The notes under the pieces were generated by a model. The model had not been told where the DNA came from, ran no database searches, and saw only the letters and a list, made by a program, of their open reading frames with translations. Of a DNA stretch of 64,000 bases, positions 1-64,000 are shown piece by piece. How positions within the stretch are numbered: the first letter of the stretch is position 1; each line of letters begins with the position of its first letter. A program made the position numbers and the translations under genes. Source of the DNA: Ascochyta rabiei (Eukaryota > Ascomycota > Dothideomycetes > Pleosporales > Didymellaceae); the NCBI RefSeq assembly GCF_004011695.2, contig NC_082420.1, positions 434,001-498,000 on the forward strand, in the 5' to 3' direction.

Positions 1-393
1 TTTTCTTTTTCTTTTTCTTTTTTCCTCTCTGGGTTTTGGCAGGGAGAGAGTTTTGGTAGAGTTGGTAGAGTGGATGGATGGATGGATGGATGGATGGATG
101 GATGGATGGATCGATATATGGTTTCCTTCCTCCGCTTCCGCTTCCGCTTCCGCTTCCTGCAAACACAACGCATCACCTGCATGGGTAATTGTACCTTGTA
201 CGATTCATTCGTCTGCTCTGATTCGTTCGGTCATACACATACACATCTCACACATCGACCCCCCAACAACCATCACCACCCAACATGGCAATCATCTCGT
301 CGCAGATACACAGCATCGACAAGACCCAATGCCTGTCACTTCCCATTCCACTCCACTCCACTCCACCCCGATCCCTTGCTGCGGCGTGACCAG
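1..393. repeat. Microsatellite-rich non-coding edge
   Basis: This stretch has no supportable gene. It contains a T-rich start (TTTTC units, about 1-26), a GGAT tetranucleotide array (about 70-111) and a CTTCCG hexanucleotide array (about 130-157). Open frames across it are the usual by-product of simple repeats and have no recognisable domain or splice structure. Confidence 0.75.
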
Positions 394-668
394 AGGTGAG
401 AAGAGCTTGTTTCCAAGCACGAGACCGATTGAGAGCGGGTGAAGAGCTTGTTTCCAAGCATGAGACCGATTGAAGCAAGGTGAAGAGCTTGTTTCCAAGC
501 ATGAGACCGATTGAGAGCAGGTGAATCAAGGAGCTAGTACCCAGATACAGCAACTAGAGACCGATTGAGAGCAGGTGAATCAGGGAATTAGTACCCAGAT
601 ACAGCAACTAGAGACCGATTGAGAGCAGGTGAATCAGGGAATTAGTACCCAGATACAGCAACTAGAGA
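394..668. repeat. Composite tandem repeat (two unit types sharing an end)
   Basis: Three copies of a unit of about 41-43 bp, with core AGAGCTTGTTTCCAAGCA and ending in GAGACCGATTGAGAGC or a variant, are followed by about three copies of a 54-bp unit. The longer unit has a different body (TTAGTACCCAGATACAGCAA) but the same terminal GAGACCGATTGAGAGCAGGTGAA. The short unit contains a small inverted repeat (GCTTG/CAAGC). Copies are nearly identical, which points to recent expansion. No function can be assigned. Confidence 0.85.
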
Positions 669-982
669 CAGTCGATCGAAAAAAAAAACATCACTTCACC
701 AGCATGAAAAGAACGTCGAAGTCATATTTCATCGATCATCGTAAATTGCGTACACCTGCAGGAATACGACTTCAAGTCTACAGCACTTTGCCTGCATAGC
801 AGTAGACCCTCTCGTCGTTGATAGCTGAGCCAGGGCCCTAGGATCGTACCGCACGTGCGCTTCTCTGCGTCGTGTGGCATCGTAATTAGGAATACAATCA
901 CAGCGCCATATTCGGCCATGTATGGTCCATTATGCTCTCTCCCTGCTCTATGATGCCATGTATCGACGGACGTTGGTATTTT

Positions 983-2229
<1,247 letters not shown>

Positions 2230-2738
2230 GGTTGCGGCGCGGCGGGTGTGGTGATGGGCGGGCGGGGGGCGTTTGTTGTGAGGTCGAGCTGTCGAGGGGT
2301 TCTTGCCCTTTCAAACTTGGCAGATGACGTGCCACTGGCGGGCAACCAGATTCGCAGGCAGTGTGGGCTTTGCAGAGACCAGCTGTAAGACCACAGAGTG
2401 TGTTGAACGAGTTGAGGGATATCACGAGCGGTAGCAGGGGGCAGCAGAAGAATGGGGCATGAATTGACATGCGTACCACACTTGCACGGATGCCATTCTT
2501 GGCCTCGAGCCGCGATCGGTGGCGGGGCTACTTGGCTCCGGCTTAGTCAACCCCGTCACATGATGTGGCGGGGAAACATCGGGCCAGACCTTCTTATTTA
2601 TCCCCAACGGAAGGATCGCCCGCCCCTCCGCTCTCCACTTAAGCGCGTCGCGACTTCCCGACTCTCAGCTTCTTCCACCAGTCGCAACTGCACTCGGTAT
2701 CAACAGCTACAACTGAACGCGCTCTATCGCACTCTGCG
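2230..2738. promoter_or_regulatory. Divergent promoter between PP2A and ULP1
   Basis: A 509-bp spacer separates the two start codons of genes transcribed away from each other, so it must hold both promoters. The ULP1 side is pyrimidine-rich just before the start (many CT and TC runs at 2620-2710), as is common for TATA-less fungal housekeeping promoters. I see no clear TATA box. Confidence 0.5.
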
Positions 2739-4981
2739 ATGGCTTCCAAACGCGACTTCGGTCGCGCCTTCGACATTCCTGTTGGCTTCCAAAGCGACAT
2801 CCTCGCTGCAGAGCCCCAGGTCTGTCTTTCATTGCCGCTCTTTGTCTGACACTGAGCTCACCAAGGCAGGCACTCGAATCATCGACAGCTCACACAACTC
2901 CTGGTCAATGGCCCGAGGAGTATCTAGATAGCGACGAGGCAACTGCGCCTGCGCGCAGCGACACCTTCTTCACCACCGCAGCCAGATTCGCGACCTCGGT
3001 TACCTTGGAGGTCTTCAAGCTTCCCTCCCGCCTCGTGAACAGCTTCACGCGACAGCAGCAGATCCGCGCTGTTCCCATAATCAGAGAAGACGGTGCGTCT
3101 AAGAGACGCCTGGTCGATGCAGGCCTCACCCCGACCACTCCAACGCGCAGATGCGGCTCTGGAGGTTCTCAGGGAACACTGAGACAGCCCTTGTCCAGCT
3201 CTGACGTCACGCGTAATCATCTCTCCGGCCTCTGGCTCGAGACACTATCTACCTCGACCTTCGACTCTCAGTGCTCAGAATTTCCCCAGGGCGATGACAT
3301 TAACGACAGTCTCGACTGGTCGATGGACGATGTCGACTCCGGCACGCCCCCACACATTCCACAAACTGGCTCTCCCACCACTCACAGCTGGCTCCGACGA
3401 CCTGAGAGGAGGACCAGCTCGCCCATCTCCCAATTCTCTGCCCTTCGCAAGTTCTCCGTCACGCCCATGCGACAGCAGCTCCTTAGAAAGCAGTTGCGGG
3501 CTCCAGTCTCGTCATTAGTTCTACAGCAGCCCAATCGTATCATGGCACCTCCAATCTCGCACGCCTTTACTATTGACGACTTGAAGAAAATGAACACCGG
3601 GTCATCACTCATCCCCATCAACGCGCCCGCTGTCGCGACCAATGCGCAAGAGGTCAGTGCTCATTACAGGGCTGAGCTCGAAACGCGGGAAAATAGAGAC
3701 GCCGACGCACGGGCCGCAGCCGAGCCGAGCTATTGCAACCCCGTCGATACCATCGACATTGACCTTTCCTTCCTCCAGGATGCAAGCCATGCGGACACCA
3801 TTGTGACACCGCACAAACTTTCACCTTCACCGGTACGCAGAAAGAGTGTCCGATGGGCTTCTCAAAGCACTGTCAAGTCATATTACGTCGATGAAAAAAT
3901 TAGCGAGATGCTCGACTCCACTTTGGAATCCATCAGATCGCCGACCCCCAAACCGGACTTTGCCGAAGACGATGACGAGGAAGCCGAAGACGATGACGAG
4001 GAAGCCGAAGACGATGAAGGGGACGCCGGAGATGACGATGAGGAAGCCGAAAACCTGCAGGAGGTTGAATTCGAGTGGCCAGACTCAGATTCGGATTTTG
4101 ACGATGATGTGGATGGGCCATCTCTAGATGATTCGCTGCACGAATCGCAGCTCTCCAAAGAGCTTCTTCAAGACCTTGAGGAGGACTTCAAGAACCTCTT
4201 GGCGAAGGCTCCGCCTCCACCTCCACCACCCAAGCCTCTCGTCGCCCCTCTATCCATTGCAGAACGCACACAGCTCGAGGACATCGCCGCCAAATCAAAG
4301 CATGGCCTCAACGAAGCCTTCCCCATCATACCTCACAAAATCAGTGCGCGTGACTTTGGTACCTTGTTGCCAGACCAGTTCAACGGTAGTGCCAAGGCCT
4401 GGCTCAACGACGAGATTGTCAATGAGTATCTCGCTGTGCTGGTGAAGGAATGTAACCAGGACGCTGCCTTTGTCTTCAAGCGCGGTGGTCCTGCACCTCC
4501 CTACCATGCTTTCTCCTCGCACTGGTACAACTCTATCAAGGGCGGCGTTAAGAATGTTGAACGGTGGGCTGGCAGGGTTGGCTTGGGAGGTAAACAGTTT
4601 TTGGACGCTAAGCTCGTCCTCTACCCCATCTGCGATGGCTCTCACTGGCGCCTGCTCGCCGTCAAACCCCAGGAGCGGATCATTGAGTACCTTGATTCTC
4701 TTGGCTGGGATGGCGAGAAATATGTTGACAAGCTGCGCTTGTATCTGAAGAATGAGCTCAAGGAACTCTACAAGGACGAAGAGTGGACAGTGGTCGAACA
4801 ACAGCGGAGCTCACGCCAGCTCAACGGCAGCGACTGCGGTGTCTTTGTTCTGCTGAACGCTCTGGTCCTTTTACTCGGATATGACACCAAGAAGGTTATC
4901 GCATGCAATGGCATGCTGGAAGCACGAGAGCGTATGGCTATCACCATCATCACCGGGCATCCAGTGGAGTTGGATTATTGA
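2739..4981 (+). CDS. ULP1: Ulp1-type SUMO protease (peptidase C48)
   Basis: Cysteine protease that matures SUMO and removes it from targets, normally at the nuclear pore. Two exons, 2739-2819 and 2870-4981, give 730 residues. The 50-bp intron joins codon 27 (Gln) to an in-frame Ala, and the ATG at 2739 is the start that fits. The C-terminal third is the C48 domain: the substrate region LNDEIVNEYL, then the catalytic His in GSHWRLL, Asp in EYLDSLGW and Cys in NGSDCGVF, all present. The N-terminal half is low-complexity and Ser/Pro-rich. It carries an acidic tandem tract (EDDDEEA units, about 3960-4060) followed by a poly-Pro stretch. A coiled or linker region is likely between them. Function by family is confident; localisation is inferred. 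Confidence 0.93.
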
Positions 4982-5035
4982 TCGTGGAGGCGTCCGGACG
5001 GATTGATGGGCACTGGCGTTTTCTCTTTGGTTTTC

Positions 5036-5246
5036 TGGTTTTCTTCTGTTCCTGTTTTGTTTTGCTTTGTTTTGTTTGGTTCTGTTTTGTTTCACTTGGT
5101 TTGGTCTTGCTTGGTTTTGTTTTGCTTGGTTTTGTTTTGCTTGGTTTGGTTTTGCTTGGGTTTGTTTTGCTTGGTTTTGTTTGGTTGTTTTGTTTTGCTT
5201 GGGTTTGTTTGGTTGTTTGGGTTTGTTTTGTTTTGCTTGGTTTGAT
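5036..5246. repeat. T/G-rich irregular tandem repeat downstream of ULP1
   Basis: About 210 bp of repeated TTTTG, CTTGG and TTTGTTTTGCTTGG units, strongly strand-biased (T and G on the + strand). It begins about 55 bp after the ULP1 stop and so probably lies in the 3' untranslated region. It creates long artefactual open frames on both strands (Phe/Leu/Val-rich or Lys/Gln/Thr-rich). The rest of 4982-5585 shows nothing gene-like. Confidence 0.8.
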
Positions 5247-5585
5247 GTGCATGATATGGAGTTCAGTCGTTTTGAGATACCCCCACCAGCCGCGGAGGCT
5301 GACGATTGATTTGGTTTTATACTGTACTTTACAAGGGCTAGAGACCCTTCAGTAGACGATTGTAATCGTATTAGCGCTACACCTTGCTTCATACTGCTAT
5401 AGATGATCTGGAATGCACAACGTTAGATTTCTATATGATCAGCAAGTCTTTTTCTTGTTCAAATATTCAATAATAGCTGGATGTCACAGTGTAGGGGATA
5501 GCCTCCCAGTTGAACATGTATTTGATGTTCAGATGATTTAGAAAATATCATTTATATATTTATTTTATCCCTACTCCCTCCAGGC

Positions 5586-6684
5586 TTACGACGAGACCTT
5601 GATGGTGAGCTTACCAAAGTGCTTCTGGTCCCACATGTACTGGTACGCCTCCTTCAAATCTTTCAGCTCAAACACCTTCTCATCGACAACTGGGTGGATG
5701 TCGTTCGCCTCGATCGCCGCAACCATATCCTGCATCTGCAGCCTGCTGCCTACCAGGATACCGCGGACTGTGCAGATGTTGTTCAAGGTCTCGAGGAAGG
5801 TGGGCTGGTTCTTCTCCATGCCGCCAATGAAGCCGATAATTGTGATGACGCCGTCAATGGCGATCGCTTTAAGAGACTGTGCCATGGTGGTGGGACCACC
5901 GACCTCGACAACGTGCTGTACACCCACGCCACCGGTAAGCTCCTTGGCCTTCTCGCCCCAGGCAGGAGTCTCCTTGTAATTGATGACCTCGTCTGCGCCA
6001 AGCTTCTTCAATGTCTCGGCCTTGGAAGCTGAGGATGTGGTCGCAATGACGCGCGCGCCAGCGGCTTTGGCAAACTGGAGCGCGAAGATGGAAACACCGC
6101 CTGTGCCTTGTGTGAGTACCCAGTGACCAGGCTTCAGGGCCCTCGACTCCAATCCGTACAGCGCATTCCACGCTGTCAACCCCGCACAACTCAGCGTGCT
6201 GGCCTCAAGGTCGTTCAGGTTCTTGGGCGCCGGCACGAGACCCTGCTCGTCAAAGACACCGTACTCGCGCAATGTGCCATCAATGGCGCCGCCGAGACCG
6301 GTCGACAGCGAGGCTCCGTCGAGCGAACCGGCGATGTGGGCCTGGTTGAAGAGTGTGACGACGCGATCGCCGGGCTTGAAGCGAGTCACGCCGCTACCGA
6401 CGGATTCTACGACACCAGCACCATCCGAGCCGGGAATCACGCCGTCTTTCGCGGGGAAGGGGTATTTGCCCTTGGGGATAATGAGGTCGCGGTAGTTGAG
6501 GGATGCACCATTTACTAAAAAGTGTTAGCGGGTGCTGCGGGCTAATTCGGGCTGAAGAGTGCGTACTTTTGACAAGAACGTCCTTGTCGCTAACCTTGGG
6601 AACAGAAGCGCCCTCGTTAAACTTCAGAGCGTCGAAGCCATCTTTCCCCTCGATCATCCACTGCTTGGTCGTTGATGGTGCCAT
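5586..6684 (-). CDS. Medium-chain (zinc-type) alcohol dehydrogenase family protein
   Basis: NAD(P)-dependent oxidoreductase of the MDR superfamily. Two exons, 6684-6567 and 6514-5586, with a 52-bp intron, give 348 residues, the usual MDR length. The N-terminal GroES-like domain contains NGASLNYRDL and the PGSDGAGVV turn. The Rossmann part carries GTGGVSIFALQFAKAAGARV, a glycine-rich nucleotide-binding loop. The pattern (no structural-zinc cysteine cluster, YRD at the catalytic-zinc position) resembles fungal YogA/Zta1-like quinone or enone reductases rather than classical zinc ADHs. Substrate cannot be told from sequence. It stands alone, with no obvious pathway partner. Confidence 0.88.
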
Positions 6685-8179
6685 ATCGTGTAATGTGATG
6701 TGTAGTGATAGGAGACGGTGAATGTGGAACAGCAATTGGGTGTTGGAAAGCTGTAGAAAAGTGTGAATATCCTGTTCTCATCCATGGTGGGGGCTCACAT
6801 TTATGTATGTAGTCGTCCATACAAAATGTGGGTCCCATGCATTACCTGTAGTGACGCAACAGAACGGTCGGAATCTGACAACGCGCTACTCGGCCAATCA
6901 CCATGCTCAAAGGACACTCCACAGAAGTGCCGAGTTTATTTCTAAGCTCCCAGAAACGGACATTCCCCGGATGCTGCGCTTCGATGTGGAGATGGCCGAT
7001 TCGGGTATGTAACGATCAAGCTTGAGCAGACAAACGTGACTGCATGCTACAAGGATTGCTGTGCTGACATCGGAGATCAATCGGGAGAGGAGCTTCACGC
7101 TCTTGAAGTTGAATACCTCAATTGTGCTCCCTCTGTAGAGCCTATGAGGTAACCCAGTAGGCCGTTGTCAGTGTTCAGTGGGCGGTGCGTGCAGTGTGCA
7201 ACTTTGAGTGCAATTCTGTGTGTTTTTTGGGCCTGTCCGATTCTTCGCCGAAATCACGGCATGAACCGCCCAGCATCGCTACATCTCGACTCTTCCACCA
7301 CCGTGCATGGTCCTTACAAATTCGACTCTGCAGTCTTCAAGCGCGATATTACAAGGTTCAAGTGTTGCGCCCGCCTCAATGTACCGAGCGGCGCTGTGCG
7401 TTCCACATAGCGCTTCGAGTGTACCTCTTTCGCAAACAGCATATGCTAAGCCTTGTCCATTGAGAGCTTCTTGAAAGTCAGGTGCGAGCTACATTGACGC
7501 TGACAGTACTAGTGACATCGGTCTGAGCGAGTGTGCATCTATACATCCCTGAGGCCTTTGTTAAGGCTACCTTTTAGGCTGACTGTGTACCGCCAGCTAT
7601 GAAGCTCGCCATCTCGGCAGCATGGACATTAGTCGCAACACGATGCATTGAGGAGGCCACAGGCAATCGATCGACTCCACGTTTAGCGTTGGTTAGAGTT
7701 TTGTGGAGCTGGAAGGTGAGAAAGAAACGAGCGTGAAGGTCAAGTATTGTTTCATTTCATCTTTCTGCTTCAGCCACGCCGACCACGAAGCGCTGGTCTC
7801 AAGCATTGCACAACAGCAGTCGACGTCAACAGCGCTCATCCTCATTCGATATAACAATCTCAGATCAAAGCCACCCGGCTGCAGCTAGTGCTGATCTTGC
7901 TTAGTGCTATTTGTATCTGAGCTGAGCTGAGCCCGCATCTGCTGCACCTCAATAAACGCCGAACATGTCGCAAGTCTGCTTGCAGCACTTGTGTCATGCC
8001 TTTGGTTATCATCAAACGCTTGCAATTCAGCAACCTTCACGCCCGTTAGGCTTTCAGTAGCCTCCTACCGATTGAGCGATTGTCTAGAAAGATTGATACT
8101 ACCAACAACAAGTTAGAGATGGAAGTATAGCATCATATATTGCCTCGCCTATGTACAAGGCTCTGTTCCATCCCCCACA
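6685..8179. other. Gene-poor interval
   Basis: Nearly 1.5 kb with only short unsupported frames. None has a recognisable motif, a signal peptide or splice signals that extend it. No repeat structure, tRNA or AT-rich block is visible. The first part holds the promoter of the dehydrogenase that starts at 6684. Confidence 0.6.
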
Positions 8180-10074
8180 ATGACCTCCCGAGGTCCTCAC
8201 TCTGCATACTCGTCACGCGATGCATCGCCAGACCTGCACGCACCGTACAATCCGTTCCACGACCCAATTGAGCTATCCCACTTCTCACGACCATCACTGG
8301 ATGCGCAAGATAGGTCCTCACAGAGCTCACGCGGAAACTCTACCGCCAATGAGCGGCGTGGAAGGTCCCACGGAAGATCGCACTCTGGAGTATACCTCCT
8401 TCCGATGCAAAGCAGAACGCTGTATGCACCTGTATCAGGCCGGCAGGAGAGCCCACGAAGGAAGGCGTACCAGATCCCGGATATTCGGCCTCTCTAGGTG
8501 TGTTCGAAAGCGAGCCTGTATTATGGATCGGCTACGCCGAAAATACCACCACAAGATATCCGGAAGACTCCCCATACGCCAAAAAGTGGACGTGGGTCCA
8601 CGAACCGAAAATCTTCAAATGCATAATGCACCACACGAATTACACCTTCGAGATGCGCTATCGTCCGACTCGGAATGCAACCCTTAAGCAGCGCGAACTT
8701 ATTTTCCCTTTGATCAACACTACGCTATCATCCAAAGGAAATTACGACAGTGCAGCGTGTCCAACCGTACGTAGTACGGCCCGTAACGGTTACGGGTTAC
8801 GGCCGTAAATATAGTAAGTAACGGCAATTATATAAGCTGTAGCCGTATACGTACCGTAGCTATACATAAAGCCGTAATACAGTCATAGTACAGCCAACCT
8901 TAGTGTTGACGATGGGGGGATAGGGGGGGGGGCGCACAGGCCACTATCGTCAAAACTCAACACCACACCTAACGGCTGACGCGAGGCCTCAACAGTATCA
9001 CCACCTCCTCCCCCACCACGCCACAACGCGATTATTGCGTTTTTTTTAATATTAACACGCACAAAGGCAGATAAAGCCTATAGAACACGTTTCTAAGCAC
9101 AGAGGTGTTACAGGATAGGCCTCCTTTACAGTTATTAACCACGCTAGACTAAAAATAGCAACTGTACACCCGTAGCTACGTCTCTACGCCGTAAAGTAGG
9201 CCTACGCCGTAATTTTAGGACGTAACGGCTAACAATAATTGCCGTTACTTACGGCAATCGACCTTTGCCGTAGCCGTTTACTTACGGTTGGACACGCTGC
9301 GACAGTGCCCTCACCCCCATCCCAGACTACGCCTTCATTAACTCACAAAGCAACATAACGACCTACAAACTCGCTGCAGCATACCACTCCATGGGCGCCA
9401 TGCTCCGCAATTTTCTGCGTGGCGACATCGAGAAAACCTCGGACACATTCATCATCACACGCTCCGATATTAGTGAGACACGACTCATGGACGGCCGGAC
9501 CTCGTATCCTCAGCAAAACCTGATGGAAGCAGTGCAAAATTTGTTCGAGGATATCCTGCTCACCTTGCTCTCTGAACTTAATCTTGTAGCGGCCGAAACA
9601 CAGGCTGTCAAGTGCGTCAAAAGCAGGACGATGATCGTGCACATCTACCTCCCCTCATCGCTTTGGATTGGATACGCTATGGCCGTTGCAATCACGCTCG
9701 CCTCCATCCTCGTTGGAAGTCGGGCAATCTACCAAAATGGCGTTGCGAGTGATACGCTGTTCAGTCGCATCCTTGTCACAACGCGCAATCCGACGCTCGA
9801 TCGCCTGAGCGTTGGTGCGTGTTTAGGAGGTGATACGTTTCCAAAGGAGCTCAAGGAGACAAAATTGAGATTCGGTGTATTGCTGGAAGAAGAGCCAAGA
9901 GAGGGGCCGCTGGGACGAGTGGAGCATTACTGTTTTGGCACAAGGGGAGAGACGAAGAATATTGTCAAGGGGCATAACTACGCGGGGTTGCGGCGCTACG
10001 TTGGGGGTGAAGAAGGCGATGTTGATGAAAAGAAAGGACTGCTTGAGGATGAAGATGTAGCGATACGTTTATGA
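8180..10074 (+). pseudogene. Truncated multi-pass membrane protein gene, interrupted by a MITE
   Basis: The readable 3' part (about 8497-8744 plus 9308-10074) encodes an Asn-rich extracellular region (NYTF, NATL and NTT glycosylation sites). A transmembrane segment follows (LWIGYAMAVAITLASILVGS), then a cytoplasmic tail with TTRNPTLDRL. This matches a large Dothideomycete family of membrane proteins often annotated 'formylmethionine deformylase-like', a misnomer. The N-terminal piece (8180-about 8390, Ser/Arg-rich) is followed directly by this C-terminal half, so the usual upstream membrane segments and most of the ectodomain are missing. At 8745-9307 a 547-bp hAT-type element with an 8-bp target duplication splits the codon series. 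Removing the element and one duplication leaves the frame open. The element brings an in-frame stop at about 8806. I judge this a dead gene unless the insert is spliced out. Confidence 0.65.
8753..9299. mobile_element. Non-autonomous hAT-type MITE (547 bp)
   Basis: Both ends carry a perfect 17-bp terminal inverted repeat starting CAGCGTGTCCAACCGTA. The flanks are an exact 8-bp direct repeat, CGACAGTG, at 8745-8752 and 9300-9307. An 8-bp duplication with CAG..CTG termini is the hAT signature. Subterminal regions on both sides are packed with CCGTA/TACGG motifs in both orientations, as expected for hAT transposase-binding repeats. There is no transposase reading frame inside, so it must be mobilised in trans. 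The intact target duplication and the clean in-frame junction of the split gene suggest recent insertion. Confidence 0.9.
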
Positions 10075-10226
10075 GTTTGTTTCAACGAAACTTATGTAGA
10101 TGTTGTAAGTGTACACGTCAGTCCAGGACAATAGTCCTTGTGTGTCTGGTACCAGCCGACTTTGGTTTCCCTAGGCATTTAGCTTGCCTGTTCATCGTCC
10201 ATTGGTCCAGCCATCTCTCTTTGCAA

Positions 10227-11084
10227 TTAATTACCGCCGAACAGGAAGTTTCCAGTCGCACCGCCGCCGTCACCGCCAGCGTTGTTGTTTGCGTTACCAC
10301 CAGCATTGTTTGCATTACCACCAGCATTGTTGTTTGCATTACCACCAGCATTGTTGCTCGCGTTACCACCAGCATTGTTGTTCTGGTTCTGGTTCTGGTT
10401 GTTGTTGGCGGCCTTGTCATCCGCGTTATCGTTCGCATTGTCATCAGCAGCGGCATCGTCATCATCATCATCAGCCGCCGCATCGTCCTGGTTTGCATTG
10501 TTGTTGCCCGCTGTGGCATCGTTGTTTCCTGCCCCAGCACCAGCACCAGCGCCAGCAGCAGTGCTACCTCCGCCGGTAATCGAGGCATCGAAAGGTAGCG
10601 CGGTACTTGGCTTGCCAGCGCTCTCCTTATCAGTAGCAATGTTATTGTTCAGCTTCTTTGTCTCATCCTCCAGCTTCGCAGCCACATCCTCGCCTTGGGC
10701 CTGCTTAGCTTCGAGCTCAATCTTTGTGGCCATCAGTTTCAGAACCTTGTTCTTTATCTTTCCGGCAGACAGAGCGTCGGCTTCGTCGCCCGTGGCAGCT
10801 TCAATGGCAGGGTTGAAAACACCGGTTTCAGCATCGTTGGCTACGTCGTTGACCTGACCAAGAAAGTCGATATCTGCGGGATCGATGTTGCCAGGATTGT
10901 TGACATCGAGCGCGGAAAAGACAGCGAGGGCTTCTGCTTCGGCGTTGCCCGCTTGCCCACCGGAAATAGAGATCGCATCATAGGTTGTGGATGCCAGAAC
11001 GGGACCAGATTGGCGGACCTTGAGAGTTGGGAGAGCAGACGAAAGAGCTGCGAGAGCGGTGATGGTAGCGAGTTGAAGATGCAT
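10227..11084 (-). CDS. Secreted protein with Asn/Gly tandem repeats
   Basis: One exon, 285 residues. A signal peptide is clear at the start (MHLQLATITALAALSSA). A central region of about 130 residues (roughly 40-170) has normal composition, rich in Ala, Asp and Lys, with coiled-coil-like heptads. It is followed by Ala/Gly runs, an acidic Asp/Ala stretch, Asn/Gln runs and then seven or so NNAGGN-type repeats. There are no cysteines, so it is not a cysteine-rich effector; a cell-wall or matrix protein is more plausible. I do not recognise a named family. The codons AAC/GGT/GGC alternate through the repeat, so it is slippage-prone and its copy number should vary between strains. Confidence 0.75.
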   Translation of the reverse strand: MHLQLATITALAALSSALPTLKVRQSGPVLASTTYDAISISGGQAGNAEAEALAVFSALDVNNPGNIDPADIDFLGQVNDVANDAETGVFNPAIEAATGDEADALSAGKIKNKVLKLMATKIELEAKQAQGEDVAAKLEDETKKLNNNIATDKESAGKPSTALPFDASITGGGSTAAGAGAGAGAGNNDATAGNNNANQDDAAADDDDDDAAADDNANDNADDKAANNNQNQNQNNNAGGNASNNAGGNANNNAGGNANNAGGNANNNAGGDGGGATGNFLFGGN

Positions 11085-11976
11085 GTTGAGAATGTGTGCT
11101 GGGACTACGATGAAATGTTTAGAGTGTATGTAAGAAGACAGTCCGGCTGTGGTTTAACTAAAGATCGAATTCTGCAGCGTCAAGCTGGAGAGCAAATAAG
11201 GTATAAAGATTGGAGAAGGAAAGAAGAACTGAAGCCTGATGATATAAAATGATGCTATGGTGATGGTTTACACCTCTTATATTCACATCCATTGGTACTC
11301 ATGATTCAGGCTACGAGTGTTTGCCTCTGGCGCGAGGTACTGTTCATGCCCTCGAAACCAGGCTCGATGCGCCTTCGAGCCTTCCAAGGCACATCTTCAG
11401 ACGCGAACGATGCACTAGCTGCTATGCACACCGTCCTCAGGCGCATGCTCAGGCGCCTCCTGAAAAGTCGCCTGAAGTTTCCCCACGAGTAAGAATAGTA
11501 CGACAGGCGCTGACAGGCCGTTACAGACGTTACGTGTCGCCATTTGGTGGAGTTGACAGCTCGATCCGGAAGCGTTCCTGAAAGACAAGGCTGTGAGACG
11601 TGTAAGATGTCAGACGTGGGGAACGGGGACATGGGACGCATGAGCTTGGCGAAAGCTTGGCGAGTTAGAAGTATGCCGCATCGCTTTTCTGGGCATCACG
11701 TTCACTGAGTGAAAGGGTCCTGACCTCAGATCGCGTAATGTAGGGGTCGAGTCCTTAGAATGAGGGATTGTTGGTGTCGAGACAGGAGCCTGGATGAGTG
11801 CGGCAGGGCCGCTAGCGGCTATCGCACCCGCCCCTTCCTCGCAAACCTTCGCTCTGTACGAAGTCACACCACATGCACGGTCTGTTCGGCAGGCTCAAGC
11901 TGTGGTCTATGCTTTCCCCCTACAAGCTGTCCGATGGTTCATTTACACAGATGCTCTCGAATGGAGACATTGACGC
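11085..11976. other. Intergenic interval
   Basis: About 890 bp between the Asn/Gly-repeat protein and the decayed permease. Several short frames occur on both strands, but none has domain signatures or usable splice extensions. I see no repeats or RNA genes. Confidence 0.5.
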
Positions 11977-13355
11977 TTACGGCGCGTACCGAAAATTTTC
12001 CACGCCCTCCAAGGCCGGCTTCTTGCCTTCGTCTGCAAGCTCGTTCTGACGCTTGAGGTACATCGACATACATATAGTTACGATCGAATCGCATTGTTAT
12101 GGTTGCTTACATACCTGGAAGATATCGCTTGCCACTAATTAGTGAAATTTTCTCTAAGTTTCTTGCGATCTAGGAAAAGCTTACTGGTGCGTCCTTCGCT
12201 TGGAAGATGGTGCTGCCAGTCACTCCGCCAGCTGCGCCAACTGAGATCATGACAGCGGCGACAACTGCACGCTTCTGTACTCGAGCCGTCTGGTTATTTC
12301 CGTACGCTAGAGAAGCTGGAGCATTGCCTTAGTCCCCCAAATAGCCCAAGAACAACCCGAAATATCGTGCAGCTAGCGGCTTAGGATACAAGACGAGTGA
12401 AAGACCAACGATAGCGATGACTGATTGACCAACGAGAATCGGCCATCGCAAGCGGACCTTGTCTGAAAGCCACAAAGTCGCAAGCGACGCAAATACAGTA
12501 AAAACACATGGTGGCGACGAAAGCAATTGCGCTTTGGCGTAGCTGAATCCCAGGCTCTGTCGGAGGATGATGGGCTGGAACAATGCACGTGAATTTACGC
12601 TTGAAGCGGCTACGAAGTACTGGAGGGGGCTAACATAGTTTAGTATTGAATGTCAACGATAGTGCCCAAGTATTTACTACACAAGCAGCTTCCAATCACG
12701 CATCATCTGTAGTATCTCTCTTACTGTGGCATGTTCAATCTGCTTGCCTGACTTTTCCGTAGACACGTGTCACGGCAATGTGTTTCTGACGATTGGTCAA
12801 GAACCTGACTTCTCCGAGAATAAATCTCGTCAGCTGTGCGATGTTTTGGAAGTATTCGAAGCTTACATTCCACCAGGAAGAAGGCTGTTATTGTTGCGAT
12901 TCCTTCGATGATGAAAATCTTACCACTCTTAGTACGCACCATGCATTGTGGATTATTCGACCTACCCATCGCCAGCCTTGGCTGTACATGCCATCACCCA
13001 CACTGATGAGCGATAGAGCGTATGCAAACTACCGAGAGTCAAACTGTCTTGCTAACGCAAACACACTGTGGAACAAACAATTGGTCCAAACCCTGAAGCC
13101 AACAATGCTGCCATGTAGAGGATGGAGACTCGCTTAGCTATCTTGAATTGTCGATACCATGATCCAATGATGTACATTGCGCCTGGGAACACTCAATCCG
13201 GTTAGCCTTCAGTCTCAGCTCGAACGAGCAGTACTCACAGCCAGCCTCGAAGATACCGAGCAATGCGCGCAAGATAGCTAGGATCTCCCAGGTGAGGACG
13301 AAGTCCATGCCAAACACGCATGCTCCCCATGCAGTAATGAGGAATGGTAACTAAA
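11977..13355 (-). pseudogene. Dal5-like MFS permease pseudogene
   Basis: Several spliceable blocks read as the Dal5/Tna1-type (anion:cation symporter) permease family, in order from the 5' side: LPFLITAWGACVFGMDFV, then MYIIGSWYRQ, then IFIIEGIATITAFFLVE. These are followed by a linker with REILQMMRDWKLL, then ALFQPIILRQSLGFSYAKAQLL and KRAVVAAVMISVGAAGGVTG. The C-terminal tail is YLKRQNELADEGKK..FRYAP, ending at 11977. Multiple introns with good borders are visible (one has a TACTAAAC branch site near 12640). An in-frame TAA at 12329-12331 sits where the family has Gln (GNAPASLAYG follows), which fits a CAA to TAA transition. The first membrane segments upstream of 13355 cannot be aligned. 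I infer a decayed nitrogen-compound or vitamin permease. Confidence 0.68.
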
Positions 13356-15581
13356 CAAGGATTTATACATATATAACTGTAGATTCTCCATTCTAACAAT
13401 GGTCTCTCCTCTCTTGCGCCTTCCGTGGCTTCTGAGCCTATGGCCAAAAAGTTTTGCACCTACCACCTTACCCTCAGTATTATATGACACGTACCGCCTG
13501 TAGCTGAAAACAAGGCCTTCGTCCAACCTCAAATTGATGGGTGTATCGATTCTCGACATCCCATACGATCGCGTGCTGTGAGAAGTCTTGGCACAACCTG
13601 TTTGAAGTAAAAGCCACACTGCCTTACGACTGGACTCTGCCTGCTAAGCTTACACCTTCATTGCGACGAGTGATGCAAGTGCGACCCATGATCAATATGT
13701 TCGATGACTGCACGAAGACTGTTGGCTATTCACGTAGATTGGTGGCCTGAGAAGCACAGCAGACACATGCGACCCCAAGGGATCACTCATGGACCTGCAG
13801 GTTGTCGAAAGTCACCTAAAAACAGGTTTCATATTTATCTTTGAGTTTCCCTTCGATGTAGACACCTGGTTATTCATATCCACAAAGACGTGAGAGGAAG
13901 AGAAAATCGCCTCTCGAAGACAACACTCCGCGGGCCATATTTACTATTCGGCAGCAACTGGTGATGTAAGATATCCAAATTAAGGGCTTTAATATATTTG
14001 CAACTTGGTATGCATGCAAGTTGAATGATGATGCTGATTACATGCAGGGGCGCTGACAACCTTCGCGACCAACTCTGCGTCTAAGTGGTCAACTCTGCGA
14101 TGATTGGGGCTTGGTGGCTATTTGTAACAACCACTAGTAGCCCTGGGACTGAGTTGTTCTCCATATTTTCTGAATGCAGCGCTTGTCCAGATGTAGAGTT
14201 GGCGAACATTTTTATCTGGTTGTCTTGGACACCCCGAAATTATTGCAAATGACTTGAGCTGAAGCGGCAAAGGGTATTGAGAACGAAGCACGCAGACTCC
14301 GTCAAAAAAGGCATAAAACAGTTGTGTGGAGTTGCCGAGCCAAGACAACCACTTGTGGCGCGATTTTAGCATTGGAATCATGCACGAGCACATACGGGCT
14401 GTACTGCCTGCGCCACACAGTTGCCATCCCGCAATCACACAGTCAGAGAGATGTGCGCAGGGGTCTACGTCCGCGGTCAGTAGGGCCACGAACTTGCTTT
14501 TTCGCGCCCACCAATGCCCGAAAGAACGAATCCGCATTGTAACTCGAAGCGGTTGATCGGAAGTTGCGGTTCCGTCGCTAAGACTCTATCGAGAGATCCA
14601 CTTCCTCGCCATACATCAATTCCTAGAGGGATGAAGGATCTAAAAAGCGAGCGAAGGATTGCAAGCGGGCCTGACGATGGAACGACCGGAGAATCTCGGC
14701 ATTGATTCTACGACTCGAGACGGCACGCTCAACATACATGGATTCAAGAGACGGTTTGACGGACGTTTGGATGGGTCACTTGAGATTTCATTTTGGCAAA
14801 CAGTGAAGACCATAGCAGCCCCGAGGGTTTGTTCTAGCATCAGCCTGTCAGTCTTTTGGCGCTCTGGCGTCCGTCCGTTATGGACTACAGATACCCCAAT
14901 GTAACATGGATATACAATCGGACACTGAGCCGTGCTGTATCAAGGTGACGTCCAAATGTGTTACGTCAATTTTAATGGACAGAAACCAGTAGAATACCTG
15001 CTCTAGGAGTTTGCAGCTGACAGCTCTGTCCGGCTGACGGAGCAAGGCTGACACCTGCATGCCGTGGATTCATCCACTGACGTGAACACACAACGGAACT
15101 TAGGGGCCAATGGATGCAAAGGCTCTTTGAAAGGCTGGCACTGCCGCCTCAATACCCGACTCATCAAAAAGACAGCCTTGGTTTCTCTCATTTGGCATGT
15201 AAGCCTCCCAGTAAGCTCTATTTCCTACTCTTTCGTGACACCGGATGGGAACGAAGTCCACTCTCTGCTTCCCACGCACATGTAATAGCGGACTCGCTCG
15301 CCACTAAGGTTCAGGATTCATGATTTCGAAAGAGGCGCTGCTAGTTCATTGCCACATTACGCCTTCGTTGAAAAACAAAGAGCGAAGGAACATAGTTTCG
15401 GATGCTGAAAGTTTTGATCCTGTCGGCACGAGTTTGTCAAATCTCGCTCATCAAGAGGTAGGTTTACTTATCCTCCTAGAGATGGCCTGTCGGCTAATGG
15501 GGCAGGTGAACACTGTCCTATTGGAAACTAACATCAGCCGTCACTCCAAGCGGACCTGAGCAAAGCTGGATTCGACGAATT
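13356..15581. other. Gene-poor interval
   Basis: Over 2 kb upstream of the decayed permease. It should contain the missing 5' end of that gene, but what is present (about 13356-13620) shows only fragmentary similarity. The remainder has short frames without motifs. No tandem repeat or AT-rich block is seen. Confidence 0.5.
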
Positions 15582-17414
15582 ATGCAGTCTCTTAGTCTGA
15601 ATGAAAGCACTGCCTACACCCTGGCTGAAGACTTAAAAGCCATATGGCAGCCGTGTCAGGTCGAAATGCATCGCGATAGTCAGACAACTTACAGAACAGC
15701 TTCTCTTACTACAGTCATGGCTCTCTTCCTGTGCCCACAATCAACGTCTTGGAGAAGAATTGAGAAGATTTCGCGAGAAGAAGAGCGCCTTGCATACAAC
15801 AAGCGGATTGAGATGATGAGAACGACGGAATATCCTATGCTCAAAGGTAAAGGCAGATCGTCTCTCGCATATGACGCCGTTGACATTTGTACAGGCATCA
15901 CATACCTCGACCACGGTGGAACGACACTCGCGAGCAAATCACTCATGGATTCTTTTTGCACGCAAATGAAGGCTTCCATATTTTCCAACCCACACTCGGA
16001 TGTCTCAAGGCCGAGTTTCTCTGCCTTGATGGTAGAGCAAACCCGGCAAAAGGTGTTGAAGCTCTTCAGTGCCAACCCAGAACAGTTTGATGTCGTGTTC
16101 ACTGCAAATGCTACTGGTGCCATCAAGCTGGTAATGGAATGCTTCGCTGGCCACGAACAAGGATTCGACTATCTCTACCACCGAAATGCCCACACTAGCC
16201 TTGTTGGAGTGCGGGAGCAGGCGCAAGACAGCCACTGCCTTGAAACAGCTGAAGAGACAGAGTATTGGCTAGAGGGGGGGAAGATCCCGCGGAATCAGGA
16301 GCCAAGAAATCGTCCGACCTTGTTTGCCTATCCCGCGCAGTCTAACATGAACGGCGAGCGTCTTCCTCTGAACTGGCCCAACCGGATCCGCGGCTCTACG
16401 CGGCACAAAAACACTTATATTCTCTTAGACGCCGCAGCTCTAGTCTCGACAAGCCCATTAGACCTCAGCAACCACGCTACAGCTCCAGATTTTGTGTCAA
16501 TGTCCTTTTACAAGATCTTTGGCTTCCCTGATCTTGGCGCTCTGATTGTACGCAAAGCGTCTGCTCATGTACTGCAGCGCCGCAAGTACTTTGGTGGCGG
16601 CACTACTGAGATGATCGGATGTACAGGGACACCATGGGTAGAACGCAAAACGATTAGTGTGCATGCTTCATTGGAGGACGGCACCGTTGCAATTCGAAGC
16701 ATACTCGCTTTGAATTGCGCCATCGACACACACACGAATATATTCGATGGACTTACCCAGGTCTCAAAGCACACAGGATGGCTGGCAGAAATTCTGCACA
16801 GCCGACTAGCCGATTTGAGGCATGCCAATCGTATGCCAGTTTGTCATATGTACAAAGCCCCTACATCCACGTACGGAGACCCAAAGTCGCAGGGCGCAAC
16901 AGTTACTTTCAACATCAAAAAGAGTGATGGGTCCTGGAGGAGTGGATTCGATGTAGGCGTTATGCTGAGAGCGAACGATGTCCATGTTCGAACGGGCTCA
17001 CTTTGCAACCCAGCTGGCATGGCCTCAGCACTGGGTTTGTCGGCGGATGAGCTTAGAGCAGCGTTCGATTCAGGGTTCCGTTGCAACCAGCCAGGCAATG
17101 ACATCCGGGGAGACGTCCCGTATGGGATGATACGAGCTACTCTGGGGGCCATGAGCACCATCGGTGACGTGGAGACTCTTGTACGCTTCATCGAGAAGCA
17201 TCTAGTCGAGCCCACAATCCAAACGCCACGTACATCAGGCGGAATTCAGGCGGGGAGGCCCGAAGATAGTACCATCGCAACTATTCCTTTCGATGAGAAG
17301 TCCGGCAAAGTGACGGGCCGACACAGAGTTGGCATGCTGCAGGAACGTGTAAGGCCCGGCCCGAGGCGCAGATTTTGGAAGGTAATCTCTAATTGCTTCT
17401 CGAGACAAGAGTAA
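15582..17414 (+). CDS. NifS-like PLP protein of the molybdenum cofactor sulfurase type, without MOSC domain
   Basis: Class V aminotransferase fold related to the N-terminal half of MoCo sulfurase (HxB/ABA3/MOCOS). Visible features are YLDHGGTTLASKSL near the start of the fold, the NPHSDVSRPS loop, and the PLP Lys in SFYKIFGFPDLGALI. Further on come the GGGTTEM segment and a candidate persulfide Cys in RTGSLCNPAG. A 48-bp in-frame intron at 15847-15894 (GTAAAG..TGTACAG, GTTGAC branch) should be removed: it interrupts the conserved junction between EYPMLKG and ITYLDHGG. This leaves 594 residues. The C-terminal MOSC domain of true MoCo sulfurases is absent; the tail is basic. The start may be later, since ATG at 15717 is an alternative. 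It may serve as a sulfurase or cysteine lyase in accessory metabolism, possibly with the downstream dehydrogenase. Confidence 0.82.
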   Translation: MQSLSLNESTAYTLAEDLKAIWQPCQVEMHRDSQTTYRTASLTTVMALFLCPQSTSWRRIEKISREEERLAYNKRIEMMRTTEYPMLKGKGRSSLAYDAVDICTGITYLDHGGTTLASKSLMDSFCTQMKASIFSNPHSDVSRPSFSALMVEQTRQKVLKLFSANPEQFDVVFTANATGAIKLVMECFAGHEQGFDYLYHRNAHTSLVGVREQAQDSHCLETAEETEYWLEGGKIPRNQEPRNRPTLFAYPAQSNMNGERLPLNWPNRIRGSTRHKNTYILLDAAALVSTSPLDLSNHATAPDFVSMSFYKIFGFPDLGALIVRKASAHVLQRRKYFGGGTTEMIGCTGTPWVERKTISVHASLEDGTVAIRSILALNCAIDTHTNIFDGLTQVSKHTGWLAEILHSRLADLRHANRMPVCHMYKAPTSTYGDPKSQGATVTFNIKKSDGSWRSGFDVGVMLRANDVHVRTGSLCNPAGMASALGLSADELRAAFDSGFRCNQPGNDIRGDVPYGMIRATLGAMSTIGDVETLVRFIEKHLVEPTIQTPRTSGGIQAGRPEDSTIATIPFDEKSGKVTGRHRVGMLQERVRPGPRRRFWKVISNCFSRQE

Positions 17415-18157
17415 TCCGGGCTAGCGTCTAAGCAGGAGAGCGTGAGGCAGCATAGACACGAAGGGTCCTTTGTTGTACATATTTTCGAAACTACATACAA
17501 TGCATACTGGTGCAATTCTCGCCCCTGGCCATTATCTTCTGGCCTGCAGTGAGCGTGATGCCTAGCTACATTTTACCCATACAGTAGTCATGAGAAACCA
17601 GAGGTTGTGTGAGGCGTCTGCAAGGCGCATGGATTCTCCACATTTTTGCAGATCAACTAAGCGCGTGATAATGCACGAGACTCAAGATCTATCGGTGGCT
17701 GCTGTGGCTTGCGTCACGTTTATGCAAGAGGTATTAAAAGGAGTAACGTTTGGCGCGACCTGGCGTTGCACAAAACCGGTGTTGTAGAGGAAAGACATGC
17801 GTCGCACAACGACACCAATTAAAGGCTTGGAGATGGATCTGGTGGAGAACTGATGTGATGGTGGGTACGGAGTCGGCACGATGATGAGCGTGGCGCAGCG
17901 CCTACAGCTAAAACAAAGCACCAATCCATTTCGAGCAAAGTTGCTGCCTCTTTAGGAATGCTGAAGTGAGGTCGGGCGAAAATCATCCCGAGTGGAAACT
18001 CCCATCATGTTCCTGTCGGCCGCAACACCACCATGTCTTGGCCACACGGTCTTCCAAATTCTGCCGCCATTCGTAAAGACGACTATGGTAACATCAACAG
18101 CTGAGATGCAATCTGCCCATAAGCCGGATGATATCTGTCCATTCACCGAACGGGGCT
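17415..18157. other. Spacer upstream of the dehydrogenase
   Basis: No gene is seen. It contains the 3' region of the NifS-like gene and the upstream promoter of the gene starting at 18319. Confidence 0.5.
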
Positions 18158-18166
18158 TATATATAA
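18158..18166 (+). promoter_or_regulatory. TATA box of the dehydrogenase at 18319
   Basis: TATATATAA lies about 150 bases before the ATG at 18319, followed by a C/A-rich leader typical of fungal 5' untranslated regions. A strong TATA element suggests regulated rather than constitutive expression. Confidence 0.5.
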
Positions 18167-18318
18167 GGGTTATATTTGCAGCATGATGAAGTTCTTCCAA
18201 TAGACACACAGCAAGTCTTACAATCCAGTTCATTCAGTATCAAACTCCCTCACTCACTACAAGATTGACCAAAAGAGCATCCTATCTACAGCTACTGCAG
18301 CCTCCAAAGATCTTCAGC

Positions 18319-19341
18319 ATGTCCACCACAACAATCCGCAAATCCCAGATCAAGAGCTTTGGCGACGCCTCACATGTTTCTATTATCACAACTGAGATTG
18401 GTCCCCCAGCGGCCAGCGAAGTGCAGTTAAAGGTTCTTTACTCTGGATTTGGTGGCTCAGACATCGCCATGCGACTCGGTGGCTACCCTAACCAGAAGGC
18501 AGCACCGCTCACCACCGGCTACAGCTGCATAGGCCTGGTGACTGCCAATGGATCCAAGAGTGCCAAATTCCGGCATGGAAGTCTTGTGGGGTGTCTTTCA
18601 ATATACGAAGGACAATCCGAGCTTGTGAACCTGCCTGAGAAGTACCTCATTCCAATTCCGGAAGGTGTTGATTTGAAGCAGGCCGTTGCTCTGATACTTG
18701 ACTGGACGACCGCATATGGTATGGTTTACCGTACAGGCAAGGTCACCAAGGGCCAGCGCATCTTCATCCACGGGCTAAGTGGTTCAGTCGGCTACGCTTT
18801 GCTTACACTATGCAAGCTGCAAGGTGCCGACGTGTACGGCACAGCATCCGAGTACAACCACGCCGCAGTACGCGCGGCCGGCGCCCATCCTTTTGTTTAC
18901 ACCAACAAAAACTGGATGATGGCCATGAAAAATATCGGAGGTGCGCACGTCGTGTTTGACCCTCTCGCTTTTGAATCCTACGACGAGAGCTGGGACATTC
19001 TCGCGCGTGGATGTGGCAAACTTATCGGATATGGCGGGAATTACAATGTCTTAAACGGTGGACAGGCTAGAAGTCAGTGGCCACAGGTTGTCAAGTTGCT
19101 CTCGAAAAACCTGAATGTATTCTGCCCAAACAATACGGCGTTTTTCTACATCGACAGGGACCAGAGCACTTTCGAACCCGAGTTGAAAACTTTGTTAGAG
19201 ATGCTTAAGAGTGGAAAGATAACTGTGCCAATCCGGAAGCTTTGGACGTTAGAGAGGGTGCCAGAGGCGCATCGTATGTTCAACAAAGGTCCTGGTGTTG
19301 GAGCAGTAGTAATCAGAGTGGCTGAGTATTTTGATATTTGA
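18319..19341 (+). CDS. Zinc-binding-dehydrogenase family (quinone-oxidoreductase-like MDR)
   Basis: Single exon, 340 residues from the first ATG of the frame (18319). The N-terminal GroES-like fold contains GFGGSDIAMRLGGYP, and GYSCIGLV matches the family's proline/glycine turn. The cofactor loop is HGLSGSVGYALLTLCKLQGADVYG, a GxGxxG-type variant (GLSGSVG). There are no structural zinc cysteines, so it is of the zeta-crystallin/quinone oxidoreductase type and probably NADPH-dependent. The C-terminal REVPEAHRMF-like segment is present as LERVPEAHRMFNKGP. It is co-oriented with the NifS-like gene 0.9 kb upstream, but the TATA box shows its own promoter. Substrate unknown. Confidence 0.87.
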   Translation: MSTTTIRKSQIKSFGDASHVSIITTEIGPPAASEVQLKVLYSGFGGSDIAMRLGGYPNQKAAPLTTGYSCIGLVTANGSKSAKFRHGSLVGCLSIYEGQSELVNLPEKYLIPIPEGVDLKQAVALILDWTTAYGMVYRTGKVTKGQRIFIHGLSGSVGYALLTLCKLQGADVYGTASEYNHAAVRAAGAHPFVYTNKNWMMAMKNIGGAHVVFDPLAFESYDESWDILARGCGKLIGYGGNYNVLNGGQARSQWPQVVKLLSKNLNVFCPNNTAFFYIDRDQSTFEPELKTLLEMLKSGKITVPIRKLWTLERVPEAHRMFNKGPGVGAVVIRVAEYFDI

Positions 19342-20040
19342 GTGAGGTTGGTGCCACGTGTGCACATGGTGCTGGCTAGTGGCGCCTTAGCTATCTTTTA
19401 TCGTTCCGTTCAAAATCCAGGCAACTGAAATCTATCTTGACGAAGTCATCCTTGATATTGCTTCTACTGTCAACAAGTGTTGAGAAATCTCGGAAAACCT
19501 CAAGTGATGAGTGAACAACCTGAGCAACAACTGACTCCCAGGAAGTAATGGAGTTTGAGGACTCCCTGAACCTGAGCTATTGTACCTCGTCTTTACGGAC
19601 CGAATGGCGAAGATGACGCACAACTAGAAGCTGCGCATAAAGACACAGTTTATGTACAGATGCCAGATTCTTTGAGCTCGTGTGGCGTTTGATAGAATGT
19701 CTTTGCGACTGGTATGAACTCGAGGCACCACACTGGACTTTTTTCTGCCATTGTACGAGGTAAAGATAAACCGACCCAAGCACCGAGAACATGTCCAGAG
19801 TCTTGAATAACTGACCAGCGAGCTGAAGGCGATGTTCATGGTGTACAAGCAGGCGACGGCCGAAGCCGAGGTCCGTGATGAGGCAGCCTAACTTGTGAGC
19901 CTGGTCAAGTCGCTGGAACTGGACCAACATGGATGCGTTCTCAAGACACGTTCTTCTCCCGTGACTTGAGTTAAATTGTGAGTACGGTTCAAAGCTGTAC
20001 ACTGACTTGCTACGGATTCCTTGATGTCGATGCAGCTCAT
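19342..20040. other. Convergent 3' spacer
   Basis: About 700 bp between two convergent genes. A frame of 155 codons on the - strand (20044-19577) overlaps the F-box stop codon. It shows no domain, signal or composition typical of a gene, so I leave it out. The space probably holds both 3' untranslated regions. Confidence 0.5.
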
Positions 20041-21873
20041 TCATTGCCTTAATCGTTTCTGACGAAATTCCGGATCTCTACCATCGATAATCCACCCGAA
20101 TCCAGGCTTGAATTCGGACTGCTGTTCGATGGTAGCAGCTACATCGGCTTCATGCCACGGCGATTCTGTGCCATCGTGTAGAAAAGCATCCAGCTCATTG
20201 TCGAGCATCTGCCGGCGGATGGACAGCCTCCCACGGGCCCACCATGGCAATTCAACCCACGTGAATCTTGGCCCTCGGCAATTCACCGTGGCGTAGTACT
20301 CTCTAAGTTGTGTGAAGAGCAATTTGCGGCCGGTCCATGGGTCTCGTGCTGGTCCTATCTTGACTCTATCGAGAGTGACTGTCTGCAAGTTCTCCGATCT
20401 CTTGATAAGGTCCAGTAACCAAGAACCGTCAACCTCAGAGCGATGCAGCCTGATTGATTTCAGTCTGCGGTAGGTTTGTTCAGGGAAATCAGCAGTGAAA
20501 GGGAAGGGAGTAGTCCACATGAGATCCAGATGTTCGAGGTATGGCATAGCGAGTATTAAGTCATAGAGGAGACCAATGGAAACAGAGCCAGTGTAATTGA
20601 TGAGTGGGAGCTGAAGTCTTTTGAGTTGCGTGGTACTCAACGCACGTATCGTGTTGTTATAGTCCAAGTTCCGCTCAGCAAAGAGATGGCGAGGTAGACC
20701 ATCCGCTTCCATACCTGCGTCGACGATGAGTTCCTCGAGACTCGGGACCGGATCTTTTATCAGAGATGACATGATAATACTGTACCCTCTCCATATCACA
20801 GGCAGGTGCTGTTCGGTTGATAACTCCCTCAGTTCACGCGTGATTTCCTCGTTCGGCAGAACAGAGTCAAATCCAGGCTCAGTCCAGGGCGAGATCGAAG
20901 GTTTGCGGAAACCAGGTGGAAGAGCACGCAAGAAGGGGGTGTCATAAGTAGGCAGTGACCCCGACGACCTCCAGACTTCGCTTGTAAGGGTAATACGTTT
21001 CAAGTTCGAGATATGTGTAAGTGCGTGCTGCAGACCACTCACGTCCCATCCACGTTTGATGATCTCCTTCTCATCCTGGTACAATTTTTGGTAAAGACTG
21101 TAGCTTTCCTCGACGCTCATCATCGCGGCACTGCTAGCGATGAGATTCCTGGACATTCGATCGTCTGAGTTGAGTAAAATTGCTTTGCCAAGTTCGGTAA
21201 ATCCTCTGTCCTCTTGTACACAGTCCTCTACACTGATCGGAGCATAGGCTGCATTGTTGTCACTACCAGACTGAACGGGTGTACGGAGATGGTCTTCAAG
21301 TATGACCCTGGCCTCACGATCATCAGATGTGAGCGCTGCACGGAAGGACTGGATCGTTGGATATTCAACAAGCTGTGCATCGTCCCATACGATCTCTTGC
21401 ACCTGCAGACAAAGCCGAGGATGATTAATAATGTTGTTAAGACAGTCCAGATTCGCACGGTTCGGAGAGATGTAAACACGATCAATGCGCAGCTCTGCCT
21501 TCTCGGCAAGCTCTCTGCATGTGAATCGGAGTCGTTTGATATCCATTTTGGAGAGTGATTGGCAGACAATTTCCAATAGTTCAGCTGGTAGATCGAGCAT
21601 GGATTTTCTACTCTTGCAACTGCGACCGTCACCATTCGCGAAAGCGTCAGGGAAGTCATCCCCAAACATCGCCTCAAAGAGACTCATGGAAGGGGCGTTG
21701 AAAGCTGTTACAATACTGCTTCGACGTTTGACAATTCCAGCACGAGTAGCTAGACTTGGCCGTCTTCGGGGCGACTCTGGCGGTGGCTGTAGAGTATTGT
21801 TTTTGTTTGAAGCATTTGTCGTTTTTGAGGTCTTCGCAGATCTCGAGGGTCGAAGAGGCAGAACGAAATTCAT
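20041..21873 (-). CDS. F-box protein (610 residues)
   Basis: One exon. After a basic Ser/Pro-rich leader of about 90 residues comes an F-box, MLDLPAELLEIVCQSLSKMDIKRLRFTCRELAEKA, with the conserved LP.E and the leucine/tryptophan-position hydrophobics. Downstream, LRR-like segments recur (LKRITLTSEVW, LKRLQLPLINYTGS, LEHLDLMWTTPF, LKSIRLHRSEVD, LQTVTLDRVKIG). These suggest a leucine-rich substrate-binding arm as in fungal FBXL-type SCF receptors. The protein should bridge Skp1 to a target for ubiquitination; the target is unknown. The ATG at 21873 is the first in frame. Confidence 0.85.
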   Translation of the reverse strand: MNFVLPLRPSRSAKTSKTTNASNKNNTLQPPPESPRRRPSLATRAGIVKRRSSIVTAFNAPSMSLFEAMFGDDFPDAFANGDGRSCKSRKSMLDLPAELLEIVCQSLSKMDIKRLRFTCRELAEKAELRIDRVYISPNRANLDCLNNIINHPRLCLQVQEIVWDDAQLVEYPTIQSFRAALTSDDREARVILEDHLRTPVQSGSDNNAAYAPISVEDCVQEDRGFTELGKAILLNSDDRMSRNLIASSAAMMSVEESYSLYQKLYQDEKEIIKRGWDVSGLQHALTHISNLKRITLTSEVWRSSGSLPTYDTPFLRALPPGFRKPSISPWTEPGFDSVLPNEEITRELRELSTEQHLPVIWRGYSIIMSSLIKDPVPSLEELIVDAGMEADGLPRHLFAERNLDYNNTIRALSTTQLKRLQLPLINYTGSVSIGLLYDLILAMPYLEHLDLMWTTPFPFTADFPEQTYRRLKSIRLHRSEVDGSWLLDLIKRSENLQTVTLDRVKIGPARDPWTGRKLLFTQLREYYATVNCRGPRFTWVELPWWARGRLSIRRQMLDNELDAFLHDGTESPWHEADVAATIEQQSEFKPGFGWIIDGRDPEFRQKRLRQ

Positions 21874-22599
21874 GTTGTCGACACTAATGATGGGCCTGAT
21901 CTCATGTTGCTATGGTGAAAGAAGAGAGAAAGAGAGACGTTGACTGATGTGGCTGGGTACCGGTAGCCGCCGACTCGCCAGGACCGCCCCGCCCATGCGC
22001 CCAAACAGACCAGGGCAACCGAAGCGAGTGACCACTCCACGCTCATAAAAGATCTTGGTCAGATCTTAAGACTGGCGCATGATGCGCTGAATTTTGGCTC
22101 GATGTGTTTCAGACGCTGGGTGGAGCTGTCGTTGTGATCAATAGGGGCGAAAGACAAGGGTGCAGGAAGGATTAGCATCTGCCAACCGCGTGTGGACGGG
22201 TCAGAGCAGCCCACAGTGGGTCCTTGCCCCCAACCTCAACAACAGCACAGCAGACACGAAGGGAACCAAGAGACACAGTACTGATACGAGGTCTTCTCAG
22301 TCCATCAGGCGCTATTCAGCAGCCCGGGCGAGTGCCTATAACATACATTTCTAAGTGCTGAAGCTATCATGGATCATCCCACGAACAGACCGACCACGCG
22401 ACGACCAGCACGCCGCTTGCCCTGAAAGGCCCGCGGTAGGCCAGCCATATCACTCGCAGCAGTGCACTCGCGCTTCCCGTATCGATGTGAAGATTGACCG
22501 ACCTTCGCCCGTATTTGCCGTTCTCATCGTCAGACAACGCACAAGTATGGGGACACAATTGAGGAGAGTCGAAGTCAGGGGAGGGGGCGAGTCGTTCAT
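21874..22599. other. Intergenic interval
   Basis: About 725 bp upstream of the F-box gene and downstream of the DUF6699-like gene. Nothing coding is supportable. The first 100 bases are purine-rich (GAAAGAAGAGAG on +), corresponding to a CT-rich leader of the F-box gene. Confidence 0.45.
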
Positions 22600-23463
22600 T
22601 TACTCCTCAGCCGCGGCAGCAGCCTTCTTCTTCTTCTTGGAAGACTGATCCTTGCCGAACGACGAGGAGGGAGTGTTTGTCTGATGGACGATGAATCGTG
22701 TGTAGTCCTCCTCAGGATCCCACTCGAAACCCGCTAGGTAGGGCTTTTCGAATTCGTCATCTTGCTATGGGTGCGGGTCAGCAATGCTACTAAACAAGAT
22801 TGCCAATCATTGGAACAAGTGCGGGGTAAAGCGGGAATGCCCACGTGAGGTTCAGAGGGGCAGGAATGCGAAATACAATAGGAGCAGTTACATACCCTCT
22901 TCTTGAACTGCTTATGGATGGCGTCCAGCGCATCCTTGATGGTGACGCCTTTCATGTTCCGTGCGGAAACTTCAAGTCCAAGTGGGAAGTGTAGGGTGAT
23001 CTTCTTGACCTTGGGTATGCACAAAGGCAAGCTCAGGTATGATGGGTCGTCGACCGTGGATGGTGACTTGTTCAGCTTCCTGTAGGGCCGATCAGTCAGG
23101 TCACGTTGGGCAAGATCACGCTGCAGCGACTCGGTGGGCAGCAAGGTGCCAATTGACGCAGTGGAGACTGCATGCTTGCAAAGTCAGAGGAACTAACTTA
23201 CCACCCTAGTTTCTGGGTCTCGGGTGCGATGTTGATTGTCTTGCCCTCTTTCTCTGTCATCTTGTTAGCTCCTCTTCCCCTCACTTGCTGCCCCTCATCT
23301 GCTGCCCCTCACCAGGACCGCTATCATGACACAGCTACTTACGAAGGTCTAAGATATCGTAGCAGTCAGCTGCCATAGAACTTGGCCTGCGCTTGGCCTT
23401 GACTTCCTTGTTGGCATCGGTGGCAGAGTCGACCTTGGAGAGGGTTGCCTCGGTTTCTGCCAT
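22600..23463 (-). CDS. Small intracellular protein, DUF6699-like
   Basis: Four exons (23463-23343, 23253-23202, 23079-22896, 22764-22600) give 173 residues. All junctions are GT..AG and keep frame, and the introns (89, 122 and 131 bp) are longer than elsewhere in the window. The middle encodes a compact fold, PSYLSLPLCIPKVKKITLHFPLGLEVSARNMKG followed by VTIKDALDAIHKQFKKR, that resembles the fungal DUF6699 pattern of beta strands and a helix. The C-terminus ends in a basic run, SSKKKKKAAAAAE, possibly nuclear-targeting. There is no signal peptide or membrane segment. Function unknown. The splice-based model is strong; the family name is tentative. Confidence 0.75.
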
Positions 23464-24381
23464 CTTTGGAGTGGTTAGGAAGGAATAAGCACGAGCTTGA
23501 TTGAGTGGCTTGCGAGCAGAAGGTAGGTTGAGCTGTCAAAGAGCTTTGGTAAGCTGTAAAATTGGCACTTGCAGGTGAGCGTGAAGTGAGAAGGCCGTGG
23601 AAACACAGGTGAGTGTGTGAAGAACAGAAGAAGGGGGCTGAGACGCTTTTGAATGAGGGGTCAATCAGTCGGCGGAAGCACAGGAGACAGTCACCTGTTC
23701 ACCACACCATCATCCCATCCAATTGGCGCCGGATTTGGAGCTAGCGCCACCTGTATCTGGGGTAGGGAAATGCGGGGAAACGCGACGCCAACAAGTCGTC
23801 TCAACACAGCCATGAGCGGCTGGCAGCATGGTTGAGAATGTTCGAAACCTAGCAATTGGTCATCTGTGACATTTTAAAAATAATCTTGAGCTCTATTCTG
23901 TTGCGCTTTGTTTTTTTCGTAGCTCAGGCCAATGGTGTGGTGACCATCACGCGACAGCGATCTACGTCATACGACCGACTGAGCAACTCGCATATCATTT
24001 TAGTTCGACCAACGCGGCTGGAGGGGTCATTTCAGGGCTCCACTTGGTACCTGCAAGGACTGTTGTTCCAAGCGGGGACTGCTTTGCCGAGTGCGGTTGG
24101 ACAGCCTGGTAATCGCTGATGGTGCAAGATGGCGAAACGTCCACTTGATTGGCGTTTCCCGGTGGTTCCGCGGGGGTTCAGATGAGCTCTTGCTTCAATC
24201 TCTCAATTAGAATCATGGAGAGGCTACAATCCGGCAATCTCACGAAAGCTGTTACACGGATCATCACCCCATCTTCTCAAAAGTCTCAAGACACATTGAG
24301 CCATACACCTGGAAAGACTCTACTTTGAATGAGTAACTACGTGCATATACTGGAGCTTGTGCTTGATCCTGTGTTGCAGGT
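23464..24381. other. Intergenic interval
   Basis: About 920 bp between two - strand genes; short frames only. The part next to 23464 is the promoter and leader of the DUF6699-like gene. Confidence 0.45.
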
Positions 24382-25616
24382 CTACGAGTGACCCTGGATT
24401 TCCTTAGTGACATACAGCTCTTCCAAGTACTTCTCCTCATCTTCACTTAATGCCTTCCCGCGCGCTTCAAGCGCCTCGTCCATCCTTTCAACACTCGAAA
24501 ACCCAATGATAGGACTGGTTACTCTTTTGTTGATCCACGCAAGCGCAACATGACTCATCTTCCAGTCGTGCTTCTTTGCCAGCTCTTCGACGCGCTCAAC
24601 AATTTTGTGATCGGCTTCGGTGTGTCCGGACAGACTTGTACCGTTTGTCTTCTCATCTTCGGAGCGTGTAGTTGTGCCAAATGCTGAGGCGGGGCGTGCG
24701 AGATGACCGCGGCAAAGAGGCGCCCACTGGTAACCCTGTATTAGAACGGTGCAATGAGATTAGATAAGGAGGCAGACACGTACTGGGATTCGGCCAACGC
24801 CAGTGGAGTTACAGAAGCGAATCATCTCGCGCTCTTCCTCCCGGTACAAGAGATTGTAGTGATTCTGCATTGACACAAACTGTCTGGCAATGAGTACACG
24901 ATCGAACTGCGCCACACTGAAACTTACCTTTGTCCACCCGTTCTTCTCGGCGACAAATTGCATCTGCGCAAATTGCACAGCCCACATACTACTCGCGCCG
25001 ATATACCTTACCTTACCACTCTTCACCAAATCATGCAGAGCCTCCATTGTTTCCTCAATCGGTACGTTCTTATCGTATCTATGAATCTGCAGAAGGTCGA
25101 TATATTCGAGGCCAAGACGCTTGAGGGATGCGTTCACAGCGTTGAAGATAGCCTGGCGTGAGAGACCAAGGTGGTTCGTGTAGTCTTTCAGCTGAGGCAG
25201 CTCTTTGCTGAAGTTTATGCCTCGCAGACCGGGGTCTTCACCGACAGGACCGAAGCACTTGGTTAGGATGGTGAGCTTATCACGGGGCAGGGAGTACTTC
25301 TTGATCGCTTTGCCGATGATCTCTTCGGAGACGCCGTTGGAGTAGACGTTGGCTGAACAGTAGTGGGTTAATATTCACTCTTCGATCTGGGTGTCCCGAA
25401 CATACCGGTATCCCAAGTCGTAAGTCCTCTGTCCCATGCAGCCTTGAGGAGTGGTAATGCTTCCTCTTCTTCAAGCACCCATGATTGCCACTTGCGTGAC
25501 CCAATGGACATAGCACCAAGAATTGGGACCGAGACACGCAGGCCACTCTTGCCGAGTTGCCTGTACTCGGCCTTCGACTCTTTGAGAAGGCCCTCGATAT
25601 CTAGTTTGTCTGCCAT
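24382..25616 (-). CDS. Aldo-keto reductase (yajO/YakC-like, about 361 residues)
   Basis: NADPH-dependent AKR with a TIM-barrel fold. Four exons: 25616-25406, 25352-24928, 24879-24784, 24735-24382, with introns of 53, 48 and 48 bp. The start chosen is the Met of [11 protein letters not shown]; an upstream in-frame region lacks conservation. Catalytic-site segments are present: [19 protein letters not shown] (Asp, Tyr), [10 protein letters not shown] (Lys), [10 protein letters not shown] (His), and the cofactor end [16 protein letters not shown]. Close in type to fungal versiconal-hemiacetal-acetate-reductase-like and yeast-type AKRs. The exact substrate is not evident. Confidence 0.88.
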
Positions 25617-26218
25617 TGGTTCGGATGACGGTGAAAGGCTTTGGGTAAAATTAGGAGGAAGAGACGTGCAGCCGTTGCTCACCGCCATAACCGACTCGGT
25701 CAATTTATAGTTGCGTAGGTGGGTAATTGGCTCACTTGATTAGTCAGTTGATGACGACTGAATGGCTGTGCATGCCGCTGTCCATCACGGCTTTTGCGGT
25801 GATAGCGTCATCTCCGCAAAGGTGGAGTGGGGTGAGGGCTGCAGCAGTCGGACCGCGCCAAGTGCGCATCATGCAGCTCGCTTTGCAAGAATATGGTATA
25901 GAACGAGCATGTCAGTTTGATATCGCCAGGTTAAGTTGTGCCTAATAGTCAATTCCACGATCGTGTTTGTCGGTCGCGTCACAGGTTGGGGTCTGAGGTT
26001 GGTACATGTCGGCACACGTTCACAGCGGGGCAGACATCACCAATCTCAAGTGCGAGGGTAAGCGTGAGGTGGGTTTCCGTCGTTTCGACGGTGTGATGGT
26101 ATTGAAACATCAGTTTTGAAGTTTGTCCCCCAAGGCGCCGACCGCAGTCCGTGATGCAAAGACACTCGTAGTCGTTCATGTGCCCGTGAAAGAATCAATC
26201 CGTACTCCCGCGAATCGC

Positions 26219-27060
26219 TTAAGCGTCCTCCTCGATGTTGCCGCGCTCCGAGACGTAGAGACCGTCCAAGAACTTTCGGATATCCTTGTTGCGGACCTTG
26301 CAGATCTGCTGGATGTCGGCGGCAGACTGGGAAACATCCTCGAGGGACTAGACGTCCGTTAGCAGGCAGAACCATAGTAAGCTCCAAGAGCACGCTTACG
26401 TTTCCGGTGAGCTGCAGCTCATCCTTCTGGTTCTTCGATGCCTCGACGGTCACACCGGGCCTCATGACAACTCTTCGTACAAGCTTCTCGCCAATGAAGT
26501 TCCTGATCTCAACCTCGAATTGGTCGGTCTCCTTGTTCTGCTCGATGTTGACGTTGATGGGGAAATGGGCGTAGACGTAGCGCATCTTGTACTTGTAGCC
26601 CTTGGTGACACCGATGATCAGGTTGTTGATGAGAGTGCGGACGGTGCGGAGGGTAGCGACGCTCTTGCGCGAGCCGTGGTGGAGCTCGATCTTGATGAGG
26701 TCCTTCTTGGGATGGGTGAAGGAGACAGCCAAGTGACCGAGGGACTTGGTGAGCTTGCCACGAGGGCCTGTGAGAGTCGTCAATGCCAGTCCAGCCCAAA
26801 GTTCGCGGTTATGCACCCACCCTCAACGACAACGTTCCTGGTCTTGATGGAGACGCTGACCCCCGCGGGGATTTCGAGCAATTCCTCGGAGTGGCTGTTG
26901 CGCAGATGTCAGTCCAGTTCTTGCATCGTCATGTTTTCGCGGTGCGCTCTGCCAGGGTTCGCTGGAATCGCGACCAGACGTCGAATCTCAGGGGAGCGAA
27001 ATTTGCGCAGCGCAGCGATTCGGCAGCGGTAGCCGGTTGGAAGACGTACATGTACTTCAT
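26219..27060 (-). CDS. RPL9: 60S ribosomal protein L9 (uL6)
   Basis: Cytosolic large-subunit protein L9. Four exons (27060-27050, 26894-26821, 26767-26400, 26347-26219) give 193 residues. The first exon is only 11 bp (MKYI, split in the Ile codon) and is followed by a 155-bp intron, typical of fungal ribosomal genes. The diagnostic sequence is intact: [32 protein letters not shown], then [20 protein letters not shown]. The C-terminal tail [19 protein letters not shown] is also present. All junctions keep frame. Confidence 0.96.
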
Positions 27061-27572
27061 CTTGGAGGTTGCTGCTGGTTAGCGATGTCGACGGAGGTTG
27101 CGAGTATATTCGAAGATGGGCGAAGACTCAAAATGTCCCATAAGCGAGGTGGGAGAAAGCTCTTGGCGTTCACCTACCAATGACATCTTCCCTCTGGCGA
27201 CGCTAGCACAGCTTTATGCCGCTACCAGTGTTCGCCCCACCCTTGAAGCAGCATCTCGAGCGTCCGCCCCATCGCGCCTTGACCTCGTTGTCGCAACACA
27301 TCGCAGGATGCACGGAAGAGCACTGGAATGCGTGTTTTCCTGGACCGACCAATCTCGCAAGTTGACACGGCCGTGGCCCATGGGTGGCTTCGACGTCCGT
27401 GGCTGCTAAGCGTCGACCGTCCTAACACCTACAATTCCCATTTACGGCCTGGTGATCCGTGTGGCTCAAGGAAGCATATCATGCTCAACGGTACAGAAAT
27501 ATGGCATTCCCTTCCGGATTTTGCAGTCTGAGGTGACTCCTAGCTTAAACGTGTAGCCTGGTGTTGCCTCAG

Positions 27573-28928
27573 ATGCGAGGAATGCAAACATCAATCAAAC
27601 ATGGAGAGATTGTTCCAACATCATGGGACCTTGATGCTGCTTACCTCAACAACTCGATGACTTCCCCAACTAAACCCCGTCTCAGTGTCATCACATCCTT
27701 CAGCTCCAATCGCGACTCAGTCAAGACCCGCAATGTCTCTAACCCCTTCAGCCTTGCAATACCCGGCCGTTACAGCCAGAGATCATCGCGTCCAATCTCG
27801 ATACCACTGAGTATCAGACCAGCCAGCTCCATCTATTCCCAAGATCAAGACGAAGCGAAAGACAAGCTCACACCGCTAAAGCCAGCTGTCATCGTTGCTG
27901 AGCGGCCGATTCGGCCACATCCTCCGAACCGACAGTCGAAAGCACTGGCAGCGTACTGCAAGCATCGCAATCCGTACTCGTCAGAGAAGAGGAGGTTCCA
28001 TGTTACTTACTGGAAGATCGACGATCGAGTGCTGGCCCTTGCGATCACGCTGACGCTGGCGCTTTTGACCATGATTGGGGTGCCTCTTGTTGCTGTGTTG
28101 GCACAGAAGCTCATCGTGCAGTTGCCGGTTAATGTACTTGTGCCTTCGTACGCATTTCCCGATGCCGGGTCGTGGAGCCGGTTGTACGATGCGTAAGTAC
28201 CATCCTTATTACTGCGCTCACGGATCTTAGTGTGGCTGATATTTCAAAGCATCGCACGGCACCAAGACACCAAGTTTACAATAATAATCAATCCGGACAA
28301 CGGCCCGGGGAATGCGACTCGACCGAGCCCCGAGTATGTTGACGTTCTCAATACCTTGGAGGTTTTCCCTCATGTGCAAACACTCGGATACATTCGCACA
28401 GCTGGCGGGACTCGCGATAATGCAACCATCCGCGCCGAGATAGCGACATACAGTGGCTGGTCAAATTTTCAGGATCTCAAGCTGAACGGCATCTTCTTCG
28501 ACCAAACACCATCCAAAGACGAAGGAAGTGCTCGCGAGTATCTCCGAAACATTAGTGCTACAGTACGGCATTCTGAAGGATTCCTAGAACCGAGACTAGT
28601 GGTGCATAACCCTGGTTGTGCACCAGATGCAGGGTTGGTGCGGTATAGAGTCGACGTGGTTGTTGTATTTGAGGGCTTGTACTCTGATCTACCGAGTCGT
28701 GAACAGTTGAAGAATCAATCCAAAGACCTGGAACAGCACAACATGCACAGGGAGAACTTTGGGATGCTGATACATTCGACGCCTTCAAACATTGGCAACA
28801 TAGGATTGAGGAAAGTCATAGATAGCCTGCGACGAGACACTCAGTGGCTGTACATTACGGATTTGATTGAGGACGTGTATGACGGGTATGGCTCGCTGTG
28901 GGAACAGTGGCTTAGTCTGACCTGGTAA
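27573..28928 (+). CDS. Membrane-anchored spherulation-specific family 4 (spherulin 4) protein
   Basis: Two exons, 27573-28192 and 28250-28928, give 432 residues. The N-terminal 150 residues are Ser/Pro/Arg-rich and cytoplasmic-looking. A single membrane segment follows at about 153-176 (VLALAITLTLALLTMIGVPLVAVL). Then the spherulin-4 domain: VPSYAFPDAGSWSRLYDA, the junction to IARHQDTKFTIIINPDNGPG, HVQTLGYIRTAGGTRD, and LNGIFFDQTPS. The NPDNGPG and GIFFD motifs are diagnostic. This is a TIM-barrel-like secreted fold of unknown function, possibly polysaccharide-related, here tethered as a type II protein. The intron acceptor at 28249 gives the family-like LYDAIARH. The start could also be the second ATG at 27582. 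Confidence 0.85.
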
Positions 28929-28947
28929 CTTGGAGACGCAAAGGGCC

Positions 28948-30399
28948 TCATGAGTAATGTCCAAGATCATCCATGATCTCTTCCAATTGCCAGTCCAAGA
29001 CCGGCTCGCAGCGCTTACGCTCGCCAACGACACTGTTGATTTGGTCACCGTCCAATTTGTTAGGATAGTCATGCCTGTAGGCCTCTTCGACGATACTCCA
29101 TATCCTGCGTCGATTCCAGAGGCCGTTGGGTAGACTCGAGGTCCGTGGGTCGGAAGAATTGAGCGCGAAGTACTTCGTCGCTAATAGCTGTCCAATTGCT
29201 TTCCAGTCCCACGTGGCATCCGGCCTTGATGATTTTCCTATACGCTCCCGGTGCAGCTTCTCGAGCTCGTTTGTGTTGAGATCCCATAGATACGGCAGAG
29301 CTGTTCCGCTCATGATACTTCTTCGCCAAAAATTGTTGTCAAGGATCAACTTGGAAGCCAGCGTTTTTGACGTCTGGTGCAAAGCAAGAGCTGAATGGGC
29401 AGGCAGATAAATACTGATCTGATCTATCAGCTCAACCGGAAGCTGATCAATTCCACACGACCCCTGGCACGGCAGTGAGAAAGGATATGGACAAGGCGCA
29501 GAGCCGCTAGTGTCCTGAAGCAGGCCAAAGACATGAACTGTGAGGGTTGGTATATTGATCGGATCTGTGTAAAATTTCTGGGTGGAGATCAGTTTAGAAG
29601 CGCGACCGAGTCAACATTGCTCACTTCGTATGCACCTTCCCACCATTCTAAAAGAGACAATCCTACCACACTTCGAGGCCCGTGGGTGCCTGTTGCGGTG
29701 CACAAATCAAATAGGTCGTTTTTTGCAACTATGCTATTATCATTTGTACACCTTGCGTTTTGTCGATACCGTGATTGTAGCATTTTGTTCAAGGTTGAAA
29801 GGCTTGAAAGGCCATCATCGCTCTCTATCATTGGCTTGAATTGATCAATTACTCGGCGGCTGATCTGTAAACAGTTCTCATGCAAAGGAAACACCGTGTC
29901 GTAGTTGCCAATTTGCTGCATAGCATTGAAGGTGATTCTGCCTGGAACATCTGTGCCTAAAAGATACTCGTCAATGTGGAAAAGCTGGTCATTTGTCGCG
30001 TTCCAGGTGGTAGCTGCAGAGAGAAAGACGTCGGCACTGTCCGATGCATTGTAGCAAGCAGAACTTGTCATGCGTCAGCTCAGGACAAGTCGTTAGGATC
30101 GGTACATCTACTGGAACTCTTCTGCTGACAGGCCTGCAAGATTGTGATGGTGAACATCTTGCCTGCTACCAAGCAAGCGGTGGTTCCGCATCCACTGAGC
30201 ATTGTGAGCCAGCAAGCCTGTAGCACAAGACTCTTGAGTTTACCTTATAGCGAGCCGCCCTCACATCCAGGTTGTACACTTCACCCTCAGGGCTAAATGG
30301 CGAACCGCAGATGACGCAGAAACAAGACGACTCCATCGCGAATTGCGCTTCGGACTTCGGACCTGGATCAGGCTGTGAGGTGGACAGAAGGCTGCCCAT
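28948..30399 (-). CDS. F-box family protein with a Pezizomycotina-type N-terminal region
   Basis: The 3' exons 29577-28948 and (about 30071)-29625 join in frame across a 47-bp intron (branch CTAAAC). The second contains an F-box, IDQLPVELIDQISIYLPAHSALALHQTSKTL, followed by a conserved block with ATWDWKAIGQLLATKYF and LPNGLWNRRRIWSIVEEAY. A candidate first exon (30399-30244) starts MGSLLSTSQ and has FCVICGSPFSPEGE with two Cys pairs, as in fungal F-box proteins of this group. I could not find a frame-preserving join between 30244 and 30071: every obvious acceptor meets a stop. Either the gene starts at ATG 30071 (358 residues) or the 5' middle part is damaged. Confidence 0.6.
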
Positions 30400-32971
30400 A
30401 ATCTCGAGACATAATGCTGAAAAATTGGTCTATAGTAGTGGTTTGGAAGCTCCAACGCCTAGTCACGCAGCGGTTTAGTAAGAAACTGCAGCAGCGTTGG
30501 CCGACTGGTGGATTATGATGTCATAATTGGCCCAAGGCTTTACGCCAGGCCCGAAACAGACTTGCCATCATCGGGGTCTTATCGCGACGACACTAGTACA
30601 GCATTGACTATGTAGTCATCTGAACAGTGGTGTGGAGGATGTTTTCGGTCTAGGGTGCTGACGCTCGCTAGCAATACTATTTGTCTCGTTCAGTCACTGT
30701 TATTGATAGCCTCAATGATAGTGCGACGTTCACATTGGCGATCCAACTTGCGATCCAGCTTATTTTGTCCAGATCTTCCAGTCTTCTAACGATTCGGTTG
30801 TCGCGTCGCATTAACCTTCTTCGATACATTGTTTTGAACCACATAAATTGGTCCGAAAATCATGTTTTGTGTCGCATTGGTTTCAAAAGGGTTGATATAC
30901 TGAACGTCTCACTTAGCTGCAGGCATCTCAACGAAGTCGTAGAAACTGAGCTGTGTGGCGAGTACAGTAACTCAACTCTAAATAGCTGAGCTGTAGCGCA
31001 ATCCTTTCGACTAATACATCGAAAGCCGCGAACAGCAGGACAAATCGGAGAGACTGACATGAAGGTTGAAACCCCTTAACAACTTGCAACAGGGTAGCCA
31101 TGGGGCTTACGAAGCTTTGAGTGATACCCGCACATTAAGGAAAGAGGAGACTGAAAATTTCGAGCAATGGCCTACCCAAAGCTTACGGAGGATGATCATA
31201 GCCGCCTTACTGAAGCTAAAAAGACCTCAGTATCATCGAGGGAGTATCACTTACGAGGAACAAAGTCTCACTGTCGGCAAGTTTGAGTGAGTATCATCGG
31301 GAGACCATTCCGATGGATCAATCTGATTCACCAGAGTATTCGACTATGACGTTGCTTCGAACAACATACCGTACGATTGCAAATTCGGCCAATCACTTCG
31401 TACTGGCACTGAAAACGCTTTGGCTCTCGTTTTCTTAACACTAGTTCCCAAATTACAAAGACGTCTTTGTAAAGGGCGCAGGTTGCCCTCAGATTGCATA
31501 GGCACTACCTTGACTTAATTACAAAAAGTTCAAGGGCTCTGAAGATTGGGTCCATGCATACATCAGACCTAAAAATTGCGGGATTACAGAGCTTTGCGAG
31601 ATTCAAGTTTAAACACTATACTATAGCTTGATATGGTCAAATGATTTGGTGGCCGACTAAGTCCCTGGCCCTCTTTAGCAGATGCTATATAAAAAACATA
31701 GCTTCGTATTTATTCCACATACGACCATAGGACGCTGTAAACAAGTTCTCCTGCCCGAGTCGCCGTCTGTCGTGATACTGTTTAGAGGATGCCGTGGTAT
31801 GCCTTTCCGCTTTTAGTATCCACGTGGTAATTCCAACACGCTGAAAAGTATGAGCAACTTCGCAGCAGTGCTAACTAGGCAGGGCATGTGCGAGGAGATA
31901 GAAGCAATGCACAGGGAGGCACTGGTCGCTCAGAAGAAGGTGAACATTTTAGAGCATCTCAACATGTTTTCTGCATGTTCGTTCTGAACAGGTACCGGTA
32001 CCAGTCTCATAAGGTTGATCTGTCTGGATGCAAACCATGATCCCATCGTCGCTTGCGATTTGACACATCTTTTTTCCACGTTTCCTCAGAGCTATAATCT
32101 AGTTTCCACCTAAATATACTCTGCTGAAGATGTCACACATGAGGGTATTTGAGGTTATCACCGATAATATCCAGATAGTCGATGGTCTCACAAATTTCGC
32201 ACCGAGGGCTCTCGAATCTATTTAGCAGACCCTCGTAGTATTGTTTCCTTTGAGAGATCCGTGTATCCCTTTTTCTTGGAAGTAGCCGGTAGCATCAGCG
32301 CATGGAATCTATGGTATGGGACTGCTGCCATCGGCGTGCTAGTTACACGACCCAAAAATTACCACACATTCTACATTTATATGAGCAATGGTTGCATCTT
32401 TCCAAAAAAGGACGCAAAGAAGGAAGGCTTTATCAAGGCTTCACTCCGTAAGTTCTGAGCCGGTCTCGAGCAAATGGGTGTGTGCCACAAGCCAGGCTTT
32501 ACTATTGTCAGAAGTATCTAGTCGACTACGACTACTTTTCTACAGATATGGCAACGTAGTGAATTTGGGGCAGGATATATGATCAAATTGCTACGGCAGT
32601 AAAGGACGTGACGAGGATAATTCTTCAATTGCATCGAGCGAAATCATGCTGCGTACGCGACGAGTTCGTTCTACGCAGCTTTTGGAGATCCGGGGGGCTC
32701 GTTAACAGCTCAATCTTTCTCGTGCTAGTCATCTGAATCAAATTTTCTTAAGTTTTCTTGTGCAGGTTTCGTTCGCACTTAGTTAGATGAGAATGGATAT
32801 CAGATGATATTGAAGTGGCGCAGGCTCAAGCGGTGTGGGTTGTTGGAGCGACGAATTATTGGCTTTTCGCCACCCCCTGCATTGGCGTCGGATAGAGACT
32901 GGACATGCGCAAAGTGGAGGCATTAAAGAATCATGTTGTTATGGATTTCTAGATAATGAACAGAGCTTTGC
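30400..32971. other. Gene-poor interval at the edge of the accessory region
   Basis: About 2.5 kb with short frames only and no domain signature on either strand. Base composition drifts toward AT from about 31.3 kb onward. It may contain eroded remnants, but I cannot identify any. Confidence 0.5.
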
Positions 32972-33856
32972 TCAGTGTAACACTCTGAATCTGCCAGCGC
33001 CAAAACCCGATAGCACACAATTCACAATAATACGGGAGAGGAGACGATTCTCCCGATACTTGGTATCATTCCTGAATGTTGCTATGCGCCACTCATTCTT
33101 CCACATCGCCACAGCTTCATGGGAACACGCGCTTTTGGTTTGCATATGTTCAGCGACCACGTAAAATGACGACCAGATAGCGTGTTTCTCCCTTGGTTCA
33201 AACAGCTGTCATGGCGAGAATCTGCTAAATGTGTGAAGCAAGAAAACAGTAACCCATGCGTCGAATTTGGGCAATACAGTAACAGATTTTCCATCCTTCC
33301 TGACACGCTGTAATGCCAGGACAGGTTGACTCGTTAGCAGCCGCCATGCTTCGCGTGTCTCATGATACTCCGCTCTAGTATGCGTCCGGAGGACTTGTCC
33401 ATCGCAGAACACGAGGTCAATATTTTCTCTAGAGAATGGGCGTTCCAACAAGAAACTCATAGCATCAAAGTGCTCCGCTGGAATGTTGGTCAAGTCCATC
33501 TCTGCCGATAACATTGTGATATCAAGAAATTCAAATTGTCTCCTTGAATCCAATCGCCAATTAGGCAGCAGCATATTATTTCCACCTTGCGAAATTAGCA
33601 AATTGATTCCGTAGATCCTTAAATCACTGTTCTCGTCAAGAACGGAGGCTGTGAAGCCGCCGGGCGCCATGCAGAGGTCGAGGACAGTGAGTTGCTTATC
33701 ACAAGCGGAATATGTCGATGAAGCTGATTCAAAGCTGTGGAATTCGCTGCTAATCTGTCCCATTATCTTGTAGAATATTTGTTCACCGGACCTGTCGCAT
33801 GATCGGCCCGCGACCGCTGTGCTTTGAAGTAATCGTCTCCTCGCGGATTCTTCCAC
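32972..33856 (-). pseudogene. FtsJ-like methyltransferase gene with one premature stop
   Basis: The SAM-binding start of an FtsJ/RrmJ-type methyltransferase is clear: LDLCMAPGGFTASVLDEN. It is followed by a DITMLSAEMDLTNIP segment, LVFCDGQVLRTH, and VLPKFDAWVTVFLLHTFSRF. At 33211-33209 an in-frame TGA (after SP) cuts the protein at 215 residues. The same frame then continues for 78 more codons with family-like sequence: QLFEPREKHAIWSSFYVVAEH, WKNEWRIATF. A CGA to TGA transition explains this. The TGA is followed by CAG, not CTA, so programmed readthrough is not suggested. It lies next to an AT-rich tract (33990-34250). In Pleosporales these genes occur as expanded families, and the substrate is unknown. 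Confidence 0.75.
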
Positions 33857-33989
33857 CCCGACTCAAATACTAAGTATGATTGCTGACTTTACGCTCAATA
33901 ACTGACCCTATGTCTAAGATCTGAGAGCTCACAATAAACAACTGAATGCTTGATTAAGTAGTTCTGAACAATCGATTTTGGGCTTCGAG

Positions 33990-34250
33990 TGGTTGTTTCT
34001 TTTGACTATAGCTATAGTCAATATACCTTTAGCTCTAGACTTATATATAGTTACTCTATACTCTTCTATCTCTGCCTATAGACAGCGTATACAATTCCAA
34101 GTTGATAAGTATAGCTAAGTATATTAACTAGTGTAATACGTACTAGGTCTTAGAGAGTAAATAGTTCTAGTGTTAGGCCTTTAATTTTCCTATCTTACAT
34201 TCTAGACGCCTAACGCTATACTAGCACAAGTGGGGTATAGGCCTAAAAGC
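33990..34250. repeat. AT-rich, TA-dinucleotide-rich tract (RIP-like relic)
   Basis: A run rich in TATAG, CTATA, TTAG and TAGT words with few CA or TG dinucleotides, embedded in otherwise balanced sequence. This is the appearance of a repeat relic after RIP. No reading frame or terminal repeat survives. The remaining parts of 33857-34693 show nothing gene-like. Confidence 0.6.
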
Positions 34251-34693
34251 TTGCCTCACATGAAATAAGACAAGGTTTTGTAGTTGAGGTTGAACAGATT
34301 GTTTCGAGGGAAGCAAATCAATGAGTGTAATTCTCGCTACTTAAGTCTTTTCACTTAATAAACCGTGCAAATCCCTGCCTCTTACTATACTCGCCAAAGA
34401 GCGAACCTAATGGTTATCCATGTTCGCGTTACCAAGGAAATGTAGTGCTATGCTGCGTCTACTACCGACATTCTACCTTCAGTCCTGCAATCGGGCATAC
34501 GATAGAGCTTTGACAGCAAACCGAGACGTGAAATTTGATGCGCAAGACGCTTTTGCTAAGAACATCCCAACTAGATGGTTCTTCAACAAAGGGTTTGCGC
34601 CTCATGCCCATGCTAAACCCTGTATCCGAGAACTGCACAGGCGTTAGCAAGAAACCTTACACATGATTCACGTTTGATTACCTTATGTTGAAA

Positions 34694-35350
34694 TTAGTTC
34701 TTGCCAACTTGGTAGGCAGTAGCAGCATCAGCGTCTGATCGCTTTCCCACCTGGTAGACAGTGGCAGCGTCAGCGTCCGATCGCTTTCCCACCTGGTAGA
34801 CAGTGGCAGCGTCAGCGTCTGATCGCTTTCCCACCTGGTAGGCAGTAGCAGCATCGGCATCTGATCGCTTTCCCACCTGGTAGACAGTGGCAGCGTCAGC
34901 GTCCGATCGCTTTCCCACCTGGTAGGCAGTGGCAGCGTCAGCGTCTGATCGCTTTCCCACCTGGTAGACAGTAGCAGCATCAGCGTCTGATCGCTTTCCC
35001 ACCTGGTAGGCAGTGGCGGCATCGGCATCTGACCGCTTGCCAACTTGGTAGGCAGTGGCAGCGTCAGCATCTGATCGCTTTCCCACCTGGTAGGCAGTAG
35101 CAGCGTCAGCGTCTGATCGCTTTCCCACCTGGTAGGCAGTAGCAGCGTCAGCGTCTGATCGCTTTCCTACCTGGTAGGCAGTGGCAGCGTCAGCGTCAGA
35201 TCGTTTGCCAACTTGGTAGGAAGTGGCAGCGTCGGCGTCGCTTCGGCGGTAGACTGGCTCTGCTGGAAGGTTGGTGCCGCGAGCAATGTTGTAGGTCGGT
35301 GCAGCGCTGGCAGCGCCAGCCAAGAAAGTGGCGTAGGTGGTAAAACGCAT
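34694..35350 (-). CDS. Kex2-processed repeat precursor of a dikaritin-type RiPP
   Basis: One exon, 218 residues from the ATG at 35350. Residues 1-18 (MRFTTYATFLAGAASAAP) are a signal peptide. A short leader ends in the dibasic Tyr-Arg-Arg. Then come thirteen uninterrupted 14-residue repeats S-D-A-D-A-A-T-x-Y-Q-V-G-K-R, where x is Ala (8 copies), Val (4) or Ser (1); the last copy ends Lys-Asn and stop. Every repeat is bounded by Lys-Arg, the Kex2 signal, and each has one Tyr followed by Gln-Val-Gly. This is the architecture of UstA-type precursors, where Kex2 releases units and UstYa-family oxidases cyclise a Tyr-containing core. Two UstYa-family genes lie within 4 kb, one divergently transcribed. 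Product structure is inferred; the precursor type is strongly supported. Confidence 0.92.
   Translation of the reverse strand: MRFTTYATFLAGAASAAPTYNIARGTNLPAEPVYRRSDADAATSYQVGKRSDADAATAYQVGKRSDADAATAYQVGKRSDADAATAYQVGKRSDADAATAYQVGKRSDADAATAYQVGKRSDADAATVYQVGKRSDADAATAYQVGKRSDADAATVYQVGKRSDADAATAYQVGKRSDADAATVYQVGKRSDADAATVYQVGKRSDADAATAYQVGKN
34697..35242 (-). repeat. Thirteen 42-bp tandem repeats coding for the core units
   Basis: 546 bp of direct 42-bp repeats with no spacers. Copies differ by a few synonymous changes plus the Ala/Val/Ser switch. Variant copies are interspersed (for example alternating Val and Ala near the 3' end), which suggests unequal exchange or slippage. This is a coding repeat, not a CRISPR. 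Confidence 0.95.
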
Positions 35351-35973
35351 ATTGCAGAAGCGGTCGAGATGATACAAGTTGTTGGTGTGAAGTGAAGGTA
35401 GCTGTAGCGATGGGATTCTACTGTTTTACTGTTCTCATCGACTGTGGGACTTTTATATGCCTTGTGGTCGACAGCAAGCCACCGAACGTTACCATGACGA
35501 TTATTGACAAATACCACAACTCACCTTGCAGCTCTACGTTTGCTGACAGACTGTCATTGAGCCATAGAAATTTTCACGACGCGCGGTAAGGTCAAGCAAG
35601 CCGTAATCGACGAGTGTGTACAGTGCATTGAGAATTGTGAAAGCGTTGTTAGCATCATGACGTTGCCCGTGAAGATTGGGTAAATGGTGCCTTGACCCTA
35701 CATATGCACAGTATATGCAATGTCAACGACTGTGTTTCAGTATCACAATGATTGACGATGCAGAAATTCCTAACGTGATGCTGTTCTCGTCCACTCACAA
35801 CACGATACATGTAAGCACTTGGCCCGATCAGTACAATGGGCAGTTGCATTCTCAACCGACACCAACTCGTTTCTAAAAACGCGAAAAATATGCTCAGGAA
35901 GGCCCCCAGATGAGCGACAAAGCAATTCACAGCCTGCAATACCTTCTTCCAAACTACTGCCAGCCCCATCGCG
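35351..35973. promoter_or_regulatory. Divergent promoter of the RiPP precursor and UstYa-like gene 1
   Basis: The 623-bp spacer separates two genes transcribed away from each other, the usual layout for co-regulated biosynthetic genes. On the precursor side GCATATAAAA (- strand, 35460-35451) is a good TATA box about 100 bases before its ATG. No obvious long palindrome is seen by eye. Confidence 0.6.
35451..35460 (-). promoter_or_regulatory. TATA box of the RiPP precursor
   Basis: GCATATAAAA read on the - strand, about 100 bases upstream of the start codon at 35350. It suits a strongly inducible small secreted-protein gene. Confidence 0.6.
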
Positions 35974-37125
35974 ATGGCCGACGAGGAAAGAACTCAGCAA
36001 TCCTTGAGTGAGATCCCGTTTCTCGACAAAGAAGAGAAACATGACGAAGAATTCCTGGACTGTGATGAAGTGCTACATAAAAGACCCAAAACTCGCTCAT
36101 GGCTACAGAGAAACCGCAGTGCGGTTATATGTCACGGGCTGATGATCTCTTGCTATCTTTTGATCACAGCTGTACTTTGGAACACTCACGTCGAACTAGG
36201 ATCTGGCTCCGACCATCTTCTTTTCAGTGAGTTTTTGGAAATCCGACACAACTGAACGTACTGATCTGGCGTGTAAAACAGCTCCCATTAAGGATAACAT
36301 CCGATACGTCGTCAAAGAGATAAAGGATAGTCCTCGCGATATTGTCTCTAGCGAGTATGTAGGAACCCCCACTCCAGAGACTGAGAAAGCCTGGGAAAGA
36401 CTTACACGTTGTGAGTAACTCGCCCGTGATTCACGATCCAGACCCGCATGACTGAAATACCACTAGTTCATAATCTTCGCATCACTGAAGAAGAGATGCA
36501 TGCGATGAACCTGAACACCTCTAATGCAATATCGTTTGCGCGTGGTGGAGGCTATCACGGAATGATGGGTGTGTTCCACGAGCTGCACTGCTTGGTCAGT
36601 ACCGAGATGTGCATAGTTAAAGCTCACCACCGGACTCACCAGCATCGCAGAAGCTCGTCAGAGAAGCGACTCGTCCAGACCACTACTACAAGAATAAAGG
36701 CAAAGCCGAGCGAGCGGTTCTCGCAGGACATACAGGTATCTCTTCAATGAAATTTGGCACAAAAGCCAAGACTAATCTGTGCAAGACCACTGCATCGAGA
36801 TCCTTCGCATGGGAGCTATGTGTCGAGCTGATCCCATGATATTCCCGTACCACTGGGTCGATGCAAATCGAGTACCCAATCCCACGTGGATTCAGAATCA
36901 CGAATGTGTGGATTGGGACCATTTCGAAGAATGGCTCGAGACACGCCGAGTGGACATTCATGCACCGAATGTTCTGGTTCACCCTCTTTATGGTTAGTGA
37001 TAGTCGCTTCTTGTGTTTGAAATGCGAATGTTGAGAAATTGTGTGATTTAGGTCCAACGTATCCGGGCGGTAAAAGTATCAAGGAATCTAACGGTCCACA
37101 GTGGTATCCATTAGATCCCGAGTAG
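35974..37125 (+). CDS. UstYa-family (DUF3328) oxidase 1, predicted RiPP cyclase
   Basis: Six exons (35974-36226, 36282-36410, 36467-36594, 36651-36735, 36786-36992, 37052-37125) give 291 residues with every junction in frame. A cytoplasmic N-terminus is followed by one membrane segment at about 49-70 (AVICHGLMISCYLLITAVLW). The lumenal domain carries both family motifs: HELHC in VFHELHCL, and HTDHC formed across the exon 4/5 junction (GHT|DHCIEILRMGAMC). Both are full HxxHC. UstYa-family proteins are thought to be metal-dependent oxidases that cross-link the Tyr of dikaritin cores. Here the gene is divergent with a repeat precursor, so that role is likely. The C-terminal segment has YPGGKS and ends PLDPE. 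Confidence 0.9.
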
Positions 37126-38066
37126 ATCTTGACAATGGATTACTTGTTGATCATTGCCGTGTATGACATAGAAGTTGGAGTCAAGTACGCTTCGGAAGCT
37201 GTTCGAGGCGTTCGCGCATTAAAACAGATGCAGTGTAATCCTAGTTTCCTAAGATATGCAATCCCCTTCACACTATATCGTACTCCGTAATCACTTAGAC
37301 ACGTCTTATGAGAGTCTAAATGTGGTTGCATCGCGTGATCGCCGAACTTGTTGAACGTGCTGCGCGTCCGGAACCGGGTCTTTTCTAACTACAGTTGGGT
37401 CTCCTCTGTCGGGCGGTGCAACTTGTTCTCTAATCTTCCCATATGAGGATATCAATCGTATGCGAGGGTTCACGGTTGAAGGTGTTGTTGGATATGTGTC
37501 AGAAGCTTGGGAGAGTTGCTTTTGAAACAAGGGTTTCGAAGATGTTGTAACGGCATTCACTATGCAGCTTCAGACCCCGTGCTTCCTTGGTATCATGAGT
37601 AAGTAGTTTGACGAAGTCGTCATGAAGAATTTCCCCTATTGGTAACTAATTTCAGTACTGTAGCGAGTATTCAGTCATAATGATCGATTTCCTGAAACCA
37701 ACTACTGAGCTTGGTGGATAGATTAATGGTAAGTAGCTAGTTATTAGCCTAGGCCAGCGTGTATTTGAAATATCATAGGTCGAGGGTAATGAATACGCGA
37801 CAACTACTCTCTGATAACGAGCCGAGTTCATAAATCAAAAGCAGTTTCCATTCGCATAAAGCAAGCTTCTTAGCAAGTGTGTAACAACTCCAAGTATGAG
37901 CATGAAGGCTCAGAAGAAAGACACAAAGACTGTACAACGATTGGGACAGTCTAAGCTGGATGTTACTTTGGATGACAAAATTTGCAACACTTGTAACCGA
38001 ATTCCCGGTCTTCGTCTCATAAGATGGAGATACAGCGGGCAAGTCACAAACAACACAACCTCACGC
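37126..38066. other. Convergent spacer between the two UstYa-like genes
   Basis: About 940 bp between convergent genes. An 84-codon frame on the - strand (37560-37306) and a few shorter ones have no recognisable domain or signal peptide. A small RNA or a second short precursor cannot be excluded, but no dibasic-bounded repeat is present. Confidence 0.5.
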
Positions 38067-39202
38067 CTAGTGTCCATGTCCTCCGTGCTGTAAATGAGGA
38101 GTACTATCGACAGCACCAAGCTTATCGCCCGTTCCCTGGGGATACGCAACACCTACATTTGACAATTAGTCATCGTTCGGACCAACGGGGTAGCACATTA
38201 TTGACTAACCTTTGGTAGGATGAACAAGCCAACCAGGCTTCATCATATCGACAGTATTCTCCTTAGTCCAGCGATCCAACTTATCCCAATTAACGCACTG
38301 ATGCGACGTCGCGTTTGCAACCGGAATCAAGCTATTATCGTGCCACTCGTAGGTGATGAGACCGATGTCTCCGTGGCACATGGCTGACATGCGGAGGAAA
38401 TCGATGCAATGTTCTGGTGCTTTGTTAGTCATATGTGGGGTTGCATGTTGGTGGGTAGAACTCACCGTTGTGCATGCGATTGAGTTCGTGCTGGCGGGGA
38501 CTGAAGTCTTTGAAATAGTATTCAGGATACATGAATTGATGGATGCGTTTCAGGCAGTGGAGTTCGTGGTACACGTTGAGTGTGCCGATGAAGCCACCGC
38601 CCTCGGGGACTGCGACACCGATGTTCTCTCTGGCGTAATGCTTCATGTACTTTGTGTCGATTTTGATGTTCTCGGCTACGATTTTGCATCAATGATCGTA
38701 CTTTTGCTTCTTGTGTAGTGGCATACTCACCATTCAAAAGATCGTGCCATGCTTGATCAAGCTTGGGTGTTGGCCTTCCAGCGTATTCGCCACCTTCCTG
38801 GATGAAGCCTTCCATTTTGAAAATGGTGTCTTCGTACTGAATAGCATCCGCGGCAGGAGCTGTTCCTCGTATCAGTAAGAGGCAACACATGGTTGATATG
38901 GTGAAATGGATGGGTTACATACAGAATGCAATGGCCGTGTTCACGCTTCTAGTCTGATTCTTCAGAACTACAAATATCCCAGTGAAGTACAGCATGAAGA
39001 GAACCACATGTCCAGCGATGAGGCGTTTCTGTCGCCAGACGGGTGTCGGCGCGGGTTCGTAGCGTCTAGTCCTCTGAAGCAATCCATTTTCAGACTCCTT
39101 GTCATATGAGGAGCGTGAGTCTTGCGTATCGGTGGACACCGAAGTATATCCTGAGCGGAAAGTATGCCAGGGGAAGTATTTTGTGCGGCCAAAGTACGCC
39201 AT
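38067..39202 (-). CDS. UstYa-family (DUF3328) oxidase 2
   Basis: Five exons (39202-38923, 38859-38731, 38675-38466, 38419-38210, 38152-38067) give 304 residues, all in frame. A membrane segment sits near residues 64-80 (GHVVLFMLYFTGIFVVL). Motif 1, HELHC, is intact within NVYHELHCLKRIHQF. At the position of motif 2 the sequence reads A-P-E-H-C (HN|APEHCIDFLRMSAMC), so the first His of HxxHC is missing although the His-Cys pair and following helix are conserved. Dikaritin clusters normally carry two or more UstYa homologues that act together, so this may be a partner with altered metal ligation. It is convergent with UstYa-like gene 1 and shares its orientation with the bZIP gene upstream. Confidence 0.88.
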
Positions 39203-39812
39203 GATCGTGAGAAGATCTATTTTATGGATAGTTGAAGTGTATGAGCACCGTAAATGCAGCGCTACTGAAATTCGAGTATACTGGGAACGAGCCTTGGAGA
39301 CATTGCTGTTGTCGTTGGTGATTGTGGTCATGACTTGCCGGACGAAGAAGATCACGTGGCCGCACGTATCCTGCACTGTCTTTCATCAGCACTGACAGTG
39401 CATGATGTCCGTGCGGCTGTGGGTTTGCAGATAAAATGGACGCCTGAAAAGGCGATTCTTGGCGTAAGATCTACCTTCCCGTAACACTGCATGACCATAA
39501 TGTATGCAGGGTAAAACTGCGCGAAGCTTAGTGTTGCGCTACTTGGCTCTAGGAAGGTAGTATAGGTGTGAGCATTGGAATACTTCAGTTTGATTTCAGA
39601 ACCATGCTCGTGTTCGGGGAACGAGGTGACGCTGGGGAGAATTGGTCCTTTCTCAACCGCCGCTACCAGCAATTGTATCACAGCCTGCGCTTACTCATTT
39701 CAGCTCAACATTCTCGTTCCAGCAGCTTTCGGCATGAAGATGGATTCTGGTAATTTCTACGACTTTGAAGTTGGTCGCTGCACGCACAGTAATTGCGTTT
39801 GGTACTTCGGTT
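39203..39812. other. Spacer between UstYa-like gene 2 and the bZIP gene
   Basis: About 610 bp. It should hold the promoter of UstYa-like gene 2 and the 3' end of the bZIP gene. A 109-codon - strand frame (39681-39352) lacks any feature that would mark it as a gene. Confidence 0.45.
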
Positions 39813-41021
39813 CTACTTGATGACCTTTAACATGTACAGAAAAACACAGATTGCTTGCGAGATATCGTTGTCCGACACATTCAGGTTCCGAGCCAAGTTT
39901 GACAACAGAGACCAGATACCCGGTACCTGTGTGATTGCATTTGAGCTATTGACCTTGATCCATGTTGTCTTGATATACATACCTGTTCGCGCAGATACTG
40001 CCTGTCGCGTTTCCAAATGTCTTTCGTTGTCTCGTCCTCGAACAATTGGTTTATCATGGTCCCTACAAACGCTCGCTTCCTTATCTCAACCTCGTTACTG
40101 CATAGCCCTGTCTCTGCTAGTTGTTGGAATTCCTCTTCATAGGACCGCTCCATAGCGAGTACACGTTCCTCATGATATCCTTGTGCCTCCTTACCGGTCC
40201 AGGTTTTGGAACTTTCGTGCAAATCAATTAGAAACTGGCGAAGTCGCCTGCTGCGGCTTGCTGATTGCGCGTAGAAAGGCAACGAGCCTTTTCTGAATTT
40301 CGCTGTATAGTAGTCTGTGATGACAACATCGAAATTCTCGAACCCCATCCCATCCGCTGCGTGAAGAACGTGGCCTATGCGGTCTTCTAACCTTACTGGT
40401 GGTTGTGAATCCAGTGGTAGATGAGCACCAACTGGTAAACTGTCGCTATCGAGGACAGAACTGAGCTGATCGAACAAAATCTTGGATGTGGAGTCGAATC
40501 CATTCGTAAGGCCATGCTGCGCGACGACTTGGCTGGCGAGAAATGCTCGTTCCATCACAAAGTCTGATTGCTGATAAGAAGATGGTCCTTGACCAGTGTG
40601 ACCCCAGGACTGATCCTGATATTGATGTGAAGGGAAGATGGGATCGAAAGCGAGCGGTGCATCCTGCTCAAAATTTGAAAGGTTTTCTGACGTTGTCATG
40701 ATCGATGTCGCAGCTGTGACTGAGCTTCCCGTGGATATGGAGGAGATGCGACCATGACTCGAGGTTGACGGGCATGTCTCGTGGTCATCGCCAGAGTCCA
40801 TGGTATTTGCCATATCAGTAACTTGCTGTCTCTCGCGACGCCCTGGAAGTCGTAGTCAGTAACTCGGAATTACGCTACTTATGCAATGCTTTTATGGGAG
40901 TGGACGCAGCGAAGAACAGAACAAGTCAGGACTTACTTCTACGATGTGTGCGCTGAGCCAGTCGATTTTTAGTCCGTCGAGCTTCGATTGCTATTTGTGA
41001 TTCATCAATCTGGAATTCCAT
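39813..41021 (-). CDS. bZIP transcription factor, candidate pathway regulator
   Basis: Three exons (41021-40937, 40842-39983, 39926-39813) give 352 residues. The first exon encodes a bZIP basic region, RRTKNRLAQRTHRR, continued by RRRERQQ after a 94-bp intron: the N-x-x-A-Q-R-x-x-R fungal Yap-like signature. The leucine zipper is weak or short, as in many fungal bZIPs that instead carry a C-terminal helical domain (DUF3425-like). The rest is Ser/Gln-rich with a C-terminal helical portion ending SNLARNLNVSDNDISQAICVF. It sits in the RiPP locus, 0.6 kb upstream of UstYa-like gene 2 and co-oriented with it. A pathway-specific role is an inference from position. Confidence 0.83.
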
Positions 41022-41469
41022 GAGTAAGCTGGATCTGCTTGTCGAACAATAGGCTGGCGTGAGGGAGCTCAGATTCGACAACGATCCGACCTCGCCGCAA
41101 TGATACTTATCCTCTAACTACTGCATTATGCTCTGCATCGTGCTTATTGGCTGATGATTACGAAGGATGCTGACCCTGGGTCTTTTCGATGACAGTTGCT
41201 TCTAGATCCGAAAACGGTTTGAGGCAGGGGGGATCCGCAGTCCTATTGGGTATGAGGGCTGGTGACACAGTAAGCTGCTACCCTCCTTGCGGTGCGACGT
41301 ATGGTGCCTTCATTTTAGTGTAGATCTCTTTATCCTCGTTGGCACCTTCCAAAGACGGACAGTGCTGCGTGCTGAAGGATCTGTACGGCGCAGGCGCGTC
41401 GCACATTATTTACCAAAGCTTTCAGCGATGAAGTGAGATTCTAAGCGCAGAAGAGCATTGGTACCTTAG

Positions 41470-42060
41470 CATTTCACTTAGCTACACCTAGTAAATTTAA
41501 GAAATTAATCTTCAACGCTATACTTATTTAGATATCTAGGTGGCTTATTTATTTAGCGTAACTATAATATATCAGTCAACTAATTCCAACCAATAATAAT
41601 CGATTTACTCTTAATAGCCTACCAATTCTATTATTCCTCTTTTATAACTTATATTCTAGGTCTTTCTAAAATCTAGCTGAATTTATTTTAGATGTTTAGT
41701 CTTAAAAAATTTACACTAGTATATAGAGTAACAGCCTTAGTAGTTTCTAAAGATACTTAGTTAACTTAGTAACTAGAACTAGTATAAGAACTAGATCTAA
41801 TAGTATTTCTAAGATTTATATATCTTAACTTTAGTTATTTAGGTAAAGTATATACTAATCTCATATATTGTTTCTCTCTTCTAGACTGTGGTCTGTAAGT
41901 ACTTTTAAGTTTTAATCTTGTTGATTTTTTTTCTCTATACTAGCTTCAGCCTACATTTGTTATAAGCTTAAGCTTTAAATAATTTTATAACCTATAGATA
42001 CGTAGCTAATATAACTAAAGTGCGGGGTATGTTAGGCAGAAGCGCGCGCTAAGCTGCTAA
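41470..42060. repeat. AT-rich RIP-like tract between bZIP and MFS genes
   Basis: About 590 bp dominated by TTAG, CTAA, TATA and AAGT words, far more AT-rich than the genes on either side. No coding frame or terminal repeats remain. It looks like an old transposon relic eroded by RIP. It ends about 160 bp before the MFS start. The sequence 41022-41469 is ordinary promoter-like DNA of the bZIP gene. Confidence 0.65.
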
Positions 42061-42222
42061 TAAAGTAACGCTACTGTTAGGCGAGTGGAGGTAGAATCTT
42101 ACCTGAATGCTAAGCATTTGGCTTATTACTTGCCCTCACCCGTTCCATTCACTTCCCATCACCTATTCCTTGTCATTACGCTCAACCTCACGCTTTTTTG
42201 CAATATACGGCCAGGTTCGAAA

Positions 42223-43850
42223 ATGGTATCTGAAGAGAAACCACCATCACGTCCGGCGTCGCTGGACATCGAGCAACCAGCAGTCACTACAGAAACCGAG
42301 AATCTGGCAGAGGATCGCTTGGAGAAACTATCTCGAGTCTATGGCGTACGCAGCCCTTATTGTTACACAAAGAAGTAAGACAAGTTTCGCTGATTCTCGC
42401 AGTGTACGTGGGATGGCCCGGACGACCCTGAAGACCCATACAATTGGTCCTCTTTTCACAAAATCATGATTGGCACCATTTTCTCATTTGGTCAGCTCGT
42501 CACGCTCATGTCTGCCAGCATGATAGCTTCAGCACTCGGTGAAATCGCTCACGATTTGGACACCACTGCGTCCACAGGTCAAATCATTCTCTCCACCTAC
42601 TTTCTTGGTCTAGCTTTCGGACCATTCCTGGCTGCTGCATTGGCCGAGATGTATGGTCGAAGACCAATATGGATCTTTGGCAATGCATGGTACATCCTAT
42701 GGAACGCGATCTGCCCTGTTGGCAATTCTACGGGCCTCATGATCTTTGGAAGACTCATGACAGGTGTGGGCGCCAGTGTCGGAATTACGGTATGTGCTCT
42801 GTGATAATCTTATCAGATCTGCTTCTTTGATGCTAACGCTTGTCGTAATGACAGCTCACAGGGCCAGTCATGGCAGATTTGTATCGTGAGAAAGATCGAG
42901 GCAAGTCGCTTGCCATAGCGTCCCTACTACCCTATCTTGGTCCAGCCTTGGGGCCGATTGTCGGTGGTATCGTTACCCAACTTGTTAAATGGACCTGGGT
43001 CTTTTGGATCATGAGTCTCTTTAATACAGCTGTCACGATTGTGGGTATCATCTATATCAGGGAAACTTACACGCCCGTACTCCTTCGCCGCAAGGCTGCT
43101 GCGCAGAGCAATGCCGCACCGCCCACCATCGTACCCGGCTCCATTCTAGGTGTTTGGAAAGATTTCGCTTCTCGGTTATCAGGCCATCTCATGCGACCAT
43201 TGCGCTTACTCTTCACACGACCTATCATCCAGTTCATCGCCTTGGTACTAGCACTGAATTTTGGCGTATACTGCTTCATGCTTTCGACCTTCGCCAGCCT
43301 TTGGATCAACAAGTATAACCAATCCGAACTGGCTAGTAGTCTTCACTACATCTCCATCGCTATCGGCTCTACCATCGCAGGTCAGGCTGGTGGGCATCTA
43401 ATGGACTTTGTCTACAACAAGCTCAGCAAGCGGAATGGTGGACAAGGCAAACCAGAATTCCGCGTACCTTACCTGGTTCCCGGTTTAATCCTTATGCCTG
43501 CAGGGTTATTCTGGTACGGGTGGTCTGCGCAATACACCATTTCGTGGGTCATGGTTGACTTTGGAGCTGCCATCTTGACACTAGGCAGTTTTGTGTCAGC
43601 GCAGGCTATGTACGCCTACCAGTTGGATGAGTTCGCGGAATTCGGTGCTTCAGCCAATGCGGCATCCCGAATGTTCTCAGCTGTCATGGGTTTTGCGTTC
43701 CCTATCTTTGCCCCACAGCTGTATGAGGCACTAGGCTATGGGTGGGGAAACAGCCTATTAGCATTCATCATGATTGCCATCGGCTTCCCGATACCCATCA
43801 TTTTATGGTTCTGGGGCCAGAAATTGAGAGCCCTTGGAAAGAAGGATTGA
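42223..43850 (+). CDS. MFS drug:H+ antiporter (DHA1, TPO1/FLR1-like)
   Basis: Three exons (42223-42345, 42403-42789, 42855-43850) give 501 residues. The 41-residue N-terminal exon is cytoplasmic. Twelve membrane segments follow with the DHA1 markers DPEDPYNWSSFHK before the first helix, GRRPIW after helix 2, and GPVMADLYREKDRGKSLAI in helices 4-5. Central loop and helices 7-12 are complete, with FAEFGASANAASR near the end. DHA1 antiporters of this type export small hydrophobic or charged metabolites at the plasma membrane. As the first transporter beside the RiPP genes it is the best candidate for product export or self-protection. The gene looks intact. Confidence 0.9.
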
Positions 43851-44162
43851 GGGGGTGGACGATCTCTGGAGTGCCCATCAGCAGGCTGACTAGTGATGTC
43901 TCATCAACAGTTAGCTGGAGGATTTCCGTGAGTATGATAATGCGTAAGGATATCTCAGCAAGGAAGTTACTGCATAAAATTTAATATAAAGGCTTGCATC
44001 ACTCTGCTTTTCTGCATGTTAAGAGTGTGACTGTGCATACATCGCCCAATTCGGCCACGGCTACGGGTTGGTACGTTGGGCTAGATCCAGCGTTTGATCA
44101 TCTGATAAAACTTGCTCAACATCTGATAAGTTCCCCGCCACGACTTCGAGGCAAACAGCTTA

Positions 44163-44204
44163 CCATGTCCGTGCGCGTGATGCACGGATTCGCGTGATGC
44201 ACGC
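44163..44204 (+). repeat. Left terminal inverted repeat of the Fot1-like element
   Basis: 42 bp identical to the reverse complement of 46249-46290, with an internal direct duplication of CGTGATGCACG. Confidence 0.93.
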
Positions 44205-44252
44205 GATCACCAAAATACACCAATCTCCTTGATACCACAACTCAACGCCACA

Positions 44253-46007
44253 ATGTCAATAGAGGCTGCCCTTGCAGAGATAGATGCTCTGAAGCCAGGC
44301 GAACAATTCACGTATACAGCAGTTGCAAAAAAACACAGTGTTGTAAGATCTACGTTGTCGCGAAGGCACTGAGCCATTTGCGCAGCTCCTATTAACAAGA
44401 ACATTAACCAGCAACAGTTGATGCTACAACAGGAGATAGAGCTTGTAAAGTACATAGAATTGCTTACTGCCTGTTACTTACTACCTACACAAGAGATAAT
44501 CCAGAATTTCGCGTCACTAATAGCCCAAAATCCAGTCTCCGAGAGCTGGGTTACGCGCTTTATTAACAAGTACTCCATCTATCTCATCTCGCGTTACTCA
44601 ACTGGGATGGATCGCTAACGTTACAACGCGGATTCCTACAATAAATACAAGCTCTATTTTAAACTACTGCAGCACAAAATCTCTGAATACTCTATTGAGA
44701 GTCGCTACACATACAATATGGATAAGAAGGGCTTCATGATTAGGGTCACAGGTAGAACAAAACACGTCTTTAGCAAGCGTATGTGGATAAAGGGAGAGGT
44801 TAAATTATTTATCTAAGATAGTAATTGGGATTGGCAGACGCTTATAGCATGTGTATGTGCTAATAGATCAGTAGTGCCGCTAGGCCTCATCTACAAGTCC
44901 TCTAAAAACACCATCAAATCAGGCTGGGTAGCCGAAATCAAACCAGGGGTACACTCTGTGATAGTTACATCATCTGCCTTAGGGTGGTCAAATAGGGATA
45001 TAGGCCTTGCCTGGCTTGAACAGGTGTTTGATCGCTACACTAAGGACAAGGCACAAAGCCAATGGCGGCTATTGATCTTAGATGGCTATGGATCACACGT
45101 CATAATGGATTTTATTAACTATTGTGACAACAACAGGATACTCCTAGCTGTGTTACCTCCTCACTCAACTCAGACGCTTCAACCACTTGATGTGGTGCTG
45201 TTTAAACCTCTATCAACAGCATACTCAAAAGCACTCACAACGTGGATCTATAAGTCTCAAAACAAGTCATTAATTACAAGAGCAGACTTCTTTCGACTAT
45301 TCTGGCAGGCGTGGGTGAGTAGCTTCACAGAAAAGCTAATACTTAAGTCCTTTGAGGCAACGGGTATAGAACCACTTAAACCTAACGTTATCCTCCGCCG
45401 CTTTGTTAAAACACCAGAGACCTCAGATTCAGATAAGAGCTCATCCTCTGTTTACAGTAACGAAGATTGGCTCAAAATGGAGTCGTTGTTGCGGCGTGTT
45501 GCCAAAGATCAGGGCAGCAGTGACGCCAAAAAGATGGGACAATCGATCCACCACATCTCAGTTAAAGCCTCACTCCTCCAACACGAGGTAGATGGCCTCA
45601 AAAAGACGTTGAAGACGCAGAAGAAGCACAAGAAGAAGAATAAAACCTTAGATCTACAACAACAGGAGGAATACCATAGTGGTGCTGTGTTTTGGTCTCC
45701 TTTAAAAGTAAGAGAAGCACGCTTCCGTGAAAGGATAAAACAACAAGAGGAGAGAGAGGAGAGGCTTAGAAAAGCGACTAATAAGGAAGTAGCAGCCGCC
45801 AAGAAGCTTGTTAAGGAGAAGGAGAAGGAGGAGAAGCGTGTGGCGAGAGAGGTGGCCAAGGAGGTGCGAGAGAAGGAGAAGGCTGAGGCAGCGATCCAAA
45901 AAGCCGAACGGCAGGCTGAAAAGCAACGTCAACAACAAGAGCGCAACACTGCAAAAGCTACACAACTGTCCCAAAAGGGGAAGAGAAAAGCTTTACAAGC
46001 AACCTAG
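44253..46007 (+). pseudogene. Pogo/Fot1 transposase with three in-frame stops
   Basis: One continuous frame from ATG 44253 to the stop at 46007 is broken only by TGA at 44370, TAA at 44616 and TAA at 44814. All are explainable as C to T changes (CGA or CAA). The N-terminal part is a CENP-B-like helix-turn-helix region (ENP..SESWVTRFINKY pattern). The catalytic Asp residues are visible in YNMDKKGF, LLILDGYGSH and LQPLDVVLFKPL. A long charged coiled-coil tail rich in Lys, Glu and Arg follows (about 45600-45990). In the first motif the common Glu after Asp is Lys. The protein cannot be made at full length. Confidence 0.9.
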
Positions 46008-46248
46008 CCAAAAAAGCGTCAAAAACGTGGTTAAAATAGTAATGTTGGTGATGGTAGTCCTGCGGCGCGGCCCCCATCTCCTCCACCCAAAACCACAACA
46101 CGTGGCCGCAACGTCAGACTACCAGCAAAATTCAAATAGTACATCTTTTTCGCAAGCAATCAATTACTACTACACCTTAGTTTCTCGTGATAATAGCTGT
46201 TGTGGGTGGCTCAATAGCCTCACCCTGTTTTGGTGTGATTTGGTGCTG

Positions 46249-46290
46249 GCGTGCATCACGCGAATCCGTGCATCACGCGCACGGACATGG
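46249..46290 (-). repeat. Right terminal inverted repeat of the Fot1-like element
   Basis: 42 bp identical to the reverse complement of 44163-44204, directly followed by the TA target duplication. Confidence 0.93.
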
Positions 46291-46636
46291 TAGTGCTTAT
46301 TGTTGTGGGTCATGCACGGCAAGGGGCCGTCAGCTTAGCTACCTTATCGCCGGCTGCAGACCCCTGTTCCGCGCATAAGCACCGTAGCTTGTTTTACGCG
46401 GCGCTTGGCTGCAGGCCACCACGACCATCTACGGGACGTCAATGAACGTTCCTTTGTAAGGGGTGTCATGACATAAAGACTACGCCACAAGCCGGTCAGC
46501 TCCAAGATAAGCGAAGTCGTATACCCTGCTGCGTTGATTGCATTCAGACGGTGACAGTATGGTACTATGATGTACACTACTCCAACCAAGGTACCCAAGG
46601 TGTCCCGTTGTCCAAGAGTGACGCAGCTTCCTTACC

Positions 46637-49411
46637 TCAACAGTGTCCAGCGGGGCAACCGAGACCCGTACCCCACCGGTGTCCTCCAACCCCCAGTAAT
46701 GACAAAGCGCAATTAATCGTTCCACCAATTCCCTCGCCAGCCACCATTCCAGCAGCAACGGCAATGCCGAATTCTTCAAAAGCTTGGAAATGCTTCCAAC
46801 GCCAAGCATTAGCCACAATCGTGCCTATGGCCATGGTCAACCCGTACTGTGGTGCTGGCACAGTGAACGCCAAGGCTACCATCATCATGTTTGGGTAAAA
46901 TCTTCGCGCAGCCGCCCACCTGCCCTTCAACAAGAACTGCTCCACAGCAACCATCACGCAACCGACAACAGCAAACACCAACGAGAATTCCCGGCTCGAT
47001 GCAGAGACGGGAAGGTGTGGTTCGCTAGCCGCTACTGCCACAGCTTTCCAAGACGCAATTCCCGGAGCCGGAAACTCGCAGTCGTCTTTCGATGCATCGA
47101 TGATGCAAGGATAGGCTGTGGTGAAGAGCACAAAGATGCTGGGAGTGACCAGACATGCGCCGAGCGTACCTGAGTGGGACAAGACGTTAGCGGATTATTC
47201 CTGTGCGAGGGATAGTTCCGTGAATCAGTCGACCGCTTGTATCGGCAGCCGGTCTGCTCGTCAAGAGCCTTTTCTTGCATGTTGAGGCATCCTTTGCCCA
47301 GGCTTCTCGGCAAGCGCAAAGACAGCAGATTGTCGACCATCACCTAGGACTACATACCGATAATTTGCGCTAGAAATTGCGGTCCAGGCGGTGTACGCAA
47401 GAGGAAACCAACCCTGAAGTCGCTTATGAGGTCTAGATCGAATTAGGAACTCCTCTCAGTCGTTCACATGTCATAGATCTGACCTGTAGCGTGATTCGCG
47501 CCCATACTAGTGAGCGCACCCCCGATTAGATTGATACGTTCGGTCTCCTGAACAGAGGATCCTGATGCGCGGGCCATGGCGCCTAGGGTAACTTGAGATA
47601 CCTTTGATACTGTCGTGATTGGAGTGGTGTCTTTACAAAGATCAGCTTTCAATTGTTCGTACAAAGTGCTGAGTTGCTCACCAGTAGCACCTGTTGCCTG
47701 GATTGTGATCAAGGACATAAGGAATGCAAGTACAAGCGCTACAACAGTCTCCAGTATAGACATTTGGAACTGGCTTTTTGTTAAGATGCAGGCTGCGACA
47801 ATCACGAACAATAGGGAAGACCCCCAAGCCGTGAGGCTGAAGGCTTCGTTCTTCTCGGAACAGGGCGTTTCCTCATCCTCGGTCTCGTTGCCGTTTCCAG
47901 ATTCCAATCTGGTATAGTCGTACTGCGTTCGACCAATCAAACGTGCGATGACTGGTATCGAGGCTACAGCAGAGGTACGTAGGAGATTCCAAAGAACCCG
48001 GCCTTGGAAAGCAAGTTTGAGAAAAGCTACTGTGAGCATACACACAACACCCGGCCAGAGAAGCCAGTATCGCGCGCTAGGATGTTCAGCGTTGGCAAAG
48101 CCGTCTGACATGATCGTGTAGGAGGTAAGCCCAGACCAGTATGGATCTTTAGAAACAGGCTGGCCAAAAGCTAGACCACGCGAGACGAGATATGGCCCCA
48201 TGACTCCCCTGCATCCCGGATGTGTCAGTAGGTTTTTGAGGAAAAGATTGCAGCTATACGTACCATACCAAGACAGATCCAGCGAAGAATGAGCATACTA
48301 CGTTCGGAGACACTATCATGCCAGTACCTACCATGGCTGGAGAGAGTTCAAGAACCCATCCCCAACTCTCGGCCGCGATTGCGAAAGTGGAGACCATATT
48401 GAGGCTTCTCAGCCAGCCGAATATATGCCAGTCCTGCTCGTCGTCAGTTATTTCCAGTGCTGACCTGTAGTATAGACGTGGCCGCGCTGTTACCAATAGT
48501 ATACCCTTTGCGTACTGTGACACCACAGAATGTGTCATTGCGACGAGGAAACTGATGAGTGCATATTTCATACGCCTTCCAGCAATCTTCGTTCCGCTTG
48601 CTGCAGCATGCATATTGCGAATTGTGACCGCCGTAGCCATGGCAGTTGGAAAGACCAGGTTGAGCTCTCTGGCAACATTCTGTATGAAGAATTTCCGTAC
48701 TCTACAAGTCAGCATGCTAGCACTCGCTCGAGTATAGCTCATGACTTACACGGGTAGACCGACAACAGTCCAAAAAATCCGCCAATAGCAGTCAACATGA
48801 CAATCATCAGAAAGTCTTGTGACGGTGTTTTCAGCAATTCCAGTTGGTATAGGGCAGGGATGGCCGAAACAAACGTTGCTGACATGCCACCCGATGCAGT
48901 TGCAACCGTTTGAACAATGTTATTCTCGTGTGGTCCGAAGGGAAGCTCCGATGATGCAGCCCATTTCTTCAATACCGAGAAGCCAACGATTGACTATTTC
49001 ATCCTACAAATCAGCGAAAATATTGAAGTGCAAATCATCTCGAGCAATAAATGAACCCTCGCACACGGAAGTGATAAGGACAAGGTAGCTAACCTACACC
49101 AAGTCTATTTGCAATCAGAAAAAAGACTATTCGAGGTATAAAAAGGTTTATAAGGCAGCTCACATATTCGCAGACGACATCCACCCAGTTCTTAAACCGA
49201 GGTAGATGTTTGAAGCATTAACAAGTGTGCCGCATAGCATGCCCACCACCACGGCTCTTAAGGTGATGATATCTTTCGATGAAGAATCGCCAATGTCTTG
49301 CAGAGGTACAAAGGGATCTGCTGCAACATCTCCCATATTGTGATATACCGACTGTATCTCGTTCCAATTGGCCTCTCTGTTCAATCGCGTGTCGTCTGAA
49401 TCTCCAAACAA
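46637..49411 (-). CDS. OPT-family oligopeptide transporter
   Basis: Multi-pass transporter of the oligopeptide transporter (OPT) family, which moves tetra- and pentapeptides, glutathione-like compounds or metal chelates into cells. Clear exons are 48752-about 48990, 48701-48264, 48208-47484, 47432-47358 and 47169-46637; their junctions keep frame. An upstream exon (about 49411-49157) encodes ITLRAVVVGMLCGTLVNASNIYLGLRTGW, the family's first helix. I could not fix the small join between 49157 and 48990 or find an ATG in frame: the frame starts at TTG, so a 5' exon is missing from the model. Other family segments are SLISFLVAMTHSV-like helices, GVMGPYLVSRG and FGIAVAAGMVAGEGIGG. It lies between the Fot1 element and a sedolisin gene. 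Membership of the RiPP pathway is possible but unproven. Confidence 0.78.
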
Positions 49412-50071
49412 AAAGAGCTCTACAGCCAGAATATGGCAGAGGGCGGGATTTGGAGTATACTACGTGATGTACGGAGGTATGGGCCTCACACCGGGCCGAG
49501 CGGTTGCGCGGGTGCAACCCAATTGTATCCGAATGTACATAAGCAGGTGCAATGTCGGTGCATGGCTTTCACCGCATGACGCTTATGCACAGTAACTAAA
49601 CTCCATTCACCTTGGGTTTAGCGCTGACTCCAACCACTCTTGTCAGCGCGTTGTCGAATGCGTCAGAGATGCTGAGTGCGTTTCTGTTCAGTCACTGTTA
49701 CCGGTGTGCGAAATTGGCATCGGTTACTCCGGTCCTTTAAGTGCTGATGAGACCTACGTCGCGCTTTGGAGGAAATGGTCTCGGCGGTCTTATGACGAGA
49801 TAATTAATTTCTGAATTGCGATGACGACACACAGTGGTGAAGTTCAAAGTCACGTGACGTAGACATATTGGTCACGAGGATTCAAAGTACCGTCTTGCAC
49901 ATGCGCAGGCATAATTGATGTTGGACTACCTGCAAAATTGCTCCAAGCCTTGTGAAAGGAAGTGCCAATGGACCTAGTCGCTTTCCTATCCACGCCATGT
50001 CGCGTCGCCTAGTAAAAGGTACCATATAGATGTCGTCTACAAATCCTCCTGACCCCAAGAACAACTCTATA
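49412..50071. other. Spacer between OPT and sedolisin genes
   Basis: About 660 bp expected to hold the OPT promoter and 5' exon and the 3' end of the peptidase gene. No separate gene is supportable. Confidence 0.45.
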
Positions 50072-52132
50072 TCATATGTTCTCTAGATAATACCACGGAG
50101 TTCCAAGTCGAAAGCGTGCTTTCATAGCAAGTGCCTTGAGTGCAGGGAACCACTAGATGGAAGCAATCAGTATCATGCTAATCAAGAGGATGTTGTAATC
50201 TGAGTAACTCACCGGCGTACCGAAACCCGTTGTTGGATCCCAGCCCTTCAATGCTGGGAAACCGGACGAATTGCAACCCAGATTTGATCCCCAAGTCACA
50301 TCTGTGAATGCACGATGACCAACAGCATATAGCCACGGATTAAGAAAACCTAACGGTGGGCGTCCTTCAGCCTCTAAAGCGTCGTTCACGAGGGCAATGA
50401 TAGATGCGACGGTTGGTGTGGACGCGCTGGTGCCATCTTGTAAACGAGCGGTCCCATTATATATCACCGCGTAATGATAACCCATAGCAGAGAGATCCGG
50501 AAACGCTCTACCATTCGGATTGTAAAACCCAGCGTACGTATCACCCAGCTGATCAAGATACGCTTCTACAGCATCACGTTGATACGCCGGTCGCGCGAAG
50601 ATGTTACTAAACCCCCCGCCACTGGAAAAGTTGTTGCGAGCATCGAAGGCAACGATTTCTGGCTCGAGGAAGCGTGTGGCTCCGACGGCGGTAACGTAGG
50701 GACAACTAGCGGGGAATGATGGTGCAAATTTTTGGCCTTGTCCGTCTTCGTTGCCACATTGATCTTGTCTGCCGACGCCGTAGTCGCCACTTGCTACCAA
50801 CACGGTCACACCTCGCGCTCCTAGTTGAGCGAATTCCGCGCAGACGCGACGGGCATAGTCAACGGGTACGGACTTTTCGTCTTCGGCGTAGGAAATCGAT
50901 ATTACGGAGGGTACGCGATCAAGTGTTTTCATATACCGTAGCCATGTGAGATAGGGCTCGTTACTATTCTTCGTATGATTGCCCACGATCTTGAACGGTG
51001 GTTTTCCGCCGACGTTGTAAAGGGACAGGGGAAGTGGCCAGCTGATACCGAGCACGGTTTGTGCATCTAGAGCGCCTTCGTATCCTTTGTGTGCTTTCAT
51101 TTGCTCTGGTGTGTTGGGCGATTGCTGATCTTCTGCTCCGGCGATAAGAGTGACGTTGAAAGCTTCATCGGCTCCACCGGCAGCTGCGTCTGGATGGTAT
51201 TTTTCGAGGAATAGTCGCACGTCTGAGCGGTTGGCGCTTTCGCCTATGAAATTGACAATTCCTACTCCAGCCTTTTTGTCGTTATGCACGTGATAGTCGT
51301 TGGTGCCGTAGAGAACGCGAAGGCAGAGTGGTGCTATGGCTACACGGTTGCATGCTTGCATAACTGAAGGGTTCGCCGGTAGATCAGCCGCCGCTGGTAT
51401 CTCCATCTTGCCCCGTTCAAGTATGTCTTCCTCGACGAGCTCCTGATAAGTCGGCATCCGATCTTCATCTTCCCATGGTGTTTCTGGAGCTCTGTAAAAT
51501 AGCTGAGCTTGGGGTCGCATAAACGAAGTTGTGGGTTCTATCACATCGACAACGTCTGCGATGTCTTGTGGCAACGACCACTCCAGTGTGCGTATAACCG
51601 TGTCGCCATGCTCGGCATGTTTGTATACGTAGTATTTTGCCTGTAAGAGGCGCTCGAGGCTATACACCGGTATCGATACGTATATCCAGTCACCCGCTGC
51701 TGAAATATCGATTGCTGATGTTTTTACTACCGTGCATGTAGATAACCAGCTGAAAAGCGTTTCATGGGAGCCATCAACGGGCTTGACAAGTGTCTGAATC
51801 CGTTCAGAAGATAACCACTGGCCATAGTCGGAATGGGACGGGTCGGAAGCTGTATATGATATCAGTGTCCATTGCTTTATTGACTTCCAGCTAGGTTCTT
51901 TACCTTGTCCCAGGAGCTTCTCTAATTCCTCAAATCGATGCTGTTTGAGGCCGATGGATATTTCTAGAACCTCATACGGCGGTGCGCGCCCGACTAGTTC
52001 CCATTGCGACAAGGGTTTCACTCCTCCTTTCAGAATTCGGGACGTGGTCGCCGACACATGGCCCGCACGTATGAAGAAGAAGAAGAAGAAGAGCAATAAA
52101 AGATACCAAGATTTCCTTGAGTGTATCTTCAT
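50072..52132 (-). CDS. Secreted sedolisin-type serine peptidase (S53, tripeptidyl-peptidase-like)
   Basis: Two exons, 52132-50213 and 50152-50072, with a 60-bp intron, give 666 residues. Skipping the intron would end the protein in unrelated hydrophobic residues; splicing restores GFGTP followed by WFPALKALA, as in this family. A long signal peptide (basic start, Leu/Phe run) is followed by a pro-region and the S53 catalytic domain. The Glu/Asp pair is in EGALDAQ, the oxyanion Asp in ASGDYGVG, and the nucleophile Ser in DGTSASTPTVAS. The calcium-site end FTDVTWGSN is present. Such enzymes work at acid pH outside the cell or in vacuoles. Being in the accessory compartment, it might trim the RiPP or feed peptides to the neighbouring OPT transporter; that is inference. 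Confidence 0.9.
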
Positions 52133-52606
52133 GGTTTCTCAAAAGACTTGATGTTGTGTGCACCTCAAACATCAGGTTCATCACTACGCTATCCTCGGTG
52201 TCGAGAAGTGGCGATGCGTCATGTGATCCTGCTTTTCTGCCTGCCGCCGTAGTCAGCAAGATTATCATGCGATCCGCAGGCATACCACGCTTAACGAATA
52301 AGAGGAGAAAGAAGCTTACTTAGGCTTAATTCGGGAAATGCTGGTAATGCACAGTCAACGCACTTCCTGCAGAGTCAAGCTCGCGCAACGGGCCGTTCGC
52401 GCTAGTACCAGTCTGACATATGGGTGGTCATGCATGTCAGACTATGCATCATCAACAAGAGCAACGACTAAAATCACAAACGGATGCCTCTTGATTTTGC
52501 AGCTCTGAGTGCTGCGATAAATGGACGTACTACTCTTACGCTATTTTCGTGCAGCACTTACTTGCTCCATGCCCACACTTGACACGCCAATCTCAAGCCC
52601 ACCAAC

Positions 52607-53863
52607 ATGGCGTTTCGAAAATCAAGTCTCTTCCTACTCATCTTGCATATAATATCACTTGCACTCGCGGAACCCGTGCAATACTGTCGTTTCGGTCACC
52701 GCTCTAATGCCGTCGACTTCTGCATGGGCGTCACCATGCACCACAACCACACATCCGGCGCCCACGACATGTACATGAGCTTCGCCGTAACACGATCATC
52801 TCATCTAGGCTGGACCGCCATTGGTACAGGCCCTAGCATGAAGGGAGCTCTCATGTTCATCATGTACGGCGATCCTGGCTCGGGCGTTGATCCGATACTG
52901 AGCATCCGTACGGTTGACGGACACAATCAACCGCGAGAAATTACACCGCACGACATGGGCGGCTCGGATATAAGGGTTTTACAATCGATGTGGATGCCGG
53001 CGGAATCTCGCGATTCACCTACTTCACATACGCATTCGGATGGCACAGCTATGTATGAGGCTAGAATGGCTGTTGTATGCTACGCTTGCACGCGGTGGCC
53101 TGGATCACCGATACTAGCATCAAGCTCATCCCAGGCCTGGATTTGGGCATGGAACGACCAGCAAGAATTACCAGTTTACTCCTTTGACGCCAATCTTCAG
53201 ATGCATAAGCATCACGCTGGCAACGGGGGGTGGGGTGTCTTCTACATGGACCTGGTGCGTTCTGTGAGCGACGCGGTGAGAAGACCGTCTCTTCCGCCGT
53301 TGCGACTGGGAATCTCGACGCTGGGAACATCAGATACACCGATTGGTGCCTCGGGGCTGTTGGCCTCGCTAAAGGCCAACGCACTTGTCAATGCCCATGG
53401 CTTCTTTATGGGCGCTGCATTCATGTTGTTGTTCCCGGTGGGGGTAGTAGCGATCCGATCGGGATCAACAAAGGCTTTCAAGTATCACTGGGTGATTCAG
53501 GTAGTTGCCATGTGCTTTGTGGTTGTAGGGGTTGTCACTGGTCTCAAAATTAGTGGCAACAAGATCACGGTTCCTCATCAATGGGTAGGTTTGTTCGTTG
53601 CAGTCGCTCTTGTAGTCCAGAGCGTGCTAGGTCACCGCCATCATGTCTTGTTTTTGCGTATCAAGCAGCGAACCTGGATATCACATTCTCATATTTGGTT
53701 GGGGCGCTTGGTACTGTTTGCCGGTGCTGGGAATATATTAAGCGGGATGATACTAGTTGGTCAGGGTAGACTTTTCACTTCCCTTGTGGGTGGTTTTGTT
53801 TTTCTAGAACTAGTTGGACTTGGTCTCTGGCCGTGGATAGTGAAGCGACGTACCAAAAGATAG
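52607..53863 (+). CDS. DOMON-cytochrome b561 protein (CDH-cytochrome-like)
   Basis: One exon, 418 residues. Signal peptide (FLLILHIISLALA), then a cellobiose-dehydrogenase-type cytochrome (DOMON) domain at about residues 22-195 (YCRFGHRSNAVDFCMGV, LGWTAIGTGPSMKGALMFIMYG). Heme-ligand candidates are Met in this region and His further on. A Ser-rich linker leads to a cytochrome b561 core with five membrane segments. Its b-heme His residues lie in VNAHGFFMG, FKYHWVIQ, VPHQWVGL and SHSHIWLGR. The protein should pass electrons across the plasma membrane to an extracellular acceptor. A link to the RiPP oxidases as an electron donor is speculative. Confidence 0.88.
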   Translation: MAFRKSSLFLLILHIISLALAEPVQYCRFGHRSNAVDFCMGVTMHHNHTSGAHDMYMSFAVTRSSHLGWTAIGTGPSMKGALMFIMYGDPGSGVDPILSIRTVDGHNQPREITPHDMGGSDIRVLQSMWMPAESRDSPTSHTHSDGTAMYEARMAVVCYACTRWPGSPILASSSSQAWIWAWNDQQELPVYSFDANLQMHKHHAGNGGWGVFYMDLVRSVSDAVRRPSLPPLRLGISTLGTSDTPIGASGLLASLKANALVNAHGFFMGAAFMLLFPVGVVAIRSGSTKAFKYHWVIQVVAMCFVVVGVVTGLKISGNKITVPHQWVGLFVAVALVVQSVLGHRHHVLFLRIKQRTWISHSHIWLGRLVLFAGAGNILSGMILVGQGRLFTSLVGGFVFLELVGLGLWPWIVKRRTKR

Positions 53864-54234
53864 TGGCCCTGAAACGAATTGGATCTTGTAACTCAGCTGC
53901 AAATATTAGCAATGGCTATATGCATTATCGTGGCATAAGACATTCTCTGTTCTTTCTCTGCACGTGGTACGTGAAGTTGTTCACAAAACGACCGGTTATT
54001 TGATGTTTCCTTCGTCACTTCTAAACGAGAAATCTAGACATCGCCATTTTTCATCACACCAACTATCGTGTGGCGCAGTATCGACTCAATCATAATTCTC
54101 TAGATTGATTTGCTACCTCAGGACATCTGAGCCAAATAGATCCTCTCTAAGAAAATCTTACTAACAGGCTACCATGGGGGATGGCGCTAATTTCTTCGAA
54201 ACACGAGGAACATGAAACAATCATAAGTGACGTC

Positions 54235-54562
54235 TTACACGCTACCCTTCCTTTGGCGAACAGACCGGATGTACTCAATCATATTCTTTTGAGGCTTGCG
54301 GTTGCCGGCTAGGATTTCCTTTTTGTTATGCGCAACCATGTTATCTTCGCCTGTAATAGCATAATCTAGCTATTCTTACGTGGAACTAGCGCATCAGACC
54401 CAAATAGAAAATGCTGGCAGCGAAGAAGGAATATGTATAGCCAGTGGCGAAACTGTGTATGTGTTAATCCGCAGAAATTGACTTTATTAAGGTGCGTTGG
54501 TAATCTTACGGATGTCTACCTCCGCTAGAGATATCGATTGTGTTTAGAGAGACGCTTTTCAT
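54235..54562 (-). pseudogene. Short spliceable remnant of a membrane protein C-terminus
   Basis: On the - strand a three-piece frame can be spliced: LPGFMKSVSLNTIDISS..RHP, then FATGYTYSFFAASIFYLG (one membrane segment), then EDNMVAHNKKEILAGNRK..RQRKGSV, ending at 54235. The first intron has a good donor (GTAAGA); the second is weak. The upstream side runs straight into an AT-rich tract, so any 5' exons are lost. The layout (Pro-Gly-Phe, a last helix, a charged tail) recalls the C-terminus of a permease such as the NCS1 type, but this is a guess. Confidence 0.3.
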
Positions 54563-54890
54563 AAAGCCGGGGAGTGGAGGTGCAGAGCCTATAATAAAAG
54601 CCTATAATAAGAGCGAAGAATAAGCGCCAATCTGTAGCGTATTTAGCCAAGTAGCAATTTATGGCGTCAAGGTGAAATATTAGTTGAGTAAAACAATAAC
54701 ACTATAACTTAGGAAGTAAGTCTACAGAAGATTCTCCTTTATACACTTTCTCTAGTACAATCTTAAACTTACTCTAGCACGATCTTACTATAGCATAACT
54801 GACTTAGCTATATTCTCTCCAGAACTAGTATGTAGCTACTTTTTAGGCATAGTTCTGTTACATTGTGAGATTTTGCTCTGTTCAGCAATT
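54563..54890. repeat. AT-rich RIP-like tract
   Basis: About 330 bp with repeated CTATAATAA, TTAG and ACTTA words, flanked by the remnant at 54562 and the 3' end of the decayed transcription factor at 54917. It carries no frame. The rest of 53864-54234 shows no gene. Confidence 0.6.
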
Positions 54891-54916
54891 CAAATGGTAA
54901 TTTACTCGAGCGCCTC

Positions 54917-57152
54917 TTACGTCAGAAATAAATCGAAATTTGTTCCAGGGCCAAAGTTAAAAGCATCTGCCATGAGTGTGCCCCAGTCCTCCAGAAAGTC
55001 TGGCGATTGCTGAAAGTCTGAACCTCCGAAAACGCTGGCATCTTCATCATTCTGCCTGTACCTTACCAAATTTTCGAGCAATGGCAGGCAATAATTCCCT
55101 ACCTCTTCTGCAGCCTTGAAAATTATCCCCGGCATTTTATTTTTGCTGATGTGTTGTCTGATCGCGTTTATCTGCGCAGACAAAACGGAGAGAAGCATGT
55201 GTCCTTTGATACTCGTCTCACCAGCCTTAATGCATTGCAGGTACCAGTCTGCGGCATCTTCGACTATGCTGAGCAAATCTGGCCGTATATTGATATCACT
55301 AATGCTGTCTTCTTGATACAAGGCGCGTAGCTCAACACCCAATAATGACGCGGACTGGAAGGCGAAAGCGCGAAAGAACCCAGAGCCACAACTACAGAGC
55401 CGTGCCAAATCGTCTTCTCCGTATTGGAACGATGGGTTCCCAGTGAGAGCACGGGATGAGCCTGCCAGTGACCAGAGCTTGAGTGACGAATCTACCACAG
55501 TCTTCCTTGCGTAAGCGTAAATAGCTTCGTTTAATGATGCCGAAAAGAATTGTAAATGAAGAGATGACATGTATCGAAGTAGAACAAAGTCCACCGTTTG
55601 TATTTCGAAACGTGTTGGCGCTGAAGCTGCATCGGCAGGGAATATCTGAATATCGGAACGCAATTTTTTGTAGGCAGCCCTAAGATCGCTATCAATCCGA
55701 AGTGTTTCGTGGTAAGTACCAGAGGAACAGAAGTCGTTAAGAAACTTGACAACGGCAAGACGAGCGGGCAGCGTCTGCCTGAGAGCCATTGCAATGGAAG
55801 CTTGTGTATAAAAGGAAGATGGTTTCGGTTCAGGTTTTGCAGCTTCCAGGTCTGCGTCGTTGAAATTACCTGGCGGCTTTGTGTCGAATTCGATCAGCGA
55901 TATAAAGCATGGCCCACCAGAAACCAAACCCGACTGTAGGGAGATTTCCATTATTGTGTTCTATATCCGTCGTCTCATTTCGGCGTCGAAAACTGACATG
56001 TTTTGCAGCTGAGCAGGGTCTTTGTGCAAGCCCATGTAGACTGCAGATCGTACCACAGCCCCAGCAGATATCCAAATCAGCTCGCCACCAACATCAACGA
56101 GCTCACGAGTGAGCAGAACGAGGATGTTGTTCTGCAAGAAACGGATCCCAAGCTTTGACTTGAACGCTGACGACATGAGCCATGTCTGTGCCTCATACAC
56201 CCAGCGGGTAGCTTCGATGCGCATCGAGAAGGTGGAGTCGTAGAGTGTAGCACCAATGGCCAGGATCAGCTTCAGCTGCACCATGAAGGCAGTATTCGAC
56301 TGCGAGCCTGTTTTCCAGATGACTACATATTCTTTCTGAAAGGTTGGTATGTGTGCGATACGATACAATGTCTCGATGGTACGCAGATAGCCGTTCACGA
56401 AGACATCGCAGATATGCTTTGGAGGCAGTTCTGCTGTGGGTGCAGTTGGCCATTGCGGTGCGCGCTGCGCCTTTACAGTTTGTGCCAACTTTTTGGCTCG
56501 TTGTACGCCACTGGGCAACTTCGGAGAGGTGCCTTTCATGTAGGATTCGATCATCTCGATGATGTCCCGGGAAAGTGCAAAGCTTGATATCCAATGACTC
56601 TGCCCAAACACTCGATTCTTGTGGGCAACACTGCGAACGACAGCCTGAGCTTGACCAAACAATCGGTTTTCCTGGACTACGTCGAACGTCCCCCCAAGTG
56701 TGGACTTCACCTGATCATTGCTGTACGGAGGCGGTGATGCTACGGATTTTGATGTGACAGATGGTGCTGACGAGCTGGGCGTGCTGGCTTGGGAAAGCTG
56801 TTCTTCTAGTTCTTGTATCCTCAATCTCATAGAAGTTAGGCCTATCGATGCTTGACTGCTGGACACTGAGGCTGCATTGAAGCTTGGTGCTGGCAGTGTG
56901 ATGGTTTCTTCGGATCCTGGTGCAGGTGCGATAGCAATCTTGTGGCCAGGCGCAGGCTGTGGATTCGTTTCTTACACACATAATGCGTTCCTCGAGCGGA
57001 CACAGTTGCCGCAAGGCATCTCTCTGTTGCAACGTATCTTGCGGCGTCTACAGAGAGTACAAGATCTTGTGAGGAGTTAGTACTAGTGCTCGTGAGTAGA
57101 CTAACCGAACTTGTATTGCATGTCGCTTGCGTCTCCGAGTAGCGTCTGTCAT
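54917..57152 (-). pseudogene. Zn2Cys6 transcription factor gene with two in-frame stops
   Basis: Exon 1 (57152-57106, MTDATRRRKRHAIQVR) joins across a 40-bp intron with a perfect TACTAAC branch to a single exon, 57065-54917. The binuclear cluster is complete: C-x2-C-x6-C-x5-C-x2-C-x7-C (CTLCRRRKIRC, CGNCVRSRNALC). Two codons after the last Cys an in-frame TAA (56974-56972) appears. The frame then continues through a coiled-coil (MRLRIQELEEQL) into the fungal-specific TF domain (VVRSAVYMGLHKDP, FDAEMRRRI). There a TAG (55963-55961) replaces the Trp expected in RRRIW. The remaining 344 codons are family-like. TGG to TAG is a C to T change on the other strand, the RIP direction. Without the stops it would be 731 residues. 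Confidence 0.8.
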
Positions 57153-57756
57153 AGTTTCGTTCTGTGAATTGGGATGAACGAAGCAGAGAAGCAGAAGCGG
57201 ACTGGGAGTGTCAAGAGTCGAGGCCCTGTCAATGTGGCTGCCTTATCCCCGACCGCAGGTCGATGTGATTGGCTAATCGACCGATATCCCCGAATCTGAC
57301 CATGCTTTCCCGAATGTGGTGCGCGTATTTCACAATGGCTGGATACCTTACATACGCTGCTCTTCATTAGAACATGTATGCGGGTCTACCCAACACTATG
57401 TTTGGAAACGGCGTTTTAGGCTAAGCTGTCGGCCTTTGGATGTTGACAAAATTTCTCAACGGGCGTGCGGTAGGAATGAAGATGGCGCATGTCTGGGTTT
57501 GTACTGCATCTTCAATATGGACTACAGCTTGAAATGCTCAATATAAGATACCTGCCAAGAGCGCTAATAGAACGTGCAGGGGTATGAAACCGATCGCCGA
57601 CTCTAACCAACACTGGACATATCGAACATACATCTGCAGAGCAAATTATGGGAACCTGTTCACGTACACAGTCTCGCCTGCTGTTTGTCCTGGCCTCTCC
57701 CTTTGATTGCAGATGCGGAAGAAGCTATTGATTTGTGTCATTCGACCGCGTCTGCC

Positions 57757-58123
57757 TTATGCGCTGATAGGCTCGTAAGTGTTGTGGGCTTGACGGTTGG
57801 AGAAGAGGTAGTAGATGATCATGCCGACGACGGGGAAGAGGAAGACAACGAGGGCCCAGATGACCTTGCCAGAGACAGGGCGGTTCGACTTGAAGATCTC
57901 AACTGGGGCATGTGTGTCAGCTCAAGCACAAGAAAGAGTAATCGAGCTGGATATGAAGAGACTCACTCCATGCAATGATGTCGAGGACAAGGACGATAAA
58001 TCCAACAATCCCTCCTCCGGTTCCAGCCTGCCAAGGTTTGGCGCTCTGGACAGTAATGGGTGCAGCCTCGACGAGGAGGAACATCGACAGCTGGAGGAGC
58101 GCGGCGAGAGCGTAGTTGAACAT
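57757..58123 (-). CDS. Small membrane protein, PLDc_N (cardiolipin synthase N-terminal) type
   Basis: Two exons, 58123-57967 and 57902-57757, give 100 residues. A signal-like N-terminus (MFNYALAALLQLSMFLLVEA) is followed by a short linker and a first membrane segment (GGIVGFIVLVLDIIAW). Across the intron comes IEIFKSNRPVSGKVIWALVVFLFPVVGMIIYYLFS. The DIIAWIEIFKSNR..K..W..VVFLFPVVG..IYY pattern is the PLDc_N motif found in many tiny fungal membrane proteins. The catalytic phospholipase-D part is absent, as is normal in stand-alone versions. Role unknown, possibly ER or envelope. Confidence 0.88.
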
Positions 58124-61100
58124 TTTGGTGGTGGTGTAGAAAATTGAGATTGATGCACGAGTACTGTTTGAACTTGGTGCTACCTGTTGTCGTGAAGAAT
58201 GGTGGTGATGTGGTGCGCGACTGCCTACGAGAGGGGCTTGTATACCAATGCACGGTCCACGTACGTCATTCTTGATCACGCGTCCCTTTGTGACGCATCC
58301 TGCAGCCTCGAACTTGCTCTGCTCCAGCAGCAAGAACTTCAACATTCATCCAGCTATATATGCACTGGCTCAGCCCTCGAGTCTCTAACCGCGATGCAAA
58401 ATGCGTCTACTCTCGGCTTTCTCGCACGGTCTGCGGCGTTGGCCTTGGGTGATCTTGAACGCAAACATTCGTAACGTGCAGATGATCACTTAAAGCGCTG
58501 CAATAGGCACGATCTGCGACTGCCAGACCACGAGTAATTGGAACAGAATCCTCACGATACCACGAGATGAATAATTGATCTCTGAAGAGAGTACGGTAAA
58601 GCGTCGAGTCCCAGGTCGAGAAGACTGGCCACGTGGTGGCAGCTATGCAAAACTTGCCGACGGTTCTTTGGCCGACGGGCATGATAAGGGTCCCTTCAAA
58701 GACGGTGTTGTTTGAAATCCTATCCTATGACACAATATGTGTTGTTGTGATGGCCTTCCTTCAACTGTAAGCTGGCCTTGAAGTTCTCACGCGCTGTCGT
58801 TGCCTGCACCTGGAAGACACTGGCTGGCTCTAAATGCGGAAAAATCGCATAGCTACGTAGAATACCAATGATTAGTTGCCTACTACTTTGTGAATTGCTG
58901 TACGAGCTACTTTCTGTTGAGCAGGAAATGGGCTGGAGGGGGTTGGAGAAGACAAAAACTTCATCTGGACCATGGCATTTACAATCGAAGCATGAATGCT
59001 GGTGTCAACTCATACCATCAGAATTGCCCACTCGCATTATTCTTGTTCTAGCACTGCATTTCGGGACCGCTCCTTGCGACTCGCTCATTACCCGGATACC
59101 GCGAGTAGCGAACGGCTGTTAGCATCTGGGCGGTCATGTCGACGCCTACCAACCTTGAGTACACACAGCCATCGTGTAAACTAATCCACACGAGACGTAA
59201 AACCCACAAACCCCGTCAAGACAGTTTCTACAACTCAACGAGAGCAAAGTCGCTGCTACGTTTGTGAGTCATTTCAACGGACCCGTCTTCCAAACCCAGA
59301 GGGAAAAGGCGGAGGGGTGGGGCTGCTACATCTGCATCAGAGATCGAGTGGAGTCAAGCATGGCCTACATCATGAATCACGCAGAACAAAGAGTGTGGAG
59401 ATTTAGGACATCCAGCATGATCTAGGCACGGGATCATCGGTTATAACGTTGTGCTCTACTGCAAGCACTTCTCCTCACCTGTTGGCATGCTGACTACGAG
59501 CTTCATTTGAGCGGTTCAGCAGCTACTGGCCACTTTACTGTCCATCCTTTACGTTCACTGGCTTGTTAGGTTAATTGTTTCTGCGGCACTGTATGCCACC
59601 GTTTCTGTACAGAAAGATTCCAGAACTCCCGCTCTATTGATAGAGTCTTTGCATAGATAGAGAGTATATATGGAGCCCTTGATACTCAATGTGCATGAAG
59701 ACAAGTTTGATGCAAAAGATGGTACGTTGACCGAGCTATGAGCTACTAGTTTGCTGTGTTAGCTTCTTGTCATGAACTACGGATTTTAGTCTGAGGCAAT
59801 TGGTCTTGGCTGTATTAAGCCTTCCGTAGCATACCTGCTTACCGGTAGGCAGTACATCTCAGCAGGTGATGCGGATATTACAGATGCAGGCTCTCACAGG
59901 GTTAAAATTAGAAGCATTGAGCACTCGTTTCAGGGAGAGATCAGCCCTTGTCAGTCACCAAGACATCTTGTGGATATGAGTGCTGATGATTCCTCTCAGA
60001 CACAGCCCGATGCTGTGCCAAGCACTTAACCGATTTCATGAACGTGCGTTGGTGAAAGCTCTCAATTCTCAGCTCTTATCGTACGATGGCATTTGAGCTG
60101 ATGACAGACAGTACACACACGGGACAAGCCTAGACCTCTAGTATAGCATGAAAGTCTACTGCGATTTTGATACGTTCAGTGGCGAAGAGGCATTGCTGTT
60201 CTAAGAGACAGAATATGTCAAAAATCAATAGACCTTTGCTTCTATAGCGTCGCTCAACTGGTAAGCAATGAACTGGGCTGCAACTGAACGAGTAGTCCTC
60301 TCTTGGCTCACTAGTACCAACGGCCAATAGGCAAACGACGTGCCGAATAATCTCGTCATCGCGCCAACGACGGGGGCAGTACTGTTAGATGGCTTGATAC
60401 TAGCGTACTTACGCTTCATTCATCAGTGTATCTGCAAGTAAGGCGAGTATGCGGTTTAACCTTTGTTGTAAGTTTGCTGCAAGTCACCAACATGGCGAAG
60501 ATCACACCTCGGCACTCTACTTGGTGCGTTTACTGGTTGGAACATGCAATTGAGGCGATCTGACCTTTCACTAAAGAATTTCTGCCTCAAAAAAGATTCG
60601 AGGAAGCTTTGAAAGAATCGTAGTTGCTTAGTAAACATCGGGTGAAGGCCTGACCCACGTGACCAGCCCTATGACCGGCATATTACGCAGACTAAGCCTC
60701 ACAAGCTATACGCCTTTCGCCCTCTCGATGGATTGATTTGCCATCTAGGTTCAGATGTGTCATATTAGGCAAGACCTGCCCAGGCGCTACCCCGCGTCGC
60801 GTCTGGGGAAACACCGTGCTGACCTCTCAGCAGCCCACAACCGCCATTGCACCCCAGCAGACACGAGCGCTCCAAAGACGGCTCCCGTTATGAATTTACA
60901 GTGACGATTTGGCATTCCTACATGTACGTAGATGTGCCGCCCCCAAGGCCTTGACAGCTCTGGCAGCGGCGGCATTCTGCCAAGCCCACCATCTCAAGCT
61001 TCAGCTACCAACACCGTTCAGCAAATCGACCGTCTGGTCCTTGAAAGGTGTCTCTCAGCAGTTTGGATTAGACTCCGTTACGATGTGGACCCGGGCTGGG

Positions 61101-61542
61101 CAATATTCTCTTGCAGATTTCTAGTAGCGACCTCAACGATGAGCGCTCCTTAGTGGTCGCTTTTCCATGGGGAAATGACGTCCGGAAAAAGCATGCTCGG
61201 GGAATCGTGGAATGGGACCGACAGTATCGTAATTGCCAGATCTCCAGCACAGTATTGGGAGGCTTTTACCAAGACCCTAGTACTGTTCTAACGGGATACA
61301 TCACTGTATCAAACGTATCCACGCAGGCGGCCTGACTGAGAGCCCCCTGGATGGTTGATAGTATGGACAGTTGAAACCGTAAAAGGGATATAAAGAGGAG
61401 GGTGAGCATCCTCACAAGTTCGACATCAGGCAACGAGACAAGTTCATAATCCTTTCTAAATCGGTCGCTGCAATATCGATCGTTCTTGTCTCTCGCTCAT
61501 ACAATATTCACTTGTCTTATAACATCAGCACTAACGAACAAT
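58124..61542. other. Large gene-poor interval
   Basis: About 3.4 kb with frames of at most 90 codons on either strand and none with a domain, signal peptide plus cysteines, or good splice context. No strongly AT-rich block, terminal repeats or tandem arrays are seen by eye. The last 180 bases are the promoter of the gene at 61543. Confidence 0.5.
61389..61394 (+). promoter_or_regulatory. TATA box of the micro-exon secreted-protein gene
   Basis: TATAAA (in GGGATATAAAGAGG) lies about 150 bases before the ATG at 61543, followed by a C/A/T-rich leader. Confidence 0.5.
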
Positions 61543-62751
61543 ATGCGTCTCACTCAAGCTGCCGTTGTCGCCATTTTGGCCTTCACCGTGGCGGCAAATC
61601 CCATTCAGGCTCGCCAGGAAGTTCAGTCCATCAATGAGTACAAGACTACTCCAGAGACTAAGCACCCTATTGATGAGAAGAGAGATCATCCCCCACCTCC
61701 GCCCCCTCCTCAGCCTAAATACACCCATGATCCGCCTGAGGAAGAGCCAAAGAAAGGATGAGCCCAAGAAGGACGAGCCCGCCAAGTGCCATGACGCCTA
61801 CGGAAAGGAGGTGAAGTGTGAGGAGAAGAAGGTCCCCAAGTATCCTACTGAAGACAGTGAGTCATACTATTGCAAATATTCAAGTACAAGCTCAACACCG
61901 TTACAGAGGACAAGAAGTGTTACGATGCACATGGCAAGGAGGTGAAGTGCGACGAGAATGGTAAGTTTGTAACTGCTATCTCAACTGAATCTCGCCGAAA
62001 ATTTGTGTAGAGAAAGACGACAAGGAAAAGGAGAAGGAGAAGGAGAAGGAGAAGGAGAAGGAGAAGGAGAAGGAGAAGGAGAAGGAGAAGGAGAAGGAGA
62101 AGGAGAAGGAGAAGGAGAAGTATCCTATCAACGATGACAGTAAGTTGGACCTTTAGTTTGAGACCTACAGGATCTTTGCTGACCTTTCTTAAAGAGAAGG
62201 ACCAAGACAAGAAAGATAAAGACAAGAAAGACTGGGCGAAGAGTAAGTCTGTCCTGTCCAGAGATGGGTGGTCGCGCTGACAATCTTGCAGAGAAAGAAG
62301 AGGAGCGAAAGAGTGAGTGCCGCCATGCCACTTTCGTCGCAATATTTACTGATTCTTACCGCAGAGAAAGAAGATGAAGATCAAAGTACGCAGTCAGCCA
62401 AACATCGCTGAGCATTCGCTGACGCCTTCTGCAGAGAAGAAAGAAGAGGCCGATCGCTACAAGCCCCACCCGCAGCCAGCACCAGCACTCAAGCCTGAAA
62501 AGCAACCTCCCAAGCATGAGAGTGAAGGGTACAAGCCATCGCCGCCTGCCGAACAGCCAAAGAAAGAAGAAACAGCCTCTAAGCCTGAGGTCAAGAAGCA
62601 CACCTTTGATGAGGAGGTCACTCTCAAATGTGAGGGCGGCCATATCGTCATTACCGGCAAGGCGTACTACGGTTGTTTGCTTCGAACTCCCCTGGGCACT
62701 ATTCACTTTATCTCATTGGACATATCTCGCCCATGGTGGCTTGAGGCGTGA
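61543..62751 (+). CDS. Secreted Lys/Glu-rich protein built from phase-1 micro-exons; frameshifted
   Basis: The signal peptide is MRLTQAAVVAILAFTVAA. Seven exons can be placed: 61543-61856, 61907-61960, 62011-62139, 62195-62242, 62292-62312, 62365-62385 and 62435-62751. Every intron falls in phase 1, each internal exon is a multiple of three (54, 129, 48, 21, 21 bp), and all but the first begin with AG so the junction codon is Lys or Glu. A Cys-pair motif, C-H-D-A-Y-G-K-E-V-K-C, recurs as C-Y-D-A-H-G-K-E-V-K-C in exon 2. Exon 3 is a Lys-Glu run; exon 7 holds CEGGHIVITGKAYYGC. Within exon 1, near 61757, one extra base throws the signal-peptide frame into a TGA; the Cys-containing frame resumes one base over. 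It is either a pseudogene, a sequencing error in a homopolymer-like AAAGAAAGG, or an unrecognised junction. I recognise no named family. Confidence 0.65.
62025..62120 (+). repeat. GAGAAG hexanucleotide array coding for Lys-Glu repeats
   Basis: About sixteen near-perfect 6-bp units inside exon 3 of the secreted-protein gene. The length is a multiple of three, so slippage changes copy number without breaking the frame. The antisense poly-Leu frame is an artefact. Confidence 0.9.
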
Positions 62752-63415
62752 GATCACCCGACCTGGAACTGATCGAGGTGAATGCCAGCTCGAGCTTGGC
62801 TACATAAACATCGGTTCTATAACCCTTGTTCTCACTGAAGTCCTTCTTTAATGACTATAATACAATATCCTGCCAAACAAATTCCACTATTCCTACAAAA
62901 CTTTCTATCTAACACGAGCTTGAAGAACTTGACCTGAATACCTCCACTAAACAGCACAGTACTGGAGGCAAAGGTCTCGCTTTTGAAGTTTGCACAAAGA
63001 GGCAGACAGTGCCTGGAGGTTTGTACTATGCCAAAGCTGATGTCAAGCAACGATGATACCACATTAGATTCCTTGACGTATCTCATTGACGTTAGCCACA
63101 AAAACGGCAATGCAGGCCGCGTGTTGCAATGCCCGCACAGTATCAGGCAGAGGGATACTGGGTGGAGTGCTTGCGTCCATTCTCATGACTTTTCGGAGTA
63201 TGGCTGACGTTCCATTCAGTTCGTTGGCGTTTCCCGCTCACGGCCATTCGCAACGTCAGACCACTTCAGATCCATCTACATCCTGTTTTCGAGTACCTCA
63301 AATTGAAGCGAGACAATGAGCTTACATGACCAGATTATATTGTTGTATTTACTGAGTCTGCGGTATAGCTCTTCGGCAGGAAGCGAGAGAACCTCCAAAC
63401 CAGTCTATACAACAT
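62752..63415. other. Intergenic interval
   Basis: About 660 bp between the secreted-protein gene and the aldo-keto reductase stop codon. Only short frames without features are present. Confidence 0.45.
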
Positions 63416-64000
63416 CTATTGATTCCTCCCGTACCCCTGGAGTCCGTGAGGCTTGACCGGCTGCTGGTGTGGAGGGACCTCCAGGTTGCCCGCAAAGGCC
63501 AGAAGGCCTACATCAGCACTCGTTTTGTTGACGTTGTATTTGGCTCCGCCCAATTCGAACAAGAAGTTCATTGGGAAACCAACATCGAAATCGACCGCCG
63601 AATCAATCTCTTCGATTTCCTGTGCACTCAACTCAATACCCAACGCCTCAATGTTGCCCTTCAAATGCTCAACCTTACGTCCACCGATAATTGGGTAAAC
63701 GAATGGGTACTTGCTTCTCACGTATGCCAGCGCAATGGATGTGATGGCGGTGCCCTTGCTCTTAGCGACGGCCTCGAGCCTCTCTGAGACCTTGATGTGT
63801 TTGTCTGTTGCAGGACCAAAGTTGCGACCCTGCTCGTTGTTCTCGCGCTTCTCCTTTGTAGTGAAGTTTCCGCCACCAAGGGCACCCCAGGGGCAGAGCG
63901 CCATGCCCTCATCGCGCGCCATAGGGATGATCTCGCGCTCGAAGTCGCGCTCGGCGGCGGACCAACGGCCTTGATAAACGCTGAAGGGACGTAGGCCGTG
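63416..64000 (-). CDS. Aryl-alcohol-dehydrogenase-type aldo-keto reductase, 5' part outside the window
   Basis: The - strand frame is open from the window edge to the stop at 63418-63416 and reads as the C-terminal half of an AAD/norsolorinic-acid-reductase-like AKR. It begins at GLRPFSVYQGRWSAAERDFER, then EIIPMARDEGMALCPWGALGGG. The cofactor-binding end follows: TAITSIALAYVRSKYPFVYPIIGGRKVEHLKGNIEAL. The tail NFLFELGG is typical of this subgroup. No intron is needed in the visible part. The N-terminal barrel with the catalytic Asp/Tyr/Lys lies beyond 64000. The product is NADPH-dependent; the substrate is not evident. Confidence 0.88.
   Translation of the reverse strand, partial: HGLRPFSVYQGRWSAAERDFEREIIPMARDEGMALCPWGALGGGNFTTKEKRENNEQGRNFGPATDKHIKVSERLEAVAKSKGTAITSIALAYVRSKYPFVYPIIGGRKVEHLKGNIEALGIELSAQEIEEIDSAVDFDVGFPMNFLFELGGAKYNVNKTSADVGLLAFAGNLEVPPHQQPVKPHGLQGYGRNQ

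What the first reader, a model, noticed from the sequence alone, without database searches (positions are those of the whole stretch)
34694..43850. Compact fungal RiPP (dikaritin-type) locus: repeat precursor, two UstYa-family oxidases, bZIP regulator, MFS exporter
Seen: a signal-peptide protein with thirteen Lys-Arg-bounded 14-residue repeats, each with one Tyr. A divergently transcribed UstYa-family gene, a second UstYa-family gene, a bZIP gene and an intact DHA1 transporter lie within 9 kb. Known: ustiloxin, asperipin, phomopsin and victorin pathways pair a Kex2-processed repeat precursor with UstYa-family (DUF3328) oxidases. Inference: this is a ribosomal cyclic-peptide pathway. The Tyr-Gln-Val-Gly core does not match any core I know, so the product may be new. 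No tyrosinase, copper amine oxidase or S41 peptidase is visible between 33 and 54 kb, making this a minimal set.
Basis: partly seen in the sequence, partly recalled or inferred. Interest (0 to 1): 0.95.

Follow-up and report, generated by a model that had tools for sequence, protein, structure and literature searches.

The report
Fungal cyclic-peptide gene cluster, product unknown
A chickpea-blight fungus carries a small, intact gene set that probably cuts a repetitive protein into thirteen short peptides and cross-links their tyrosine; it belongs to a peptide family already seen in many other fungi, and its product is not known.

Summary
In Ascochyta rabiei, a 218-aa secreted precursor (34694-35350, -) carries 13 copies of SDADAAT[A/V/S]YQVG, 12 ending KR and one KN. 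It sits head-to-head with an intact UstYa-family gene; a second intact UstYa gene, a weak bZIP-like gene and an intact MFS gene lie within 9 kb. Both UstYa proteins equal public A. rabiei records and carry both HXXHC motifs; the precursor had no A. rabiei record in my search. The repeat family is not new: a 2019 survey lists DADAATXYV[A/V]D, and survey type G-6 (46 of 49 beside DUF3328 genes) is probably the same. In Akanthomyces muscarius such a precursor and homologues of both UstYa genes bear consecutive tags. RIP-like AT-rich blocks flank the four core genes, so the MFS gene may not belong. Most likely a dikaritin-type pathway making a Tyr-crosslinked small peptide; the chemistry is inferred.

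The parts
34694..35350 (-). KEX2-repeat precursor gene, 218 aa, single exon: signal-like N-terminus, short pro-region ending RR, 13 repeats
   Evidence: no A. rabiei record among the 3 hits (8000 candidates scored)
34697..35242 (-). 13 tandem 42-bp units encoding SDADAAT[S/A/V]YQVG-KR (last unit KN)
   Evidence: pN/pS 0.092 among units
35351..35973 (.). 623-bp shared divergent intergenic region between precursor and UstYa-1
   Evidence: gene starts
35974..37125 (+). UstYa-1 (public tag EKO05_0009063), 6 exons, 291 aa, one hydrophobic N-terminal helix, HXXHC at residues 165 and 197
38067..39202 (-). UstYa-2 (public tag EKO05_0009064), 5 exons, 302 aa, one hydrophobic N-terminal helix, HXXHC at residues 173 and 205
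39813..41021 (-). possible bZIP-like regulator, 3-exon model of my own (no public record compared), 352 aa; only a sub-threshold bZIP_Maf match
42223..43850 (+). intact MFS transporter, 3-exon model of my own, 501 aa; candidate exporter, outside the right AT-rich block
33900..34260 (.). left AT-rich RIP-like block (GC 0.36, TpA/ApT 1.77)
   Evidence: no second copy of 33900-34700 found
41440..42060 (.). right AT-rich RIP-like block (GC 0.29, TpA/ApT 1.71)
   Evidence: no second copy found

Best explanation
A dikaritin-type RiPP locus. The precursor enters the ER; Kex2 in the Golgi cuts after KR (and RR), releasing thirteen SDADAATxYQVG units, and a Kex1-like carboxypeptidase trims the KR. The two membrane-anchored UstYa-family copper oxidases recognise the near-invariant SDADAAT stretch and oxidise the adjoining Y-Q-V-G. 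The likeliest outcome is a Tyr-phenol ether to the beta-carbon of Val, two residues on, as Tyr is joined to Ile in ustiloxin; one of the two enzymes may instead do a desaturation or a second oxidation. An aminopeptidase then removes the tag and a transporter exports the product. Shown: gene structures, motifs, repeat conservation, the recurring trio. Inferred: processing order, recognition by the tag, crosslink, product, export, regulation.
For: Precursor architecture and constraint on the repeats. UstYa Pfam matches and intact HXXHC pairs; two such motifs are the marker suggested for RiPP-related DUF3328 proteins (passages of PMC12048977). Precursors from Blastomyces, Akanthomyces and an unnamed JGI record share DADAAT-x-Y-xxx-KR with Tyr fixed and the three residues after it variable. 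A. muscarius LMH87_005650 (UstYa-2-like), 005651 (UstYa-1-like) and 005652 (precursor) carry consecutive tags and one contig length. UstY enzymes are described as dicopper and O2-dependent, forming a Tyr-O to Phe C-beta ether in asperipin-2a (passage of PMC12186524).
Against: No expression or mass-spectrometry data. The bZIP call is below cut-off. Relatives end in Y-V-V-D, Y-K-A-D or Y-A-T-N, so the Val acceptor is not conserved in the family and the acceptor may lie elsewhere, for example the invariant Thr. Ustiloxin and phomopsin need a tyrosinase, absent from this window. Neither UstYa-1 nor UstYa-2 of Blastomyces, and no UstYa-1 of Histoplasma, was among the hits; four of 10 non-self UstYa-1 hits show no UstYa-2 partner.
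Confidence: 0.82

Rival explanations
1. The precursor yields linear secreted signalling or defence peptides (pheromone-like), and the UstYa genes beside it serve another substrate or make a minor change.
For: KEX2-repeat proteins include alpha-pheromones, and Le Marquer 2019 presents this motif in a survey of putative signalling peptides.
Against: The precursor and both UstYa homologues bear consecutive tags in A. muscarius. In Umemura 2020, type G-6, which this probably is, has DUF3328 genes nearby in 46 of 49 members, while KEPs annotated as mating factors or pheromones have them in only three cases. Read from its N-terminus the unit is not a clean series of X-Ala dipeptides (sequence).
Confidence: 0.1
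2. UstYa enzymes make dehydroamino acids or other oxidations on Thr, Val or Tyr rather than a macrocycle, giving a modified linear peptide.
For: Three UstYa homologues are needed for cyclisation and also for desaturation in phomopsin (passage of PMC10512285); Thr-x-Tyr is identical in the four precursors compared, whereas Val is not.
Against: Ustiloxin, asperipin-2a, phomopsin and epichloecyclins are described as cyclised in the passages I read; two distinct UstYa genes leave room for both reactions.
Confidence: 0.15
3. The locus is a silent relic.
For: RIP-like AT-rich blocks on both sides and a multi-copy transposon about 0.3 kb past the MFS gene.
Against: The precursor ORF and the four spliced models are open, with GT-AG introns, repeats are constrained, and 34697-41021 shows no RIP signature (TpA/ApT 0.70).
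Confidence: 0.08

Closest known systems
DADAATXYV[A/V]D KEX2-repeat family (Le Marquer 2019 motif 3; probably Umemura 2020 type G-6)
   Same: DADAAT-x-Y repeat with dibasic spacing; G-6 members sit beside DUF3328 genes in 46 of 49 cases, and 14 of its 19 genera recur among the hits (hand count)
   Different: A. rabiei has YQVG instead of YV[A/V]D; Ascochyta is not in the G-6 genus list (it is in those of G-8 and G-9); that G-6 is this family is inferred, as I could not see its sequence logo
Ustiloxin B pathway (ust)
   Same: 13/14-residue Kex2 units, core tetrapeptide YAIG directly before KR, two UstYa homologues; YQVG shares positions 1 and 4, with Val for Ile at position 3
   Different: ustiloxin has ED before Tyr and a tyrosinase in a 15-gene cluster (abstract of PMC4740483 in the listing); here AAT-x precedes Tyr and no tyrosinase is in the window
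Asperipin-2a pathway (apr)
   Same: small cluster without tyrosinase: precursor, UstYa homologue, transporter
   Different: core FYYTGY, one UstYa homologue, an extra reductase gene
Phomopsin pathway (phom)
   Same: repeat precursor plus several UstYa homologues; YVIP core
   Different: five UstYa homologues, tyrosinase and methyltransferase

Membership tests
Dikaritin (ust-RiPS) pathway | secreted precursor with KEX2-bounded near-identical repeats | tested here: met
   13 units, KR-bounded; signal peptide judged by hydropathy only
Dikaritin (ust-RiPS) pathway | UstYa/DUF3328 protein(s) encoded near the precursor | tested here: met
   two, E 2.4e-50 and 1.9e-55, about 0.6 and 2.7 kb away
Dikaritin (ust-RiPS) pathway | two HXXHC motifs in the UstYa proteins | tested here: met
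   HELHC+HTDHC and HELHC+HNEHC
Dikaritin (ust-RiPS) pathway | tyrosinase gene (in the original five-gene definition, later dropped) | tested here: not met
   none of 26 tyrosinase matches is in the window; nearest about 127 kb away; asperipin-2a also lacks it
Dikaritin (ust-RiPS) pathway | oxidatively crosslinked peptide product | not testable with these tools
   needs mass spectrometry
DADAATXYV[A/V]D KEX2-repeat family | DADAAT-x-Y in each repeat | tested here: met
   13 of 13 units
DADAATXYV[A/V]D KEX2-repeat family | V-[A/V]-D after Tyr | tested here: not met
   Q-V-G in 13 of 13 units; A. muscarius K-A-D and the JGI record A-T-N also depart
Ustiloxin/phomopsin EDYXI type | EDYXI motif in repeats (PMC6339444) | tested here: not met
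   each unit reads AAT[A/V/S]YQVG: no ED before Tyr, Val where Ile stands

The most novel reading that the evidence does not exclude
Each repeat carries its own recognition tag (SDADAAT) followed by Tyr and a freely evolving tripeptide, so that one conserved UstYa-1/UstYa-2 pair tolerates many cores across fungal classes. In A. rabiei, which acquired the locus by horizontal transfer from a Xylariaceae-like donor, the core has arrived at a ustiloxin-like Y-x-V-G macrocycle made without a tyrosinase.
Probability: 0.2. Interest if true: 0.72.

Novelty: new member of a known kind. Interest (0 to 1): 0.48.

Why it matters
A 2022 review counts only five reported dikaritins (passage of PMC10512285), against 1758 KEX2-repeat proteins with DUF3328 genes nearby in a 2020 survey. 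I found no characterised product for this repeat family in the paper searches (open-licence papers only). The A. rabiei member is compact and intact and gives exact mass targets. A fixed tag next to a variable tripeptide would make UstYa substrate recognition directly testable with synthetic peptides.

Tried and rejected

Pfam on the precursor: DUF6150 is above its cut-off (39.4 against 27 bits), as are Phage_Bbp19, TrmB and Curlin_rpt; the Blastomyces record also carries DUF6150. I judge these to be matches to the short Ala/Asp/Tyr repeat, not homology; that is judgement, not a test. A paralogous precursor elsewhere in the genome: none found (the only other match E 2.4, antisense to the same place).

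Horizontal transfer. UstYa-2 groups with two Xylariaceae (98/90), and holding Ascochyta with Aplosporella and Bathelium is rejected (p-AU 1.3e-5). Against a firm claim: I chose that group after seeing the first tree; one search warns of long branches (Hypoxylon rubiginosum, Zasmidium); I dropped five rows, Zasmidium among them; UstYa-1 leaves Ascochyta in an unresolved fork with Tolypocladium and Xylariales rows; hidden paralogy is possible. The trees used 41 and 36 of the 82 UstYa-2 hits and all 11 UstYa-1 hits. Fungal classes were assigned from memory.

The first spliced models were out of frame through an off-by-one in my start coordinates for three genes and were replaced.
Full report
What is there. 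The window lies in a 40.9-Mb genome as C16:434001-498000. The two UstYa proteins are 100% identical, over full length, to Ascochyta rabiei records EKO05_0009063 and EKO05_0009064, so this is A. rabiei, the chickpea blight fungus.

The precursor. A 218-residue ORF at 34694-35350 (-) begins MRFTTYATFLAGAASAA, a signal-like stretch judged by hydropathy only, has a short pro-region ending RR, and then 13 units of 14 residues, SDADAAT[S/A/V]YQVG-KR, the last ending KN and a stop. At position 8 the units carry A (8), V (4) or S (1); the other eleven residues of the 12-mer are identical in 13 of 13 units, although 11 of 13 units are distinct at DNA level. Over the 78 pairs of units, KR codons excluded, pS is 0.39 and pN 0.036, ratio 0.092. 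Pairs are not independent and units exchange sequence, so this shows constraint, not its exact strength. The protein search scored 8000 candidates and returned three relatives but no A. rabiei record, so the gene appears to be missing from public annotation.

The enzymes. UstYa-1 (35974-37125, +) starts 623 bp from the precursor in divergent orientation; UstYa-2 (38067-39202, -) converges on it. Splicing at GT-AG introns gives open models with Pfam UstYa at E 2.4e-50 and 1.9e-55, a hydrophobic segment near the N-terminus modelled as one long helix, and two HXXHC motifs each. Of the 93 UstYa-like records in hand, the window's two included, 72 have both motifs and 21 do not; 14 of the 21 are shorter than 250 residues.

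Neighbours. A 352-aa bZIP-like model (39813-41021, -) matches bZIP_Maf only at E 0.069, below cut-off; its basic stretch resembles the fungal NRxAQR pattern (recalled). An MFS gene (42223-43850, +) is open (MFS_1 E 2.8e-40). AT-rich blocks at 33900-34260 and 41440-42060 have TpA/ApT of 1.77 and 1.71 against 0.70 over 34697-41021, the pattern of repeat-induced point mutation (index recalled). No second copy of either was found (the tool skips simple and very common words). The precursor, both UstYa genes and the bZIP-like gene lie between the blocks and the MFS gene outside, so its membership is open. None of 26 tyrosinase or 4 S41-peptidase matches in the genome lies in the window. Copper amine oxidase was not tested.

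Relatives. Three precursor relatives were found: Blastomyces dermatitidis (SDADAATMYVVDKR), Akanthomyces muscarius (SDADAATAYKADKR) and an unnamed JGI record (ADADAATAYATNKR). Comparing one unit of each with the A. rabiei unit, columns 2-7 (DADAAT), 9 (Y), 13 and 14 (KR) are identical in 4 of 4, columns 1 and 8 in 3 of 4, and columns 10-12 vary. These records also hold variant units, such as one SDADTAT in A. muscarius and YATEAD in the JGI record, so the tag is nearly, not strictly, invariant. In A. muscarius the UstYa-2-like, UstYa-1-like and precursor proteins carry consecutive tags LMH87_005650, 005651 and 005652 and one contig length. Of the 10 non-self UstYa-1 hits, 5 (Cordyceps javanica, Xylariaceae FL0662B, Claviceps africana, Xylariaceae AK1471, A. 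muscarius) share contig length with a UstYa-2 hit; in three the tags are consecutive, in AK1471 six apart, and for C. javanica no tag was shown for UstYa-2. JGI-style DRAFT numbers need not follow gene order. A sixth, Rhynchosporium, has both on contigs of different length, and four show no UstYa-2 partner in the list. I could not see these neighbourhoods directly.

Phylogeny. In a tree of 41 UstYa-2 relatives (classes recalled), Ascochyta joins the two Xylariaceae (98/90) inside a Sordariomycete/Eurotiomycete group (96/88) and away from Aplosporella, Bathelium and Zasmidium. Holding Ascochyta with Aplosporella and Bathelium is rejected (p-AU 1.3e-5, 36 rows), though I named that group after seeing the tree. 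UstYa-1 places Ascochyta with Tolypocladium and Xylariales rows (96/97) without resolving a sister. This fits horizontal transfer or wide loss; hidden paralogy is not excluded.

Other UstYa loci in this genome. The 25 UstYa matches fall, by my grouping, into the window and 12 other places. KEX2-type repeat ORFs were found within about 5 kb at 3 of those 12, so this locus is one of at least four candidates in A. rabiei.

Literature. Le Marquer 2019 (PMC6339444; passages and section 10 read) already lists DADAATXYV[A/V]D as a conserved KEX2-repeat core of Pezizomycotina. It was the only fungal paper of two found in a full-text search for DADAAT. Umemura 2020 (PMC7329392; abstract, sections 3 and 6 and passages) describes type G-6, with Tyr and several Asp in its profile and DUF3328 genes near 46 of 49. 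Fourteen of its 19 genera recur among the hits, against 5 of 11 for G-10 (the ustiloxin type) and 3 of 18 for G-8 (hand counts). So G-6 is very probably this family, but I could not see its logo. The ArME14 genome paper has no occurrence of 'RiPP' or 'ribosomal' in its main text, and the A. pisi genome paper none of five RiPP terms. Ustiloxin units are 13/14 residues with YAIG before KR (passages of PMC6514808); ustiloxin A is YVIG and phomopsin YVIP. YQVG shares positions 1 and 4 with the ustiloxins and has Val for Ile at position 3. UstY enzymes are described as dicopper and O2-dependent (passage of PMC12186524), and some as also needed for desaturation (passage of PMC10512285). The primary 2025 enzyme paper was not held.

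Mechanism. Kex2 release, KR trimming, tag-guided oxidation by the UstYa pair, tag removal and export. Only the anatomy is shown. A Tyr-O to Val C-beta ether is the best guess for A. rabiei by analogy with ustiloxin, but family members with Ala or Thr at that position show that the acceptor may differ, and the invariant Thr is an alternative.

Verdict. A real, open and, as far as my searches show, undescribed member of a known dikaritin-type family whose product I could not find in print. Worth a knock-out and mass-spectrometry test, but not a new kind of system.

Noticed in passing
window 44161-46293: DDE_1 transposase element (ORF 44817-46004) whose ends match each other inverted over 63 bp at 94%; 40 long matches in the genome counting itself, with only 40 of 165 candidates scored, the nearest other copy 94% identical.
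   Followed up: partly
L014 9531-9899 (-) (C14): Repeat ORF with ten similar dibasic-bounded pieces around EVVVPDKGHYD, cut by the end of the fetched stretch, about 4 kb from another UstYa match: another candidate precursor.
   Followed up: no
L016 7108-7605 (+) (C9): Repeat ORF with four Tyr/Gly-rich units (DGYGKYASYG...) about 2 kb from a UstYa match.
   Followed up: no
L013 2300-3478 (-) (C1): Repeat ORF with five His-His units (EPHHKGKGRKG) about 1 kb from a UstYa match; Umemura 2020 reports di-histidine KEP types G-3 and G-8, and Ascochyta is in the G-8 genus list.
   Followed up: no
window 33212-33862 (-): FtsJ-like methyltransferase ORF 0.8 kb beyond the precursor's 3' end, left of the left AT-rich block; relation to the cluster unknown.
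   Followed up: partly
window 46640-52138 (-): Two OPT oligopeptide-transporter ORFs and a sedolisin-type protease ORF (Pro-kumamolisin) beyond the transposon; peptide-related but not linked by any evidence here.
   Followed up: no
window 28197-28925 (+): Spherulin4-family protein (E 2.5e-59).
   Followed up: no
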